64,000 nt of DNA from Acidobacteriota bacterium (GTDB lineage: Bacteria; Acidobacteriota; Terriglobia; Terriglobales; Acidobacteriaceae): positions 1 through 64,000 of the forward strand of contig QIAM01000019.1 in assembly GCA_003225555.1 (NCBI GenBank), in the 5' to 3' direction. The notes beneath the pieces were generated by a model that saw only the letters and a list, made by a program, of their open reading frames with translations, had not been told where the DNA came from and searched no databases. Each line of letters begins with the position of its first letter. The first letter of the stretch is position 1. Made by a program: the position numbers and the translations under genes. Positions 1 to 64,000 of this stretch are shown piece by piece.

Positions 1-228
1 CTTGAACCGGCGCAAGGCGTAGTTCGTTTGTCTGGGGTCTATACGCCGCCCGAGAAGCGAAAGCACGGCTACGCGGCAGCCTGCGTTCATGCGTTGTCGA
101 AAGATCTTCGCGGCCGTGAGTATCGGTGCATTCTCTACACTGACTTGGGCAACCCTACATCGAATTCCATTTACCGACGAATCGGATATAGGGCCGCAGG
201 AGAGGCTCTCGGTTATCGCTTTGACTGA
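1..228 (+). CDS. GNAT-family N-acetyltransferase, C-terminal fragment
   Basis: This reading frame is open from the first base of the window, so only the C-terminal 75 residues are present. They contain VYTPPEKRKHGYAAA, the acetyl-CoA pyrophosphate-binding loop typical of GNAT acetyltransferases, and end with LYTDLGNPTSNSIYRRIGY, the usual C-terminal GNAT motif. The substrate cannot be told from this part. The gene ends about 225 bp before the pqqA-like gene on the same strand. The family call is firm; the beginning of the gene lies outside the window. Confidence 0.85.
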   Translation, partial: LEPAQGVVRLSGVYTPPEKRKHGYAAACVHALSKDLRGREYRCILYTDLGNPTSNSIYRRIGYRAAGEALGYRFD

Positions 229-376
229 TCCAGCAAAGGCGGCAGTCCAACCCCGCAGGTACCTGCCGTGTTGGCTAGCCGGAATTGGCGAAAGCGTGTG
301 CAAAAATTTGCAACAACGCTTCGTTTTAAAGACGCTGGCCGCCGGGAGGCAGAGCTCGACTCCGGGACAAACCGTA

Positions 377-411
377 TTGTTTATCTTGGCAAGGTCGATT
401 ACACTATTTCC
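377..411 (+). promoter_or_regulatory. candidate sigma70-type promoter for pqqA
   Basis: TTGTTT (377-382) and TACACT (400-405) are separated by 17 bp, about 48 bp before the pqqA-like start codon. The 12-mer TACACTATTTCC recurs at 2465-2476 in front of the Wza-like gene. The match to the consensus is only moderate. Apart from this candidate I see nothing in 229-453. Confidence 0.35.
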
Positions 412-453
412 ACGTTTCAGCATCTAGCTGGAACGATAACTGGGGGCAAGATC

Positions 454-531
454 ATGGAATGGACCGCACCGGCTTTTAAAGAAGTTTGCTTGAACTGCGA
501 AATCAACTCCTACGCCAGCGCCACGCTGTAA
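454..531 (+). CDS. pqqA: PqqA-like coenzyme PQQ precursor peptide (orphan)
   Basis: A 25-residue ORF that begins MEWTAPAFKEV and ends CEINSYASATL. PQQ is made from a Glu and a Tyr in PqqA spaced E-x3-Y near the C-terminus; here they are E16 and Y20, at the expected place for a peptide of this length, and the N-terminal W-x-x-P pattern also fits. A G-rich ribosome-binding site (GGGGG at 442-446) lies 7 bp before the ATG. None of pqqB, C, D or E is nearby: the next gene, on the opposite strand, is a lipid-glycan phosphotransferase. The maturation enzymes, if present, must be elsewhere. Such peptides are easily missed because of their size. The call rests on motif and length only. Confidence 0.7.
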   Translation: MEWTAPAFKEVCLNCEINSYASATL

Positions 532-647
532 GCTGAATCATTTCCCCTCGAAGCTCTCCACCGCGAGACGCACACGATGATCTCCGCCACCAGTTGCGTG
601 CGGACTTGTGTACCTGCCTGACGCAGCCCAAAGACTGAAATGTGCAG

Positions 648-2207
648 TTATCCCGCTTGTGCCGTGATCAGGCCCGAGTCCTGTTCTGGTAGTGGGATGA
701 TTTGCGCAGTGTGCGCCAAGGTTCGGTCCAGCGCATCCGCGAGGGTGGTCGGAAATGCAGAAGTCAGCAGGTTGACGTCAATTTGAAGATCCCGCGATGA
801 ATACAGCCGGTGCACAGCCAGGCTGCCTCGCTGGCAATTGCTAGAGCTCGCAAGGTCAAGGGTGAGCGTCCAGACCGACAATCCTTCGAGCGACTTGGGC
901 CGTCCGGGCTTGTGCCAGTGGAACGAGAGCTCGCTCTTGCGTCCCGGCCCCGAGTCCAGCGCCAGCGACTCGCCGGGTTGCAGCTTCACACTCAGGCCGA
1001 AAGCGTCAAAATCATTGCTGCCAAACGCTGCCACGAGAATGCGGCGAATCTGCTCGTAGTCGCGGGCAACCTTGAGTTCTTCCGTGGCCCGGCGGATGGC
1101 GAGGTTGTTGATGAAAATCTGGCGCTGATCGAGGGTTCGCTGCGCGACGCGTGCAAGCTCTCCAAATTCGAGATAACCCAGGTGCTGCACTCCGATCCAT
1201 ATGCCGACTCCCAGAACCGCAAGCACCAATCCCAAAGAACTGCCGGTAGGCCAAAGCAGGAATAGACTCAGCAACGCAAAAATGGCGGAGACGCCGTAGA
1301 GCAGGATGACCACCTGCCGATGGGTCATGCCGTGCTGCAAGAGTTTGTGATGGATATGCTCGCGGTCAGCCGTAAAGACTGGGCGCCCGGCAATAAAGCG
1401 CCGGATGACTGAGAGAGCCGTCTCAAGAATCGGTAATCCGAAAGAAACCACGGGGATAGCGACCGCCACAATCGTCGGTGCCTTTTGCGCCCCTTGGAGA
1501 GCCAGTGCGCTCAACAGGAAACCGATAAAGAGGCTTCCCGAGTCGCCCAAAAATATTGTTGCCGGGTTAAAGTTGAACTTCAAGAATCCAAGAATTGCAC
1601 CGGCAAGGGCAAGGGTCATCCCCGCGATCAGCGGCTGCCCGCTGAGCAGCGCCACCACAAAAGCGACCAGCGTTGAGAAAAGGGCAGACCCAGCGGCCAG
1701 GCCATCGAGGCCATCAATCAAGTTAAAAGCGTTGGTGATCGCCAGAACCCACAAGACCGTGATAGGAAGGCCTACGAACCAGGGCAATGTGTGTTGGCCG
1801 AACAGGACGGGAATATTGACGATGCGCAACCCGCCGATGAACAACATGGTTGCGGCCACACCCTGAATCCCGAACTTGAAGTATGGACCTGCTCCGTAAA
1901 TGTCGTCGTAGACCCCAAGCAGAAAAACAAGAGACGCGGGTACAACCACGATGAGCAGTGCCTTCAAAGACAAGCTGTGCAAGCGTGGGTTGTGCAGCGC
2001 CAGCAGGTAAGCCGTTCCCAAACTTAGCGAAAACGATACAAAGATCGCGACGCCGCCGAGGCGCGGAAGGGGATTTTTATGCAGATGCCGCTCTTGGGTC
2101 GGAACCGCGACCCAGCCACGTGCGGTTGCGAAGTCGCGAACCAACCTGGTCAGGATGAAAGACCCCAGCAGCGACAGGAAGAACATCCCGAGATACAATG
2201 CGCTCAA
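648..2207 (-). CDS. undecaprenyl-phosphate sugar-1-phosphate transferase, WecA/MraY family with C-terminal extension
   Basis: Multi-pass membrane enzyme (519 aa) of the polyprenyl-phosphate N-acetylhexosamine-1-phosphate transferase family, which links a sugar phosphate to undecaprenyl phosphate to start glycan synthesis. Family motifs are in order: DDIYG at residue 101, NLIDGLDG at 162, FLGDSGS at 219 and the HIHH motif at 284. About ten hydrophobic segments fill residues 1-340. The remaining ~170 residues form a soluble, probably cytoplasmic extension not found in WecA, with no domain I recognise. The gene diverges from the Wza-like export gene and faces the glycosyltransferase operon, so it is the likely initiating enzyme of the exopolysaccharide. 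The exact sugar cannot be read from the sequence. Confidence 0.88.
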   Translation of the reverse strand: MSALYLGMFFLSLLGSFILTRLVRDFATARGWVAVPTQERHLHKNPLPRLGGVAIFVSFSLSLGTAYLLALHNPRLHSLSLKALLIVVVPASLVFLLGVYDDIYGAGPYFKFGIQGVAATMLFIGGLRIVNIPVLFGQHTLPWFVGLPITVLWVLAITNAFNLIDGLDGLAAGSALFSTLVAFVVALLSGQPLIAGMTLALAGAILGFLKFNFNPATIFLGDSGSLFIGFLLSALALQGAQKAPTIVAVAIPVVSFGLPILETALSVIRRFIAGRPVFTADREHIHHKLLQHGMTHRQVVILLYGVSAIFALLSLFLLWPTGSSLGLVLAVLGVGIWIGVQHLGYLEFGELARVAQRTLDQRQIFINNLAIRRATEELKVARDYEQIRRILVAAFGSNDFDAFGLSVKLQPGESLALDSGPGRKSELSFHWHKPGRPKSLEGLSVWTLTLDLASSSNCQRGSLAVHRLYSSRDLQIDVNLLTSAFPTTLADALDRTLAHTAQIIPLPEQDSGLITAQAG

Positions 2208-2441
2208 CTCGCCTCCCGCAATTGGCCGATGTGACTAATCCCTTGCAATAGTACTTTGTCCTTCTCCAAGTATTGCTGGAGGCGGTCTTGGTTGGAAGTT
2301 AGTTAATGGGTTCGTGGGCGCATGAACAGCTCGCGGAACTCTAGCAGGACGTGGAAGACAGTTTCAATCCTCGCGCTCAGAAAGCTGTGGAAAAACGGTG
2401 GAAATCACCAAGGCGCGAGCATCGTCGTGTGTACTACTGTG

Positions 2442-2482
2442 TTAAACTGCTCTGCAAATTTCCCTACACTATTTCCCAGGGG
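2442..2482 (+). promoter_or_regulatory. candidate promoter and ribosome-binding site of the Wza-like gene
   Basis: TTAAAC (2442-2447), a 17-bp spacer and TACACT (2465-2470) are followed by AGGGG (2478-2482), 7 bp before the ATG at 2490. The predicted leader is very short. The -10 region shares a 12-mer with the one before pqqA. The -35 match is weak. Confidence 0.3.
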
Positions 2483-2489
2483 CCTCTAG

Positions 2490-3548
2490 ATGGAGTTGGA
2501 CACACCGAGCTTCAACCGCCGAGCGTACAATTCTGTTTTCGTCATTGCACTCTTTCTCTTCGCAGGCTTCGCCCAAGCTCAACAGAGTTCCGCAGAGCAG
2601 TCTCAGTCAGCAGCCCAGCCGGCATCTCAGGCGGCCGTAGGAACGACGGCTTCCAAGCCTGACTCTCAGAGGAACACTTCCGCGTCGGCGAAGAATGCAC
2701 CAGCGCCAGGAGGGATCAGTTCGTCCGATTCTCCCGTTCTGAAGCTGGGCGCCGGTGACCTGATCGAGGTGAGTGTCTACAATGTACCGGAACTGACGAC
2801 CAAAGCCCGCGTAGGGAATTCCGGAGACGTTTACCTCCCGCTGATCGACTACGTGCATGTCGAAGCCCTGACCACCGAAGAGGCTCAGGCTCTGATCCAG
2901 AAGCGGTTGGAGGATGGCGGTTTCGTCCGCAACCCGCATGTGACGATTTTCGTGGATGAATCGTCGTCCCAGGGGGTCACCTTGCTGGGAGAAGTTTCGA
3001 AGCCTGGTGTCTATCCGGATCTGGGAGATCACAAGCTTTACGAGTTGATTTCAATGGCGGGCGGTTTCACCCAGAGTGCGGCCCGCAAAGTGAGCATCGT
3101 TCGCCGCAATCAGCTGCAACCGATCCACCTTAGCCTTCCCCGGAATCTGGCTGACGATCTCAGCAGCAATGTGGATATTCTTCCTGGGGACACGATCATG
3201 GTGCCGCGGGCGCCGATAATTTACGTGGTTGGCGACGTAGGTCGTCCCAGCGGTTTGCTGGTTGATAACGGTTCACTAACCGTACTGCAAGCCATCGCCC
3301 TCGCAGGCGGAACGAACAAGACTGCGAAGATGGGTGGTGTGCGCATCATCCGCAAGGGCCCCACGGGAATGACCGAGACAGAAGTTCCTTTGAAAAAAAT
3401 GCTGGAAGCGAAGGCTCCCGATATACCGTTGCAGGGGGATGACATTCTATTCGTTCCAGTAAGCGGTGGACGAGTGCTGGCCCAGCGGACCTTCGAAGCG
3501 GCTATGTCAGCGGCAACCGCGGTTACGATTTATACTGTGCACCCCTAG
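2490..3548 (+). CDS. polysaccharide export protein, Wza-like (SLBB domains)
   Basis: Secreted protein (352 aa) with an N-terminal signal sequence ending near FAGFAQA and no lipobox cysteine, so unlike E. coli Wza it is probably not a lipoprotein. A Ser/Ala/Gln-rich linker (residues 32-80) precedes the Poly_export domain (about 83-165), then two SLBB beta-grasp domains (about 169-225 and 243-300), each with the AGG turn. Proteins of this type form the outer-membrane or periplasmic part of the capsule/exopolysaccharide export channel together with a Wzc-type kinase; a Wzc homologue is encoded at 33.1 kb. It is transcribed toward the glycosyltransferase operon and away from the WecA-like gene. 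Confidence 0.9.
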   Translation: MELDTPSFNRRAYNSVFVIALFLFAGFAQAQQSSAEQSQSAAQPASQAAVGTTASKPDSQRNTSASAKNAPAPGGISSSDSPVLKLGAGDLIEVSVYNVPELTTKARVGNSGDVYLPLIDYVHVEALTTEEAQALIQKRLEDGGFVRNPHVTIFVDESSSQGVTLLGEVSKPGVYPDLGDHKLYELISMAGGFTQSAARKVSIVRRNQLQPIHLSLPRNLADDLSSNVDILPGDTIMVPRAPIIYVVGDVGRPSGLLVDNGSLTVLQAIALAGGTNKTAKMGGVRIIRKGPTGMTETEVPLKKMLEAKAPDIPLQGDDILFVPVSGGRVLAQRTFEAAMSAATAVTIYTVHP

Positions 3549-3575
3549 TGGATAGCCAGGCCATCTAGAACCTTC

Positions 3576-4853
3576 TCAGACAGCGACCTGCGCTTTACCG
3601 ACCGGAACGATTCCACACAATTCCTGCAGCACTTGAATGTAGTCTTCAGCAGTCTGCTTGCGGGAGAAACGCCGGACGATGTACTCTCTGCCGTTCTTCC
3701 CCAACGTCGCTCCGAGCGAAAGATCGCCTGCCAGTCGCTTGATTGCGTGCGCGAGCGCGCTGGACTTCTCAGGCTCGATGACGATGCCGGCCCCAGCCTC
3801 CTCAACAATCTTCTGTGCCTGACCTTCGACACCGAGAATCACCGGACGCGCACAGGACATAAATTCCAGCATCTTTGTAGGAATTACAGTCTTGAAAACG
3901 TCAGTCTTCTTGAGGAGGACGAGGCCGGCGTCCGAGGCGGAGATGATCGCAGGAATTCTTTCGCGGGGCTGCTGATCGAGAAAGCGAACGTTGCTCAGGC
4001 CGCGGGATTGCGCGATGGCTTTGATCCGTTCCTTCTCCGCCCCTTCCCCGACCAGGAGGAAGAGGACATTGGGCTTTTCCTGGCGTAGCTGGTCTGCCGC
4101 GTCCAACAGCGTCTCCAGCCCATGGGCCATACCCATGGTTCCGACATAGCACACCAGAAACTTGCCTTCGGCCTCGAGTTGCTGTCGGAGTGAAAGGTTG
4201 GCGTCGACCGGCTGGGGAGCGAAAAGGTCGGTCTCGACTCCGTTTTCAACCACCGAGATTTTCTCGGGGAGAACCCGCCAATGCTCTACAAGATGATCTT
4301 TGAATGCAGAAGTCACAACGACGACGTGATCTGAGTGCTTGTACAGAACGCCCGCTATCGCCGAAAGCGTTTTGTTGAGTATCGAGTTTTCACTTCCGAC
4401 GCCCACCGCGATCAGGGACTCTGGCCAGAGATCGCGCACCTCGAATACGAATGGCACCTGCCTTGCGAACGCCAGCCAGCAGGCGGCGAGCCCCACCAAG
4501 AGTTGAGGGGATGAGCCGATGATGACATTGGGACGCGGAAGGCTCAGTCCCCGTACCGCAGCCGACAAACAGAACGAAGCGTAGTTCCGCATCCTCTCGT
4601 GCGCCTTGCGGTTGGGGAGGGGCCAGAGCCAGGTACGAAAAACGTCCACTCGCCCAACCTTTTCATGGTGCGTGAGGCGGTGTAGGCGGCTGCGCCACTC
4701 CGGCGGAACTACTCCGGTAGGATGATTGGGAAATCCCGTGAGCACCGATACGTCGTGACCGGCTTGAGTCCAGTGCTGCGCGAGCTCGGCCGCCCGAGCG
4801 GCGGGAGCGCCCATCTCCGGCGAAAAATATTGTGAGACGTAGAGAATCTTCAC
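3576..4853 (-). CDS. GT4 glycosyltransferase, WbuB-like
   Basis: A 425-aa GT-B fold glycosyltransferase. The N-terminus MKILYVSQYFSPEMGAPAAR is the hallmark of WbuB-type enzymes that transfer an amino sugar onto lipid-linked glycans. The C-terminal half has the GT4 donor-site pattern (VGTMGMAHGLETLLDA near residue 237; SDAGLVLLKK near 310; PTKMLEFMSCARPVI near 325). It is the last gene of the eight-gene minus-strand operon and starts 6 bp after the stop of the C5-epimerase gene, so the two are probably translationally coupled. Likely role: a cytoplasmic assembly step of the repeat unit of this locus; donor and acceptor are unknown. Confidence 0.88.
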   Translation of the reverse strand: MKILYVSQYFSPEMGAPAARAAELAQHWTQAGHDVSVLTGFPNHPTGVVPPEWRSRLHRLTHHEKVGRVDVFRTWLWPLPNRKAHERMRNYASFCLSAAVRGLSLPRPNVIIGSSPQLLVGLAACWLAFARQVPFVFEVRDLWPESLIAVGVGSENSILNKTLSAIAGVLYKHSDHVVVVTSAFKDHLVEHWRVLPEKISVVENGVETDLFAPQPVDANLSLRQQLEAEGKFLVCYVGTMGMAHGLETLLDAADQLRQEKPNVLFLLVGEGAEKERIKAIAQSRGLSNVRFLDQQPRERIPAIISASDAGLVLLKKTDVFKTVIPTKMLEFMSCARPVILGVEGQAQKIVEEAGAGIVIEPEKSSALAHAIKRLAGDLSLGATLGKNGREYIVRRFSRKQTAEDYIQVLQELCGIVPVGKAQVAV

Positions 4854-4859
4854 GCGAGC

Positions 4860-5840
4860 CTAGTAGTAACAAAGCTTGAATGCACTTTTGTAGCACAAAG
4901 CCCGCGTGCGCTTGCTGCGGCTTCGGGCGTACCTTTCCCAGCGATCGGCGACGGACGCAAATTTGTCTTCGCCGGTCAGACGATGCATCACCCGCAACTG
5001 CACAATGTGCAATCGATGGTAGAAGGGGCTTGCGGTCATCGGAAGGCGCGTCCCCGACTGCTCATATAAGGACCAGAAACCCAGATCATACCGCTCAAGA
5101 TTTCTCAGCAGCGTTTGCACAGCTCTGGCAAAAAGCTCGCGGGCCGCATGGTCTTGCGTGGCAAGGAAGTAATCGTAGACGCCCCACGCTGCCCAGATAA
5201 ATCCGTTCAGGATATGAGTCGGCGGAGAAACAATGTACTCCTCGAACCACAGATCTCCGTTCTCGTCGGTAAACGCGACACCACCCTCGTTCGCGGACTT
5301 GAAAAAAGCGGCCAAGGCAAGTCGTAGGGCTTCCAGATATCTCGAATCGCCAGTTTCCTTATAGGCACGAACCAGCGCCGAAATCCCCTGGCCCTGGGCA
5401 AGACCTGAGTACCAAGGCGCACGCAGCGTGTCGCGATATTCCCAATCAAAGTGATGGTTCCAAACCGCCAGGCCCTGGGCGTTTTTCTCCAAGTGGGAGC
5501 AGAGCCAGTCTGCAACGAGAAAGAATTTCTTGCGCCGGCTCGGGTCTCCGGTGCGGCGAAACAGGTTGTAATTTCCCAGTCCGTATTGCGCGATCGCAAT
5601 CGGGTTCTGCTGCAAACCAATCTTGCCGTGATAGTCGAGAAGCGGAATCCCGGCTGAGTCATACGCTCCGGGATAGTCTGCTTTCTCGGCGAAGACCATG
5701 TAGTACTCGCCCAGCTCTCCGGCGTGCGCGTTCCGATTCTCCTCGGGGGTTTCATGCCAGAACGTGAGGTGGCTCTTGCCACCGAGCAGATAAGCGCTGA
5801 GAATTCGGCGGTAATAGTTAAGGCGAGGCAAAAGCGGCAC
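4860..5840 (-). CDS. D-glucuronyl C5-epimerase family protein
   Basis: A 326-aa protein matching the C-terminal domain of heparosan glucuronyl C5-epimerase, the enzyme that inverts C5 of D-glucuronate to L-iduronate in heparin-like polymers. Visible motifs are WYSGLAQGQG (residues 143-152), PTHILNGFIWAAWGVYDY (207-224) and YHRLHIVQL (274-282), in the family's order and spacing. No signal peptide is evident, so action on a lipid-linked or nucleotide-linked substrate in the cytoplasm is possible, although the first residues could be mis-called. Position in the exopolysaccharide operon supports uronate modification. Whether the product is iduronate or another epimer is inference. Confidence 0.85.
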   Translation of the reverse strand: MPLLPRLNYYRRILSAYLLGGKSHLTFWHETPEENRNAHAGELGEYYMVFAEKADYPGAYDSAGIPLLDYHGKIGLQQNPIAIAQYGLGNYNLFRRTGDPSRRKKFFLVADWLCSHLEKNAQGLAVWNHHFDWEYRDTLRAPWYSGLAQGQGISALVRAYKETGDSRYLEALRLALAAFFKSANEGGVAFTDENGDLWFEEYIVSPPTHILNGFIWAAWGVYDYFLATQDHAARELFARAVQTLLRNLERYDLGFWSLYEQSGTRLPMTASPFYHRLHIVQLRVMHRLTGEDKFASVADRWERYARSRSKRTRALCYKSAFKLCYY

Positions 5841-5887
5841 GGATCCTGAGATTTCCTCGAACTATATCACGAGCGGAACGCCCGAAG

Positions 5888-6985
5888 TCAGCGCCCGACC
5901 GAGTAGAGCAATGTGGTCATGTCATCCCCCACAACCGCCGCCGTACTGACAGCGAGGTACTGCGTGCTGTTTTCTCCGTCGGGAAGAAATGCGTTGCCGT
6001 ATTGGAAGAGTCTCATGGGCCAGAGGTCTTTCTTCCAAGCCAGCAGCGGTTGCCAGTCGCGTTCCCCTCCACGGCCGTAAATACGAACGTGACGATCGGT
6101 ATTCAGTGCGCTGGGTTCGACCATGGTCGAGAAGAACACGTCGCGGCCAACGCGGCAGCCATAAATCGACGAAGTGCTGATCGGCGCCAGTTGTGACAAC
6201 TTTCCCTGTCGGTCCAGGCGGTAGATGTAGTTAGCTTCCCAGGGCGTGTCGGAAGAAAAATACAGCCCATCCTCCATGGGTATGAGCCCAACCGCGCGCG
6301 CCTGCTGGTTTCCGCGCACAACGACTTCAACTTGGCGAAACTCACACGACGCACGCAGGATGCGGCATTCGTCGCCGTAGTCACCAGTCAGCACCCACAA
6401 ACAGTCGCCCCAGCGATCGTAAACAATATTGTGAACATGACGGATCGTGTGCTTGGGAAAGACGTACGCGACATTCCAGGTCGCCCCGTCATCCGAAGAC
6501 ACATAGATATGGACTTCCTCGCGGGCAGGGTTGTCGAAGTATTCCCCCCAGAACACTGCGCCGCCGGGAACTGCCGTAATGTGCAGGGGCCGCGTGCCTC
6601 GAGTGATGGGATGTGTGCGCCGGAACTGGATTTCGCCAGCACGAAGCGTGACGATAGCTCCCGGAACCGCGGCTACCAACCCGCCTGACGCGAGCACAGA
6701 CAGTGCGTGAAACCCGTCACGAACCAGGCGCGAGCTGAGACGAATCGCGGAACTGAAATTTCGCCACCATGCGGGACTGTAGGAAGCGACCGATTCCCAA
6801 GACACATCTCCCGAGGAGATCTGACCTTGTGAAATTCTTGCGCGCAGTAGATGGTAGCCGCGAGCCGCGTAGAGCTGATCGCCTGCCCACGCCAGCGCTC
6901 GCAGACGCGGAAATCTCGCCACACAAACCGGGCTCAGCGACTGATTGGTGGATGACGCCGTCACGTGTGCAGCTCGCGAATTCAT
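5888..6985 (-). CDS. BNR/sialidase-like beta-propeller protein of the exopolysaccharide operon
   Basis: A 365-aa protein without signal peptide or membrane segment. Repeated blades show the Asp-box-like pattern (VSSDDGATWNVAYVF near residue 185) and short motifs such as GDCLWVLTGDYGDE and DGLYFSSDTP, as in sialidase/BNR-like propellers. I chose the ATG at 6985 because it lies 5 bp after the carbamoyltransferase stop codon; the longer frame starting at 7090 would overlap that gene by 100 bp and its extra residues look like an off-frame shadow. No catalytic residues can be assigned. It may bind or process the uronic-acid glycan made by its neighbours; the function is unknown. Confidence 0.7.
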   Translation of the reverse strand: MNSRAAHVTASSTNQSLSPVCVARFPRLRALAWAGDQLYAARGYHLLRARISQGQISSGDVSWESVASYSPAWWRNFSSAIRLSSRLVRDGFHALSVLASGGLVAAVPGAIVTLRAGEIQFRRTHPITRGTRPLHITAVPGGAVFWGEYFDNPAREEVHIYVSSDDGATWNVAYVFPKHTIRHVHNIVYDRWGDCLWVLTGDYGDECRILRASCEFRQVEVVVRGNQQARAVGLIPMEDGLYFSSDTPWEANYIYRLDRQGKLSQLAPISTSSIYGCRVGRDVFFSTMVEPSALNTDRHVRIYGRGGERDWQPLLAWKKDLWPMRLFQYGNAFLPDGENSTQYLAVSTAAVVGDDMTTLLYSVGR

Positions 6986-6990
6986 ACGGG

Positions 6991-8730
6991 CTAGGACTGG
7001 ACTTGAGGTTTGACGACCAGAAACAGCCCGATCGCCAGTACGTCCATACGAGTGCGCTGGAAACAGTCGATCGCTTCCTCCGGTGTACAAACGATTGGTT
7101 CATTCTCATTGAAGCTGGTATTGAGAAGGACAGGAATACCCGTCTTCCGATGAAAGGCAGCAATCAGATCGTAGTACATCGGATTTTCTTCGCGAGTCAC
7201 GGTCTGCAGGCGGCCAGTGTCGTCGACGTGATTCACCGCGCACAACTCTTTGCGTTTTTCCGGACGGATTTTGTAGACATGCAGCATGAAAGGCGATGGA
7301 TGATCGTGCTCGAAATATTCGTGCTGGTAGTCGGTAAGGATAGACGGCGCGAACGGACGGAACCACTCCCGATGTTTGATGCGAGCGTTTAGAACATCCT
7401 TCATATTCGGCAGACCGGGATGGGCGACGATGGAACGGTTGCCGAGCGCCCGCGGACCCCACTCCATACGGCCCTGAAACCATCCGATGACGTTGCCCGC
7501 CGCGATCTGGTCGGCCACCGCTGAAAGCAATGGCTCCCGCTCCAGTTTGCGATGCTCGACACCTGCACTCTTTAGCGCCGATTCAATCCGCGACTCGGAG
7601 AACTCCGGTCCGAGATAGGAGTTCTTCAGCTCATGGCGCCGTGGCTGCTTGAGCACAGAGTGATACGTGTGCAAGGCCGCGCCGATGGCCAAGCCTTCAT
7701 CACCTGCTGCCGGCTGGATATAAGTTCGCCGAAAGGGAGTGCAATCGAACAGCTTGCCGTTCGCGACGCTGTTGAGAGCGCATCCGCCCGCCATCGCCAG
7801 ATCGTCACAAGGAACCGTCTGGTGTAACCGGTCCAAAAGGTGGAAGAACACTTCCTCGAACCGGTGTTGCAATGCAAAAGCGAGATCCATGTCGCGCTGG
7901 GTAATCTCCGCGTGCGGACGGCGTGGCTCTCCGAAGAGTTTCTCAATACGCTCGGAAAAATGGCGAGCCAGCCGAACCGTGCCATCGGGCAGCACCTGCA
8001 TGCCTTGATTGCTGCCCAACGGCTTGAAGTAGGAGAGATCAAGCTGGAAACCGCCGTTTCTCGCGGCGACAATCTTCGTAATCTCACTGCAGTACGTATC
8101 TTTGCCATAAGGCGCCAGGCCCATGACCTTGCCTTCGTCCCCGTACTTCGTGTAGCCGATGAATTCACAGATCATCGTATAGAAACTGCCCAGCGAGTGG
8201 GGGAGAAAGACGCGATCCAGCACCTCGATGTCGTTCCCCTCACAGCGCGCCATCATGGTCGACACGAAGTCGCCGGAACCGTCATAACTAAAGCCAGCAG
8301 CCTTCTCCCAAGGCGAGCAGTAATACGCGCTGGCGATATGTGCGATGTGGTGTTCGAGATGATGTTCCAGAAAGCGAAGTTGCGAAGGCTCGACTTCGAG
8401 CGCCTTGCCTAGAAGCAAACGCACGTCGCGCATGGCCTGCTTGCGCTGGCGAAGGCGAATGAAGTTCAGGATCTTCGAGGGATTGGCGAGCGCGTATTGA
8501 ACTTTCTTCGCCAGGTTCGCGTCGCTATCTTGTCCGACAGCGACGTGATTCACGTCAGAAATCCTTGCGCCAGCTGCATCGAGGCAGGCTTTCACTGCCA
8601 GCGCCGGGAAACCGCCGAAGTGCTTGTGGCGGTTGAGACGCTCCTCGGCAATAGCGAACACGACTTCACCATCCTGCACGATGGCCGCCGAGGCATCGGC
8701 GTGAAACATGTTGAGGCCCAGAATGAGCAT
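6991..8730 (-). CDS. carbamoyltransferase, NodU/CmcH family
   Basis: A 579-aa enzyme of the O-carbamoyltransferase family, which moves the carbamoyl group of carbamoyl phosphate via carbamoyl-AMP onto a hydroxyl. The N-terminal part begins MLILGLNMFHADASAAIV, like other family members, and holds the metal-binding histidine cluster HHLEHHIAH (123-131). The C-terminal NodU domain is recognised by MEWGPRALGNRSI and FNENEPIVCTPEEAI. NodU carbamoylates Nod factor sugars. In this operon the natural acceptor is a sugar of the exopolysaccharide, but that is inference. It lies 44 bp after the bi-domain oxidoreductase gene. Confidence 0.92.
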   Translation of the reverse strand: MLILGLNMFHADASAAIVQDGEVVFAIAEERLNRHKHFGGFPALAVKACLDAAGARISDVNHVAVGQDSDANLAKKVQYALANPSKILNFIRLRQRKQAMRDVRLLLGKALEVEPSQLRFLEHHLEHHIAHIASAYYCSPWEKAAGFSYDGSGDFVSTMMARCEGNDIEVLDRVFLPHSLGSFYTMICEFIGYTKYGDEGKVMGLAPYGKDTYCSEITKIVAARNGGFQLDLSYFKPLGSNQGMQVLPDGTVRLARHFSERIEKLFGEPRRPHAEITQRDMDLAFALQHRFEEVFFHLLDRLHQTVPCDDLAMAGGCALNSVANGKLFDCTPFRRTYIQPAAGDEGLAIGAALHTYHSVLKQPRRHELKNSYLGPEFSESRIESALKSAGVEHRKLEREPLLSAVADQIAAGNVIGWFQGRMEWGPRALGNRSIVAHPGLPNMKDVLNARIKHREWFRPFAPSILTDYQHEYFEHDHPSPFMLHVYKIRPEKRKELCAVNHVDDTGRLQTVTREENPMYYDLIAAFHRKTGIPVLLNTSFNENEPIVCTPEEAIDCFQRTRMDVLAIGLFLVVKPQVQS

Positions 8731-8774
8731 GAACTAGTTTTCTTTCTCCCGAGGTCGTTGCTATGGAACTATCA

Positions 8775-11012
8775 TTAATCCTTGCTGGAGTCGTCCATAG
8801 CGGCATCAATGAAAGAAGCGGTGTCGACGGCGAGGCGTTTGCCGGTTGCCACGGACTCCTGCGTTCGCAAGGTAGCGAGGGTGGTACAAACAAGCTCATC
8901 AACCGGGATGGCGGGAGGTCCTTGTTGCCGGACGGACCGTGTGAAGGCGGCCCACTCGCCGCGATGCCCCTTGTCCTGATGCCAGCGCGAGCGGATCACT
9001 TGCTTGCGGCCATTGCGCAGGAGTTCAAGACGACGAAAATCTTCAAGCACCGCGACGGCTCCTCCGCCGAATGCTTCCACGCGTTCCTTCGAGAATGAAC
9101 GGTCGCCGTTCGCGAGATAGCTGATCGTCCCTTCTGAACCGTTTGCGAATCGTAGAGAAGCGAGAATGTTGTCGCCACTGTAGCGACCTGAATTTCCCAC
9201 GGCATGCGCCTCGACTTCGACGATGGGAGAACCAGTCAGAAACATCAGCAGATCCACAAAATGGCAGACCTCTCCCAGAATCCGCCCGCCGCCCTGCTGG
9301 GGATCGTTGACCCAATGATCGGGAGGAAGAAATCCGGCATTAACGCGATAGTGCAGTGCCAGCGGCTCGGAAATCGGTGCCAGAAACGATTTCATCCGCG
9401 CGCTCATAGGCGCAAACCGGCGATTGAAACCAACCATCAGCTCAGGCCTATGCGTGGAGGCAATGCCGAAGTAAGTGCGAACTATAAAACGAAGTTCCTG
9501 TTCCGACAAGCAGAGTGGCTTCTCGCAAAACACGTGCTTCCCTGCTTCCAGCGCGGCCAGAACACGGCTCGCGTGGAGGTGATGGCGAGTCGCAATCACC
9601 AACGTATTGATCCCGGCATCGCGAACCAGTTGGGCATCATCGGTAGTGCAGTAGCGAAAGCCAAATTTCTGCGCCGCGTGGTGCGCGTGCGCGCCGGTCG
9701 CCGTGCAGACGCCGGTGAGGGTGGTATCGCGCGAAGCTTTCAATACGGGAACGAGCGTCCCCAATGCGAACACTCCTGCTCCGAGCAGCCCCACTGAAAT
9801 GCTGTCCACCGACGGCTGTCGTGCGGGAGTGCTGCCTGAGGACGCAGATAGAAGTTCCGGAGTCCGAGCATCGTCGCCTGTGCCCCCGTATTGAATGACG
9901 ACGCCCAGGAATGGCTCCCCGGATCGTCCCGTAATCAGTTCATACGCAGCCGGAGCATGTTCAATCGGAAAGCGATGCGTGATGAGAGATACGACGTTCA
10001 CTTTCCTTTCAGAGAGCAGATGCAGAAAGGCTTCCATGTTCCGCGTTTCCGTCCAGCGCACATAGCCGACGGGATAGTCGCGGCCTTTCTGCTCATAAGC
10101 GGCGTCATATCGGCCAGGGCCATAGGAACGGGAAATCCTGAAGTCGAGTTCCTTCTCGTAGTACGCCTTGCGTTCGATATCGATGCCGACCGTTCCCACG
10201 GCAACAATAATCGCGCGGTCGCGCGCGACAGCGCCCGCCAGATTGACCGGCTCGCTGCTGGGAGTTTCAGCAGCAATGAGAACTGAATCGACGCCTGCGC
10301 CGTGCGAGTGCTCTGCACAAAGATCGGGAAAGTCCGAAGCAGAAGTTGTGGCCGCATCAGCGCCCAGACTGAGGGCAAGCTCGGCGCGTGAGGAGCTAAG
10401 GTCCATTCCAAGCACTCGACAGCCTGCGGCTTTCAAGAGTTGCGCGGTGAGTTGGCCGACCAAGCCAAGTCCGATCACCGCCACTAGATCGCCCAGTTTC
10501 GCTTCCGCCGTGCGGACACCATGAAGAGCAACCGCACCGAGAGTTGCAAATGCCGCTTCGTCGAAGGAAACCTCGCCGGCGGCCGCGGAGATGCGAGCTG
10601 CCAACAGGCGGGGAATACAGGCGAGTTCGCCGTGTACGGCAAATCCAGCGCCCGCGCAGGCCACACGATCAGCGGGTTGAATGTCCGTGATGCCCTCACC
10701 CACGGCGATGACCGTTCCCGCACTGCTGTATCCGGGCGCCTGTGGCTGATCGAGACGGCTGCGTACCGTGTGCACGGCGGAGAAAATGCCATCACGCCGC
10801 ACTTTATTAATGACATCGCGCACAAGGTCGGGCCGGGCCTGCGCTTTCTGCAACAAGCTCTTGCGCGAGAACTCGAGTGCCGCACGTTCTGTCCCAGCGG
10901 AAACCACGGACGCCGCAATACGTACCAGCAAACAGCCCGGCAGCAACTGCGGTGCCGGAACTTCAGCAACGGTAATCTCGCCGGAGCGCGCGTCCTGGAA
11001 AACCTGTTTCAT
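8775..11012 (-). CDS. bi-domain oxidoreductase (zinc-type alcohol dehydrogenase + Gfo/Idh/MocA)
   Basis: A 745-aa fusion. Residues 1 to about 355 are a medium-chain dehydrogenase/reductase (Rossmann motif VIGLGLVGQLTAQLL near 195). Residues about 400-745 are a Gfo/Idh/MocA oxidoreductase (VGLLGAGVFALGTLVPVL near 405; the family motif GKHVFCEKPLCL near 490). Such fusions are repeatedly found in exopolysaccharide and O-antigen clusters, where they are thought to oxidise or reduce a nucleotide sugar, but the substrate is unknown. It overlaps the upstream asnB by 4 bp (ATGA type), a sign of tight coupling. The central linker is rich in Ser, Pro and Ala. Confidence 0.9.
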   Translation of the reverse strand: MKQVFQDARSGEITVAEVPAPQLLPGCLLVRIAASVVSAGTERAALEFSRKSLLQKAQARPDLVRDVINKVRRDGIFSAVHTVRSRLDQPQAPGYSSAGTVIAVGEGITDIQPADRVACAGAGFAVHGELACIPRLLAARISAAAGEVSFDEAAFATLGAVALHGVRTAEAKLGDLVAVIGLGLVGQLTAQLLKAAGCRVLGMDLSSSRAELALSLGADAATTSASDFPDLCAEHSHGAGVDSVLIAAETPSSEPVNLAGAVARDRAIIVAVGTVGIDIERKAYYEKELDFRISRSYGPGRYDAAYEQKGRDYPVGYVRWTETRNMEAFLHLLSERKVNVVSLITHRFPIEHAPAAYELITGRSGEPFLGVVIQYGGTGDDARTPELLSASSGSTPARQPSVDSISVGLLGAGVFALGTLVPVLKASRDTTLTGVCTATGAHAHHAAQKFGFRYCTTDDAQLVRDAGINTLVIATRHHLHASRVLAALEAGKHVFCEKPLCLSEQELRFIVRTYFGIASTHRPELMVGFNRRFAPMSARMKSFLAPISEPLALHYRVNAGFLPPDHWVNDPQQGGGRILGEVCHFVDLLMFLTGSPIVEVEAHAVGNSGRYSGDNILASLRFANGSEGTISYLANGDRSFSKERVEAFGGGAVAVLEDFRRLELLRNGRKQVIRSRWHQDKGHRGEWAAFTRSVRQQGPPAIPVDELVCTTLATLRTQESVATGKRLAVDTASFIDAAMDDSSKD

Positions 11013-13006
11013 CGAGCTGTTGCTTGTGCCGCAGCCACCTGCGGCAGCTGAGACTCGAATCTCTCGGCCTTACCATCGAGAAATACCTGCATCCAGAGTT
11101 CGAGGGTGACGAGTTGCCACAGTTGCATCGACCAATCCTGGCGGCCACTGCGATGCTCGTCGATCAAACACTGTACCGCCTCCGGACGGAACATACCGCG
11201 GTTACGGACCTGAGGTGCCGAGAGCAAATCATCCACCATTTCCTTGAGGTCGTGTGCCAGCCAATAGTCTACTGGAGCGGCGAAGCCGGCTTTTGGCTGG
11301 TGCAGCACTTCGCGGGGCAGAATGTCTGCCATCGCTTGTCGGAAGATGTACTTCGTTGTGGGTCGAAGAGAGCCCTTTAACTTCAGATAAGGTGGGACAT
11401 TCCACGCGACGAACTCGGCAAACTGGCGGTCAAGAAAAGGCACTCGGACCTCGACCGAAGACGCCATGCTCATCTTGTCGTTATAGGTCAGGTTCAGGCT
11501 GGCCATGAAAATCTTGGTGTCAAGGTAGAGCATCTGGTGCAGAAAGTCTGCGTCGCCGACGCGGTCGAATGCCGCGCGATGCTGGATCGCAGGATCGGAT
11601 CCCGAAGCCGTTGTTGCAAACTCGGAAGTGTAGAGATCGTGTTTTTGCCTGTGGTCGAGATAAGTACAGTTCGCAATGAAACGATCGATGGGATCGAGCG
11701 ACGCGCTGCGAGCCATTTTCTTGCCGAGGCGCATCCTCCCCTTCAACGGAGTACCACGCAGACTGGGAAGGGCGGCCATGGCTCCTTCCGCCAGACCCCG
11801 GATACCCAATGGCAAGTGGCTGTACGCCTGTGCCCAATAGTGAGCCACGTACTTGCGGTATCCGGCGAAGAGTTCATCTCCGCCCACGCCGGAAAGAAGC
11901 ACGGTTGCCTGCTTGCGGGCTTCGCGACAAACAAGATACGCCGTGATGATGGCGGGATCGGCTGTGGGCTCATCCATGTGCCACACGAGGCGGGGCAAGA
12001 GATCGGTGACGTCGGGCGCGACGACGATACGCTGGTTCTCGCAGCCCAGTTGACGCGCCAGGCGTGTGGCGACCTCGGGATCGTCCAGCGTGGTCTCGCC
12101 GACTCGGTACTTCCGCGGAAAAGTGATGGTGTATGTGCGAACCGGCTGACGAGTCGCCCTCGCCATCATCGCGACGATACTCGAAGAGTCGAGTCCAGCG
12201 CTCAAGAACGCTCCGATGGGAACATCGCTGACCATCTGGGCCTCAACAGAACGGCGGAAGCGGTCGCGAACCTCTTCCATCAACTCACCATGCGACCTGG
12301 GGTAAGCATGGCTTGCCGAAGGTAAGGTCAGGTCCCAGTACTGCGTGAGCTGTAGTTGTCCGTCGCGGAGGGTCGCGTAGTGTCCCGCGGGAAGCTTCAG
12401 AATGTGCCGGAACATTGTCTTGGGATCAGGCACCCAGAGGAACGTCAGGTACTGATGAAGAGATTCCGGATCGAGTTCGGCTTTGACTTCTGCCACCTGC
12501 AGAAGCGCCTTGATTTCTGAGGCAAAGGCGAACCGCTTGCCTTGGTGATAATAGTAAAAAGGTTTGATCCCGAAATGATCGCGGGCCATGAACAAGGTCG
12601 GAGAACCGTAGCGGAGATCGCAGATGGCAAAAGCGAACATTCCATTCAAGCGCTTAACGCAATCTGGGCCCTCCTCTTGGTAGAGGCGGAGAATCACTTC
12701 GGTATCAGTGTGCGAAGAGAACCTGTGGCCTTTGCTCTCGAGTTCGCGACGGAGTTCTGCGAAGTTGTAGACCTCTCCGTTGTAGGTGATCCAGACCGTG
12801 CGGTCCTCGTTGCACATCGGCATGTGGCCAAGAGGAGACAAATCGAGAATGGCAAGACGGCGGCTGCCCAGTCCAATGTAGGAACCGTCGGGAAAGGTCC
12901 GCTCCCACGAACCGGAGTCGTCGGGTCCGCGGTGGGCCTGGACGTGAGTCATCCGGGCCAACGTTTCCCCATCTCCGCAATTCACCAGACCGTTGATGCC
13001 ACACAT
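11009..13006 (-). CDS. AsnB-type glutamine-hydrolysing amidotransferase 1
   Basis: A 665-aa asparagine-synthetase-like protein. The N-terminal glutaminase domain has the catalytic Cys2 (MCGINGLV), HRGPDD and YNGEVYNF motifs. The C-terminal synthetase domain has the ATP pyrophosphatase loop as LSAGLDSS, with Ala where the usual motif has Gly (SGGxDS). In exopolysaccharide loci such proteins are thought to amidate a sugar carboxylate rather than make asparagine. A second, better-conserved AsnB is encoded two genes upstream, arguing for two different amidation steps or acceptors. Both flanking genes are EPS genes. True asparagine synthesis cannot be excluded from sequence alone. Confidence 0.88.
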   Translation of the reverse strand: MCGINGLVNCGDGETLARMTHVQAHRGPDDSGSWERTFPDGSYIGLGSRRLAILDLSPLGHMPMCNEDRTVWITYNGEVYNFAELRRELESKGHRFSSHTDTEVILRLYQEEGPDCVKRLNGMFAFAICDLRYGSPTLFMARDHFGIKPFYYYHQGKRFAFASEIKALLQVAEVKAELDPESLHQYLTFLWVPDPKTMFRHILKLPAGHYATLRDGQLQLTQYWDLTLPSASHAYPRSHGELMEEVRDRFRRSVEAQMVSDVPIGAFLSAGLDSSSIVAMMARATRQPVRTYTITFPRKYRVGETTLDDPEVATRLARQLGCENQRIVVAPDVTDLLPRLVWHMDEPTADPAIITAYLVCREARKQATVLLSGVGGDELFAGYRKYVAHYWAQAYSHLPLGIRGLAEGAMAALPSLRGTPLKGRMRLGKKMARSASLDPIDRFIANCTYLDHRQKHDLYTSEFATTASGSDPAIQHRAAFDRVGDADFLHQMLYLDTKIFMASLNLTYNDKMSMASSVEVRVPFLDRQFAEFVAWNVPPYLKLKGSLRPTTKYIFRQAMADILPREVLHQPKAGFAAPVDYWLAHDLKEMVDDLLSAPQVRNRGMFRPEAVQCLIDEHRSGRQDWSMQLWQLVTLELWMQVFLDGKAERFESQLPQVAAAQATAR

Positions 13007-13015
13007 TTTCCTAAG

Positions 13016-13927
13016 TTAGCCCCGGTTGCGCTGCAACTTCTGCTTTTTCAACTCGTAGATCTTCGCTTTAGTGTGGAACATCTGCACTGCCTGGAATCCA
13101 CAATAGATCATGCCTGGCACGCCGTCGAGAAACCCAAACCGGAAAAGATAGCGGTAAAGAAACAGCAGGACGGGCGAACCCGGCAGCGCGTAGAGCTTCT
13201 TTTTGAGCCAACGACGCTGCTGGGCTTGCGTGCCAAAAGCGGCTGGAGGCAACTCACTGCCGCCGCCTCTACGCAGAAGAACACGGGCTTCCCAGTTCGA
13301 GTATTCATCGTGCTTCTGAATGTACCGTGAAAGCGATTCCACGTTGCGATGGATGATTGGATTTCTCAGCTTCCCCGTGGCGCCTTCCACCACAACGTGT
13401 TCGTGAACTTCCATGTCGGCCATGGAGGCGTCCTGCTCCGGGAGACGGCATTCGTAGTGTCCCTTACCTCGACGGAACAAAGAGAGTTTCTGGAAGCTGG
13501 CACCGCTGTGGCGGAGTACTCGCCCGAGAAAATACATTCGCAGGGTTATGTAGTAACCATGGATCGCCGGATTTTCAACGGCCGGGCGGATCTCTTCCGT
13601 CAACTCGGGTGTGAGAGATTCGTCGGCGTCGAGCAATAGAATCCAGTCGAAGGCCAGCGGCAGAGTGTCCATCGCCCACTGGCGCTTCTTGGGCCAACCG
13701 CCCGCGTAGTGAAATTGGACTACCCTGGCGCCGAAGGACCGCGCGATGTCAGGCGTCGCATCGGAGCTGCCGGAGTCGACAACGTACACTTCGCCAACCT
13801 CACGCAAACTTTCGAGACACTGCGGCAGATTCCGCGCCTCGTTGCGTGTGGCCACGATCACACTGATCGGCACTTTGGCGGTCGAGACCATTCCGTCGGC
13901 CTTTTCGATTTCATCGACCTTCTGCAT
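13016..13927 (-). CDS. GT2 glycosyltransferase, WaaE/KdtX-like
   Basis: A GT-A fold family 2 glycosyltransferase (303 aa from this start). It shows ISVIVATRNEARNLPQCLES at the N-terminus, VVDSGSSDAT (first donor-site Asp), and LLLDADESLTPEL with the DxD metal motif. The C-terminal part is basic, with a short hydrophobic stretch (SPVLLFLYRYLFRFGF), as in LPS-core KdtX-like enzymes that sit at the membrane. I set the start at 13927, 27 bp after the upstream asnB stop. An earlier start at 13999 would overlap asnB by 46 bp, and a later ATG at 13891 has a better purine-rich site, so the first 12 residues are uncertain. Confidence 0.85.
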   Translation of the reverse strand: MQKVDEIEKADGMVSTAKVPISVIVATRNEARNLPQCLESLREVGEVYVVDSGSSDATPDIARSFGARVVQFHYAGGWPKKRQWAMDTLPLAFDWILLLDADESLTPELTEEIRPAVENPAIHGYYITLRMYFLGRVLRHSGASFQKLSLFRRGKGHYECRLPEQDASMADMEVHEHVVVEGATGKLRNPIIHRNVESLSRYIQKHDEYSNWEARVLLRRGGGSELPPAAFGTQAQQRRWLKKKLYALPGSPVLLFLYRYLFRFGFLDGVPGMIYCGFQAVQMFHTKAKIYELKKQKLQRNRG

Positions 13928-13953
13928 AACCGGTTGCCAAACTGACGATTGGC

Positions 13954-15864
13954 TCACAAATGCAATTCGCACCAGCGCTCGAGCACGTATAGAGACCACG
14001 GCCGGGTCCAGGAAGTTGCGCCTCGCAGGAAATCATGCCACACCCGTTGCACCTGGCCTCGGTCCAGCACTTCGGCGAGTGGACCTTCGCTGAACTTGCC
14101 CTCCAGCACGGGTTCGACCTCACGCCGCAGTTCTCCTCGCAGCCAATGCTCGAACGGAAGCGTGAACCCGCGTTTGCGGCGGCGAACAACCTGATCCGGC
14201 AGAGAGCTCTCCAGGGCCGCAACCAGCAACTTCTTCGGAGTGTGTCCGTTAAGCTTTTCCGCCCCGGGGAGTGCCAGGACTGCCTTGGCAAGCTGATGGT
14301 CGATCAGAGGTACTCGCACTTCCAGGCCCTGGGACATGCTCATGAAATCGGCGTCGCGCAACAGGGTATTGAGCATATAACAGCGCATCTCCAAATAGGA
14401 AACCCGATTGACGGTATCGAGTGAGAGCGCGGCCTGCAAGTTTTCGCGCTGCGATGCCACAGCGCGCTCGCGGCCAACTGTATCGGCAGGTGGGCACAGC
14501 AGGTCGACCTGGCGCGGGGTGAACAGCATACGCGTGAGGAAATACGGATGAAGCAGGCGGCCATTGTCGCGGATGAGCGAGGTCAACTTTCGGTTTTGAT
14601 CCGACGCCGGGGCAAGCGTGTCGAAGGCCGACCCCAGAGAATGGCGAGCGCCGCCCGGAAGATGCTTCCACGCGTTCGCGAACCTCTCCATGCGTGGGAT
14701 CGTGCGGAAGCTGGAATAGCCGGCGAAAACTTCGTCTCCCCCCAGGCCCGAAAGAGCCACTTTCACTCCCGCCGCGCGCGCTTCCCGCGAGACGAAGTAA
14801 GTGTTGACAGCGTCCATGCTGGGAAGGTCCATGGCGCGAAGTGCACCGGGAACGTCTCCGAGAACGTCGTTCTGTGAAACGGTGATCTCGTGATGATCGG
14901 TACCGAATTGTTGCGCGATGGCACGGGAGTATTCCGCTTCGGAAAATTTGGCTTCGCGAAAAACAATCGAGAACGTGCTTGGAGTTACACCTCCCCGGCT
15001 CAGAATGCTGACCAGTGCGCTGGAGTCGATGCCTCCGGAAAGAAATACACCGAGGGGCACGTCGCTGACCAATTGGGAGCGGACCGCCTCTTCCAACATC
15101 GGCTGAATGCCCGTGCCCGCGGTTTTTCGATCCGGGGAAAAAGTCACAGCCTGGCCAGCATTCGGCTGATCATCAATCAAGTCCCAATAGCGCGACACTC
15201 GCAGTGTACCGTTGACCCACGTCAAGCTGTGGGCTGCCGGAAGCGCATGCACGCCTTCGATCAGCGTGAGCGGATCGTATGCCGAGCCGAATGTCAGGTA
15301 GTTGAGCAGTCCAGCTGGATCAAGGCGGCGAGGGACGAGGCCCGTTCCGAGGATGGTGCGAAGTTCAGAAGCAAGAATGAGGTAAGGGCCACGATGGGCA
15401 TAGTAAAGTGGCTTGACGCCCATGGGGTCACGCGCCACAAACAACTGGTGCTTCACAGCGTCCCAAATGGCGAAGGCGAACATCCCACGCAGCTTCGTAA
15501 GGCAGCCTTCACCCCACTTCGCATAAGCCTTCAAAAGAACTTCGGTGTCCGAGTGGCTGACGAGCTTCGTCCCTGCTCGTTCCAGTTCGTCACGAATGTC
15601 ACGGAAGTTGTAGATCTCGCCGTTGTAGACAATCCAGTTCCCGGTCTCCGCGTCGTGCATGGGCTGGTGTGCGAGGGGAGACAAATCAAGAATGGCCAGA
15701 CGGCGGTTCCCCAGGCCAATCTCAACCGCGTCGGGCGCGGCATCGTGGAGAATGATCGTCCCGCAATCGTCCGGGCCGCGGTGCGCGAGGGACTGCGTCG
15801 CCCGCTCCAGGAGTTCTGCGGGAAACTGCGCTTTATGCGCAACGATTCCAAAAATTCCACACAT
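13954..15864 (-). CDS. AsnB-type glutamine-hydrolysing amidotransferase 2
   Basis: A 636-aa asparagine-synthetase family protein, first gene of the eight-gene minus-strand EPS operon. It has Cys2 (MCGIFGIV), AHRGPDD and VYNGEIYNF in the glutaminase domain, and the canonical LSGGIDSS loop plus LSGLGGDEVFAGY in the synthetase domain. It is clearly different in sequence from the AsnB at 11.0-13.0 kb, so this is not a recent duplication. The likely role is transfer of glutamine-derived ammonia to a carboxylate, here perhaps a uronic acid; housekeeping asparagine synthesis is the alternative. Confidence 0.88.
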   Translation of the reverse strand: MCGIFGIVAHKAQFPAELLERATQSLAHRGPDDCGTIILHDAAPDAVEIGLGNRRLAILDLSPLAHQPMHDAETGNWIVYNGEIYNFRDIRDELERAGTKLVSHSDTEVLLKAYAKWGEGCLTKLRGMFAFAIWDAVKHQLFVARDPMGVKPLYYAHRGPYLILASELRTILGTGLVPRRLDPAGLLNYLTFGSAYDPLTLIEGVHALPAAHSLTWVNGTLRVSRYWDLIDDQPNAGQAVTFSPDRKTAGTGIQPMLEEAVRSQLVSDVPLGVFLSGGIDSSALVSILSRGGVTPSTFSIVFREAKFSEAEYSRAIAQQFGTDHHEITVSQNDVLGDVPGALRAMDLPSMDAVNTYFVSREARAAGVKVALSGLGGDEVFAGYSSFRTIPRMERFANAWKHLPGGARHSLGSAFDTLAPASDQNRKLTSLIRDNGRLLHPYFLTRMLFTPRQVDLLCPPADTVGRERAVASQRENLQAALSLDTVNRVSYLEMRCYMLNTLLRDADFMSMSQGLEVRVPLIDHQLAKAVLALPGAEKLNGHTPKKLLVAALESSLPDQVVRRRKRGFTLPFEHWLRGELRREVEPVLEGKFSEGPLAEVLDRGQVQRVWHDFLRGATSWTRPWSLYVLERWCELHL

Positions 15865-15958
15865 CAGGAGTGGGGTCCCTAGCTCCGATCACACATGAAT
15901 CATTCCATACTATCCTTTGAAGTGCACACATAACTGCCTGCATCGTAGGTTTTTGTGC

Positions 15959-16045
15959 CAGAATGCAGAAGTTTGAAAAAAACCAGGCACGCCTCCAACT
16001 CACGCTGACGCGATTGTGTTCTAATTTCTGCATTCTGATTTCTGC
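15959..16045. repeat. inverted 12-mer and heptad repeat in a divergent promoter region
   Basis: CAGAATGCAGAA (15959-15970) and its exact reverse complement TTCTGCATTCTG (16026-16037) flank 55 bp between the divergent asnB and M20 genes. The right copy runs on as three 7-bp units (TTCTGCA, TTCTGAT, TTCTGCT). The stretch 15865-16077 holds nothing else I can name; both start sites must be served from here. Confidence 0.6.
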
Positions 16046-16077
16046 TTCCGCCCGTTCCCCTCTGCTATCCTCTGCGC

Positions 16078-17106
16078 ATGGACGCGGTCACGCTCACTCG
16101 TCAACTCGTAGACATCGAATCCATTACCGGCAACGAGGCCGCTGTGGGAAATTATCTCTACGGAGAACTCTGCCGACTCGGCTGTCAGACGAAGAAGATG
16201 CCGGTCGAGGGCACGCGTTTCAACGTCTATGCCACTTCGCCGGAGCAACCGCATCCTGCCGTTGTGTTCTCCACGCACATGGACACGGTACCGCCGTTTA
16301 TCCCTTCCTCGGAAGATGCAACGCGCATCTACGGACGGGGTTCGTGCGATGCCAAGGGCATCATCGCGGCGCAGATCGCGGCTGCTGAACGCCTGCGCCG
16401 GGAGAACATCCACGCTGGCCTGCTCTTTGTCGTCGGAGAAGAGCGCGATAGCCTGGGCGCAAAAGTAGCCAACGACTACGTCGCGCAAGAGGATGCCAAT
16501 CAGCAGGGAGCGCACCGCTTTCTGGTCAACGGTGAACCCACCGAGAACCGTATTGCGTTGGCGTCGAAGGGGACGCTGCGCGTCGAGGTGACCTCGACGG
16601 GACGAATGGCGCACTCGGCATATCCTGAACTGGGCGAGTCGGCGATTGACAAGCTGCTGGCGGTGCTCACCCGGCTTCGCTCGATGCCACTGCCTTCTGA
16701 CCCGGAGATTGGGCCTTGCACGCTAAACATTGGGCTCATCGAAGGCGGACGCGCGCCCAACGTCATTCCTGATTACGCCCACGCGGATTTGCTCTACCGT
16801 TTGATTGGCCCGTCGGAAGGGCTGCGGCAGAAGATCGTCGCGACCGCGGGCGATGCGGTGAAAGTCACATTCCCGCTGGAGATTCCCTTTCTCCGGCTGC
16901 GCACGGTCGATGGACTGCCTACGATGACTGCGGCGTTCACAACCGATGTTCCCTTCCTGGCCAATTGGGGCGAGCCTTTGCTGATTGGTCCGGGATCGAT
17001 TCAAGTTGCGCATACGGAGGGCGAGTACATCGAGAAGCAGCAACTCGCTGAGGCGATTGATTCGTACTGCGCGATCGCGAAGCGGCTGTTGGCGGTTTCG
17101 CAGTAG
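16078..17106 (+). CDS. M20-family metallopeptidase/deacylase (ArgE/DapE-like)
   Basis: A 342-aa zinc hydrolase of the ArgE/DapE/CPG2 group. It carries FSTHMDTVPPF (first metal His and Asp), GRGSCDAKGIIAA (bridging Asp), VGEERDSLGA (catalytic Glu pair), the dimerisation insert starting near EVTSTGRMAHSAYPE, and a final conserved His in QVAHTEGEYI. It removes an acyl or amino-acid group from an amide; the substrate could be acetylornithine or a dipeptide, and the neighbours do not decide. It is single, diverging from the EPS operon and ending just before repeats and an IS element. Confidence 0.85.
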   Translation: MDAVTLTRQLVDIESITGNEAAVGNYLYGELCRLGCQTKKMPVEGTRFNVYATSPEQPHPAVVFSTHMDTVPPFIPSSEDATRIYGRGSCDAKGIIAAQIAAAERLRRENIHAGLLFVVGEERDSLGAKVANDYVAQEDANQQGAHRFLVNGEPTENRIALASKGTLRVEVTSTGRMAHSAYPELGESAIDKLLAVLTRLRSMPLPSDPEIGPCTLNIGLIEGGRAPNVIPDYAHADLLYRLIGPSEGLRQKIVATAGDAVKVTFPLEIPFLRLRTVDGLPTMTAAFTTDVPFLANWGEPLLIGPGSIQVAHTEGEYIEKQQLAEAIDSYCAIAKRLLAVSQ

Positions 17107-17107
17107 C

Positions 17108-17220
17108 CTAACCTCAGGCGCTAAAGCCCGAGCTTTTTTCGGAGTTCTATGCGGCACGACTATTAAGTCGGGCCCTTCCCGGATGAATAAGGATCCTTCG
17201 GCTCCGCGAGGACTGCGCTT
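17108..17220. repeat. dispersed-repeat remnants between the M20 gene and the IS
   Basis: CCTCAGGCGCTAAAGCCC (17111-17128) is the reverse complement, with one mismatch, of the element copied at 31566-31583. About 50 bp further on, GGATCCTTCGGCTCCGC starts a second element related to the one at 38195-38210. Both are short hairpin-forming repeats; no gene is visible here. Confidence 0.5.
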
Positions 17221-17285
17221 CGCGCACTTCCCGGTCCGCTCAGATGTAATGAAAACAAAAAAGGCGTGCCTCCAAGAGTAGAGTA

Positions 17286-17300
17286 CGTGCTCGAAGCACA
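17286..17300 (+). repeat. IS1111-type subterminal inverted repeat, left
   Basis: CGTGCTCGAAGCACA, itself a near-palindrome (GTGC-TCGAA-GCAC), matches the complement of 18410-18424 at 14 of 15 positions. It lies 20 bp before the transposase start. Confidence 0.75.
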
Positions 17301-17320
17301 AGCCCTGAAGGAGGCACGAG

Positions 17321-18329
17321 ATGATCCACGTTGGAGTAGATCTTCACCAGAGATTTTGTTGCATGACGGCGCTGGAAGCAAGAGGGAAGATTTTACAGGC
17401 GGGGCCGGTGACGAACGAGAAGCTGGCTTTGCGGCGGTATTTTCGGCAGTTTCGGGGGCAGGAAGTGGAGGTGGCGGTGGAGGCGTGCGGCTTCTGGCCG
17501 GCGTTTCGCGAGGTGGTAGAGCCGGAGGTGAAGCGGTTGGTGCTGGTGCATCCGCAGCGGGTGAAGGCGATTGCCTCGGCCAAACTGAAGAACGAACCGG
17601 GTGGATTCGGCGACGCTGGCGCATTTGCTGCGCTGCGATTTGTTGCCGGAGTCGTGGAAGGCGGACCGGGAGACGCAGGCGCGGGGGCAGCAAGTGCGGT
17701 TGCGGGCGACGCTGGTGCGGCAGCGGACGCGGCTGAAGAACCAGGTGCACGCGGTGCTGCATCAGAAGGGGCTGCATTCGCCGGTGACGGATTTATTCGG
17801 CAAAGGGGGACGGCGGTGGCTGGCCGGGTTGCAGCTGCCGGCGGCGGCGCGGGAAGCGGTGAACGTGTGCTTGCGGCTGCTGGATGGCTACAGCGAAGAA
17901 GTGCAAAAACAAAATCTGCAATTAAGGGAAAGAGCAAAACAAGACAAGTGGGCCGAGTGGCTGATGACGATACCGGGGATCGGGGAGTGTTCGGCGATGA
18001 TGCTGCTGGCCGAGATCGGCGACATCGGACGATTTCGCGACCCAGAAGCGTTGTGCAGTTATGCCGGACTGGTGCCGCGGGTGCGGGAATCGGCGGGCAA
18101 GGCGGCGCGTGGCGGGATCACGCGGCAGGGATCGCCCTGGATGATGGTGGAAGCGGCGCAGGTGGCGACGCGCAGTTCGCCGGGGGCTCGGCGTTCCTAC
18201 GAACGGTTGCGGCGCAAAAAGCACAAGCACGTGGCGCGAGTGGCGCTGGCGCGCAAGTTGCGGATCGCGGTCTACGCCCTGTTGCACGACGGCGTAGTGT
18301 TTGAAGAAGCAAAGTTTGCGGCGGTGTAA
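17321..18329 (+). pseudogene. IS110/IS1111 transposase with a single-base frameshift
   Basis: The first part (MIHVGVDLHQRFCCMTALEA) is the RuvC-like DEDD domain with Asp7, the Glu in VEACGF and the region up to AKLKNE. The reading frame then shifts. The downstream frame continues VDSATLAHLL (a DEDD-domain Asp) through the coiled middle part to the C-terminal transposase_20 domain (MTIPGIGECSAMMLLAEIGDIG). The span is 1009 bp; removing one base near 17596-17601 (in GAACCGGGTGGAT) gives a continuous 335-aa protein, the family's usual length. Programmed frameshifting is not typical of this family, so I read it as a mutation or sequencing error. A strong AAGGAGG site precedes the ATG. Confidence 0.85.
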
Positions 18330-18409
18330 GGGGAATCCGTCAGCTCGAAGTCATCCATGCTCTTCGAGGGCGACGCTCAGAGGGAGCGGCGGAGTCCGGA
18401 CATACCTTA
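18330..18409 (+). ncRNA. candidate bridge-RNA region of the IS1111-type element
   Basis: IS1111-group elements are reported to encode their target-choosing bridge RNA between transposase stop and right end. These 80 bp contain two hairpins: CTCGAAG / CTTCGAG around an 11-nt loop (18346-18370 region), then CGCTC / GAGCG around 5 nt. I cannot assign the target- or donor-binding loops. The call follows position and structure only. Confidence 0.4.
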
Positions 18410-18424
18410 TGTGCCTCGAGCACG
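18410..18424 (-). repeat. IS1111-type subterminal inverted repeat, right
   Basis: TGTGCCTCGAGCACG, inverted relative to the left copy with one mismatch. It lies 80 bp after the transposase stop codon. Confidence 0.75.
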
Positions 18425-18455
18425 AATAGAAGCCTGTCCGCATCGCCGCAGAAAA

Positions 18456-18471
18456 TACCTGTGGACAGGTA
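18456..18471. promoter_or_regulatory. palindromic operator candidate upstream of the DUF255 gene
   Basis: TACCTGT-GG-ACAGGTA is a perfect 7-bp inverted repeat with a 2-bp centre, 84 bp before the ATG of the DUF255 gene and just outside the IS. This shape suits a dimeric repressor site. The regulator is unknown. Confidence 0.4.
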
Positions 18472-18554
18472 CGCCTGTTTTCATAGAAGGATGACATCTG
18501 GACGGCTCGTCGGACTGCCATGCCTCGTCCACTCCTTGCGTATAAACTTGAGTC

Positions 18555-20843
18555 ATGACCACCACCACCCTCAACTCCCTTGCCCGGGCTTCTTCCGCCT
18601 ACTTACGGTCCGCGATGCACCAGCCTATTCAGTGGCACGAGTGGGGTGCGGAAGCCTTCGCAACGGCGCAGCGGGAGAACAAGCCGATGCTGCTTGATGT
18701 TGGGGCCGTGTGGTGTCACTGGTGCCATGTGATGGACCGGGAGTCTTACGACGATTCGGAAATTGCGGCCATTGTGAACCAGCACTTCATCGCGGTGAAG
18801 GTGGATCGCGATGAGCGTCCGGACATCGACAGCCGGTACCAGGCGGCGGTGCAGGCGGTCAGCGGGCAGGGCGGGTGGCCGCTTACCGCGTTTCTTACGC
18901 CGGATGGCAAACCGTTTTATGGCGGGACTTATTTTCCGCCCAGCGATGGGTACGGGCGTCCCAGCTTCCGGCGCGTGCTGCTAAGCATTGCCAATGCCTA
19001 CAAAGAAAAGAATGGCGATGTGGTCGAGCAGGCGAAGATGGTGGAGAGCGCGATTGCGCAGTCGGAGTCGTTTGAGGGGCGCGGGGGGCGGGTTTCGCCC
19101 AGCGTGATTGCGGCGATCCAGAGGTCTGCGTTTTCGATGTTCGATGCGCAGCATGGTGGGTTTGGACAGGCACCGAAGTTTCCGCATCCTTCGGCGCTAG
19201 ACTTGCTTATCGAACAGTACGCGCGAAAAGCTAGCGGAGCTTTGCTCCGCGGGACAGCCGAGGGCGGCTGTCCCCACATGGACTCTGCTGCTGACGGCGA
19301 CCTTGCTGCAGATTCTTCCCACGCCCACGACAAACTCCGCACCCTCATCTTTACCACACTCGAACAAATGGCCCGGGGTGGGGTCTACGACCAGCTGGCG
19401 GGAGGATTCCATCGCTACTCAGTCGATGAGCGTTGGGTGGTGCCGCACTTCGAGAAGATGTGTTACGACAACTCCGAACTATTGAAGAACTATGTGCATG
19501 GCTACCAGGCGACAGGCTCGGAGTTTTTCGCGGACGTGGCGCGCGACATCATTCGCTGGATGGACGAGTGGCTTAGCGATCGCGAGCGTGGAGGCTTCTA
19601 TGCCTCGCAGGATGCGGACATTTCGATGGATGACGACGGCGACTATTTCACGTGGACACTGGACGAGGCGCGCTCCGTCCTGACGGAAGAAGAGGCGGAG
19701 GTCGCAGCGCTGCACTACGACATCAACGAAGTCGGGGAGATGCACCATAACCCGGCGAAGAATGTGCTTTATGTGCGCGCACCGGTCGAAGAGATCGCGC
19801 GGCGGCTGAGCCTGACTTCCGATCGCGTTAAGGAATTGCTGGCGTCGGCGAAGAAGAAAATGTACGCGGCCCGGCTTCAGCGGCCTACGCCGTATGTCGA
19901 CAAGACGGTGTATGTGAGCTGGAACAGCATGTGCGTTTCGGCTTATCTGGAAGCGGCGAAGGTTTTGCATCTCGATGACGCGCGACGCTTCGCTTTGCGC
20001 TCGCTCGACCGAATCCTTTCTGAAGCCTGGAAACCGCGGCATGAGCAATCCACTGCCGGGGGCGAGTCGCCCGCGGCCACACGGGCAGTGCTCTCCCACC
20101 TGCTTCACGTAGTCGCCTATTCCGATCCCAAGGCGGAGCATCGCGAGGTGCCGGGATTGCTCGAGGACTACGCTGCAACTACCATTGCGTGTCTCGACGC
20201 CTATGAGGCCACGGCGGACCTCAGCTACTTCAAGTTTGCGCAAGCCATTGCGGATACCTTGATCGTGAAGTTCTTCGACGCCACTTCCGGCGGCTTCTTC
20301 GACAGCGAGCCAATCGCAGACGGCAAAAGCCTGGGCGTGCTCGCCACCCGCCGCAAGCCGCTGCAGGATTCACCTACGCCGGCGGGGAATCCGATGGCGG
20401 CGATTGCGCTCACTCGCTTACATCACTACACCGCGGACGCCGGCCATCGCGATAAGGCGGAGCAGACGCTGGAGACCTTTGCTGGGATCGTTGAACAGTT
20501 TGGAATCTTTGCCGCCACTTATGGGATCGCCGTTGTCCATTTCTCGGAGGAGCCGGTGCAGGTGGTGGTGATCGGAGAAAGCGATAGTGCAGAGGCGACC
20601 CAACTCTACCAAACCGCCGTGGCTCCGTTCGCATTCAACAAGATCACGCTGCGGCTGTCAGGCGATAAGGCGGTCGGAGAAAATCTGCCTCCCGCGCTCG
20701 CGGAAACGGTCCCCCACTTTCCTGAGTTGCGTTCGGGCAATGCGTTCGCGGTATTGTGTTCTGGTTCGACCTGCCAGCCACCCGTGACCGACGCTGTCGA
20801 ACTGCGGCGGGCTCTGGAGTCCGCGCTCAAAGAGACGCTCTAG
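18555..20843 (+). CDS. DUF255 thioredoxin-fold protein (YyaL/SPATA20 type)
   Basis: A 762-aa protein. Residues about 17-175 form the DUF255 thioredoxin-like domain with the CxxC-type site WCHWCHVMDRESY near residue 54. The rest is an (alpha/alpha)6-barrel-like region (QMARGGVYDQLAGGFHRYSVDERWVVPHFEKMCYDN spans the most conserved part, about 275-310). The biochemical role of the family is not settled. Residues about 226-242 are encoded by a ~50-bp mobile twin-hairpin repeat that also occurs at 32.1 kb, so this copy carries an in-frame insertion between the two domains. It is a single gene with an operator-like palindrome upstream. Confidence 0.9.
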   Translation: MTTTTLNSLARASSAYLRSAMHQPIQWHEWGAEAFATAQRENKPMLLDVGAVWCHWCHVMDRESYDDSEIAAIVNQHFIAVKVDRDERPDIDSRYQAAVQAVSGQGGWPLTAFLTPDGKPFYGGTYFPPSDGYGRPSFRRVLLSIANAYKEKNGDVVEQAKMVESAIAQSESFEGRGGRVSPSVIAAIQRSAFSMFDAQHGGFGQAPKFPHPSALDLLIEQYARKASGALLRGTAEGGCPHMDSAADGDLAADSSHAHDKLRTLIFTTLEQMARGGVYDQLAGGFHRYSVDERWVVPHFEKMCYDNSELLKNYVHGYQATGSEFFADVARDIIRWMDEWLSDRERGGFYASQDADISMDDDGDYFTWTLDEARSVLTEEEAEVAALHYDINEVGEMHHNPAKNVLYVRAPVEEIARRLSLTSDRVKELLASAKKKMYAARLQRPTPYVDKTVYVSWNSMCVSAYLEAAKVLHLDDARRFALRSLDRILSEAWKPRHEQSTAGGESPAATRAVLSHLLHVVAYSDPKAEHREVPGLLEDYAATTIACLDAYEATADLSYFKFAQAIADTLIVKFFDATSGGFFDSEPIADGKSLGVLATRRKPLQDSPTPAGNPMAAIALTRLHHYTADAGHRDKAEQTLETFAGIVEQFGIFAATYGIAVVHFSEEPVQVVVIGESDSAEATQLYQTAVAPFAFNKITLRLSGDKAVGENLPPALAETVPHFPELRSGNAFAVLCSGSTCQPPVTDAVELRRALESALKETL
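19231..19280 (+). repeat. twin-hairpin element, copy 1 (inside the DUF255 gene)
   Basis: Two adjacent perfect hairpins: GCGGAGC-TTT-GCTCCGC (19234-19250) and GGGACAGCC / GGCTGTCCC (19251-19274). The whole stretch, from CTAGC to CCCCACATG, matches copy 2 at 32066-32115 in reverse orientation. It is read through in frame as part of the protein. Confidence 0.75.
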
Positions 20844-20859
20844 GAAGCATCTTCCAGCC

Positions 20860-20902
20860 AAAAAAAAACGGGGCCGCCGGGTTATGAGGTCCCGAACAGC
20901 CC
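20860..20902 (-). terminator. intrinsic terminator for the small secreted-peptide gene
   Basis: On the minus strand GGGC...CGGG...CCCG...GCCC forms a two-part hairpin followed by nine T. It lies 90 bp after the stop codon of the 56-aa gene. Confidence 0.55.
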
Positions 20903-20992
20903 AAAGATTGCGAGCCCTAGTTTTTCGGCCCAAGTTACGGGTGGTTACTTTGGTTACCTTGCAGTCGCAACTCGCCTCCGATTAACTACAAC

Positions 20993-21163
20993 CTACATCG
21001 GCGGCAGGTTAACGCTGCTGCATTTGATTCCGGTTTGTTGTTGTTGTTGAGGTGGGCACAGTATGGGTCCTCCGTCCGGGGCGGGAACCTGCGGAACGGC
21101 GGCCAAGACATATGTGCCCACTAGTCCGAACATCAGGATCGAAATCCTGAGTGTGCGTTTCAT
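20993..21163 (-). CDS. small secreted peptide, Gln-rich (56 aa)
   Basis: A short ORF not matching any family I know. It starts MKRTLRISILMFGLVGTYVL, a good Sec signal (basic n-region, hydrophobic core, cleavage near VLAA-VPQ). The mature peptide of ~34 residues is rich in Pro and Gln, with a run of five Gln encoded by a GTT/CAA trinucleotide repeat and two Cys (residues 36 and 48) that could pair. Support for a real gene: AGGAG sits 9-13 bp before the ATG, TATAAT lies about 60 bp upstream and a terminator follows. It is 344 bp downstream of a multi-pass membrane protein gene on the same strand. Confidence 0.6.
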   Translation of the reverse strand: MKRTLRISILMFGLVGTYVLAAVPQVPAPDGGPILCPPQQQQQTGIKCSSVNLPPM

Positions 21164-21506
21164 GGGTTCTCTCCTACGCCACAGCCTTGGTGCTCAAAAC
21201 CTGCCACCTCGCTGCGGAGCCGAATTATAAGGCATTTGTCAAGTTGTGTTTGCAGGAACTTGCACTATCCCATAGCGCGAGGGCTTCGCAGATCTAACTC
21301 CGTCGTTATAACCTGCGGGCCGACAAGCTCATAAACCTCTTTCAATCAGTAGGTTAGCAATAGGACCGGGCGGGATGAAGATTGTCGGGAAAAACCGACG
21401 CCAGCAAGCACCTCTTCTCCGGGAAAACGTTTACGGAATCCGAACAGGATCGCCCGAAGTGACAAGAATAGGAAAATCTGAGCTGGGGTCCGAAACAAAT
21501 GCGGAT
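21164..21506. other. 343-bp gap, promoter region of the small peptide gene
   Basis: On the minus strand a perfect TATAAT (21224-21229) lies 60 bp before the peptide start, with TTGACA close by but only 7 bp away, so the -35 partner is unclear. Nothing else in this stretch looks coding; the ORF on the plus strand from 21375 runs antisense into the membrane-protein gene and lacks codon or family support. Confidence 0.4.
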
Positions 21507-22442
21507 CTAAGTCTTCGATCCAAAGCGCTCCGCCACGCTGGGGAGAAGGCCGCCCACCGCAGCAGCTGCTCGTCGCACTGCCGGAACCGCCTCTGAGTCC
21601 GGTGCTGCGTTTTCGAGCACTGCGGTCGACGCCGCGTGATTGCGAGACAGCGCACGGTCAACCATGCCCTCGAACATCGGAATCAGGGAGTTCTCTGGCA
21701 CGGGGTGATGGATATCGGTGAGGCTCTGCTCCCAGCGCTGGGATTGCAACAGCGTGGCCGAGAGCTCACGCGCGGGACTCTTCACCAGTGTGTAGCCAAG
21801 CCAAGTCAATAGGGTGGCGTTATACGCCACCATATTCACCAGGCTCATCCACGGATTGCCCAAGTGGTCCCCCACCCAGGAAGCGATAAGGGCCAACTCA
21901 ACCACGGCAAAGCCACCGAAACCCAGTGCGATCCCGAAGCTGTACTGTCGCCGGCTCACGCCCAGGTAGTGGGAAAAGAAGAGCAGGAACAGTACCATCC
22001 CCACCTGGATAATGCGCACGCAACGCTGAGCGGTAAGGATAGCCTGCATCCACGGCGCCAGGTCGGCCGAGTTCGTTGAAACTGAAACCACGCCGGCCAC
22101 CAACAGCATCACCAGTCCTGCCCACTTGAACAAGACCGTACCCAGATCGCGCAGCGTATCGAAGGGCCGGAAAACGTCGAGAAAGGCCTCATGCACCACG
22201 GTGAAGCCCAGAAAAGCGCTGGCCGCAGAGGTCATCCAGGAAAGATAGAAAGCGGTTGTATAGCTGTGTTTGTAAGCCGCGAAGATCAGGACAAAGGAGA
22301 GAATCTGCGTGCAGAGGTAGGCGAAGAAGAACCTGAACTTGCGATGCAGTTTAAGGCGCAGCATGGCTGCGGCGATCCCCGCCTGAAGAAGGGGATGCGC
22401 GATCCACAGAGCGTAATAGAGAATTCTTACTGGTTCGCTCAT
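21507..22442 (-). CDS. multi-pass membrane protein of unknown function
   Basis: A 311-aa protein with about seven hydrophobic segments in residues 8-225, among them FFFAYLCTQILSFVLIFAAY, AGLVMLLVAGVVSV, VGMVLFLLFFSHYL and FGIALGFGGFAVVELALIA. A soluble tail of ~85 residues follows, probably cytoplasmic, with no domain I recognise. I know no function for it. The upstream gap carries two copies of the palindrome GTAACGTTAC; a small secreted peptide is encoded downstream on the same strand. Confidence 0.7.
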   Translation of the reverse strand: MSEPVRILYYALWIAHPLLQAGIAAAMLRLKLHRKFRFFFAYLCTQILSFVLIFAAYKHSYTTAFYLSWMTSAASAFLGFTVVHEAFLDVFRPFDTLRDLGTVLFKWAGLVMLLVAGVVSVSTNSADLAPWMQAILTAQRCVRIIQVGMVLFLLFFSHYLGVSRRQYSFGIALGFGGFAVVELALIASWVGDHLGNPWMSLVNMVAYNATLLTWLGYTLVKSPARELSATLLQSQRWEQSLTDIHHPVPENSLIPMFEGMVDRALSRNHAASTAVLENAAPDSEAVPAVRRAAAAVGGLLPSVAERFGSKT

Positions 22443-22774
22443 TCGGCGCCACTTACGGATGCTCTCTGCCAGAAACGTTCCATGAGAGCCAACCCGTGCG
22501 GTCCAGCGGTGAATAGCTCCTCTTCGGCTATTAAGGAAAGCTAACGGTTTTCGACCGCTTGTTCAATGAACTCAGGTAACCCAAAGTAACGTTACCTTTG
22601 TGCCATTTCGCTTGACAGGGCGGGGATGTTCTTGATTGGGACGAAGATCCTTACGCCGACTGGTAAATCATCGCGCGGTTCCTGCAATGAAAAAGGGTCC
22701 GACCTAAGCCCGACCCACGAATGCATGTGACCCACGTAACGTTACCAACCCACCGCGCTGAGGCACGGCGACTT
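22443..22774. promoter_or_regulatory. 332-bp gap with two GTAACGTTAC palindromes
   Basis: The 10-bp palindrome GTAACGTTAC occurs at 22586-22595 and 22736-22745, each followed by C. The first is widened by CAAA / TTTG arms and preceded by another GGTAAC (22575-22580). Similar GTTAC words (GTTACTTTGGTTACC) occur at 20944-20958. This looks like a set of binding sites in the promoter region of the membrane-protein gene. No coding signal is seen. Confidence 0.4.
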
Positions 22775-23206
22775 CTATGCGTCGGGAACGGAGTGGATGT
22801 AGGCCCGCATCATGCGGACCTCATCATCTTTCTCATTCAAGTCGTGTAACAGGATGTCGCGCAGAGAGACCATGCCTACCAGCTGTCCATCATGGCAAAC
22901 AGGCAGGTGGCGAAAATTGTGGCGGCGCATGAGAGTCGTGCAATTGTCGAGCTCTTCGTTCATGTTGATGGTGAGAGGATCGTCGGTCATGACCTCGGCC
23001 ATACACGTATTGCGCGGGTCGCGGCCTTCGGCGACCACACGTTTCATCAGGTCGCGTTCGGAAAAAATTCCGACCAGTTTGCCGTCATGCAGCACGGGCA
23101 CAGCTCCGATGTTGCGCTCCACCATGGCTCGCACAGTCTCAAGCACGGTGTTGCCTAGGTCTGCCGGATAGGTCTCCTGATCTTTGATCAGGTCGCAGAT
23201 TCGCAT
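22775..23206 (-). CDS. CBS-domain protein (tandem pair)
   Basis: A 143-aa protein consisting of two CBS motifs (about residues 8-60 and 72-130), which together form one Bateman module. HDGKLVGIFSERDLMKRV and HDGQLVGMVSLRDILLHDL are the matching strand-helix parts of each. Such stand-alone modules sense adenine nucleotides and act through partner proteins. No partner is obvious next to it. AGGAGGTAT-like bases precede the ATG (rc of 23208-23220), giving a good ribosome-binding site. Confidence 0.88.
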   Translation of the reverse strand: MRICDLIKDQETYPADLGNTVLETVRAMVERNIGAVPVLHDGKLVGIFSERDLMKRVVAEGRDPRNTCMAEVMTDDPLTINMNEELDNCTTLMRRHNFRHLPVCHDGQLVGMVSLRDILLHDLNEKDDEVRMMRAYIHSVPDA

Positions 23207-23468
23207 TTGATACCTCCGGACTGGGGAAGTCCCGAGCTGTCCAAAAGCATCTACCGGGGCGCGAGTATATTCCGAAACTAGGATGCAAGGGAAGGGCTAA
23301 AAGGTGGGGATCAAAGTTTCTACATCCGAAATGCCGCGATGGGAAGAGTCCGAGCCGCAGTGGACACGGATACCCAGACCGGACTGTTACTCATGGCGGC
23401 GGTTTATTGGTCTCCGGAAATCTGATCTTGAGCCTGAGGATCGACAACACTTGAAACCGAGGCAGGCC

Positions 23469-24959
23469 TTAAGACCGCGTGGGACGAGGTTCGTTCTCCA
23501 GAAACACAAAATACGAGCAGTTCCACAGCGCCGTAGGCAGGCTTCCCCGGGGGCGCGCAGTCAAGACAATGTTGTATTCCCCGTTGTTTCCGGCCCCGTG
23601 CGGGAACGGGTCCAGTGGACTTCGTGTGCCCGGCAGCGCATCAACTGCCAGAGGTTCGATCACGGCCAGGCGCGCCAAGAATTCATGTACCTCGTTGCTG
23701 CTTCCCTGCCCCGCAACTTGGTAGGAGACCTCGGCATCTTGGGCGGAAAAATTCCAGGCCAGCGACGCGGCCAGGTTTACAGCCCGCTCATATGCCGGTT
23801 CCGAAATCATCCCGGCTTCGGGATTGTCGAAGACGATGCGCACCTTGCGCTCATCCTCGCGGCTGAACTCGCGCACTTTCAGCGAGCCGGACTTGGCCGT
23901 AGCCTTCCAGTCCACGTGCCGCGCCGAATCCTCCGGCATGTACTCGCGGATGCGATAGAGATCGGAGCCGCGGCCGTGCACAAAGCTCTCCCACTCGCCC
24001 CGCACCAATGGCAGGATCTCAAACAACTCATCGATCGGGTCGATCCGCGGATACACCAGAATCTGGCGCTGCAGCGCAAGATGGCGCGTCTTGGTCAGGA
24101 AGGCGAATGGAAAACGCGTGGCCACTCCGAAGCTGCCTTCGTGGTATCGTCCTCGCCGGTCAAATTTCAACGACAAGTCCGCCGACATCTCGCCGCGCGG
24201 CGGCAGATACGGGAAGTAGGCCATTCCCTCAAAAATCCCCGGTGGCTCAGGCGCCACCGTCACGCGTTGAACCCGCCGGTCCGGCAACCGCAACCACTGC
24301 CGCTCTGGAGGACGATTCAACGGAAAGGCAAACGTAGTCGATTTCCACGTCCACCGCTTCAACTGCTTCTTTCGCTTCTTGCGCGTAGAAACGATGCGAA
24401 TGGAAAAAGAAGGCAGAAATCGCCGTGGATTACGCAGCACAATCCTGCCCATCACTGCGTGGCCGGCAAATACGTGGTCGGGCAACCGGACATCCAGTTC
24501 CAGACCACGCAGCACCACTGCCGAGACGATTCCTGAAACCAGGATCGCCGCCAGCATGGCCGCCACGACGATGTAGAGAAGATTGTTCCCGGTGTTGAGT
24601 GCAGCGATGCCAATCACGAGCGTAACTAGTACATAAATCACGCCGGCGCGGGTAACTTCGAAGTCAAAGATCTCGCGCAGCCTCTCGAGGGCGACGCGCC
24701 GGGCCAGATACGGAACCGTAACCAGCCCCACCCATGTGGCCAGCACGAGCGCGGCGGACGCCAGAACCACCGTGCCCCAGACGTTTCCCGCGTCGCGCGA
24801 AACGGTGGAAAAAAGCGCCGCCCCAAAGGCCAACCCCAACCCCACGAGTGCGAGCAAGAACTTGACCCATACCTCGGCCGCGGCTGAGCGTAGCCACTGC
24901 GTGCGCCGGACAAGAGTTGAAGATTGAGTCTTTAACGAATCTGCGTATGCGGAAGGCAC
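23469..24959 (-). CDS. DUF58 domain protein
   Basis: A 496-aa membrane-anchored protein. Hydrophobic segments lie near residues 31-53, 60-85 and 105-150; a long extracytoplasmic or cytoplasmic beta-rich part follows, then the DUF58 block, recognised by LYRIREYMPEDSARHVDWK (about 352-370) and KVREFSREDERKVRIVFDN. DUF58 proteins usually pair with a MoxR-type ATPase and VWA proteins; no MoxR gene is in the window, which is unusual for the family. The role is unknown. The N-terminal ~20 residues before the first hydrophobic segment may be over-called. Confidence 0.8.
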   Translation of the reverse strand: MPSAYADSLKTQSSTLVRRTQWLRSAAAEVWVKFLLALVGLGLAFGAALFSTVSRDAGNVWGTVVLASAALVLATWVGLVTVPYLARRVALERLREIFDFEVTRAGVIYVLVTLVIGIAALNTGNNLLYIVVAAMLAAILVSGIVSAVVLRGLELDVRLPDHVFAGHAVMGRIVLRNPRRFLPSFSIRIVSTRKKRKKQLKRWTWKSTTFAFPLNRPPERQWLRLPDRRVQRVTVAPEPPGIFEGMAYFPYLPPRGEMSADLSLKFDRRGRYHEGSFGVATRFPFAFLTKTRHLALQRQILVYPRIDPIDELFEILPLVRGEWESFVHGRGSDLYRIREYMPEDSARHVDWKATAKSGSLKVREFSREDERKVRIVFDNPEAGMISEPAYERAVNLAASLAWNFSAQDAEVSYQVAGQGSSNEVHEFLARLAVIEPLAVDALPGTRSPLDPFPHGAGNNGEYNIVLTARPRGSLPTALWNCSYFVFLENEPRPTRS

Positions 24960-25113
24960 TCTACTCGCAGCCTAGCATCCGGGGTGGGAACGATCAATAA
25001 AGTCTCGCTTGCGGAAAAAGCGATCGTAACCTGGCGCGCGTTCAAGGTTTAGAAAATGTCAGTTGGCATGACAGGTCAGGCGCGCGGCTCACATTGCGCG
25101 GCTCACATAGGGA

Positions 25114-26715
25114 TTAGTGCAATCCGAAAATTCGCAGTTCCTTGTTGCTGGCAACGAAGACTTTGCCGTTTGCCACCACCGGAACAATATTTGAATTACC
25201 CCCAGTGTTGGGCCAGGTTCCCGCACTGGCAGTGAAGAGTTGCGTCATGGTGCTGCCGCCGGCTTCCGGGTCGAAGGCAAACAGATTCACCTTGCTTGAG
25301 GTCCTTGAAACTGGGCGCGAGACCGCCCAAATGATTGGACTAGCAGTTCCGTTCGAGGAGATGGTGGTAAAGAATCCTCCGTCCTGCCCGCCGCCAATCG
25401 ACGGCGATGTGGTGATCTTCGTCAACGATGGGGTTGGCGAAGTTTGCAGCTTCCACACTTCCGCCGTTCTTCCGCCGCTGCTGACTACGCGTGCCAACCC
25501 ATCCACTGGATCGACAAAGTAAGACTGTCCGCACCAGCACGAACCCACTCCGTAAGTTCCCAAGACATTATTCTGGGTTGTTGAGTACCCGCCCAGGCTG
25601 TCTTCGTTCATGAAGTACATGTTCCCGTCCTTGCCCGCAGCCACTGCCAAATGCGGGATCGACCCCGGCTGGTCCGGCAAGACCAGCACACCGCCTGAGC
25701 CAAAGTCGCTGTCGGTCTGCTCGAGGCTCGCCTGATTCATCGGCGTGAATAGATCAAGGACGGTGGTCAAGTTCGGCGATACTCTGACGACGCTTTCCTG
25801 AATGTTGCTCACGCCGTCGTAGGTTGTCCCAGAGAAATCCGAATTGCCGGTCACGAAGAGAATGTTGCCGGAGTGATCCGCCGCGAGTCCGTAACCCGAC
25901 ATCCAGATCGCTGTCAGAAAATAATTGTTGGGAGACACTGGCTGCGTGTCGAGTATCTGGTTCGCGGCCATCGGCACCAGCGTACCCGCCTTCCAGCCCA
26001 GCACCCAGCCTCGCGAGAGATTCGCGAAAAAGTCGCAGAAGCTACCAAACCCGGCGTAGACATTGCCGTTGGCCAGCAACAGTCCGGGACGTTGCCGCTG
26101 GTAGGTCGCATTGAAGGTGAACGTGGTTCCATCGGTCAACGTATGGGAAGCAGCCACCAATACTGGCGCCACCTTGTCCGTTAAATTGCCGATGTCCAGC
26201 GCATGAAGGTAATAAGCAGGGCCGGTTGCTCCCTGGGTGTAGACCATGACGTACATGGTTTGGCTCCTTACCTCAATGACGGGGGTTGAAGTGATTCCGA
26301 CATTCGGTCCATTGTTGCCGCATCCCAGGGGCTTCGGGACAGGTGGTCCGAAGTTCGGGCTCAACAGGATCGTGCCGTTGTTTACATCGATCGCGTAGAT
26401 GGTGTTGTTCTCCGTCGCGACGTAGACGACAGTGTGCTTCCCCTGGTGGCTACCGGCGGAGATGTTCACCCCGGGAATCACCAGAGGTTGGGCGTCCACC
26501 TGATCGTCGAGCGCCACCGACAGCAGCTGCCCGAACGACGCGCTGCCCACGTTGGCAGGAGTGAGCTTTGGTTCCTTCGAATTCCAGCCGGTGCGACGAG
26601 TGTCGTAATGGTAGGTGGTGACTTGGGCGCCCGCGAAGGCGACACTGAAAATCAGGACAAGGGCGATAAGAGCTGCCACCCTGCAGCTGGGATAGTTCGG
26701 ACGAAGTGATTGCAT
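25114..26715 (-). CDS. secreted quinoprotein-like beta-propeller protein
   Basis: A 533-aa protein with a Sec signal (VAALIALVLIFSVAFAGAQ) and the repeated pattern of PQQ/pyrrolo-quinoline-like propeller blades: VVYVATENNTIYAIDVNNG near residue 95, NVYAGFGSFC, HLAVAAGKDGNMYFMNED, and NGKVFVASNKELRIFG at the end. No catalytic Ca/PQQ ligands of the quinoprotein dehydrogenases can be picked out, so it is more likely a binding or scaffold propeller than an enzyme. It is monocistronic as far as seen. The presence of a pqqA-like gene 25 kb away does not make this a PQQ enzyme. Confidence 0.7.
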   Translation of the reverse strand: MQSLRPNYPSCRVAALIALVLIFSVAFAGAQVTTYHYDTRRTGWNSKEPKLTPANVGSASFGQLLSVALDDQVDAQPLVIPGVNISAGSHQGKHTVVYVATENNTIYAIDVNNGTILLSPNFGPPVPKPLGCGNNGPNVGITSTPVIEVRSQTMYVMVYTQGATGPAYYLHALDIGNLTDKVAPVLVAASHTLTDGTTFTFNATYQRQRPGLLLANGNVYAGFGSFCDFFANLSRGWVLGWKAGTLVPMAANQILDTQPVSPNNYFLTAIWMSGYGLAADHSGNILFVTGNSDFSGTTYDGVSNIQESVVRVSPNLTTVLDLFTPMNQASLEQTDSDFGSGGVLVLPDQPGSIPHLAVAAGKDGNMYFMNEDSLGGYSTTQNNVLGTYGVGSCWCGQSYFVDPVDGLARVVSSGGRTAEVWKLQTSPTPSLTKITTSPSIGGGQDGGFFTTISSNGTASPIIWAVSRPVSRTSSKVNLFAFDPEAGGSTMTQLFTASAGTWPNTGGNSNIVPVVANGKVFVASNKELRIFGLH

Positions 26716-26837
26716 GGCGAACCGGATGCTATGCCATCAAGAAAATCCGGTCAACCAGAGCAAAAACACCCGTGGAAGGAAGGCCCCACCAAATCTTGCA
26801 CAGTGGCGGTGTTGCCCAATAGTCGTGCCGACCATCA

Positions 26838-27674
26838 TCAGCCGGCCAGAGACTCGATCGCTCGGACCTCATCCGGTGTAAGCGCCAACTGGCGGCTCGC
26901 CAGGTCCTGCTTCATGTGCTCAGCGTCGGAGGGGCCGGTCAGCGGGAGGATTCCGATCGCGCGCGCGACGGCGAATATGATCTGGGCCGGAGTCGCCTGC
27001 GCGCGCTCGGCGAGATCATTCATAAGCGGGTGGTGCAGCACCTCTGCATTCGCGGTGAGAAGCGAGAAGCCCTGATAGATGATCTTTCTCTCGCGGCAGA
27101 ACTGGCGCACGTCGCGATCCCAGCCGAGGCGGGCGAAACAGCGATTCTGCACAAACGCAGGTGCTTCGGAGTGCGCGGCCTCCAACTGTTCAAGATGCCG
27201 CAGACTGACGTTGCTTACGCCGAGGAAACGCATGCGGCCGGCATCGCGCTCCTTCCTCATCGCCTCCCAAACCTCGGAGTCAACTTCAGTCCAGTTGTAG
27301 CCCGAGGACGGTCCATGGAGCACATAGCTGTCGACGTAGTCGGTTCCGAGATGTTCGAGCGAGCTGGCCATTGACTTTGCGACTTGGATGGAAAGGCTGG
27401 CCGCGGGATCGTAGGGCAAGCGGTGGTCCTGCCCGCGCTGGTAGGTGAATTTTGTTTGCAGAAAAATTTCGGCGCGGGTTACGACTCCCGCGTGATAGAC
27501 GGCAGCCAGTCCCTGACCGACTCCAGCTTCGAAATAATGGCGTCGCTGGTTGGCGGTGTCGATCCCACGAAAGCCCATGCGCAGTGCGAGTTCGGTGAGG
27601 GCGGGAGTGCGCTCCTCTTTCCAGGCGGTACCGTACAGGAAATCGGGCAAGGGCGCAGGATCGTGAGTTGGCAT
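26838..27674 (-). CDS. aldo/keto reductase
   Basis: A 278-aa TIM-barrel NADPH-dependent oxidoreductase. Conserved points include FRGIDTANQRRHYFEAGVGQGL (Asp and Tyr of the catalytic tetrad region; the usual DTA..Y), QTKFTY (Lys), YVLHGPSSGYNW (His) and the NADPH-binding end GPSDAEHMKQDL. The substrate is unknown. Its start is 27 bp after the stop of the E1 gene on the same strand, so they may share a transcript. Confidence 0.85.
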   Translation of the reverse strand: MPTHDPAPLPDFLYGTAWKEERTPALTELALRMGFRGIDTANQRRHYFEAGVGQGLAAVYHAGVVTRAEIFLQTKFTYQRGQDHRLPYDPAASLSIQVAKSMASSLEHLGTDYVDSYVLHGPSSGYNWTEVDSEVWEAMRKERDAGRMRFLGVSNVSLRHLEQLEAAHSEAPAFVQNRCFARLGWDRDVRQFCRERKIIYQGFSLLTANAEVLHHPLMNDLAERAQATPAQIIFAVARAIGILPLTGPSDAEHMKQDLASRQLALTPDEVRAIESLAG

Positions 27675-27701
27675 TGCGTTGGCAGCACTGACAACTGCCT
27701 C

Positions 27702-29924
27702 TCAGTACTCCGCCAGCTCCTTCATGGCGCGGAACAGGTCATTCGTCTGCGGCAGGATGGCATCTTCCAGAATCGGTTGGTAGGCGACATAGGTATCGGC
27801 GGCAGCGACGCGGCGGACGGGAGCATCGAGATGATCGAAGAGCTGATCGGCGATGCGCGCGGCGATCTCGGCGCCGTAGCCCCAACTCAAGGAGTCTTCG
27901 TAAGCTACGAGCACGCGATTCGTCTTCTGAACGGAGGCTGCGATGGCCTCCCAGTCAAACGGATTCAAGCAGCGCAAGTCGATCAGTTCGACCTTCACGC
28001 CATTCTCGCGCTCGAGCTTCTGCGCCGCCTGCAGCGCGCGCGGAACGACAGCGCCGTAGGTGATCACGGTCAAGTCCGTTCCCGGATGCACGACTTTCGC
28101 TTTGCCGAAGGGAATCATGTAGTCGGGACCCGGATAGGGTGCACGCCCATAAGTCTCGCGATAAAGACGCTTGTGTTCGAGGAAGAGCACGGGGTCGTCG
28201 CAGCGAATTGCCGTACGCAGCAGCCCCGCGGCATCGAGCGCGTTCGACGGAAACACCACGCGCAGGCCTGGGATATGCGTGAAGATGCTCTCGCCGCATT
28301 GCGAATGATAGATCGCGCCGCCGGTGAGATATCCGCCGATGGCCACGCGAATCACACACGGCGCGGAGAATCCATTGTTCGAGCGCCAGCGGATTACAGG
28401 CAGCTCATCGCGCATTTGCATCATCGCCGGCCAGATGTAATCGAAGAATTGGATCTCGACTACCGGCTTCAGCCCGCGCGTCGCCATACCCGTAGCGCGG
28501 CCCACGATGGCGGCTTCGGCGAGCGGAGCGTTGAATACGCGGTCATTGCCGAACTCGCACTGCAAGCCGAAGGTGAGCTTGAACACTCCGCCCTTCCCTT
28601 TCACCAGCTTGCGCTTCAAGTATTCTTCGCGGCTGCAATCGGCCACATCTTCGCCGAAGATCACGATGCGCTCGTCGCGCTTCATCTCATCGCGCAAGGT
28701 GGTGTTGATCAGGTCGGCCATCGTCTTGGCGGGCGGCTTCTTTCCGTCAGCGGAGTCGGCCGCCACAGCGGGGTGCGTCTCGAACGCCGACGATGTGGGG
28801 TCGATGTCGGGCGAATAGACGTAGTCCATGATCGTCTCGGGCGCGGGCGGCAACGCTTCGAGCGCGCGATCGACCACGGCTTGCAGCTCGTCCTCGACCT
28901 GCTTCTCCAACTGAGTGATGCCCTTGTCGTCAAGAATGCCCTCGCGCAGCAGAAACATCTGCGTGCGAGTCACCGGATCGCGTTGCGCGTCGCGTTCCCG
29001 CTCAGTGTCCGGCCGGTACAACCGCTCGTCATCCGACAACGAGTGCGAATACGGACGAATCACGTGGGCATGCACGAACGCAGGCCCGTGACCTTTCCTA
29101 CAATATTGCGTCGCCCGCTCCATCGCGGCGTAGCTCGCCACCGGATCGGTGCCATCGACTTCTTCGAAATGAAAATTCGGAAATCCAGCGACCAGCCGCG
29201 AAATGCTTCCTCCGGCGGTCTGCACCTCGACCGGCACGGAAATCGCGTAGCCGTTATCCTCGACGCAGAAGATCACCGGCAACTTGCCCAACGACGCCGC
29301 GTTCATCGCCTCCCAGAACTCGCCTTCGCTCGTCGTGCCATCGCCCAGCGAGACGTAGGTTACTTCGTCGCCCTGAAACGAGACGTCCTTGAACTGGCGG
29401 TAGTCGGCGACATTCTTCGCATCTGACACCTCTGCCGACTTGGGATGTTGCGCCAGATACCTTCCCGCCTCGGCGCATCCCACAGCCTGCAGAATCTGCG
29501 ACCCGGTCGGAGAGGACTGCGTCACGATATGCAGCTTTGGGTCGCTCCAATGGGAAGGCATCTGTCGGCCGCCCGAACTCGGGTCGTCCGCCGCGCCCAC
29601 CGCTTGCAAAAACATGTCGTACGGCTTCATGCCAAGCGTCAGGCACAGCGCGCGATCGCGATAGTAAGGATAGAACCAGTCGCAGCCCGGCTTCAGGGCA
29701 AGGCCGGCAGCCACACCAATCGCCTCGTGCCCGGCCCCCGACATCTGAAAATAGATTTTCTGCTGACGCTTGAGCAGGATCTCCCGGTCGTCAATGCGAC
29801 GGGAGGTGTACATGTGGCGATAGGCCTGAACCAGCTGGTCGCGGGTAAGGCCATCGTAAGTCTTGGCCCTTTTCCCGCCATTGGCCGCGAGGCCCAGCTT
29901 GGGGTCGGTTTTTGTAGTCGCCAT
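27702..29924 (-). CDS. 2-oxoacid dehydrogenase E1, fused alpha and beta subunits
   Basis: A 740-aa thiamine-diphosphate enzyme. Residues about 25-340 are the E1-alpha part, with the ThDP/Mg motif starting [10 protein letters not shown] and ending VEDNGYAIS. Residues about 395-740 are the E1-beta part ([53 protein letters not shown]). The order and sequence resemble branched-chain 2-oxoacid dehydrogenases, where the two subunits are usually separate; a single-chain fusion is known in several phyla. E2 and E3 genes are not in the window. It catalyses oxidative decarboxylation of a 2-oxoacid and acylation of the lipoyl E2. Confidence 0.9.
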
Positions 29925-30121
29925 CTGCTTCCCTGGTTCCTACCTTGTAGATTCGCGCAGCTGCCGAATAGTTTCAGCTGGCTGCGGTGCGCGCCCCATT
30001 CCAATTAAGGTGCCGCATTCGGCCAAACCTGTTGCATTGTAAATGGTGAGTGCTGGTTGGCAAAGCTGGAAGCTGGCCTTTTGATAGATCCCGCCGATGA
30101 GGTCTAGTGGTCCGACAGGTG

Positions 30122-30613
30122 TTAGTGTCGGCCGATGTCGTCAACTTCCTTCTTGAGCGCAAGGCTGTCGAGGCTCCCCAGCGGAAGGCTGAGGAACAAA
30201 CTGATTCTACGGTCGAGAATAAAAAATGCTTCGCGGAAGGCCCGTTCCACTTCGGCCGCTGCCCCCTGAACCGCTGCAGGATCGGGCACGCGCCAGTGTG
30301 CGGATATCGGCTGCCCCGGCCAGACTGGGCAGACTTCCTTGGCCGCGCTGTCACAAACAGTGAACACGAAATCAAGTCTCGGAGACCCGGGCTTGGCGAA
30401 CTCGTCCCAGCTTTTGCTTCTGAGCCCCGTGTTAGGCAGGTGCGCAGTTTCAAGTTGACGGGCGGCTTCCGGGCGCACTTCTCCCGACGGATGGCTTCCG
30501 GCGCTGTAGGCGGCGAACTGCGGCTTTCCTTTGAAGTTCAGGATTGCCTCGGCCATGATCGAGCGCGCGGAATTTCCTGTGCACAGAAACAGAACGTTGT
30601 AGTGTTCTCGCAT
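30122..30613 (-). CDS. arsC: arsenate reductase, thioredoxin-coupled (low-Mr phosphatase type)
   Basis: A 163-aa protein of the low-molecular-weight tyrosine phosphatase fold. The P-loop CTGNSAR (Cys11-Arg17) carries the nucleophile; Cys87 and Cys95 (VCDSAAKEVCPVWPG) are at the positions of the shuttle cysteines in S. aureus-type ArsC. It reduces arsenate to arsenite with electrons from thioredoxin. It is the third gene of an arsR-arsM-arsC operon and starts 19 bp after arsM. No arsenite efflux gene is nearby, so the arsenite formed is presumably methylated by ArsM. Confidence 0.9.
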   Translation of the reverse strand: MREHYNVLFLCTGNSARSIMAEAILNFKGKPQFAAYSAGSHPSGEVRPEAARQLETAHLPNTGLRSKSWDEFAKPGSPRLDFVFTVCDSAAKEVCPVWPGQPISAHWRVPDPAAVQGAAAEVERAFREAFFILDRRISLFLSLPLGSLDSLALKKEVDDIGRH

Positions 30614-30632
30614 CGCTATTTCCGGATCCCCC

Positions 30633-31631
30633 TCAGTTGCAGCAGGTGGGACCGCAGCAAGCTTTCGTTTCGCCAGTTCCAGCGGTCGCGTTCTCGGCAG
30701 AGGACGTCTTTATCGCATGGATGAAAGCACTCATGAACTTCTCATCGACCTGCGGAGCGATGGCATCGACATCGATTCCCTGCCCCGCCAGAAACTCCCG
30801 CGCATCGGCAGCCCGATAAATCCGCGTCGGCTTGATTTCAATCTGCCCGAATCCGGCGGCTGTCAGCTTGCGGCGATACTCATTCTCTTCGAGCGCTCCA
30901 GCGATGCAACCGACCCAGGCCAGCACACTCTGCCGGATCTCCGGCAGCATCTCTCCCCGCGTTACCACATCGGAGATGGCGAAGCGACCGCCGGGCTTCA
31001 GCACGCGGAAAGCCTCGCGCAGAACGCGATCCTTGTCGGCGGAGAGGTTGATCACACAGTTTGAAATGATCACATCCACGGAGTTATCCGGCAGCGGAAT
31101 GCTCTCAATCTCTCCTCTAAGAAACTCGACGTTGTCGATGCCTGCTTTTCGTTGGTTGTCGTTGGCCAGCGCCAGCATTTCATCGGTCATATCGAGACCA
31201 TAAGCCTTGCCCGTCGGACCAACGCGCCGCGCCGACAGCAGCACATCGATGCCGCCTCCCGAGCCCAGATCGAGAACAGTTTCGCCCGCCATCAATTCCG
31301 CCAGCGCGGTGGGATTCCCGCAGCCGAGTGAAGCCAGCAGCGCTTCCTCGGGAATCTGAGAGGACTGGATGGCGTCATACAGGCCGGTGGTGATCGGATC
31401 GGCACAGCCATTGCCCGCAGCGGCTCCGCAGCAGGAACTGCCTCCGGATTTCACACGCAGAGCGGCCTGCCCATATTTCTCTTTCACCACTTGCTTGATG
31501 TCACCCGTGGTGGTTTCGGGAAGGGCACGGCTTCCAGCCGTGCCGTCTGAGACCAGGAAAGATGCGGGCTTTAGCCCCTGAGGAGCACTCGTTTCGGACG
31601 GAACATCTTTGATGTCGGTTGTTGAACTCAT
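30633..31631 (-). CDS. arsM: arsenite S-adenosylmethionine methyltransferase
   Basis: A 332-aa class I methyltransferase. SAM-binding motif I is [16 protein letters not shown], followed by [10 protein letters not shown] and [12 protein letters not shown]; the Cys-rich parts ([16 protein letters not shown] and the C-terminal KACCGPTCC) suit As(III) binding. I chose the ATG at 31631 because AGGAGGG precedes it by 6-7 bp and it lies 10 bp after the arsR stop; the longer frame up to 31952 only shadows arsR. Residues about 16-38 ([10 protein letters not shown]...TAGSRALP) are encoded by a mobile hairpin repeat, an in-frame insertion in the poorly conserved N-terminus. Confidence 0.92.
31516..31585. 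repeat. 'GGCTTTAGCC' element inside arsM
   Basis: Two hairpins 21 bp apart: GGCACGGC / GCCGTGCC around TTCCA (31524-31544) and GGGCT-TT-AGCCC followed by CTGAGG (31566-31583). The same pair in the same order occurs at 59012-59073, with partial copies at 58863-58935 and 17111-17128. Confidence 0.7.
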
Positions 31632-31641
31632 GGCAGCCCTC

Positions 31642-31998
31642 CTACTTGCAGATTCGTATGATTGCTTCCGGCTTGAGCGCTTTGTTGCGGGTGCAGCACT
31701 CGGCATACAGAAATTGCAGCAACTCCTGCAGAGCGTCAGTATTCGCGCGGTAGCGTAAAAACGTTCCTTGCCGCTGGACTTCCACCAGGCCTTCGGTCTT
31801 GAGTTTTTCCAGATGATGGGAGAGCGTCGAGTTGGGAATGTCGAGCTCCGTCTGAATATCCCCGACCACGAGCCCCTGGGGATGCGCCGACAACAGCAAC
31901 TGCATGATGCGCAGCCGCGGCTCGGTCCCCATCGCCGAGAACATGTCGGCATATTTAGCCACGCGCTCGGTATTCCTACTCAGTAGTGACCCAACCAT
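31642..31998 (-). CDS. arsR: ArsR-family transcriptional repressor
   Basis: A 118-aa winged-helix repressor: FSAMGTEPRLRIMQLLL is the family's first helix and IPNSTLSHHLEKLKTEGLV the recognition helix. A vicinal Cys pair (Cys101-Cys102) and Cys117 near the C-terminus could bind As(III) or Sb(III); the classical ELCVCDL-type site in the DNA-binding helix is absent, so the sensor is of the C-terminal type. It is the first gene of the arsRMC operon. An inverted repeat covers its own start codon, and there is no Shine-Dalgarno sequence, so the message may be leaderless. Confidence 0.92.
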   Translation of the reverse strand: MVGSLLSRNTERVAKYADMFSAMGTEPRLRIMQLLLSAHPQGLVVGDIQTELDIPNSTLSHHLEKLKTEGLVEVQRQGTFLRYRANTDALQELLQFLYAECCTRNKALKPEAIIRICK

Positions 31999-32034
31999 AT
32001 TTCGACATTACTAGAAATATAGGACCGGTGTCAA
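31997..32034 (-). promoter_or_regulatory. arsR promoter and operator
   Basis: On the minus strand TTGACA (32029-32034), an 18-bp spacer and TAATGT (32005-32010) form a promoter whose expected start point falls at or within a base or two of the arsR ATG. The perfect inverted repeat ATATTTC...GAAATAT (31997-32003 and 32014-32020) overlaps the -10 region and the start codon, as expected for an ArsR operator. Confidence 0.65.
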
Positions 32035-32065
32035 ATCTCTCGATCTCGGCACAGGAATAAGGCTC

Positions 32066-32115
32066 ATATGGGGACAGCCGTCTCGGCTGTCCGTGCCGGG
32101 CAAAGCCCGGCTAGT
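32066..32115 (-). repeat. twin-hairpin element, copy 2
   Basis: GGACAGCCG-TCT-CGGCTGTCC (32072-32092) next to CCGGGC-AAA-GCCCGG (32096-32110), ending CTAG. Read on the minus strand it runs from CTAGC to CCCCATATG and matches copy 1 at 19231-19280 with compensatory changes in the arms. It lies between arsR and the HAD phosphatase gene. Confidence 0.75.
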
Positions 32116-32153
32116 CTGTCCTACCGCTGCAATCGTTTATCCTAAGAGCACGC

Positions 32154-32846
32154 ATGATTCGCACCTTCCGCCCATTCGACCCGCATTCGATCAAGTTCGT
32201 GGTCTTCGACCTCGATGGCACTTTAATCGACTCCCGTCTCGACCTGGTCCACTCGGTGAACGCCGCCCTGCGCCACATCGGACGCCCCGAACTCCCGGAT
32301 GACGTGATCGCTAGCTACGTAGGCGACGGCGCACCGATCCTGATCCAGCGTGCCCTCGGCGGCGAGGCCACCGACGAAGCTCTCATTCGCAAAGGATTGC
32401 AGTTTTTTCTCTCTTACTACCGTGAACACAAACTGGATCACACCATCGTGTATGAAGGCATCGAGGATGCCCTCGCGCGGATTCAACAATCTTCTAACGG
32501 AGCCCCGCGCAAGATGGCGGTATTGACGAACAAGCCCGTCAATCCCTCACGTGCCATCGTCGAGGCGCTGGGGCTGGGGCAGTTCTTTACACAGGTTTAT
32601 GGGGGAAACAGTTTCGCCACCAAGAAGCCTGATGCCGAAGGCGTACGCAAACTGCTGGAAGAGAACGACGCGCAGCCAGATCGAACGGCCATCGTCGGAG
32701 ATTCCCACGTCGACGTTCGCACCGGACGCAATGCCGGACTGTGGACCGTCGGCGTCACCTACGGATTCGCGCCCCACACGCTGGGAGACGAACCACCAGA
32801 TGTTCTCGTGGACAATGCCCGCGAACTCGCCGACGTCTTTTCCTAA
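32154..32846 (+). CDS. HAD-superfamily phosphatase, phosphoglycolate-phosphatase-like
   Basis: A 230-aa HAD hydrolase. Motif I is VFDLDGTLIDS (nucleophile Asp19, acid Asp21), motif II AVLTNKP, motif III Lys in FATKKPDAEG, and motif IV AIVGDSHVDVRTGRNAG. The alpha-helical C1 cap suits the Gph group, which clears phosphoglycolate formed during DNA repair, but the substrate range of such enzymes is wide. It is a single gene, followed by a 250-bp region leading to the Wzc-like gene. Confidence 0.85.
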   Translation: MIRTFRPFDPHSIKFVVFDLDGTLIDSRLDLVHSVNAALRHIGRPELPDDVIASYVGDGAPILIQRALGGEATDEALIRKGLQFFLSYYREHKLDHTIVYEGIEDALARIQQSSNGAPRKMAVLTNKPVNPSRAIVEALGLGQFFTQVYGGNSFATKKPDAEGVRKLLEENDAQPDRTAIVGDSHVDVRTGRNAGLWTVGVTYGFAPHTLGDEPPDVLVDNARELADVFS

Positions 32847-32957
32847 GACGGTTTTCCTAAGAAGCTCGATGTGTGGCGTCAGTCTGAGGAATCCAGGCGA
32901 GCAACATACCGGGCACGGCGCCAGGTGAAAATTGGAGATGGTCTGGAAGCGATCCAA

Positions 32958-32966
32958 TGCTAAAAT
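32958..32966 (+). promoter_or_regulatory. extended -10 promoter candidate for the Wzc-TPR-ligase operon
   Basis: TGCTAAAAT fits an extended -10 (TGn plus TAAAAT), 131 bp before the Wzc-like start codon. No good -35 is seen. GAGGAG lies 7-12 bp before that ATG. Confidence 0.35.
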
Positions 32967-33097
32967 GTCCCACGCACTCTCCAGCATCCTGGTCCAGAAG
33001 AGATTCCCAGGCGACGAACCAGCCTCCTCGAACCGGGACTTCATAGTACGTGTGCAGGCAGGCCTTTGGGTGTTTACTGATTTACTGAGGAGCAGGC

Positions 33098-35443
33098 ATG
33101 GATTCGGGACCTCTGGTACCGGCGAATAGCGGTGTTGTTCGTGAAATTCCCTTGACGAGCCCTGAGTTCGGGCGGGCGGCGGTCCCGCAGGTGTACCCCG
33201 TACTCCCCTCCCAGGAATCCGCCGCCGGCGAATATATCCGTGTCCTTGCCAAACGTAAGTGGGTCATCTTCTCCTGCGTGGCGGCGATTTTTGCCGTGGT
33301 CGCCATTGCCAGCTTAAAGATGACGCCGATTTACGAGGCCAACGGCAGCATTGCGATCAACAAGCCGGACTCGACCCTGAACTTCCAGAACTCCGCCACC
33401 TTCAGCCTCGACTACTACGATCCCACCGAACTGGACACCGAGGTCAAGATCCTGCAAAGTGATCTGCTTGCACTGCAGGTGATCAAGGAACTGAACCTGG
33501 ATCATTCCGGGGGACCTAACGGCCGGGCTCCTTCTTCGCTGGAGCTGACGCCCGACCCGCTGCAAGTCGATTCCGCACATCTTTCCTCGGTGATCGGCGG
33601 ATTTAAGGGAAGCCTGAGAGTCGCGCTCTCGCCCAATACTCGCATCATTGAAGTTCACTACCGTAGCGGGGACCCGCAAATGGCCGCCAACGTCGTGAAC
33701 ACCCTAATGCAGACCTACGTCGAGAACAACTTCAAGTCGCGTTTCGAATCGACCATGCAAGCCTCGGACTGGCTCAACAAACAGCTGGTGGATCTGCAGA
33801 TGAAGGTCGAGACCTCGCAGGAGAAACTGGTTCGATACCAGAAAGAACACGAAATCCTTGGCATGGATGAGAAGCAGAACATCACCACCGCCAAGCTCGA
33901 CGAGCTCAACAAGGAACTCACTTCCGCCGAATCCGAAAGGATGGACAAAGAAGCCTTCTATCGTCTTGTTGAATCGGGCGATCCCGACGCCATCGCTTCC
34001 AGCGCTGGCGGCATCGAGACGGGTAGCGCCCAGTCCGCCTCCGCGCTGCTCGAGAGTCTGCGCGCCAAGCAAGCCGAGTTGCACATCCAGACGGCGGATT
34101 TGAACACGCAGTTCGGACCTTCGTATCCCAAGCTGGCGCAACTCAATAATCAGCTGAAGGAAATCGATACACAAATTCAGGGGGAGATGAAGAAGATCGC
34201 CAGCAAGGTCCGCGGCCAATACATGACCGCGTTGCAGCGGGAAAACATGTTGCGCGATGCGCTCGAAAAGCAGAAGCAGGAAGCCAACAAGCTGAACGAG
34301 AGCGCCATCCAATACAACATCCTGAAGCGCGACTCCGAGTCCTACCGCCAGCTCTACGAAGGACTTCTGCAACGCATGAAGGAAGCCGGCGTCTCAGCCG
34401 GGCTGAAATCCAACAATTTTCGGATTGTCGATACCGCCCGCGTCCCCAATGGGCCGATTGAGCCCAATATTCCGCGCAACCTGGGCTTCGCTCTGGTGCT
34501 GGGGCTGATGTCAGGCGTCGGACTTGCTTTCCTGCTGGAAGGACTCGACAACACTGTGCGGACGACCGAGCAAGCGCAGACAATCTCCGGGCTGGCGCCA
34601 CTCGGCATGATTCCGCTGGGCTCCAAGGGCATTCGCGAAGGTAGCACCGGGAAGCGCCTGGCCCTGGCAGCGTCTAACGAAGCCGTAGAACTGATCACGC
34701 AGGTCCGGCCACAGTCACAGATGGCGGAATCCTACCGCGCCCTGCGCACTTCGCTGCTGCTCACGAATCTGGGCGCGCCTCCCAAGGTCATCATGGTGAC
34801 CAGCGCCCTTCCGCAGGAGGGCAAGAGCACAACCAGCATCAACTGCGCCATCGTGCTGGCGCAGAAGGGCGTGCGCGTCCTGCTCATCGATGCGGACTTG
34901 AGGCGGCCGAGCATTCACAAAACTCTGGGCATGGGTCCACGCAGCGGCCTGAGCAACGTGCTCACCGGGAGCACCACGTTGCAGCAGGCCATCACGCGCA
35001 CCCCGATCCTCCCCAACTTGCATGTTCTCCCCGCGGGGACGCCTCCACCGAATCCCGCCGAGCTGCTGGCCTCGACGAATATGAAGGACGTGCTGGCGCA
35101 GTTGCGCGAAGAGTACGACCATATCGTGCTCGACACGCCGCCCACGCTCTCGGTCACCGACGCGGTCGTGCTGTCGCCCCGCGCCGACGCCGTAGTGCTA
35201 GTCATCCGCTCTGGGCAGACCACCAAGCAGGCGTTGCGCCGCTCGCGCGACGTGCTCATGCAGGTCAACGCAAAGGTCTCCGGCGTTCTGCTGAATGCGG
35301 TCGATCTGAGCTCGCCGGACTACTACTACTACTACGAGTATCAAGGCAAGTACGCGCGCTATTACCGGGATGACGAACCATCCCACGACGGGGACGGGGA
35401 AGATGTGGAAGAGACTTCGCCGGCATCATCCACTAGCGCGTAG
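33098..35443 (+). CDS. polysaccharide co-polymerase / tyrosine autokinase, Wzc-like
   Basis: A 781-aa inner-membrane protein. An N-terminal Wzz domain (first membrane segment about 54-72, second about 460-480) encloses a long periplasmic coiled-coil part (about 210-440). The C-terminal BY-kinase has Walker A (PQEGKSTTSINCA near 570), Walker A' (LLIDADLRRPSIH near 597) and Walker B (IVLDTPPT near 678). The tail ends with a tyrosine cluster (YYYYYEYQGKYARYY, about 748-762), the autophosphorylation site. It controls chain length and export of exopolysaccharide, likely together with the Wza-like protein at 2.5 kb. First gene of an operon with the TPR and ligase genes. Confidence 0.93.
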   Translation: MDSGPLVPANSGVVREIPLTSPEFGRAAVPQVYPVLPSQESAAGEYIRVLAKRKWVIFSCVAAIFAVVAIASLKMTPIYEANGSIAINKPDSTLNFQNSATFSLDYYDPTELDTEVKILQSDLLALQVIKELNLDHSGGPNGRAPSSLELTPDPLQVDSAHLSSVIGGFKGSLRVALSPNTRIIEVHYRSGDPQMAANVVNTLMQTYVENNFKSRFESTMQASDWLNKQLVDLQMKVETSQEKLVRYQKEHEILGMDEKQNITTAKLDELNKELTSAESERMDKEAFYRLVESGDPDAIASSAGGIETGSAQSASALLESLRAKQAELHIQTADLNTQFGPSYPKLAQLNNQLKEIDTQIQGEMKKIASKVRGQYMTALQRENMLRDALEKQKQEANKLNESAIQYNILKRDSESYRQLYEGLLQRMKEAGVSAGLKSNNFRIVDTARVPNGPIEPNIPRNLGFALVLGLMSGVGLAFLLEGLDNTVRTTEQAQTISGLAPLGMIPLGSKGIREGSTGKRLALAASNEAVELITQVRPQSQMAESYRALRTSLLLTNLGAPPKVIMVTSALPQEGKSTTSINCAIVLAQKGVRVLLIDADLRRPSIHKTLGMGPRSGLSNVLTGSTTLQQAITRTPILPNLHVLPAGTPPPNPAELLASTNMKDVLAQLREEYDHIVLDTPPTLSVTDAVVLSPRADAVVLVIRSGQTTKQALRRSRDVLMQVNAKVSGVLLNAVDLSSPDYYYYYEYQGKYARYYRDDEPSHDGDGEDVEETSPASSTSA

Positions 35444-35458
35444 CTAAGTTGCAGCCAA

Positions 35459-36712
35459 ATGCAGATTCCATTCGACACACCTGCCCGTAAGTGGTTGATC
35501 GCGGCCATTGCCGTCTCGCTGGCGGCCGCCTATGTGGGACTCGCTGGAACGCTGTTCCTCGCCGCATGGTTCGGCGAGCGCGCCGAATTGACCAGTCTGC
35601 AGCGTGCCGTCCGTTTCGACCCGGCCAATGCGAACTATCGCAATCACCTGGGCCGCTATTACGAACTCGTGGCCCGTGACCCGGCGGCTGCGATCGGCCC
35701 CTATACCGAAGCGATACGACTCAACCCTCACTCCGCCCGCTTCTGGTTCGACCTGGCCAGTGCCTATCAGGTCCGCGGCGACGTTGCCAATCAGACCGCG
35801 GCACTGGAACATGCCATCGAAGCCGATCCCACCACGCCGGATGTAGCCTGGGAGGCTGCCAACCTGTATCTGGTGCAGGGCCAAAACGAGAAAGCGTTGC
35901 GTGAATTCCGGGTTGTGATGGCCAATGACAATTCGCTAATCCCGGCTGCTGTGCAGTTCTGCTGGCGGATTAACCCCGATGTGGACGCGCTTCTGCGGGA
36001 CGTGGTTCCACACCGCTCCGAGGACTACATCGCATTCCTTGAGTTCCTGATGTCGAAGCAGGAAACCGCAGCCTCCACCAAGGTGTGGGATGCTTTGATC
36101 CAATCCGGAGAACGGTTCGAACGAAGCCACGTATTCGACTACTTCAATTACTTGATCCGTCACAAGGAAGTGGATGAGGCTGTCCTGGTCTGGCGCCAGG
36201 GCGCAAGCCGCTTCGGGCTCGATTCATATCTGCCTTCTTCCTCGAATCTGGTAATCAATGGAAATTTCAGTCTCGATATCCTGAACGGCGGCTTCGATTG
36301 GCAGCATCAGAAACAGAAGAGCGTCGAACTCACGCTGGATCCCAGAGACTTTCACGGCGGACGGCGGTCCCTGCAGATCGTCTTCGATGGACCCAGAGTT
36401 GAAGACGCCGGCATCTTCCAGTACATCCCGGTACAGCCCAACACAACCTATGAGCTTTCCGCCTACTACAAAAGCGCGGACCTCGTAGGCGCCGGGGGGC
36501 CGCACCTCACCGTACAGGACATGTACGCCCCGAAGACGATTTATTACGACAGTGACGACATGAAAGAGACGGGATACTGGAAGTCGGTCGGAGGAGAATT
36601 CACGACCAACGCGGACTGCAAGCTCGTAGTTCTGCACGTCCGTCGCATTCCGGTGGGCAGTCCGATCCGTGGTAAGCTCTGGGTCGACGATTTTCGCCTC
36701 AAAAAGAAGTAG
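35459..36712 (+). CDS. TPR protein of the exopolysaccharide module
   Basis: A 417-aa protein with an N-terminal membrane anchor (about 10-36) and three to four TPR-like repeats in residues 40-150 (LQRAVRFDPANANYRNHLGRYY; YTEAIRLNPHSARFWFDLASAY; LEHAIEADPTTPDVAWEAANLY). The last ~180 residues (from LVINGNFSLDILNGGFDW) resemble a beta-sandwich carbohydrate-binding module. This suggests a periplasmic scaffold that binds glycan. It starts 15 bp after the Wzc-like stop codon. The exact role is not known. Confidence 0.75.
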   Translation: MQIPFDTPARKWLIAAIAVSLAAAYVGLAGTLFLAAWFGERAELTSLQRAVRFDPANANYRNHLGRYYELVARDPAAAIGPYTEAIRLNPHSARFWFDLASAYQVRGDVANQTAALEHAIEADPTTPDVAWEAANLYLVQGQNEKALREFRVVMANDNSLIPAAVQFCWRINPDVDALLRDVVPHRSEDYIAFLEFLMSKQETAASTKVWDALIQSGERFERSHVFDYFNYLIRHKEVDEAVLVWRQGASRFGLDSYLPSSSNLVINGNFSLDILNGGFDWQHQKQKSVELTLDPRDFHGGRRSLQIVFDGPRVEDAGIFQYIPVQPNTTYELSAYYKSADLVGAGGPHLTVQDMYAPKTIYYDSDDMKETGYWKSVGGEFTTNADCKLVVLHVRRIPVGSPIRGKLWVDDFRLKKK

Positions 36713-36755
36713 AAATAGCATCGGGCCCCCACCCGTCAGGGAAACAATCATTTTC

Positions 36756-38105
36756 ATGACCGCAGCCATCATCCAAGAGGCCGACCGACGCTTGTGGTCG
36801 TCCCGCCTGACTTCCATCCTGCTCTGGGGAACCTTCGGCCTGCTGATGTTCGGGCCAGTCGCCTTTGGATCGGTCGAGCCATGGTCCATTTTTGTTCTTG
36901 AAGCAGGCGCCACTCTCCTGGTTCTCCTATGGCTCGCCAAGCAATGGATTGACGACGAGATACGAATCAAGTGGAACCCGCTGTTCCTCCCGATGGCGGC
37001 TTTCGCCGTCTTGATCGTGATTCAGCTTGCAGCCGGCGGGACCACCTATCGCCACGACACGGTTGCCGGCGCGCTGCTGTACTGCGCGTACGCCATGCTC
37101 TGCTTTTTGTCGAGCCAGACGCTGTTTCGCAACTTTCAAGCGCGCCGCCTCGCGTTCGTGTTCTCCATCTACGGCGCAGCCCTCGCCTCGTTTGCGCTTC
37201 TGCAGGGGATGGCTTCCAACGGCAAGCTCTACTGGATGCGAACGCCGCGCATGGGAGGCCAGATTTACGGTCCCTACGTGAATCACAACCATTACGCCGG
37301 CTTAATGGAAATGCTGGTGCCGATTCCGCTGGTGCTGTCGGTGTCGCACCTGGCCAGTTCGCGTCAGCGCATGTTGGCCGCCGCGACCGCCGCGGTCATG
37401 GCATCCACGATTTTTCTGAGCGGCTCCCGCGGTGGAATGCTGGCATTGGTCATCGAGCTGCTGATTTTTGCAGTAGTTTTGATTCGCCAGCAACGGGGCT
37501 TCAGGACCGCAGTCAGCGTGGCCGCTTTCCTGCTGATCGTCATCAGTCTGCTGACCTGGGTCGGCGGCGGGGAACTGAGCCGGCGCGTGTCAAGCATCTC
37601 CACTGAGACGCGCTCCGAGATCACCGGGGGAATGCGCCTGACCATTGATCGCGATGCGCTGCACATGTTTTCGAAGAAGCCGGTGCTAGGCTGGGGCGTT
37701 CGAGCGTTCCCTGTCGTTTATCCGCAGTTCCGCAGTTTCTACACCAATTTCTTCGTGAATGAGGCCCACAACGATTATCTGCAACTACTAGTGGAAATGG
37801 GCCTGCTCGGATTCGGCGCGATGCTCTGGTTTCTGATCGTCGTCTACCGCCGAGCTGTGATCAAGATCAAGGACTGGACATCCGACGTCAGCGGAGCCGT
37901 CACCTTAGCCTGCATGCTGGGATGCTCCGGCATTCTCGTGCACAGCACAGTGGACTTCAACCTGCAAATCCCCGCCAACGCCGCTCTGTTCTACGTTTTC
38001 TGCACGATCGCGGCCGCCGACTCCTTCGCCCAACCCGCACGCAAACGCCGCCCCATTCCGACTCCCCAAACCGAAGAAGTGCTGCCAGCCTCCGAAGTGG
38101 TGTGA
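36756..38105 (+). CDS. O-antigen ligase/polymerase family membrane protein
   Basis: A 449-aa protein with about ten membrane segments and the Wzy_C signature: the periplasmic loop with SGSRGGMLALV, followed by GWGVRAFPVVYPQF and HNDYLQLLVEMGLLG. Family members polymerise or ligate lipid-linked glycan. I start it at the ATG at 36756; the longer frame from 36669 would overlap the TPR gene by 44 bp. The cytoplasmic tail ends in a Pro-rich stretch. It is the third gene of the Wzc operon and the only candidate polymerase in the window, so it may also serve the 2-16 kb locus. Confidence 0.85.
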   Translation: MTAAIIQEADRRLWSSRLTSILLWGTFGLLMFGPVAFGSVEPWSIFVLEAGATLLVLLWLAKQWIDDEIRIKWNPLFLPMAAFAVLIVIQLAAGGTTYRHDTVAGALLYCAYAMLCFLSSQTLFRNFQARRLAFVFSIYGAALASFALLQGMASNGKLYWMRTPRMGGQIYGPYVNHNHYAGLMEMLVPIPLVLSVSHLASSRQRMLAAATAAVMASTIFLSGSRGGMLALVIELLIFAVVLIRQQRGFRTAVSVAAFLLIVISLLTWVGGGELSRRVSSISTETRSEITGGMRLTIDRDALHMFSKKPVLGWGVRAFPVVYPQFRSFYTNFFVNEAHNDYLQLLVEMGLLGFGAMLWFLIVVYRRAVIKIKDWTSDVSGAVTLACMLGCSGILVHSTVDFNLQIPANAALFYVFCTIAAADSFAQPARKRRPIPTPQTEEVLPASEVV

Positions 38106-38164
38106 GCCAGAAGTAAAAGAGCTCGCATCGCGGGAGACTGTCGATCCTCCGCCCCTGCAAGCGG

Positions 38165-38212
38165 CGGCGTCATCCTGAGCACAGCCGTTCTTCAGGCGGA
38201 GCGAAGGATCCG
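38165..38212. repeat. 'GAAGGATCC' dispersed element
   Basis: GTCATCCTGAGC near 38168 and GCGGAGCGAAGGATCC at 38195-38210 resemble a common short intergenic element of this kind of genome. A related piece occurs, inverted, at 17178-17195. It lies between the ligase gene and rpsT. Confidence 0.4.
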
Positions 38213-38254
38213 GCGTGCAGCGCCACAATAACCAACAACGCCGGTGCACTCCGT

Positions 38255-38284
38255 TTGACCGAGCGAAACCAGCTCCCCTATAAT
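38255..38284 (+). promoter_or_regulatory. rpsT promoter
   Basis: TTGACC (38255-38260), an 18-bp spacer and a perfect TATAAT (38279-38284), 59 bp before the rpsT start codon. This is the best sigma70-type promoter in the window. Confidence 0.7.
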
Positions 38285-38343
38285 AATTAATTCGGACCTA
38301 CCCCGAATATCTTGTTGAATACACAAAGGTAAACGAACCACTC

Positions 38344-38607
38344 ATGGCAAATCATTTTTCTGCGTTGAAACGCGCCCGCCAGACCGAACGCCGGACCGCC
38401 CGCAATCGCGCCAACACCTCCCGCCTCCGAGGCGCACTCCGCGAACTCCGCGAAACCATCGCCAAGGGCGACAAGCAGGCCGCCCAACAGCTCTATCGCT
38501 CCACCGTTTCCGTGCTCGACAAAGCCATCCAGAAGGGCACCCTGCACGAGAACACCGCCTCGCGCTACAAGTCCCGCCTGGGCAAACGCGTCACCGCAAT
38601 GAAGTAA
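38344..38607 (+). CDS. rpsT: 30S ribosomal protein S20
   Basis: An 87-aa basic protein with the S20 pattern: [21 protein letters not shown] at the N-terminus, the three-helix bundle, and the conserved C-terminal [18 protein letters not shown]. It binds 16S rRNA early in 30S assembly. It is monocistronic behind a strong promoter; a 7-bp-periodic repeat starts at its stop codon. Confidence 0.95.
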
Positions 38608-38627
38608 GCTGTTAGCTCTTGGCTTGA
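38607..38627. repeat. heptad repeat after rpsT
   Basis: Three 7-bp units (AGCTGTT, AGCTCTT, GGCTTGA) start at the last base of the rpsT stop codon. See also 44841, 51656 and 53393. Confidence 0.45.
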
Positions 38628-38692
38628 GAAGTAGGAACTGCAGGCCCGTGGCACGTCTGCCATCGTATTTCGAATGCGGACCGCAAAGCTGC

Positions 38693-39445
38693 CTACAGCA
38701 CGATGTCGAATCGCTCACGGAGTTCATTGCTCCATTCCTGCTCTGACCCCAACATCCGCTCCTCGCGTTGACCGTTCCTCGTAACAATCAGCTTCATGCC
38801 AGACAGAGTGATTCGTCCTTCCGGGGTTGCCATGCTGCAAATTCGGTTTTGCGTGAAGTGCGAGTCAGGCGATGTCTGATGGTAGTGGCACATACCCGCA
38901 AACTCGTCGAGGCGGCGGGGCTGCAGCGTGAAGGAATACTGCCTCTTCCAAGTGTGCCCACGTTGCTCGCTCTCCACGTGGAGGTGGCTGTAGTCCTCTA
39001 TGACTCGGAACGTCCCCGCATCATCCGACTGCTCGCGAGCCAATGCCATGGCAAGCGGCTCCAGAAACGAGTCCCCAAAGCCCACGTCTGACAACCGCGG
39101 TTCATTCAGGTCTACACGCAATGCCAGATGGTCGAATTCAGGACTTTCGCTGCCATCACTGCGAGCCACGCGAGCGGACAGCAATGTGACCTGAAATCCC
39201 AACCCACGCAGCAATGCAGCAAATGCACCGTTCAGTTCGTAGCAGAAACCACCGCGGTGTTGCTCTACGACTTTGCGAAGGAAAGCTTCCTCATCGACGA
39301 CAATCTTTCGTCCTAAGGCGATGTCGAGATTCTCAAAAGGAACAGCCAGCATGTGGGCGCGATGGATGGTCCGCAGCGTTTCGAGCGTTGGCGTGGTCGA
39401 GCCTGTGTGTCGAATGCGATCGAGATAAGCTTGGACATGCGTCAT
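38693..39445 (-). CDS. arylamine N-acetyltransferase
   Basis: A 250-aa protein of the NAT family. The catalytic triad is visible as Cys in HRGGFCYELNGAF, His in EFDHLALRV and Asp in VDLNEPRLSDVGFGD. It transfers acetyl from acetyl-CoA to arylamines and hydrazines. I start it at the ATG at 39445 (MTHVQAYLDRIR), because the frame upstream overlaps holA and its residues do not resemble the family. Confidence 0.9.
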   Translation of the reverse strand: MTHVQAYLDRIRHTGSTTPTLETLRTIHRAHMLAVPFENLDIALGRKIVVDEEAFLRKVVEQHRGGFCYELNGAFAALLRGLGFQVTLLSARVARSDGSESPEFDHLALRVDLNEPRLSDVGFGDSFLEPLAMALAREQSDDAGTFRVIEDYSHLHVESEQRGHTWKRQYSFTLQPRRLDEFAGMCHYHQTSPDSHFTQNRICSMATPEGRITLSGMKLIVTRNGQREERMLGSEQEWSNELRERFDIVL

Positions 39446-39501
39446 GAAATTCCAGCCAGCGATGCCGGACGGCAACGCTGAAGATTGGCGGGCTGCCCCT
39501 C

Positions 39502-40632
39502 TCACACCGGTAACTGTTCCTGCATCCATCCCGGCGTTTCGACTTTTGGCTCGCTGGTCAGATCCATCACCAGCCGCTCCAACACCATGCGCTTGTTGAC
39601 AGGGTTCGAGCGCAAAGCCAAGTCAGCCTTCGCCACCAGCCGGATTGCCCGGGTCAACTCCCGTCGAGATTTGTAGCGCCGCGCCTGCTTGATGATGTCG
39701 TCCGCCGCAAACGGAGGCACGCGGAAACCCTGCCACAGCGCGGCCCACAACATGCGCTGGTCGCGCACGTTGCGCTCAAGAATGACCAGCATCTGCCGGA
39801 AGGTTTTCGCCAGCATGTAGATGTGCCCGATAGCGGCCTCTTCGCCGTCGCCCGACGACAGGATTGCATCCAGAATCTCCAACGCGCGAACGCGCTCTTT
39901 GGACGAGATGGCGTCGGTCAACTCATACAACGAACGCTGCTTGGCCGCCAGCACCATGGTTTCTACGTCGCCGAGCGTGATACGGTTTTTGGCGCCGGCG
40001 TAGAGCATGAGCTTCTCCAGTTCGTTGGAGATCATCATCATGTCGCCGCCCAGCGCGTCGACCAGTTCGCGGGCTCCGTCGGGATCGATCTTTACTGGGA
40101 CGTCGCGGCTGGCGCAATAGTCGGCAATCCAGCGAACTGCTTCGCCTTGCTCCACGCGCGCCAGTTCGACGATGCTGCAGTACTGGCCCATGGTTTCGCG
40201 GATGCGCTGGTAGCGTTCCTTATCTTGCATCTCCATGCGGCGAACGTCGGCGGGAATGCTGATGTGGTCGGCGACGAAGACGACCAGCGCGTCGGGATTC
40301 GGATTCTTGCAATACTCTTCAATCGCCGCCAGCTTTTCTTCGTTCGATCCGCGTCCAAAAAGATTCTTCACTCCCCGCACGAAGAACACCTGAAACGGCG
40401 CCATCAGCGAAGGCGTACGGGCGCGATCAAGAACTTCAGCCAGATCATTTTCTGCCAGATCGAATTCGAACAAGCTGAAGTCGCGCAGGTCGGCCGGAAC
40501 CAGATGCTCAAGAATGGCGTCGCGAAAGCGCTTGCGGAAGAAAGCCTCGTCGCCCACGAACACGTAGGCGGGCCGCAGCTTACGCGATTCAAGCTCGCTG
40601 ACAAAGCGCTCCGCCTGGGCGAACGCCCGCAT
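39502..40632 (-). CDS. holA: DNA polymerase III subunit delta
   Basis: A 376-aa protein with the delta-subunit layout: an N-terminal domain starting RKLRPAYVFVGDEAFFRKRF, an AAA+-like middle part without a working Walker A, and a C-terminal collar domain (LDAILSSGDGEEAAIGHIYMLAKTFRQML). It opens the sliding clamp within the clamp loader. It is downstream of lptE on the same strand (48 bp apart), a conserved neighbourhood in many bacteria. Confidence 0.9.
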   Translation of the reverse strand: MRAFAQAERFVSELESRKLRPAYVFVGDEAFFRKRFRDAILEHLVPADLRDFSLFEFDLAENDLAEVLDRARTPSLMAPFQVFFVRGVKNLFGRGSNEEKLAAIEEYCKNPNPDALVVFVADHISIPADVRRMEMQDKERYQRIRETMGQYCSIVELARVEQGEAVRWIADYCASRDVPVKIDPDGARELVDALGGDMMMISNELEKLMLYAGAKNRITLGDVETMVLAAKQRSLYELTDAISSKERVRALEILDAILSSGDGEEAAIGHIYMLAKTFRQMLVILERNVRDQRMLWAALWQGFRVPPFAADDIIKQARRYKSRRELTRAIRLVAKADLALRSNPVNKRMVLERLVMDLTSEPKVETPGWMQEQLPV

Positions 40633-40680
40633 TCAGAAACCCTCCATGCGCCGATAGATTCCTCGCAGAGAATCTAACAT

Positions 40681-41196
40681 CTAAAAGCCCTCCAGGATGT
40701 TCGAAACCAGAGTCCGGGCAAAGTCCTGAGAGAGCCGCCGGAAGGCGGGCGAATCCTCTTCGAAAAAGCTGCTCAGATCCTGGGAAACCTCGTACTGCTC
40801 GCGAAACAGGTAGGCCGGATTCTCGTACAGCACCCTCCCCTGCCGATCGGCGAGCGACACTCGAATGCTCACCACCACCAGAACACTGGCCGCTTTCCCC
40901 GTCGCTGTATCGTAGGTGAGGGGCGACGCGGAAGTCGACAGCACAGTGCCTCGCAGGGTCGCATCAGCGGCCTCGCTGGGATCGTTGGTCAGCCGATAGT
41001 GCGTGCGCGTGGTAAACTCGCGCACCACCGATGAAGTCAGCATCTGCTCGATGCGGTAGGTCTTCGTCTCGTTGACGAAGGCGGGAATGGCGATGGTCTT
41101 GACGTTCTCGGGAAGCTGCCCCGCATGACCGGCGGCGTGGTAGCCGCATCCGGTGGCCCACACAAGCACCAGGGGCCACACACCGCGAAGCCTCAT
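40681..41196 (-). CDS. lptE: LPS-assembly lipoprotein LptE
   Basis: A 171-aa lipoprotein with lipobox ATGC (Cys17, followed by GYH as in other LptE proteins). The body has VKTIAIPAFVNETKTYRIEQMLTS, the usual start of the two-layer alpha/beta fold. LptE plugs LptD in the outer membrane for lipopolysaccharide delivery, so the organism is diderm with LPS or a related lipid. It overlaps the ASADH-like gene by 4 bp. Confidence 0.85.
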   Translation of the reverse strand: MRLRGVWPLVLVWATGCGYHAAGHAGQLPENVKTIAIPAFVNETKTYRIEQMLTSSVVREFTTRTHYRLTNDPSEAADATLRGTVLSTSASPLTYDTATGKAASVLVVVSIRVSLADRQGRVLYENPAYLFREQYEVSQDLSSFFEEDSPAFRRLSQDFARTLVSNILEGF

Positions 41197-42269
41197 TGAA
41201 TCTTCCCCAGCGGCCGCGTAGCCGTCATGCTCTCCGCGCAGTCCACCGCGGTCAGGGCGGCGATCCGCAGATTATCGGCGGCCGCCCACAGCCACACGCC
41301 GTTCGGATGACTTACATCGCTCTTGACCGACAGCTGAATGTCTCCCTGTCCAGCCGAACTCACATTGCTTGGAGATTCCTCCTCTGCGCCGGGGATCGCG
41401 ACGTGATCTCCCGCCAGCGCCAGGAACAACTGCTGCAGATCTGCCGCCTGCGCCATCTCCAGGAAAATTGCCAGCGCATGACCGTGAAACACTGGGGCCT
41501 GCAATAGCAACACCGACGGCTTGGGAGCAGCATCTCCGGCTAGCTTCTGGTGGTGCCGCAGCACCCGCGCCTCCACCGAATCGAGCGCCGGTTGCGACTT
41601 TTGCCCGTAACGCGCAACCATATTGAATGCCACCTGCGCATCGTAAATATCCTTGGGCAATGGCTGGAACGAAAGCAGATTCACCGTCTGCTGATGGAGC
41701 TCGTCCATTCCCTTCTGCCCGTGTTCCGACGCCGGCTCGAAGACCGTCGCAACCACGCGCCGGATGGCGGCCGACTTCTGCGCGCGCAACACAAGCAGAG
41801 CCAATATCACCGCGGCGGGATGCGCCACCACACATGGCCCGGGCTGCAACTCCGGAGGCACCACCAATCCGCGCTCGCGCTCCACCCAGAGCGAACGGAC
41901 GCTCGCCCCCGGTTCGTTCTCTAAGGCACCCGACAGATCGAGAATTGCGCTGCCGGAATCGCGGGCGCGTTTCCAGTTCTTCCGCGTGCTGTCGACGTCA
42001 GAAGCGAAGAACGTGAAATCGACGTTCTCAAATTGCTCGGCACGCACGCTCTGGATGAAGCTGATCTCGTCACCCATCGCCTCCAACTGGCCCAGTGCTT
42101 CATCATCGTCGAGCAGTCGCACATCCACGGCGGGGAAATTGCGCTCGTTCAGCATCTCGGCAACTTCCTTGCCTTTGAGCGAAGCGGCGCCCACAATCGC
42201 GGCCCGGTAGAGATTGCCGCGCGCGCTGGCCGCATGGGAAGGCGTGGTCGGTTTGGAGGCAGAACTCAT
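41193..42269 (-). CDS. aspartate-semialdehyde-dehydrogenase-like protein lacking the catalytic Cys
   Basis: A 358-aa protein with the two-domain ASADH/AGPR fold: an N-terminal Rossmann part starting YRAAIVGAASLKGKEVAEML and a C-terminal dimerisation part. Where active enzymes have the nucleophile in a PNC motif, this protein has HPAAV (residues 150-154), Ala in place of Cys. The glycine-rich loop is altered, and the RVPV motif of the substrate site reads QAPV, although the His in FHGHA is kept. It is therefore probably not an active dehydrogenase, like E. coli Usg. It overlaps both lptE and pssA by 4 bp, so it belongs to an envelope-lipid operon. Confidence 0.8.
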   Translation of the reverse strand: MSSASKPTTPSHAASARGNLYRAAIVGAASLKGKEVAEMLNERNFPAVDVRLLDDDEALGQLEAMGDEISFIQSVRAEQFENVDFTFFASDVDSTRKNWKRARDSGSAILDLSGALENEPGASVRSLWVERERGLVVPPELQPGPCVVAHPAAVILALLVLRAQKSAAIRRVVATVFEPASEHGQKGMDELHQQTVNLLSFQPLPKDIYDAQVAFNMVARYGQKSQPALDSVEARVLRHHQKLAGDAAPKPSVLLLQAPVFHGHALAIFLEMAQAADLQQLFLALAGDHVAIPGAEEESPSNVSSAGQGDIQLSVKSDVSHPNGVWLWAAADNLRIAALTAVDCAESMTATRPLGKIQ

Positions 42270-43120
42270 GATGTCTGCGAGGCCTCCCTGTAAGCGGGCG
42301 GAGGGGACTTACTGCGGCGGCGGAAGATCCATTGCAGCCGCCAGAACACTCCGGAAAACATGTAGAGAAGCGCCACGGCGAAAAGCACCTGACGCGAAAA
42401 AAATCCGATCATCGCGATCAGGGCCGCTAGAAGAATGATCAGCCGGAACGGATGGCGCTTCGCGATATCAATATCCTTGAAACTGTAGAACCGCCAAGTA
42501 CTGACCATCAGATAGCCGACCGCTGCAATCATTGCCAGCCAAGTCAGTGCCGTGTACCAGGATTCGAGCGGATTCCCGCGCCAGAAATGTACCACCGCCG
42601 CAATCACACCCGCCCCGGCCGGAATCGGCATTCCCACGAAGTATTTTTTGCCCGGTCGTCCCGGATTCGAAGGCTGCGGATTTACAGTGATATTAAAGCG
42701 CGCCAACCGGCTGGCGCCGGCCATCAGAAACAGAAAACTGGCAACGGCACCAAGCTGCGTCAGCTTGATATTCCATTCGGTCAGCGAAACCGGAGGCATC
42801 AGATGGAATCCCCAGGTCCAAGCCAACATCGCCGGCGCCACGCCAAACGTGATCACATCCGCAAGAGAATCCAGTTCGCGGCCAAAGTCGCTGCTGGTTC
42901 CCGTCAGGCGTGCCACGTGGCCGTCCAAGCCATCAAACAGAACGGCAAAGCCGATGGCAATCGCCGCGTTGTCTAAATGCGAGTATTCCCGGACGTTAGC
43001 GTGGAGAACCTCCAGAATGGCGTAAAAACCTGCCGCCATGTTCCCGGCCGTGAACAAGGAGGGAAGAATGTACATTCCCTTGCTCAAACGACGCCGCGGC
43101 TTGCCAGCAGAGGTCGCCAT
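42266..43120 (-). CDS. pssA: CDP-diacylglycerol-serine O-phosphatidyltransferase
   Basis: A 284-aa membrane enzyme of the CDP-alcohol phosphatidyltransferase family. The signature DGLDGHVARLTGTSSDFGRE, followed by LDSLAD, fits DGx2ARx8Gx3Dx3D. It makes phosphatidylserine from CDP-diacylglycerol and serine. The gene starts one base into the psd stop codon (TAATG), and the pair provides phosphatidylethanolamine synthesis. Confidence 0.93.
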   Translation of the reverse strand: MATSAGKPRRRLSKGMYILPSLFTAGNMAAGFYAILEVLHANVREYSHLDNAAIAIGFAVLFDGLDGHVARLTGTSSDFGRELDSLADVITFGVAPAMLAWTWGFHLMPPVSLTEWNIKLTQLGAVASFLFLMAGASRLARFNITVNPQPSNPGRPGKKYFVGMPIPAGAGVIAAVVHFWRGNPLESWYTALTWLAMIAAVGYLMVSTWRFYSFKDIDIAKRHPFRLIILLAALIAMIGFFSRQVLFAVALLYMFSGVFWRLQWIFRRRSKSPPPAYREASQTS

Positions 43121-43785
43121 TAACGGGCCCCCCCGACAGCAGAAGCAGTGCCGGCCGCAGTCAATTCTCCCGCTGGTGTTAGGTAAGCCAGAATGCTCGA
43201 CCCACCCTGCACCCGATCTCCAACTTTTACACTCAGGTTGGCATTGGCATCGAGCACCACGTCCACCCGCGAGCCGAACTTGATGAGCCCCACCCGCTGG
43301 CCGCGCGCCACGCGATCTCCGACCTTGGGATAGAAAACAATCCTCCGCGCCAGCAATCCCGCAATCTGCTTGAAGACCACCGTCTGCCGGTCGCCCTCCA
43401 CGGTCACGATGTTCTGCTCATTCTGTTCCGCGCACAGCGGGCTGCGCGCGTCGAGGAACTTACCGCGCTGGTAGCGTACATCCCGGATCGTGCCCGCAAT
43501 CGGAGACCGGTTCACATGCACATCGAAGACGCTAAGGAAGATGCTGACCCGCGTCCGCTTCTCGCCCCCGTCCGTTATCCCAGAGACGTGGGTTACTTTC
43601 CCGTCAGCCGGAGAAACCACGGCGCCCGGCTGCTGCGGAATTTGGCGCTCGGGATCTCGAAAGAAGCACACGAAGAAGAACGCCAACAAAAAAGGCGCAA
43701 TGGCCCATGCCGGATGCGCCAGCCAGCCAAGCAGGAGCCCAGCCGCAATGAACGCCCCGCCATATAGATAGCCGTCGCGAACCAT
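43120..43785 (-). CDS. psd: phosphatidylserine decarboxylase, short form
   Basis: A 221-aa proenzyme. Self-cleavage gives the pyruvoyl group at the Gly-Ser of [12 protein letters not shown] (near residue 176). The N-terminus has two membrane segments ([16 protein letters not shown] and [14 protein letters not shown]) and the FFRDPER motif. It converts phosphatidylserine to phosphatidylethanolamine. It is the first gene of the psd-pssA-ASADH-like-lptE-holA series. Confidence 0.93.
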
Positions 43786-43855
43786 AGGAGAGAGTTCAAT
43801 TATAGAGCAGGCGGCCCGGCATGGTCGGCTTGCAACGCGAATCCCGTAAGTACAA

Positions 43856-43880
43856 ATAAAAAAAGGCGCTTCTACGCGCC
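43856..43880 (-). terminator. intrinsic terminator after the DUF465 gene
   Basis: On the minus strand GGCGC-GTAGAA-GCGCC is followed by seven T. It separates the DUF465 gene from psd. Confidence 0.75.
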
Positions 43881-43942
43881 CTCTTCAAGATACATCAATC
43901 CGGCGGCGGCCAAGGCCGCTCACGATTGCGATCAGTCGTTTC

Positions 43943-44173
43943 TTAGGCTACGTGCACGCCGTACTGCAGCCGGAACTGCCGCTCGATGGACTCCATCTGA
44001 TCTTTCAAGCGCAGTTTCAGCTTCTTAAGCCGGACTTCCTCCAGCTTTTCGTCCTCGCTGAGATACCGTTTTTGGGTGAGTGAATCGAGGCGTTTCGAAT
44101 ACTGTGTATGCTCCTGAGCCAATCTGCGGAATTCCTCATGACTGGTCAGGAGCTGGTCTCTCGAAGTCAGCAT
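43943..44173 (-). CDS. DUF465 (YdcH-like) small coiled-coil protein
   Basis: A 76-aa helical protein with the DUF465 pattern: [20 protein letters not shown] and the conserved end [21 protein letters not shown]. Function unknown. I start it at the ATG at 44173, with GGAGG 8 bp upstream; the alternative TTG at 44188 lies inside that ribosome-binding site. It has its own terminator. Confidence 0.85.
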
Positions 44174-44319
44174 CCAGCAGACCTCCAAACCGGGATTATG
44201 GTGTCAACGTAGCACAGGGTCTAAACCCGTTCAATGCCAAAAAAGTAGTGCAATTGTCAGTACGGTCTCGTTTTGAGAATATGCCGGAAATGGATGGCTG
44301 TAACGCTCCTAAGAGCCCC

Positions 44320-44811
44320 TCATCGCAGTCGCCGATGATAAAGGATCGCATCCTCAGGCGGATTCAGATAGTAACCACTGCGCCGTCCCGTCTCTTCAAA
44401 CCCGGACTTCTCGTAAAGAATCCGCGCTGCCTGGTTAGACTCCCGAACCTCGAGAAACACGTGCTCATTCCCCGCCTCCCGCGCATGCGAGAGAAGCTCT
44501 CCCACAAGCCGCGCTCCCAGCCCTTTCCGCCGGGCAGACGGCGCGACTACGATGTTTTCCAGTTCCCACTCCGGACCCAAATCGTGGGCGACAAGGAAGG
44601 CCAGCAGTTCCGGCGTTTCCCGCCCCTCCGATGCGGTCCCCACCTCAACCTTTTGTTCAACAACCAGCACCCAGCGCTTCGAGTCGCCTGACTCCTCTGT
44701 CCGTAAAGCCACCTGATACAGGCGTGGTGTCCAGTGCGCCGCGGTGGGACACTTCTGCTCCAGTTCAAGCATGGCGGGGATATCGGCAGTAGTGGCAGGG
44801 CGAATGCGCAA
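44320..44811 (-). CDS. rimI: ribosomal-protein-alanine N-acetyltransferase RimI
   Basis: A 163-aa GNAT enzyme. IRPATTADIPAMLELEQKC is a typical RimI start; the acetyl-CoA loop is VVAPSARRKGLGARLV and the C-terminal motif NQAARILYEKSGFEETGRR. It acetylates the N-terminal Ala of S18, though specificity cannot be proved here. It lies 47 bp downstream of tsaB, a very common pair. Confidence 0.85.
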   Translation of the reverse strand: MRIRPATTADIPAMLELEQKCPTAAHWTPRLYQVALRTEESGDSKRWVLVVEQKVEVGTASEGRETPELLAFLVAHDLGPEWELENIVVAPSARRKGLGARLVGELLSHAREAGNEHVFLEVRESNQAARILYEKSGFEETGRRSGYYLNPPEDAILYHRRLR

Positions 44812-44840
44812 GCAGTTTGAGCTCCGGTTTTGGGTTGCTG

Positions 44841-44861
44841 GAAGCTAGGAGCTAGCAGCTA
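44841..44861. repeat. heptad repeat at the 3' end of tsaB
   Basis: Three 7-bp units (GAAGCTA, GGAGCTA, GCAGCTA); the tsaB stop codon lies within the last unit. Confidence 0.5.
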
Positions 44862-45533
44862 GTGGCGATTCTTCGCGAAGATCTCGGCATCCGAGCGCCG
44901 GATGTAGTTCGCCTCCAGTTCCTCCGACGAGACCGTGTCACCGCTTCCGATCTTGCGCCATCCGACGTCGGCGAGCTTCCCGGCGTCAACCGGCTCGATG
45001 AGGGAAGTTGTCAGACCAGCCGCACGGGCCACCTCTGCCAAGACTCGATCGGAAGTGATCACCCGCGAGCTCTGTACCCTCCCCCACGCTTCTTCTTTCG
45101 TGAGCAGGTCTTCCGACAGCACTTTGGCCGAGTGCCCCGCCACCTCATATTCGCCAACGTATACTTCGCCGCGCCCAGCATCCAAGACGGCTGCGACTTT
45201 GCCTTGGACCCCGCCGGAAAGCGCGATGCCTTCCAGCAGCGACAGGGCGGCAATCGGCTTGCCCACGATCTCGGACAGCGCTTTGATCGCTGCCAGCCCG
45301 ACACGCAGACCTGTAAACGACCCAGGCCCGGAAGCTACAACGAATGCGCCGATATCACTCTTGGAAAAGCCGTGATGTGCCAGCAGGTCGGCAATCTGCG
45401 GAACCAGTTGCGCGGAGAAGGTTCCGCCGGCGAGGGGCACGACCTCGATCACGTTGCAGCTGCCATCAGAGTTACCGCGCGCCAAGGCGATGCTGCCGTG
45501 CTTGCCCGAAGTGTCGGTAGCGAGAAGAAGCAT
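44859..45533 (-). CDS. tsaB: tRNA threonylcarbamoyladenosine biosynthesis protein TsaB
   Basis: A 224-aa ASKHA-fold protein: MLLLATDTSGKHGSIALA at the start and VVASGPGSFTGLRVGLAAIKAL (about 71-92), the TsaB signature. It works with TsaD and TsaE in t6A formation at position 37 of tRNA. I start it at the ATG at 45533; the frame up to 45575 adds 14 residues not seen in the family. Same strand as rimI and mce. Confidence 0.92.
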   Translation of the reverse strand: MLLLATDTSGKHGSIALARGNSDGSCNVIEVVPLAGGTFSAQLVPQIADLLAHHGFSKSDIGAFVVASGPGSFTGLRVGLAAIKALSEIVGKPIAALSLLEGIALSGGVQGKVAAVLDAGRGEVYVGEYEVAGHSAKVLSEDLLTKEEAWGRVQSSRVITSDRVLAEVARAAGLTTSLIEPVDAGKLADVGWRKIGSGDTVSSEELEANYIRRSDAEIFAKNRH

Positions 45534-45604
45534 GGAACGCGAGAAGAGATTCCTTCGCAGATCGATTTGCGACAATCTTTGAAAATCTATGGCTGATCTT
45601 AAAC

Positions 45605-45997
45605 TCAGCCCTCGGCCAGTTCCAGCAGCACTCCGCCAGCGCTTGCCGGATGCACGAACACATACTTGTGCCCGCCCGCCCCGCTCTTGATCTCATCTGA
45701 AACCAGCCGCACTCCATCTTTCTTCAGCCGCGCGACCGCAGCCGCCAAGTCTGGCACTCGCAGGCATACGTGATGCAGTCCCTCACCGCGCTTGGCGATG
45801 AATTTCGCAATGGCTGAATCCTCCGACGTTGCCTCCAGCAATTCCAAACGGCTCTCGCCCACCGGAACCATCACAAGCCGTACCTGCTCCTGCTCGACGG
45901 TTTCTTCCGCCGAGACCGTCAGCCCCAGCTTTTCATAGATCGCCTTCGCCGCCGTCAGCGACTTCACAGCGATCCCGAGATGATCGACTTTGAACAC
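45605..45997 (-). CDS. mce: methylmalonyl-CoA epimerase
   Basis: A 130-aa vicinal-oxygen-chelate protein with the metal-ligand pattern: KVDHLGIAVKSL (His), GLHHVCLRVPDL (His) and LLELAEG (Glu) at the C-terminus. It interconverts the 2R and 2S forms of methylmalonyl-CoA. With meaB two genes upstream it points to a B12-dependent methylmalonyl-CoA mutase elsewhere in the genome. Confidence 0.9.
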   Translation of the reverse strand: MFKVDHLGIAVKSLTAAKAIYEKLGLTVSAEETVEQEQVRLVMVPVGESRLELLEATSEDSAIAKFIAKRGEGLHHVCLRVPDLAAAVARLKKDGVRLVSDEIKSGAGGHKYVFVHPASAGGVLLELAEG

Positions 45998-46050
45998 TCT
46001 CTAGTCCGCTCCAAATAGGGAAAGCCGGCACTCCCATTCCATCCAGAGTC

Positions 46051-46281
46051 CTACCGGGTAAGACGATCGACACCATGCTTCAGCAACTGCAGTTCCGAGT
46101 TCTGCGCGAGCCGGGTTACGTAGAATGCCACCAGCGCAACCACCGAGATGATGAAACTGACCTTGACTTCCTTCCACCCGCCTTTGCGATACGCCGTTCG
46201 CAGGTACAGAAAGAAAGCCGTGACAAAAGCCAGCAGGAGCGCGAGCATCAGACCTACCGCCATCCACTCTAATCGGCTCAT
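46051..46281 (-). CDS. small two-segment membrane protein between mce and meaB
   Basis: A 76-aa protein with two membrane segments (about 6-27, MAVGLMLALLLAFVTAFFLY, and 42-58, VSFIISVVALVAFYV) and a basic loop between them. I recognise no family. Its start overlaps the meaB stop by 4 bp (ATGA), which speaks for a real, coupled gene. It lies 53 bp before mce. Confidence 0.65.
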   Translation of the reverse strand: MSRLEWMAVGLMLALLLAFVTAFFLYLRTAYRKGGWKEVKVSFIISVVALVAFYVTRLAQNSELQLLKHGVDRLTR

Positions 46282-47240
46282 GTCGAACCGCCTGCTTTTG
46301 TTCTGCCCGCGATCTCCTCGACCAGCGTATACGGATCCCGCTTGTGCTCGGCAATCTCCACCGCCAGACGAGCCAGGTTGCCATCGCCCAACTGCTCTCT
46401 CGCATTTTCGAGCATGGCATCGCGCAACATCTCGACCAGCCGCTCCTGCCAGTTCTGCACGCTCTTCTTCAGCGCGAGATTCTCCGTCTGCAGATACGCC
46501 TCATACTCCGCGATTGCCGCTGCCAGTTCCGAGACTCCCGCCCCTTCACTCGCCACCGTCTTCACAATCGGAGGCGTCCACCCATCTTGCCGCAGCGCCA
46601 GCGATTGCAGTGCGCGAATCTCCCGCTCGACCCGCTCCGCACCCTCACGGTCGCTCTTGTTGATCACGAAGATGTCGGCAATTTCCATGATGCCGGCCTT
46701 GATGGTCTGCACATCGTCGCCCATGCCCGGTACCAGAATCACGACGGTGATATCCGCCAGCCGCACAATATCAACTTCGTCCTGCCCAACGCCAACGGTC
46801 TCAATCAGGACGATGTCGCGTCCGGAAGCATCCAGCACTGTCGCCACATCGGCCGTAGTCCGCGCCAGTCCCCCCAGCGATCCGCGTGTCGCCATGCTGC
46901 GAATGTAAATCCCGGGATCAGAAAAATGCTCCTGCATGCGGATGCGGTCGCCCAGAATCGCTCCGCCGGTGTAAGGACTGGTGGGATCCACAGCAATGAT
47001 CCCGACCGTGCGCTTTTCCTTGCGATAGAGCCGCGCCAAATGATCCACCAACGTGCTCTTCCCGGCCCCCGGCGGACCCGTCAGCCCGATGACGCGAGCC
47101 TTCCCGCTGTGGGGAAATAAGGCCTTGAGTAGCTCCGACCATCCGGACGCACGATTCTCGACCGTGGAGATGGCACGGGCCAAGACCCGAGCATCGCCGG
47201 AGCGAAGCTGCTCAATCCATGCCTGAATCTCGTAGGTCAA
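46278..47240 (-). CDS. meaB: methylmalonyl-CoA mutase-associated GTPase MeaB
   Basis: A 320-aa G3E-family GTPase (ArgK/MeaB). P-loop GLTGPPGAGKSTLVDHL (about 55-71), the base-specificity motif NKSDREGAE near 202, and the family stretch AVDPTSPYTGGAILGDR. It guards and reloads B12 of methylmalonyl-CoA mutase. The mutase genes are not in the window. Confidence 0.93.
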   Translation of the reverse strand: MTYEIQAWIEQLRSGDARVLARAISTVENRASGWSELLKALFPHSGKARVIGLTGPPGAGKSTLVDHLARLYRKEKRTVGIIAVDPTSPYTGGAILGDRIRMQEHFSDPGIYIRSMATRGSLGGLARTTADVATVLDASGRDIVLIETVGVGQDEVDIVRLADITVVILVPGMGDDVQTIKAGIMEIADIFVINKSDREGAERVEREIRALQSLALRQDGWTPPIVKTVASEGAGVSELAAAIAEYEAYLQTENLALKKSVQNWQERLVEMLRDAMLENAREQLGDGNLARLAVEIAEHKRDPYTLVEEIAGRTKAGGST

Positions 47241-47302
47241 ACTGCCAGTGTAAAGCAGCCAACAAAGAATTAAGAAATCGAGGGCGGACGATAATCATCA
47301 GT

Positions 47303-47770
47303 TCATCGAGAACCCACCAGCGTTTTCCTTTCGGCACTGCTAGTTCGTAGTTTTTGCAATCGCTTCCGGTATTCCAGGGCTGCTCTTTCAGCGTCCTCTT
47401 CCGAGGCACTATTGGTCGCCAGGTGTCCAAGTTCATGGGCCAACCAATGACCCAGCCATTCCTGACCATCGTAGCGGTCCGCATCCACGAAAACGCTCCG
47501 GGTTGGCAGATGGGTAAACATTTTGCTCCCCATCCCCGTGGGCACGTGGAGTTGGTACACTTTGGCGGCATAGAGATACTGCCAGTGGGGAACGAAGCGT
47601 ATCCGATAAGGAAGGACCCGCGGCTGCATTGCTTGAATCTGGCGTCGAATGACGGCTTCGCGCTCTGCCGTTACGCCCTGTACTGTGTAGACGTCGTTGT
47701 TGATGGCCTGGATTTGTGCTGCGGGTGCAATCGCCAGGAAAAACGGGACCAACCAGATCGTCAGTTTCAC
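47303..47770 (-). CDS. small secreted HELGH-motif protein, putative metallopeptidase
   Basis: A 155-aa protein with a Sec signal (MKLTIWLVPFFLAIAPAAQ) and a zincin-type site: LAHELGHLATNSASEEDAERAAL, in which HExxH is followed 11-14 residues later by acidic residues that could be the third ligand. Short for a peptidase, it is a compact zincin or a remnant. No family recognised. It stands alone, diverging from the winged-helix/TPR gene. Confidence 0.65.
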   Translation of the reverse strand: MKLTIWLVPFFLAIAPAAQIQAINNDVYTVQGVTAEREAVIRRQIQAMQPRVLPYRIRFVPHWQYLYAAKVYQLHVPTGMGSKMFTHLPTRSVFVDADRYDGQEWLGHWLAHELGHLATNSASEEDAERAALEYRKRLQKLRTSSAERKTLVGSR

Positions 47771-47962
47771 GCTCCACCTCCGTGGTGGAGGCGAACTTGA
47801 GGGAGGAAGGGAGGAAGCTCAATGGACGGCGGCTTGATTGCCCGTTGATTGGTTCTAAGCAGCTAATCGCAACGATTTCAGTGCGTTGCAAGGACGCCTT
47901 ATCTCGATTCGAGACTGCTCGTGCTAGACTCGACGCCTGAAATCCGGGGGTGATCCCCAAGA

Positions 47963-50247
47963 ATGTCCCGTGAGAGTCGACCTCCCGCCCGGCTGCGCTT
48001 CGGGATCTTTGAGGTCGACGTGCGCTCCCGCGAAGTACGCAAGCAAGGCGTCCGCATAAAGCTGCAGGAACAGCCCTTCCATGTCCTGAAGGTCCTGCTG
48101 GAGCGACCGGGTGAGATCGTCACCCGCGAAGAGTTGCGTTCCCAAATCTGGTCGGCCGACACCTTCGTCGACTTCGACAACAGTCTCAATACCTCGATTA
48201 ACAAGCTGCGCGAAGCACTGGGAGATTCGGCGGACAGCCCCCGCTTCATCGAAACCGTGCCTCGGCGGGGATACCGCTTCGTCGCCCCGGTCAAGGGCGA
48301 CACAGAGAAGAAGCGTGAGGCGGTCGGTCACGCACAAGGGTTCCGCGGGTGGAGGACGGGCGTGGTCGCGGCGGCCGTCGTCATCGTCGTGACGGTTGGA
48401 CTTTTGTGGCGCAGCCGGCAACCGCGGCGCCTGACGGAGAAGGACACTATCGTTCTCGGAGACTTCGCCAATTCGACTGGCGATGCGGTATTTGACGGAA
48501 CGCTTCGCGAAGGGCTTTCCGTCGAGTTGGAGCAGTCGCCCTTCCTGAGCCTGTTGTCAGAGGAAGGAATCCATCACACATTGCGGATGATGGGACAAGC
48601 GGCGAATGCGCGACTCACACCCGAGATTGCTCAGGAAGTTTGTCAGAGGACAAGCAGCGTCGCTGCACTGCAAGGTTCGATAGCCTTGATCGGAAGCCGA
48701 TACAATCTGATTCTCAAGGCGGTCAATTGTGCCAGCGGAGATTTGCTGGCGACCACAGAAGGGCAGGCGAACGACAAGAACCACGTTCTCGATGCGCTGG
48801 CTAAGGCTGCCTCGGAAATGCGGAGGAGACTGGGAGAGTCTTTGAGCACGGTACAAAAATACAACACACCTCTCGAGCAGGCGACTACTCCATCTCTTGA
48901 AGCACTACAAGCTTACAACTCCAGTTTGAACGCTCCCGATGGTCCGGCCGCGATCGCGCTGCTCCAGCGAGCCATTCAACTCGACCCGAATTTTGCTCTG
49001 GCTTACTCGGACCTGGCTTATCTCGCTGAGCCTGCTTTGGCGGCAGAAAGCGCCCGGAAGGCCTTCGAGTTGCGAGCTGGGGTGAGTGAGCGGGAAAAGC
49101 TCCACATCGAAGTAAATTACTACTATTTTGGGACCGGCGATCTTGTGAAAGCACGGCGCAGCGCGGAAATTGGCGCATTGACATACCGGCGCGATCCCGA
49201 CTTTCACGGCAACCTTTTCCTGTGCTTAAGACCTCTCGGAGAATATGAAGCAGGCCTCAAAGAAAACCTGGAATGGCTCCGTCTCAGTGTGCCCGACGAT
49301 TGGCCGCCTTACCGGCTCCGCGCTTTCGGATATCTATACTTGAACCGCATCGAAGAAGCTGAGGTTACAGTCAAAAAGGCGAAAGCGAAGGGTCTGGACT
49401 CTCGTCTTACCCCGGTTCTCTATGCAATTGCCTTCTATCGGGGCGACACTTCTGAAATGGCAAGGCAGGCAGCCCGGGCTGCCGGCAAATCGGAAGACGA
49501 ACACTTGCTATCAGTCTTGGAGGTCGACACAGCTGCTTATTTCGGACATCTGCGGAAAGCGCGAGAATTCTTACGGCAGGCAGCCGATTCCGCGCAGCGA
49601 GCAGGGGAGAAAGAAAACGCGGCAACCTACTATGCAGCGTCTGCCTTACGGGAAGGGTTGTTCGGAAGCGCAGAGAGAGCAGGACAGCAAGCCAATCTCG
49701 CGAAGAGAGGTTCGACGGGGCGAGATCTGGATTATGGGGTGGCGCTGGCCCTTGCCTATGCAGGAGACGCGAGCCAAGCGCGAGCCCTGGCTGATGATTT
49801 AGGCAAGAGGTTTCCGGAGGACACGATCGTACAGTTCAACTACCTGCCCACGCTTCGCGCAAAGCTTGCGCTCGTCCATGCAAACCCCCAGGAGGCGCTG
49901 GTTATTCTTGGGCTGCCTCTCCTTATGAACTGGGGTTGCCCGCGTATGACTTTTATAACTGGCCCAATTTGTATCCTGTCTATGTGCGAGGAGAAGCGTA
50001 TCTTGCGGCGCACCGAGGCAGTGAAGCGGCAAAAGAATTTCAGAAAATCCTCGAGCATCGTGGCATTGTGCTCAACGAACCCATCGGTGCGCTGGCGCAT
50101 TTGCAACTCGGGCGCGCCTACGCGCTGCAGGGCGACACGGCCAACAGCCGCGGCGCATATCTGGATTTTCTGACGTTGTGGAAAGATGCCGACCCGGACA
50201 TTCCCATCTTCAAGCAAGCCAAGGCGGAGTATGCCAAGCTGCATTAG
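47963..50247 (+). pseudogene. winged-helix/TPR membrane protein (CadC-like), frameshifted near the C-terminus
   Basis: The N-terminal OmpR/PhoB-type winged helix (about residues 10-105; RFGIFEVDVRSREVRKQGV, and PRRGYRFVAPV at its end) is followed by one membrane segment (about 131-147) and a long TPR-like region. Proteins of this layout are numerous in Acidobacteriota. At about 49910 the frame breaks: the downstream frame gives AASPYELGLPAYDFYNWP and the typical end (GRAYALQGDT...). The span is 2285 bp; adding one base restores a 761-aa protein. Decay or a sequencing error is possible. The unshifted frame would end at 50173 with 85 unrelated residues. Confidence 0.8.
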
Positions 50248-50268
50248 GAGTCAGCGGCAGGAAAAGGT

Positions 50269-51438
50269 TCAGTCCTTCAGCAGCTGCCGCGCAATCACTA
50301 GCCGCTGGATCTCGCTCGTGCCCTCGCCAATCGTGCACAGCTTCACGTCGCGATAAAACTTCTCCGCCGGATAGTCCTTGATGAACCCGTACCCGCCGTG
50401 AATCTGTACCCCCTCGTTGGCGCATTTCACCGCAACTTCGCTGGCGTAAAGCTTGGCCATTGATGACTCCTGCGTCGTCTTCATTCCGGCATCTTTCATC
50501 GACGCCGCACGAAACGTCAGCAGCTTAGCCGCGTCGATCTCGGTGGCCATGTCGGCCAGCTTCCACTGGATCGCCTGAAAGTCGCTGATGGCCTTGCCAA
50601 ACTGCCGGCGTTCCTTGGAATACTTCAACGCCGCGTCGTAGGCGCCCTCGGCCATGCCCAGCGACAGCGCCGCAATCGAGATTCGTCCGCCATCGAGCAC
50701 GCGCATGGCGTCGGGAAATCCCTGTCCTTCCGCGCCCAACAGATTCTCGGTTGGGATCACGCAGTCTTCAAAGATCAGTTCCGCGGTATCGCTGGCCCGC
50801 AGCCCCAGCTTATTTTCTTTCTTGCCCGGATGAAATCCCTTCGTGCCTTTTTCTACTACAAATGCCGACAGGCCGTGCGTGTGCGCCGTGCGGTCCGTAA
50901 CCGCGAGTACGACCACTACATCCGCGTAATGGCCATTGGTGCAGAAAGTCTTTGTTCCATTCAGTACCCAGTTGTTTCCTTTGCGGACCGCAGTCATGCG
51001 CGCGCTGCCTGCATCCGATCCTGAGGAGGGCTCGGTCAATCCCCAAGCGCCGATGAATTCCCCGGTTGCCAGCTTGCTGACGTATTTCTTTTTCTGCGCC
51101 TCATTCCCGGCCAGAAAAATATGGTTCGAGCACAGCGACGTATGTGCCGCCACGATAATGCCGACCGAGCCATCCACGCGCGAAAGCTCTTCGATGATCG
51201 TGACGTACTCCACATACCCCATGCCCGCGCCGCCGTACTCCGTTGGGAACACCGCTCCCATCAGCCCCAGCTTGCCGATTTCTTTAATCGTGTCCAGCGG
51301 AAACTCTCCCGCCTCGTCCCACTTCATGACGTTGGGGCCGATCTCCCGCTCGGCAAACTCGCGTACGGTCTTCTTCAGCTGCAACTGCTCTTCATTCAGT
51401 AGAAAATCCAAGGCGCCTCCGGACTCCGCTGCGGGCAT
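50269..51438 (-). CDS. acyl-CoA dehydrogenase
   Basis: A 389-aa flavoprotein. Family motifs: [19 protein letters not shown] (FAD/substrate loop), [22 protein letters not shown], and the catalytic-base region [26 protein letters not shown], with Glu in NEG. It oxidises an acyl-CoA to the 2,3-enoyl form and passes electrons to ETF. It closely resembles short/branched-chain enzymes, but the chain length cannot be told. A single gene. Confidence 0.92.
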
Positions 51439-51754
51439 GCTCGGCCCACGTCAAACGACGCTTCAAGTGCTCGAATTTTTGATTAGAACATAGCGCCGAT
51501 AAGGGACAAAGTTACCGCAGGCAGGAAAACCAGGATGCGGGAAAGACACCATGATTACTGGAGATTTCAGCTTCGAATGCCCGCGACCCAACCGACCGGA
51601 TGGTTTGGCAATCGTCGCATTAGGATGCTTTTCTCGCACTCGAACGAAACAATCGGCTGAAAGCTGACAGCTGATGGCTGACAGCTGAGTCTGCTATAGT
51701 TCCGTTCAAGCTCGGAAATTCCTCAACCAATGGCCCGCCGAGCTTCCAAATCGC
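51439..51754. repeat. 316-bp gap with heptad repeat and mlaE promoter candidate
   Basis: Five 7-bp units (GCTGAAA, GCTGACA, GCTGATG, GCTGACA, GCTGAGT) occupy 51656-51690. Directly after them TGCTATAGT (51692-51700) fits an extended -10, 55 bp before mlaE. The rest shows no coding or RNA signal I can support. Confidence 0.5.
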
Positions 51755-52537
51755 ATGGAACTGATCTCGCCCACAGAGCTGGCCAAGGAAAAAGTGCTGG
51801 CGGTTCAGGAATACACCCTACTGGCGATTCAGTCCGTTGCCAACGTCTTCCGCAAACCGCTTTATCTTGCCGACATGGTGCAGCAGGCCGACCTGATCGG
51901 AGTGGGCTCGCTTCCCATCGTGGTGCTTATCGGCTTCTTCACCGGCGCGGTGCTGGCTGTGCAGAGCGCCAATACTCTGCAGCGCTTTGGCTCGATCTCA
52001 TTGATCGGGCAACTGGTGTCACTCTCCATGGTGCGCGAGCTGGGACCAGTGCTCACTGGCATCCTGGTAGCGGGACGCAACGCTTCCGGCATGGCCAGCG
52101 AACTCGGCTCCATGGTGGTTACCGAGCAGATCGACGCCATGCGCGCCCTGGGCACCGATCCCATGAAGAAACTGGTGACTCCCCGAGTCATCTCCACGGT
52201 GTTCATGTTGTTCTTCCTGACCATCATTTCCGATTTCGTCGGGTTGGCCGGTGGACTGATGGTCGCAAAGGTTCTTCTCAACCTCGACGCGCGGCAATAC
52301 TGGAGCAACGCCTGGCAGTCCCTGGTTTTTGAGGATGTCTTCATGGGGCTCGTAAAGCCAGTCTTGTTCGGCTTCATCATTGCCACCGTTGGCTGCTATT
52401 ACGGAATGACCGCCCGCGGGGGAACGCAGGGCGTCGGCCGCGCCACCACCCAGGCGGTAGTTACGGCCTCGGTTCTGATCATCGTAGTCAACTTCTTTGT
52501 CACGCAATTCCTGATGAATGTTTTGAAGTACAAGTGA
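51755..52537 (+). CDS. mlaE: MlaE-family ABC transporter permease
   Basis: A 260-aa permease with five or so membrane segments. The family stretch VRELGPVLTGILVAGRNASGMASELGSM (about 92-119) and VTEQIDAMRALGTDPMKKLV are clear. With an MlaF-type ATPase 6 bp downstream it forms the core of a phospholipid transporter of the outer membrane. The MlaD/MCE substrate-binding subunit is not next to it. Confidence 0.9.
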   Translation: MELISPTELAKEKVLAVQEYTLLAIQSVANVFRKPLYLADMVQQADLIGVGSLPIVVLIGFFTGAVLAVQSANTLQRFGSISLIGQLVSLSMVRELGPVLTGILVAGRNASGMASELGSMVVTEQIDAMRALGTDPMKKLVTPRVISTVFMLFFLTIISDFVGLAGGLMVAKVLLNLDARQYWSNAWQSLVFEDVFMGLVKPVLFGFIIATVGCYYGMTARGGTQGVGRATTQAVVTASVLIIVVNFFVTQFLMNVLKYK

Positions 52538-52543
52538 ATTCAC

Positions 52544-53392
52544 ATGTCTGCTCCGACCTTGCCCCTCGATGCTGCCGCCACCACAACGACAGACCACTCC
52601 GGCATCGCCATCCTCTTCGAAGGTGTCCGGCTCGCATTTGAAGAAAACGAAGTGCTTCGTGGAGTTTCTTTTCGTCTCCCGCTGGGAGAAACCAAAGCGT
52701 TATTTGGCGTGGCGGGATCGGGCAAGAGCACGATCCTGAAGCTGGCGTTGGGATTACTGAAGCCGGATGCCGGGCGAATCGTCGTCCTCGGCAACGATAT
52801 GACCCAGATGCGCGAAGAAGATCTGTTCGAGTTGCGCGGGAAGATTGGCATGGTATTTCAGGAGAGTGCGCTGTTCGACTCGCTTACCGTACGCGAGAAC
52901 GTCGCCTTCCGGCTGATGGAAGAGCGCGGTATCTACGATCCAGACATTGACCGCCGCGTGCGGGAGGCGCTCAGCTTCGTGGAACTCGAGCACACGGTTG
53001 ACATGTTTCCTTCTGAACTCTCCGGCGGCATGCGCCGACGCGTGGCCATCGCCCGCGCCATCATCACCCAGCCAGAACTGTTGCTCTATGATTCTCCGAC
53101 GGGAGGCCTCGATCCCGTCACCTCGAATACCATCGTGGAATTGATTGTGAAACAACGCGACGTCTATAAGACCAGCTCGCTACTGGTAACCCACCGCCTG
53201 CAGGACGCATTCACCATGGCCACGCATCAGTTCGACAAGCAGGCCAACCGCTTGCAGGAGTTGCCGCGAGGCCAGTATTGCGACGTTCCCATGAGCTTCC
53301 TGGTTTTGCGCGACGGAAAAGTAATCTTCGACGGCGACATTCACCAACTCGTGCACACGAAAGACGAATACATCAAGGAATACATCTCGTAG
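52544..53392 (+). CDS. mlaF: MlaF-like ABC transporter ATPase
   Basis: A 282-aa ATPase. Walker A GVAGSGKST (55-63), Q-loop VFQESALFD, signature LSGGM (159-163), Walker B LLLYD (179-183) and the D-loop GGLDP, with His in VTHRLQDAF. The residue after Walker B Asp, normally the catalytic Glu, is Ser184. Still, all other motifs are intact. It pairs with mlaE (6 bp apart). The stop codon is followed at once by a heptad repeat. Confidence 0.9.
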   Translation: MSAPTLPLDAAATTTTDHSGIAILFEGVRLAFEENEVLRGVSFRLPLGETKALFGVAGSGKSTILKLALGLLKPDAGRIVVLGNDMTQMREEDLFELRGKIGMVFQESALFDSLTVRENVAFRLMEERGIYDPDIDRRVREALSFVELEHTVDMFPSELSGGMRRRVAIARAIITQPELLLYDSPTGGLDPVTSNTIVELIVKQRDVYKTSSLLVTHRLQDAFTMATHQFDKQANRLQELPRGQYCDVPMSFLVLRDGKVIFDGDIHQLVHTKDEYIKEYIS

Positions 53393-53494
53393 CAGTGGTC
53401 AGTGGTCAGTGGTCAGTGATCAGTCGCCAGTAAGACATCGATTGCAGGCGCTCTTTCCGACCACTGACCACTGATCACTGATCACTGGCCACTG
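53393..53494. repeat. inverted pair of 7-bp-periodic repeats between mlaF and the peptidase gene
   Basis: Right after the mlaF stop come five units of CAGTGGT type (53393-53427). After 32 bp their inverted counterpart follows, five units of ACCACTG type (53460-53494), which also encodes the last residues and stop codon of the convergent peptidase gene. The arms can form a long hairpin between two convergent genes. No T-run makes it a standard terminator. Confidence 0.7.
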
Positions 53495-54822
53495 CTCCTC
53501 GCCATTGCCCTCTCCACGTCCTCCGCCCTGGACGGCAGCGCCCCGCTCAGATTGATCAGCTTGCCATTCTGATCGACGTAGAAGTCATCCTCGATGCGCG
53601 CACCCAGATTCTCTTCCGGAATATAAATCCCCGGCTCAATCGTGAACACCACCCCAGGCCCGAGCGGCACGTTGTAGTCCCCCGGATCGTGCACATTCAG
53701 CCCGATGTAGTGCCCCAAGCCGTGGATGAAGTACTTGCCCAACGGCTCGCCATGAAGGTCCTTACCATGAGTATTGATATATTCGTAAGCGACTTTGAAG
53801 AGTGAATCGGGATCGTTGCGCCTCAGGTTGGACTTGCCCGACTGGAACGCCGCGACCGCCGCCTGCTGCGCGCCGAGCACGATGTCATAGATTTCCCGCT
53901 GACGCGCGCTGAAGTGGCCATTCACCGGCAAGGTACGCGTAATGTCAGCGGCGTACATCGAGTACTCACCAGCCGCATCAATCACCACCACATCTCCAGC
54001 CTTCATGGTCTTGGAATCGTCGGAATAGTGCAGCACCGTCGAATAGAACCCGGAGCCTACAATCGGCGCGTACGCCGGGCGTTCGCAACCGCGCTTACCC
54101 CACTCATATTGCATCAGCGCCGAGGTCTCACGCTCCGTCACATTCGGCTTCACGGCTTTGAACGCCGCGAAGTGCGCCGCCACCGAGGCATCCACCGCTT
54201 TCCGCAGCAGCGCCATCTCTCCCGCATCCTTATCGGTGCGTAGTGACGACAACATCGGCTTCACATCCTGAAATTCCAGAAACGAATTTGTTCGCTTCAT
54301 GAATTCCAGTGGCGCGACGCTCGCCGAAGTCTCTCCATGCGACGGAATATCGGTGTATATAGCCGGGTGGGCGCCCGTAAGGACCTTCGTTACCTCAGCA
54401 GGCAACTTGCCCATCTCTTCAACGTGGTCGAATCCCGTGATCTTCGGAGCGTCAGGATTCTCCGGCCCAAGCTTGGGTCCGGTCCACTTCTCTTGAATCA
54501 AGTTGCGCGTCGGCAGAAAGAGAGTTTCAGAATAGGGACGAGCGGGCGCATTGCCTTGGGCCTCGGCCGCCGCAGCGATCAGCACCGCCGCCCCAGGTTC
54601 AGTCAGCCCGGAAAGATAGAAGAAGTTGTCTTCCTGACGAAAACCATAAATTGCGTCGCCGGTTGAACTCTCCATCGGCGCAAAGAGCACGACGACGCCA
54701 CCTGCCTTTTTGGCGAGCGCCTCGCGCCGCGCATGATAGTCGGCATTCGCCTGGCGCTCAAGAGCAGAACTCGCCGCAATCGTGAGGCAAAAGAAGCAAA
54801 AAACGAGGAAGAGCTTACGCAT
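53482..54822 (-). CDS. secreted M24 Xaa-Pro aminopeptidase
   Basis: A 446-aa metallopeptidase with a Sec signal (MRKLFLVFCFFCLTIAASSA). Metal ligands of the pita-bread fold are visible: Asp in VIDAAGEYSMYAADITRT (two), His in IHGLGHYIGLNVHDPG, Glu in FTIEPGIYIP and in ARIEDDFYV. It removes an N-terminal residue before proline; location is probably periplasmic. I use the ATG at 54822; a GTG at 54858 that overlaps the upstream stop codon is also possible and would add 12 residues. Its C-terminal five residues come from a repeat. Confidence 0.88.
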   Translation of the reverse strand: MRKLFLVFCFFCLTIAASSALERQANADYHARREALAKKAGGVVVLFAPMESSTGDAIYGFRQEDNFFYLSGLTEPGAAVLIAAAAEAQGNAPARPYSETLFLPTRNLIQEKWTGPKLGPENPDAPKITGFDHVEEMGKLPAEVTKVLTGAHPAIYTDIPSHGETSASVAPLEFMKRTNSFLEFQDVKPMLSSLRTDKDAGEMALLRKAVDASVAAHFAAFKAVKPNVTERETSALMQYEWGKRGCERPAYAPIVGSGFYSTVLHYSDDSKTMKAGDVVVIDAAGEYSMYAADITRTLPVNGHFSARQREIYDIVLGAQQAAVAAFQSGKSNLRRNDPDSLFKVAYEYINTHGKDLHGEPLGKYFIHGLGHYIGLNVHDPGDYNVPLGPGVVFTIEPGIYIPEENLGARIEDDFYVDQNGKLINLSGALPSRAEDVERAMARSSGQ

Positions 54823-54854
54823 GGGTCGTTCCATCAGGTCCGAGTACTCTTCCC

Positions 54855-55856
54855 TCACTTCTGCGCGCCGGTCAAACTTTTCTTGGCCTGAAGGAAGGAT
54901 TCCACATTGCTTTTGTCTATCAGGTCCGACCCCGTATCCACGAAGCTGGGGATGGGCGCAAAGGTGTCCTTCGCCCAGTCCGCCTCGAGCGTTGCGGGTT
55001 TGTGATGGTAGAGGTTGTCCAGCATCTGCACGCCCACAAACGTCATGGTGTAAGGCTTCTGCGCGATAGTCGCCGCGATCGCGCCCTTCTGAATCCCCTC
55101 CAGCGTTTCGGAATCCGTATCCATCGCCATCACCACTTTGCCGGTGATGTGATAGCTGCCCAACACGCCCGCCACCTCCTTACCCGACTGTGCTTCCAGG
55201 CAAACGAAGGCGTCAATCTTATCTTTCTCTTTGCCGAGCATCTGAGTGGTAGTGTCGAACGCAATCCGAGGATCTCCCTGGATATCCACCACTCGCGTGA
55301 TCTTGATCCCAGGGGATTTTTCAAGCGCTTCGCGATAACCGCGCAGGCGGTCTTGAAGATTGGGCTGCTCCGGCATGGTAAATACAACCACGTTACCCTT
55401 GCCTTTGAGTTCCTGCGCCAATCGCAGTCCTCCCGTGAAGCCCGCCTGGTAGTTATTGGTACCGATGAAGAACAGCCGCTTGCTGGCCGGCGCGTCTGAA
55501 TCGATGGTGATGACCGGAATGCCAGCCGCAATCGCTTTGTTGATGCTGTCCTTCAGAAGAGAGGCATCGGTCACCGACAGCAAAATTCCCGTCGCCTTCT
55601 TTCTGACCGCTTCATCGAGCGCATCGCGCTCGGCCTTCGCATCGTAATTCTGCGGTCCCGTGAAATCCGAGCGCACCTTCAACTCTCCCGCCGCCTTGGC
55701 AAACCCGGCCCCCGCCGTCTGCCAGTAAGGAACCTGCAGATTCGACGACACGAACACGTAGTATTCATCGGAATCGTGAGCCGCGCCGCAGCTCAGGACA
55801 GTCATCAGCAAAAACGCAATGCACAGAAATTGAAACATCCTGCGCGAGAGGAACAT
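54855..55856 (-). CDS. sugar ABC transporter substrate-binding lipoprotein (RbsB-like)
   Basis: A 333-aa periplasmic-binding protein, type 1 fold. The lipobox LSCG (Cys at about 23) marks a lipoprotein. YYVFVSSNLQVPYWQTAGAGFAKAA, GILLSVTDASLLKDSINKAIAAGIPVITIDSDAP and AMDTDSETLEGIQKGAIAATIAQ are the family pattern (LacI/RbsB). No transporter permease or ATPase adjoins it, so it may serve a remote transporter or as a sensor. It is directly upstream of the peptidase gene. Confidence 0.87.
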   Translation of the reverse strand: MFLSRRMFQFLCIAFLLMTVLSCGAAHDSDEYYVFVSSNLQVPYWQTAGAGFAKAAGELKVRSDFTGPQNYDAKAERDALDEAVRKKATGILLSVTDASLLKDSINKAIAAGIPVITIDSDAPASKRLFFIGTNNYQAGFTGGLRLAQELKGKGNVVVFTMPEQPNLQDRLRGYREALEKSPGIKITRVVDIQGDPRIAFDTTTQMLGKEKDKIDAFVCLEAQSGKEVAGVLGSYHITGKVVMAMDTDSETLEGIQKGAIAATIAQKPYTMTFVGVQMLDNLYHHKPATLEADWAKDTFAPIPSFVDTGSDLIDKSNVESFLQAKKSLTGAQK

Positions 55857-55960
55857 GGGATCCTCCTTCGAACAATCAGGAGCAGCAGAACCGCCGTGCC
55901 CCGATGAGAAGTTCAGCGAGTGAGGATTGTAAACGAGGGGTCAAGGGAAGGCCAGCGGTG

Positions 55961-56416
55961 CTATTGCAGCGCCTTGTCAAGAACGCCGGAAATCACGTTT
56001 TCTTCGATTTCGCCCGACGACTTATAAAGCGCCGCACCCGAGCTATCGAGCACGACCACGTGTGGAATATATCCCCGGTAATACTTGCTCTGCAGCTCTT
56101 GCTGAGGCGGAGAGACCTTCTTGTCCAGATCGACAACCACAAACTGAACCCGCCCCTTGTACTTCTCATAGAGGCTCACGGTACGCCGCGCCTGGCGCTT
56201 GGAGTTGTAGCAGCCCTCCCCGTACAGGATGACGTAGGCCGGCTTGCCCGAAGTCACGCCCGCATCGAGATTGTCGCCGGTAATCAACAGCCCGTCGTTG
56301 ACGTCGCTGTCGTAATGCAGTTTGGGATTCAGCTTTAGATTGTCAGCCGCGAACGCGGTGGTAAGTAAGCCGAGGAACAATAGTGCCGAGATGGCAAACG
56401 CTTTCATGAGTCTCAT
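55961..56416 (-). CDS. secreted thioredoxin-like protein with one cysteine
   Basis: A 151-aa protein with a signal sequence (FAISALLFLGLLTTAFAA) and thioredoxin fold cues: KPAYVILYGEGCYNSKRQARR (active-site helix), VQFVVVDLDKK and YIPHVVVLDSSG (cis-Pro). The CxxC site is reduced to a single Cys (GEGCYNSK), so it cannot act as a normal dithiol oxidoreductase. GGAGGGG lies 11 bp before the start. Role unknown. Confidence 0.75.
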   Translation of the reverse strand: MRLMKAFAISALLFLGLLTTAFAADNLKLNPKLHYDSDVNDGLLITGDNLDAGVTSGKPAYVILYGEGCYNSKRQARRTVSLYEKYKGRVQFVVVDLDKKVSPPQQELQSKYYRGYIPHVVVLDSSGAALYKSSGEIEENVISGVLDKALQ

Positions 56417-56478
56417 TCTCTTGTGAACCCCTCCCGATGAGATTGGCTTACAAAGCGTGCGCGCTCCGGTAATCGACC

Positions 56479-58113
<1,635 letters not shown>

Positions 58114-58136
58114 GGGGCAAGGTAGAAACCCTTATT

Positions 58137-58556
58137 CTACCGGATCGGAGATCGTAGCAGTCCAACGCCGAGCGCTACAACCGAGAGCGCCAGCACCACC
58201 GCGCCAACGTAAATGAGAGCCACCAACCCGTTCGGCTGGGTAGCCGCAGGAGAAGGCATAGAGAGAAAGAACCCGGCCGAAATGAGGATCGCCGAAAGCG
58301 GCACGCCGATCCGCACCAACCAAAGCAACGAGGCGGGGAGCACTGCGGCATCGGCCAGTACCTGGCAGACCAGCGACAGGATCACAATCACGCCCGCATG
58401 GGCGTGACCGGCGCGGAAAAAATTCTGCCGCAGAGCATCGTCCATATATTGGCTCGTCCGGTCCCGCAGCGAGGAAAGGAGAAAGTACCCGCCATATTGA
58501 ATCGTGGGAACGGTGATCAGAATGACTCCAGCCATGGTTCTGGCTTCTCTTGTCAT
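58137..58556 (-). CDS. small membrane protein of unknown function
   Basis: A 139-aa protein with four membrane segments (near 8-28, 53-72, 77-97 and 111-133). The second begins in AGHAHAGVIVILSLVCQ, whose His residues may bind metal or heme. No family recognised. GAGGAGGCGAGG before the ATG at 58556 supports this start. Confidence 0.7.
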   Translation of the reverse strand: MTREARTMAGVILITVPTIQYGGYFLLSSLRDRTSQYMDDALRQNFFRAGHAHAGVIVILSLVCQVLADAAVLPASLLWLVRIGVPLSAILISAGFFLSMPSPAATQPNGLVALIYVGAVVLALSVVALGVGLLRSPIR

Positions 58557-58570
58557 AAATCCTCGCCTCC

Positions 58571-58796
58571 TCAGCCATGCAGCTCAATGGTTCGGATGGG
58601 CCGAAGCTCTCCGCCATCTGGCACGATGAAGGGATCCACCCGCAAGCCATCCGGCAGCCGCGACTCCGGATCAAGCTCCACCAGAGTCTCCAGAATCTTC
58701 GTATCCACTTCTTTCTGCTGTCGTCCGTGACCCCGTCAGCGTGACCGCCAGCCGCACCTTGTCGTGAAACAGATTCCGTTGCGCCAAAGGAGGCAT
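58571..58796 (-). pseudogene. gene remnant: ABC-permease-like N-terminus joined out of frame to another piece
   Basis: From the ATG at 58796 the frame reads MPPLAQRNLFHDKVRLAVTL, much like the start of DevC/MacB-type ABC permeases, then ends after 43 codons. A second frame then reads KEVDTKILETLVELDPESRL to ELHG and stops at 58571. The two fragments seem fused by a deletion. I am unsure what the second part is. Confidence 0.35.
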
Positions 58797-58834
58797 GCTT
58801 ATTTCCCCTCCCCATCATCTCCCGGATGGCGCAA

Positions 58835-59075
58835 CGCATCAGCCTTCAGGCGGCGCGGCGTGTTTGGGTGGCGCGACGCTTCCAGCGCTGCGATCAGTCG
58901 CCTCTTCTCAGAAACGGGCTTTAGCCCCTGCGGCCCGTGAAGGCCATCCCCGCTTCCAGTCCGATTCGGATCGGAAAAACCAGGCCTGTCAGCCCGATTC
59001 AGATTGGAAGGGGCACGGCTTCCAGCCGTGCCGAAACAACCCACAAACGATGCCGGCTTTAGCCGCTGAGGGACT
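58835..59075. repeat. cluster of 'GGCTTTAGCC' elements
   Basis: Three related units: a degenerate copy at 58863-58935 (CTTCCAG core, then GGGCTTTAGCCCCTG), a partial one near 58950, and a complete one at 59012-59073 with GGCACGGC / GCCGTGCC arms and GGCTTTAGCCGCTGAGG. They resemble the copy inside arsM. The minus-strand frame through them (58799-59101) is not a gene. Confidence 0.65.
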
Positions 59076-59093
59076 CCGATCCTTAGATCGAGT

Positions 59094-59348
59094 TCATCCA
59101 TGGTCGGCCTCGCCGGTACGCACCAACTCCCGCGCCGTGAGATCCAGCATCATCTCCGCCCGCTCCTGCAGAGGACGCCAATGCACCCAAGGATCCGTAC
59201 ACTTCGCAATATCCAGCGAAATCACTCCATGCACCGACGCCCACAGCGTCTGCAAAACCAGTTCCGCATCCCGAATCTCTTCCCGGAAGCATCCCGCATC
59301 AATCGCCTCCTGCACCGCCCACTTCAAAAAGGCGTCCCTTCGCTGTTT
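59094..59348 (-). pseudogene. TetR-family regulator, C-terminal fragment
   Basis: About 84 residues of a TetR ligand-binding domain (LQTLWASVHGVISLDIAKC, DPWVHWRPLQERAEMMLDL) are open from 59348 to the stop at 59094. The frame is closed upstream by a TAA, and the DNA-binding N-terminus is missing. A truncated relic next to the repeat cluster; a short TTG-started product of 77 aa is possible but unlikely to be functional. Confidence 0.65.
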
Positions 59349-59372
59349 TTAAGGTGTGAAAGACTCGCACTT

Positions 59373-60287
59373 CTACCCGCGCCCCTTCCCTTTCAGAAAC
59401 GTCCCCTCCTGCAATTCCGTGAACGCCTGCCGCAACTGCTCCTGCGTATTCATCACAATCGGCCCATACCAGGCGACCGGCTCTTCCAGCGGCTTTCCCG
59501 AAACCAGCAGAAACCGGATTCCATCGTCCCCGGCCTGAACCGTCACCTCGTCGCCGCGATCAAACACGATGAGCGAGCGGTTGTCCGCCTCAACGGGAGG
59601 CGTAGTGTCAGCCCACTTCACCGCCTCCGTGGGCACGGCCAAGGGACCCGACGCGTTGCAGAACTTTCCGCTCCCCGCAAAAACATATGCGAAGGCATGT
59701 CGAGTCGTTTCCACCGGCAACGTCTTTCTCTTGCCCGGCGCAACCGAAACGTCAAGATAAACAGGTTCGGCCGCGATGCCATCCACCGGCCCCTTCTTCC
59801 CCCAAAAACTTCCGCAGACGACGCGCACATGCGCGCCATCATCGTCCGTGATCTCCGGAATATCCAGCGCCTTCACTTCCTGGTAGCGCGGCGCAGTCAT
59901 CTTGAGCGCGGACGGAAGATTCGCCCACAACTGAAATCCATGCATCCGCCCAGTCGGGTCGCCCTTCGGCATCTCCTGGTGGATGATTCCACTGCCCGCC
60001 GTCATCCACTGCACGTCGCCAGCTGCAATGGCGCCGCTGTTGCCCATGCTGTCCCCATGTTCCACGGTCCCAGCCAGAACGTAAGTGATGGTCTCAATCC
60101 CGCGGTGTGGATGCCAGGGAAATCCCGCCAGATAATCCTCCGGAACATGATTGCGGAAATCATCGAGCAAGAGAAACGGATCAAACTCCTTAGTATTTCC
60201 GAAGCCGAACGCGCGGCGCAGATGCACCCCTGCGCCTTCCAGCGTCGGCTTGGATTGAATGAGACGCTTAACTGGTCGTATCGACAT
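59373..60287 (-). CDS. pirin-family bicupin
   Basis: A 304-aa protein with two cupin domains. The metal ligands of pirin are present in the first: PWHPHRGIETITYV (two His) and GSGIIHQEM (His, Glu). The C-terminal Pirin_C domain follows (about 175-285). Bacterial pirins have quercetin-dioxygenase activity or regulatory roles; this is not decidable here. It lies 30 bp downstream of the secreted cupin gene. Confidence 0.9.
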   Translation of the reverse strand: MSIRPVKRLIQSKPTLEGAGVHLRRAFGFGNTKEFDPFLLLDDFRNHVPEDYLAGFPWHPHRGIETITYVLAGTVEHGDSMGNSGAIAAGDVQWMTAGSGIIHQEMPKGDPTGRMHGFQLWANLPSALKMTAPRYQEVKALDIPEITDDDGAHVRVVCGSFWGKKGPVDGIAAEPVYLDVSVAPGKRKTLPVETTRHAFAYVFAGSGKFCNASGPLAVPTEAVKWADTTPPVEADNRSLIVFDRGDEVTVQAGDDGIRFLLVSGKPLEEPVAWYGPIVMNTQEQLRQAFTELQEGTFLKGKGRG

Positions 60288-60317
60288 GAGGTCTCCGCGT
60301 CCAAGAGTTTTGTGGAT

Positions 60318-60818
60318 TCAATTCTTCTCTCGCGCCTTGGGATCGTCCTTGGGGTCGAAATAGTGCGTGTCAGTTGGACCATGGCCGGAAATTTCGACGA
60401 TCACGGGGTCCGCGTCAGTCCGGGCGAAATGATTGTCTCCTCCCGGTTCCGAGTACACGCTTCCCGGCGGAAGTGTCTTTAGCGACTTCGCATCGAAATG
60501 ATTGCCGTAGCCCAAGTGCCACTCGCCCGAGACGACCGTTGCCACCCGATCGTCCCGGTGTGAATGCGCCTGGATCGTGGTGTGAACGGGCACGAACAAC
60601 AAGATCGTGTAGAACCCCACTTTTGTAGGATCACCGAAGATGCCCTTGGTATGAACCCCGGGCAGTCCAGAGCTCCCGATCTGATTGTTGTCGAGCGCGC
60701 TGGCGCGGATTTCCGACGGTGTCATTCGCATCTCGGGAAGAGATTGAGCGGCAGCTGAAGCGACCACAAGAGAAAAGCCTGTGACCACGAATCTCTTAAG
60801 TGTCCTTCGGATAATCAT
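60318..60818 (-). CDS. secreted cupin-domain protein
   Basis: A 166-aa protein with a signal sequence (FVVTGFSLVVASAAAQS) and one cupin core: VPVHTTIQAHSHRDDRVATVVSGEWHLG (HxH and Glu-like position replaced) then PPGSVYSEPGGDNHFART (second His). The end GHGPTDTHYFDPKDD is common in small secreted cupins. Substrate unknown. Same strand as pirin, probably one transcript. Confidence 0.85.
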   Translation of the reverse strand: MIIRRTLKRFVVTGFSLVVASAAAQSLPEMRMTPSEIRASALDNNQIGSSGLPGVHTKGIFGDPTKVGFYTILLFVPVHTTIQAHSHRDDRVATVVSGEWHLGYGNHFDAKSLKTLPPGSVYSEPGGDNHFARTDADPVIVEISGHGPTDTHYFDPKDDPKAREKN

Positions 60819-60875
60819 TGATCAACCTCGATTCGACGTAGTTAGGCGATACGCTTCTACCTGCCGTTCCGTTAG

Positions 60876-61795
60876 TCACAGAAACTCTACTAGCGCCTCA
60901 GTCGTCTCCTTCGGTCGCTCCTCCGCCACCCAGTGCCCAGTGTCCTTCAGCAGTATGACGGTCACGTCGGTCCCAACCAGCTTGGCTTGTTGCCCTAGTA
61001 CATCTCCCAACGACTTCTCACCGCCAATGGTCAGCACTGGCATGGTCAGCTTGGTTTGTGAGAGTAGAGCAAAATCCTTCGCCGTTTGCAGGAATGAAAC
61101 GAAATAGGCCCATCCCGCATGCATGCGCCCCGGTCGTGCGTAAGCCGCCGCGTAAGCTTTGCGATCAGCTTCCGGAATCGAACGCGTCTTGTCGGCTGCA
61201 AAGTCATTCCAGAAGTAGTCGAAGTAGGTGCGCTCCCGACCTTTTACCAGAGCTTCCGGTGTCGGACCATTGAAGCGGAAATGCCAGATGTTCGGATTGT
61301 TGTAAACCGCCTCCCAACCGGCAACGCCGGGGAGGAAAGCATCCATCAGGACGAGTTTCGTCACTTCCGTCGGAAACTGGGCCGCATGGGCGTAGGCGAC
61401 CATGAGACCGATGTCGTGTCCCACGACCTCCGCTTTCTGCACACCGAGCGACTTGGCGAGGTCATGAATGCGGATGGCGGCGCTCTTCATGTCCAGACCG
61501 TCGGCGGGAATGTCCGAGTCTCCGATACCGGGCAGGTCCGGCGCGATTACGGTAAAGCGCTCGGCCAAAAGGGGGATGATCGGCTTCCACATCAAGCGAC
61601 GTTTCCGCATAGCCGTGCAAGAGTATGAGTGGTGTACGCCTCGCCGGCTGTCATGTAATGCAGCTTGACGCCATTCACGTTTGCGTCACGCGAGGAGATC
61701 GGCGTCTTTGACGCGTTAGCCCATGAAGAGAAAGAGATGAAAAGTAAGAAGGTAAGCACGGCTAGCGTGTGAAACCACTTTAACGCGCGGTTCAT
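60876..61795 (-). pseudogene. secreted alpha/beta hydrolase (epoxide-hydrolase-like) with two frameshifts
   Basis: The beginning (MNRALKWFHTLAVLTFLLF, a signal sequence, then NGVKLHYMTAGE) and the main body (MWKPIIPLLAERFTVIAPDL to the end) are in different frames, with a third frame between them giving TPLILLHGYAETSL, the family's oxyanion-hole motif. One extra base near 61636 and one at 61593 account for this; without them the 920-bp span gives a 305-aa protein. The nucleophile motif is GHDIG (Asp), as in epoxide hydrolases and dehalogenases. Likely dead, or two errors in the sequence. Confidence 0.75.
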
Positions 61796-61953
61796 AGAGG
61801 AGCTCTCCCGGAAGACAATTTGGATAACGATCGCAGCCATCTTCTCTGCTGCTTACTCGCGGTTGGAGAACCAGCGTATTCACAGACGCCACCGTCACCC
61901 CACAGTCCAGATCGTGGGGTTGCCGCCATTCTACGGTTACGCCCGAGTGCGGA

Positions 61954-62793
61954 TCACGCCGCCGCTTGTTGGCTCTGCTTGAAGAACGCCAGCAAGTCGG
62001 CGTTGACCTGGTCCTTCAGCGTAGAGCACATCCCATGCGGCGCACCGGGATAGACTTTCAGCGTCGCTCCCTTCACCAGCTTGGACGAAAGCATCGCCGA
62101 TGCCCCAATCGGCACAATCTGGTCGTCGTCGCCGTGCAGGATCAACGTTGGCACGTCGAACTTCTTCAGGTCTTCCGTGAAGTCCGTCTCCGAGAAAGCC
62201 TTGATACAGTCGAACACGCCCTTGAATCCCGCCTGCATCCCCTGCAGCCAGAACGAATCCCTCAACCCCTGCGAGACCTTGGAACCCGGCCGGTTGGCGC
62301 CGTAAAACGGCGCACTAAGATCCTTGAAAAACTGCGAGCGGTCGGCGAGCACGCCAGCGCGAATGCCGTCGAACGCATCCATCGGCAAGCCGCCGGGATT
62401 GGCCGCCGTCTTTAGCATCAAAGGCGGCACAGCGCCAATCAGCACCGCCTTGGCAACGCGCTTCGTACCATGGCGACCAATATAGCGAGCGACTTCACCG
62501 CCGCCGGTCGAGTGGCCGACGTGGATCGCATCCCTCAAGTCGAGCGTTTCGACAACCGTCGCCAGGTCATCTGCATACGTATCCATTTCATTGCCATTCC
62601 AGGGCTGGCTCGAGCGGCCATGGCCGCGACGGTCATGGGCGACGCACCGGTAACCGCGCGAAGCCAGAAACAGCATCTGGTCTTCCCACGCGTCCGCGCT
62701 GAGCGGCCAACCATGACTGAAGACCACGGGCTGTCCCGTGCCCCAGTCCTTGTAATAGATTCGCGTGCCGTCTTTAGTCGTAATCGCGCTCAT
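61954..62793 (-). CDS. alpha/beta hydrolase, non-heme chloroperoxidase type
   Basis: A 279-aa hydrolase with the full triad: Ser in [17 protein letters not shown] (about residue 95), Asp in [12 protein letters not shown] and His in [10 protein letters not shown]. The start [24 protein letters not shown] is that of cofactor-free chloroperoxidase-like esterases (arylesterases). It hydrolyses esters; peroxidase activity is a side reaction in this family. Monocistronic. Confidence 0.9.
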
Positions 62794-62906
62794 AAGATTT
62801 TCTCCTCAAGTTTTGAAACGTGGAAGCCGCAGCCGCCGCGCGAATGGCGGCGACCGTCGCCTGCGGATCCTCTTGATCCCAACCCGGCGGACAGAATTGT
62901 AACGGA

Positions 62907-63407
62907 TCACGCCGTGCGCACCGGCGGGATGTGGAACTTTTTCACTGCGAAAATTGTCAACACAACGAAGAGCGCCATCAGCGCCAGTTGCGCAGCCAGA
63001 AATGGCGGCTCTTTCTGCGTGGGAGCCAACGCCTTCAGTGCCGGCATCTTCATGAACGCCTGTACAACCAACACGAAGACATTGAAATAAAGCGCAACCG
63101 CGGCGGAGACCACGTAGATCCCGCGCCAGGCGCCGGCGAGATGCATGCCATAGCGCGCCAGAATCGCAACCGCCAACACGACGAGCGAAATGACGCCGAC
63201 CACATGCGAAGGCAACAGATGCTCGAACGGAAAAAGGAATCCGGTCAGGCTCGTCAGGACGGTGGTCACCAGAAAGATCGCGGTCCAGCCATCAAGTCGC
63301 TTCCCGGTGAGCAGCCCATACAGGACGATGAATCCCGAGCCAATCCCCACCAGGCTGATCAACACATGCAACAGAGTGAACGTAGATATCGTCATCCCCA
63401 GAATCAT
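62907..63407 (-). CDS. four-segment membrane protein of unknown function
   Basis: A 166-aa protein with hydrophobic segments at about 10-30, 43-60, 68-88 and 100-120 plus a last one at 138-155. No motif known to me. GGAGGTGC lies just before the ATG (rc of 63409-63418), a strong ribosome-binding site. Diverges from the DUF2277 gene. Confidence 0.75.
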   Translation of the reverse strand: MILGMTISTFTLLHVLISLVGIGSGFIVLYGLLTGKRLDGWTAIFLVTTVLTSLTGFLFPFEHLLPSHVVGVISLVVLAVAILARYGMHLAGAWRGIYVVSAAVALYFNVFVLVVQAFMKMPALKALAPTQKEPPFLAAQLALMALFVVLTIFAVKKFHIPPVRTA

Positions 63408-63520
63408 GACGCACCTCCTTTTTCTGTGGCAAGATTCTAAGAGGCAGATTCTACCGCTACTCTTTAGATTTTGTTTTTATTTCTTGTTTCAGGGAATAAC
63501 GACAACCGAGGTCAACAGGC

Positions 63521-63790
63521 ATGTGCAGGAATATCAAGACCCTCTTCAACTTCGATCCACCTGTAACTCCCGAAGAGATTCGAGCCGCCTCCCTTCAGTT
63601 CGTGAGAAAGATTAGCGGCTTCAACAAACCGTCTCAGGCCAATGAAGCTTCATTCGCGGCGGCGGTCGATGAAGTCGCCGCCATCTCGACTCGCCTTCTC
63701 CGTTCGCTCGAAACCAACGCAGCGCCGAAGAACCGGGAAGAAGAAGCGGCCAAAGCCAAAGCGCGTGCTGCCGTGCGCTTCGGTTCTTGA
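63521..63790 (+). CDS. DUF2277 family protein
   Basis: An 89-aa protein starting MCRNIKTLFNFDPPVTPEEI, the conserved N-terminus of this family, then AASLQFVRKISGFNKPSQANE. Length fits the family. Function unknown. Only the gene itself, with a 113-bp gap before it, is on this strand. Confidence 0.9.
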   Translation: MCRNIKTLFNFDPPVTPEEIRAASLQFVRKISGFNKPSQANEASFAAAVDEVAAISTRLLRSLETNAAPKNREEEAAKAKARAAVRFGS

Positions 63791-63849
63791 GTCTTACAGG
63801 TGTCCCTGGCGAACACTTTTTCGCGGGTAGCGTGGCATGAAAAGCCGCC

Positions 63850-64000
63850 TACTGCTCTTCAGAAATCGGCACCACCGCAAGCTGTACGCTCTTCCGCTCG
63901 CCCTCACTCACGCGCAGCGCCTTGCCCTGCCCCTCATAGCTCCTGAGAAATTCGGGATTGTAGTAAGCCTCAGCCTCCACGCTTTCCCAAGCGAGCACTA
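63850..64000 (-). CDS. C-terminal end of a carboxypeptidase-regulatory-like domain protein (partial)
   Basis: The minus-strand frame entering at the right edge reads VLAWESVEAEAYYNPEFLRS and ends in a stop codon at 63850. This is the typical C-terminal sequence of acidobacterial proteins with carboxypeptidase-regulatory-like domains (AWEDVEPGAYQDPEFL-like). Only about 50 residues are in the window; the rest is outside. Confidence 0.65.

Follow-up and report, generated by a model that had tools for sequence, protein, structure and literature searches.

Eight genes on the minus strand of a soil acidobacterium, occupying positions 3576-15864 of the window (the whole 64,000-nucleotide stretch analysed), make up an operon with the order AsnB1, GT2, AsnB2, oxidoreductase (OXR), carbamoyltransferase (CARB), propeller (PROP), epimerase (EPI) and GT4. 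Their successive intergenic distances, read from AsnB1 to GT4, are -46, 9, -4, 44, 5, 47 and 6 bp (range -46 to +47 bp), the GT2 gene overlapping the end of AsnB1. The first-pass annotation had described eight tightly packed genes on one strand, beside WecA- and Wza-like genes, and each of these was recovered at its position. Pfam matches above cut-off underlie every assignment within the operon except that of PROP. For the latter gene the most likely start is the ATG at 6985 (gene 5888-6985); a longer frame, to 7090, would overlap CARB. The features considered here are as follows.

648..2207, minus strand: WecA-like polyprenyl-phosphate sugar-1-phosphate transferase with a C-terminal extension (PF00953, 132 bits; membrane segments)
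2490..3548, plus strand: Wza-like outer-membrane polysaccharide export protein (PF02563, PF10531, PF22461; N-terminal hydrophobic segment, signal peptide)
3576..4853, minus strand: GT4 glycosyltransferase, WcaI-like (PF00534/PF13439)
4860..5840, minus strand: EPI, GlcE-type uronosyl C5-epimerase (PF06662, homology to human GLCE, AF2 model)
5888..6985, minus strand: PROP, seven-bladed beta-propeller protein (AF2 model and fold matches)
6991..8730, minus strand: CARB, NodU/TobZ-type O-carbamoyltransferase (PF02543, PF16861)
8775..11012, minus strand: OXR, medium-chain dehydrogenase plus Gfo/Idh/MocA (PF00107, PF01408, PF22725)
11009..13006, minus strand: AsnB2, AsnB-type amidotransferase with PP-loop SAGLDS (PF00733, PF13537)
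13016..13999, minus strand: GT2 glycosyltransferase (PF00535)
13954..15864, minus strand: AsnB1, AsnB-type amidotransferase with PP-loop SGGIDS (PF00733, PF13537)
33098..35443, plus strand: Wzc-like chain-length regulator/kinase, context outside the operon (Wzz, GNVR and AAA_31 domains)
36669..38105, plus strand: Wzy/O-antigen-ligase-like protein, context, possible polymerase (PF04932, 81 bits)

The WecA- and Wza-like genes adjoin the operon, and most related loci in Terriglobales have them in the same arrangement. With neither a flippase nor a polymerase among its genes, the operon is not a complete polymer locus. It also contains no UDP-sugar dehydrogenase, genes of this kind lying elsewhere in the genome. 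Within the window, the Wzc- and Wzy-like genes are 17-22 kb away, the latter being one of five such genes in the genome, and Wzx is found only on other contigs. In relatives with fuller loci, Wzx and Wzy are accompanied by nonulosonate and sulfatase-like genes. What forms the upstream half of the locus in those relatives is missing here, and a search of the genome, which is 86% complete, with one glycosyltransferase of that half gave no match. The relatives found are Acidobacteriota MAGs, many of them named Ca. Sulfotelmatobacter or Terriglobia, in keeping with the phylum guessed beforehand, and the close ones are all MAGs. The exopolysaccharide context proposed earlier is supported by WecA, Wza and the glycosyltransferases in this genome and, in the fuller relatives, by additional sugar genes along with Wzx and Wzy. 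An open-access literature search of incomplete coverage found no paper on this gene combination.

Predicted activities of the operon enzymes

EPI scored 167 bits against PF06662 (cut-off 23.3) and matched human GLCE with an E value of 3e-25 in a sequence search. Its residues E201, Y202, N212, Y259 and Y274 align to E499, Y500, N510, Y560 and Y578 of human GLCE, so that all five positions of the catalytic list given in PMC13308652 are kept. Among EPI relatives, the Glu, Y259 and Y274 occur in nearly all, Y202 in 45/55, and the catalytic Asn is invariant in alignment A2. The AF2 model matched human GLCE (6i02) with a Z score of 33.8 and an rmsd of 2.6 over 274 residues, the next unrelated fold reaching a Z of 17.0. 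Conserved residues and predicted fold together support the uronate C5-epimerase chemistry that had been assigned to this protein. EPI shares with animal GLCE, which serves in heparan sulfate synthesis, and with Bermanella marisrubri RED65_08024 the PF06662 fold and the five catalytic residues, and would likewise be expected to invert a uronosyl C5, but it is short (326 aa, the catalytic toroid only), lacks both a signal peptide and the extra N-terminal beta domain, and sits inside a lipid-linked assembly operon. Very few prokaryotic GLCE-type C5-epimerases have been characterised, and the bacterial enzyme among them has no known native glycan (PMC4432689, PMC13308652). The cross-phylum epimerase tree had too little resolution to demonstrate lateral transfer.

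No signal peptide was recognisable in EPI, PROP, CARB or AsnB by a hydropathy scan, and the operon enzymes therefore probably act on lipid-linked precursors and not on the finished polymer; the modification at polymer level implied by the first-pass annotation is accordingly no more than tentative. Archaeal Agl32, whose fold differs from that of EPI, is an earlier example of an enzyme that epimerises a lipid-linked glycan (PMC13308652).

Against the WbpS-type model TIGR03108 (eps_aminotran_1; cut-off 816.9), AsnB2 scored 537 and AsnB1 427 bits, below the cut-off in both cases, and both exceeded that of TIGR01536; hence they are classified as AsnB family only. The PP-loop motif of AsnB2 is present in its orthologues, and in four genomes a DUF362/AMP-ligase pair takes the place of this protein. 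The two AsnBs resemble WbpS, WbqG and PGN_1234, for which uronamide formation has been shown genetically (PMC7468200), in architecture and in their surface-glycan locus, and differ from them in lying far below the family cut-off, in being present as two copies and in the replaceability of AsnB2. With these scores and this replacement, the uronamides of the first-pass annotation are reduced to one candidate outcome. The AsnBs could amidate something else.

Both domains of CARB exceeded their Pfam cut-offs (N-terminal PF02543, 171 bits; C-terminal PF16861, 239 bits), and the protein matched PDB 7xb6 and TobZ with E values of 1e-91 and 8e-79. Like the NodU-, TobZ- and GdmN-type O-carbamoyltransferases, it matches over its full length; unlike them, it is linked to a propeller protein, its acceptor is presumably a glycan and it falls far under the NodU equivalog cut-off (NF041651, 169 bits versus 1000). 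We infer that carbamoylation and amidation hit the same glycan.

PROP had no Pfam, NCBIfam or PHROG match, and a profile search of PDB sequences returned nothing significant. Its AF2 model (mean pLDDT 89) is a confident propeller, with virginiamycin B lyase as the best structural match (Z 25.5); as this was tied with WD40 propellers, assigning a function from the fold was abandoned. The protein has one Asp-box and many invariant Arg, His, Glu and Asp residues, and it is possible that PROP is an enzyme or a ligand-binding partner of CARB. The two genes form a Terriglobales accessory pair that is nearly always found together, their genome sets being near-identical (15/16, a remnant included).

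The operon is a module with swapped parts

The operon set is kept as a block in many Terriglobales, and since orthologous blocks recur in so many genomes its arrangement goes beyond chance. Together with co-occurrence in the order, scored over 200 genomes (EPI-PROP, p=4e-18; PROP-CARB, p=1e-19; EPI-OXR, p=1e-14; these p values ignore the relatedness of the genomes), the blocks bear out the expected co-conservation of the set across Acidobacteriota. An obligate trio of epimerase, amidotransferase and carbamoyltransferase does not follow: the epimerase occurs without the carbamoyltransferase, and AsnB and the oxidoreductase occur without the epimerase. Three genomes (G070, G092 and G135) still have the OXR-CARB part, on another contig than PROP-EPI. 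Across phyla, only an oxidoreductase-(UDP-GlcNAc 2-epimerase)-epimerase-GT4 core is kept; of 18 loci that fall outside the main Terriglobales set, 12 have OXR and 17 have GT4 no more than 1.6 kb from EPI.

Six to seven sister genomes carry at the syntenic locus a heparinase II/III-type protein, a formyltransferase and an alpha-toroid protein. The AsnB-GT2-OXR-GT4 frame persists, EPI, CARB and PROP being replaceable by this cassette, and the two versions never occur together in any sampled genome. Heparinase II/III is also a family of uronate-polymer enzymes, and where PL12 has its catalytic residues the replacement protein carries Asn, Tyr and His. In the sister locus L188 the gene for this protein spans 7268-9448. 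The cassettes exchange three genes for three, and a one-to-one equivalence of EPI and the heparinase-type protein is therefore only putative; distant homology of the toroid protein to EPI was weak (hhalign probability 67%). The replacement protein belongs, as a putative lyase or epimerase, to the same family as DS-epi1 and the heparinase II/III fold enzymes, which is another family than that of EPI. It is conceivable, if rather doubtful, that bacteria draw on two unrelated families of uronate C5-epimerases in their surface-glycan loci, the GlcE-type and a heparinase II/III-type (DS-epi1-like), and that these are exchangeable cytoplasmic modules whose targets are lipid-linked precursors; some of the 'heparinases' encoded in biosynthetic loci would then form a class of epimerases and not of lyases. 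Such a swap could explain why cytoplasmic 'heparinases' occur in biosynthetic loci and, if true, the bacterial pair would have a parallel in animals, which likewise possess two epimerase families unrelated to each other.

Proposed pathway and epimerase substrate

We favour, as a reasonably probable account, that the operon serves the cytoplasmic assembly and tailoring of a uronic-acid-containing repeat unit of a Wzx/Wzy-type exopolysaccharide. The WecA-like, GT2 and GT4 enzymes would build an undecaprenyl-PP-linked oligosaccharide, in which EPI would invert the C5 of a uronate, GlcA to L-iduronate or ManNAcA to L-GulNAcA. One or both AsnBs may amidate a carboxylate of the glycan or of a sugar precursor in the manner of WbpS, and CARB may O-carbamoylate a hydroxyl, with PROP aiding it or acting afterwards, a joint action suggested by their near-perfect co-occurrence. 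OXR would make or modify some sugar of the repeat unit, which would then be flipped, polymerised and exported via Wza.

That the product is instead a non-polymeric glycolipid, a glycoprotein glycan or a carbamoylated small molecule seems unlikely. The solved relatives of CARB do act on small molecules, in archaea a uronate epimerase has an N-glycan precursor as its substrate (PMC13308652), and flippase and polymerase are absent from the operon, but the synteny of the WecA- and Wza-like genes and the presence of Wzx and Wzy in the fuller loci speak for a polymer. It is very improbable that the genes are chance neighbours drawn from an accessory pool with no common pathway: this would fit a modular locus of which several parts are found apart, yet the genes overlap, PROP and CARB share nearly all their genomes, EPI is strongly associated with OXR, and gene order extends across phyla.

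Within the exopolysaccharide account, EPI may turn the D-GlcA of a heparosan-like unit, or of another unit that contains GlcA, into L-IdoA. The nearest characterised enzymes are GlcA C5-epimerases whose catalytic residues are conserved in EPI, GlcA in desulfated heparan sulfate is a substrate of a bacterial GlcE-type enzyme (PMC4432689), and the genome has a TuaD-like UDP-glucose dehydrogenase. The recurring sugar-nucleotide gene beside EPI, however, is not a UDP-glucose dehydrogenase but a UDP-GlcNAc 2-epimerase (WecB; TIGR00236 over cut-off), which is no more than 1.6 kb from EPI in 13/18 loci outside the main Terriglobales set, in Chloroflexota, Myxococcota, Omnitrophota, Gemmatimonadota and others. 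The iduronate named in the first-pass annotation is thus more specific than the neighbourhood allows, and because of this neighbour EPI may also convert D-ManNAcA to L-GulNAcA, with AsnB amidating that carboxylate; we regard the two reactions as about equally likely. WecB occurs in all 19 EPI genomes versus 60/181 others, an association inflated by kinship among the 19, and at L046 and L047, two loci with distant EPI paralogues, WecB is present together with a UDP-sugar dehydrogenase that shares 70% identity with the WecC-leaning copy of the genome. Against ManNAcA as the substrate, the WecB of the window genome is on another contig with no adjoining dehydrogenase, WecB could merely supply ManNAc, and we know of no GlcE-family enzyme that has been demonstrated to act on ManNAcA. 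A WecC-like dehydrogenase was discarded as evidence for ManNAcA because it is near-ubiquitous in the order (183/200 genomes).

The Vibrio exopolysaccharide (VPS) contains L-GulNAcA amidated with glycine, for which C5 inversion of ManNAcA has been proposed (PMC3901696) and whose epimerase is not known (PMC4432689). It resembles the proposed product in combining a C5-inverted amino uronate with carboxyl amidation, a likeness at the level of the glycan; unlike for the proposed product, no carbamate is reported in its structure (PMC3901696). The operon offers a widely distributed genetic context for prokaryotic GLCE-type epimerases in which the choice between IdoA and L-GulNAcA can be tested, and compact bacterial enzymes of the EPI kind would be useful for making iduronate or guluronate glycans.

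The operon and its C5-epimerase

The window genome, an Acidobacteriota MAG (4.42 Mb, completeness 86%), has Terriglobia and Ca. Sulfotelmatobacter MAGs as its closest relatives. The eight-gene operon proposed in the first-pass annotation was confirmed, all genes at 3576-15864 lying on the minus strand with gaps of -46, 9, -4, 44, 5, 47 and 6 bp, which fit the expectation for a single operon. Pfam and NCBIfam back the GT4, C5-epimerase, carbamoyltransferase, two-domain oxidoreductase (OXR), both AsnBs and GT2. The eighth product matched no sequence family in the databases searched (Pfam and NCBIfam among them), and its all-beta model (pLDDT 89) has seven-bladed propellers as structural matches.

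5888-6985, minus strand: propeller gene (preferred gene extent)

AsnB2 (11009-13006, minus strand) and its orthologues carry the PP-loop SAGLDS, rarely SSGLDS, versus the usual SGGxDS.

The 326-aa epimerase matched PF06662 with 167 bits and human GLCE with an E-value of 3e-25. Its E201, Y202, N212, Y259 and Y274 are counterparts of the GLCE catalytic residues E499, Y500, N510, Y560 and Y578 (PMC13308652); across 55 related sequences, E201, Y259 and Y274 hardly vary, and 45 conserve Y202. Comparison of its AF2 model with human GLCE gave a Z-score of 33.8 over 274 residues (next fold, 17.0). Because sequence match, active-site residues and fold all agree, the protein is placed in the GLCE family as a predicted epimerase, one without an extra N-terminal domain and, by hydropathy, without a signal peptide. 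Distant paralogues (33-36% identity) in two other loci (L046, 10280-11242; L047, 9565-10623) adjoin the UDP-GlcNAc 2-epimerase gene wecB, and these loci also hold a UDP-sugar dehydrogenase, AsnB and Wza; as EEV replaces the EEY of GLCE in the L046 paralogue, its active site may differ.

Conservation and modularity of the locus

The order was surveyed in 200 genomes: 19 have a close orthologue of the epimerase (identity at least 61%), 16 one of the propeller protein and 14 one of the carbamoyltransferase (at least 66%), with one carbamoyltransferase remnant in addition. The propeller and carbamoyltransferase genome sets are identical bar one genome, the epimerase co-occurs with the propeller in 15, and the gene associations are strong (p 1e-14 to 1e-21, uncorrected for genome kinship). 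Three genomes of one genus (G070, G092, G135) retain both parts of a split locus, with AsnB1-GT2-OXR-carbamoyltransferase on a separate contig from propeller-epimerase. Propeller or carbamoyltransferase is decaying in two genomes: both are remnants in L045 (G004), and in L193 (G109) an intact propeller gene adjoins a broken carbamoyltransferase, the epimerase being missing.

The comparison also took in 18 loci from beyond the main Terriglobales set, including ones from Chloroflexota, Myxococcota/Deltaproteobacteria, Gemmatimonadota, Omnitrophota, Bacteroidota and a Jorgensenbacteria MAG. The propeller gene was missing from all 18 and the carbamoyltransferase was present in one, whereas OXR (12/18), GT4 (17/18) and WecB (13/18; TIGR00236, above cut-off) lay within 1.6 kb of the epimerase. 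The pan-phylum core is therefore OXR-(WecB)-epimerase-GT4, often with AsnB and GT2, and carbamoyltransferase plus propeller is a lineage-specific addition. The operon is real, conserved and modular, and its general reading as a locus for a tailored uronic-acid exopolysaccharide stands; the detailed chemistry proposed for the polymer is tentative.

Two exchanges were seen in relatives.

L028, 11183-14133, minus strand: DUF362 and AMP-ligase-like pair at the AsnB2 position (also L034, L185, L186)
L188, 5184-9448: alpha-toroid, formyltransferase and heparinase II/III cassette at the place of the epimerase cassette (syntenic in L189, L190, L191, L194, L200)

The former, in place of AsnB2 in G087, G072, G070 and G092, suggests an alternative carboxylate chemistry. 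The latter occurs as (AsnB1-)GT2-AsnB2-toroid-formyltransferase-heparinase-OXR-GT4-Wza-WecA in G014, G195, G124, G183 and G134, as OXR-toroid-formyltransferase-heparinase-GT4-Wza in G171 and as a fragment in G174. The syntenic heparinase (7 genomes) and the epimerase orthologue (19 genomes) never overlap; within the genus, 7 genomes have the epimerase, 6 the heparinase, 2 neither and none both (one-sided p=0.0056). The heparinase-like protein is a relative of PL12 heparinase III without a signal peptide (hydropathy), and it retains Asn, Tyr and His at what we take to be the catalytic positions of the PL12 family. Animals have a second uronate C5-epimerase, DS-epi1; the human enzyme has the same fold as PL12-type heparinase, and the authors of its study suggested that minor active-site changes convert a lyase into an epimerase (PMC8006597); for these reasons the heparinase-like protein is a candidate epimerase. 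The exchange and this fold kinship support a uronate in the glycan. With three genes exchanged for three, the swap does not prove that the heparinase-like protein is an epimerase; that epimerases of two unrelated families stand in for each other functionally seems rather unlikely.

Substrate and proposed pathway

The first-pass annotation had predicted iduronate-type residues, for which GlcA would be needed as substrate. The window genome encodes a TuaD-like dehydrogenase, as well as a WecC-leaning one, each below its specific cut-off, and the GlcA route is quite possible while falling short of probable. The recurrent neighbour of the epimerase, however, is WecB, which points to ManNAc or ManNAcA in the glycan: WecB is found in 19/19 epimerase-bearing genomes versus 60/181 others, although that of the window genome sits on a contig other than the operon's. 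Inversion of ManNAcA at C5 would give L-GulNAcA, known as a glycine amide from a Vibrio exopolysaccharide (PMC3901696), the responsible epimerase there being unidentified (PMC4432689). ManNAcA as substrate is a somewhat doubtful but serious possibility, nearly equal to GlcA.

Gene content, conservation, active-site residues and missing signal peptides (hydropathy) form the directly observed part of the mechanism. The glycan would be assembled on undecaprenyl-PP and probably inverted at C5 by the epimerase ahead of flipping, with a precedent in Agl32, which works on a lipid-linked glycan (PMC13308652). Amidation by AsnB, after the precedent of WbpS/WbqG (PMC7468200), O-carbamoylation and export through Wza would complete the pathway; AsnB1 and AsnB2 both fall under the cut-off of the WbpS/WbqG-type model.

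Genomic surroundings

In relatives the locus can be fuller, with Wzx, a Wzy-like protein, genes for nonulosonate synthesis, a protein of sulfatase fold and more glycosyltransferases. Three features of the window lie outside the operon.

16078-17106: ArgE-like gene upstream of the operon (family by eye)
17321-18304, plus strand: degraded transposase-like frame, IS110-like (family by eye), adjoining the ArgE-like gene
33098-38105, plus strand: second polysaccharide export group, with Wzc-like, TPR/carbohydrate-binding and Wzy-like genes

The ArgE-like/transposase-like site is the point at which relatives carry further exopolysaccharide genes, and the upstream half of the locus has likely been rearranged or lost in the window genome. 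Its Wzx genes lie on other contigs.
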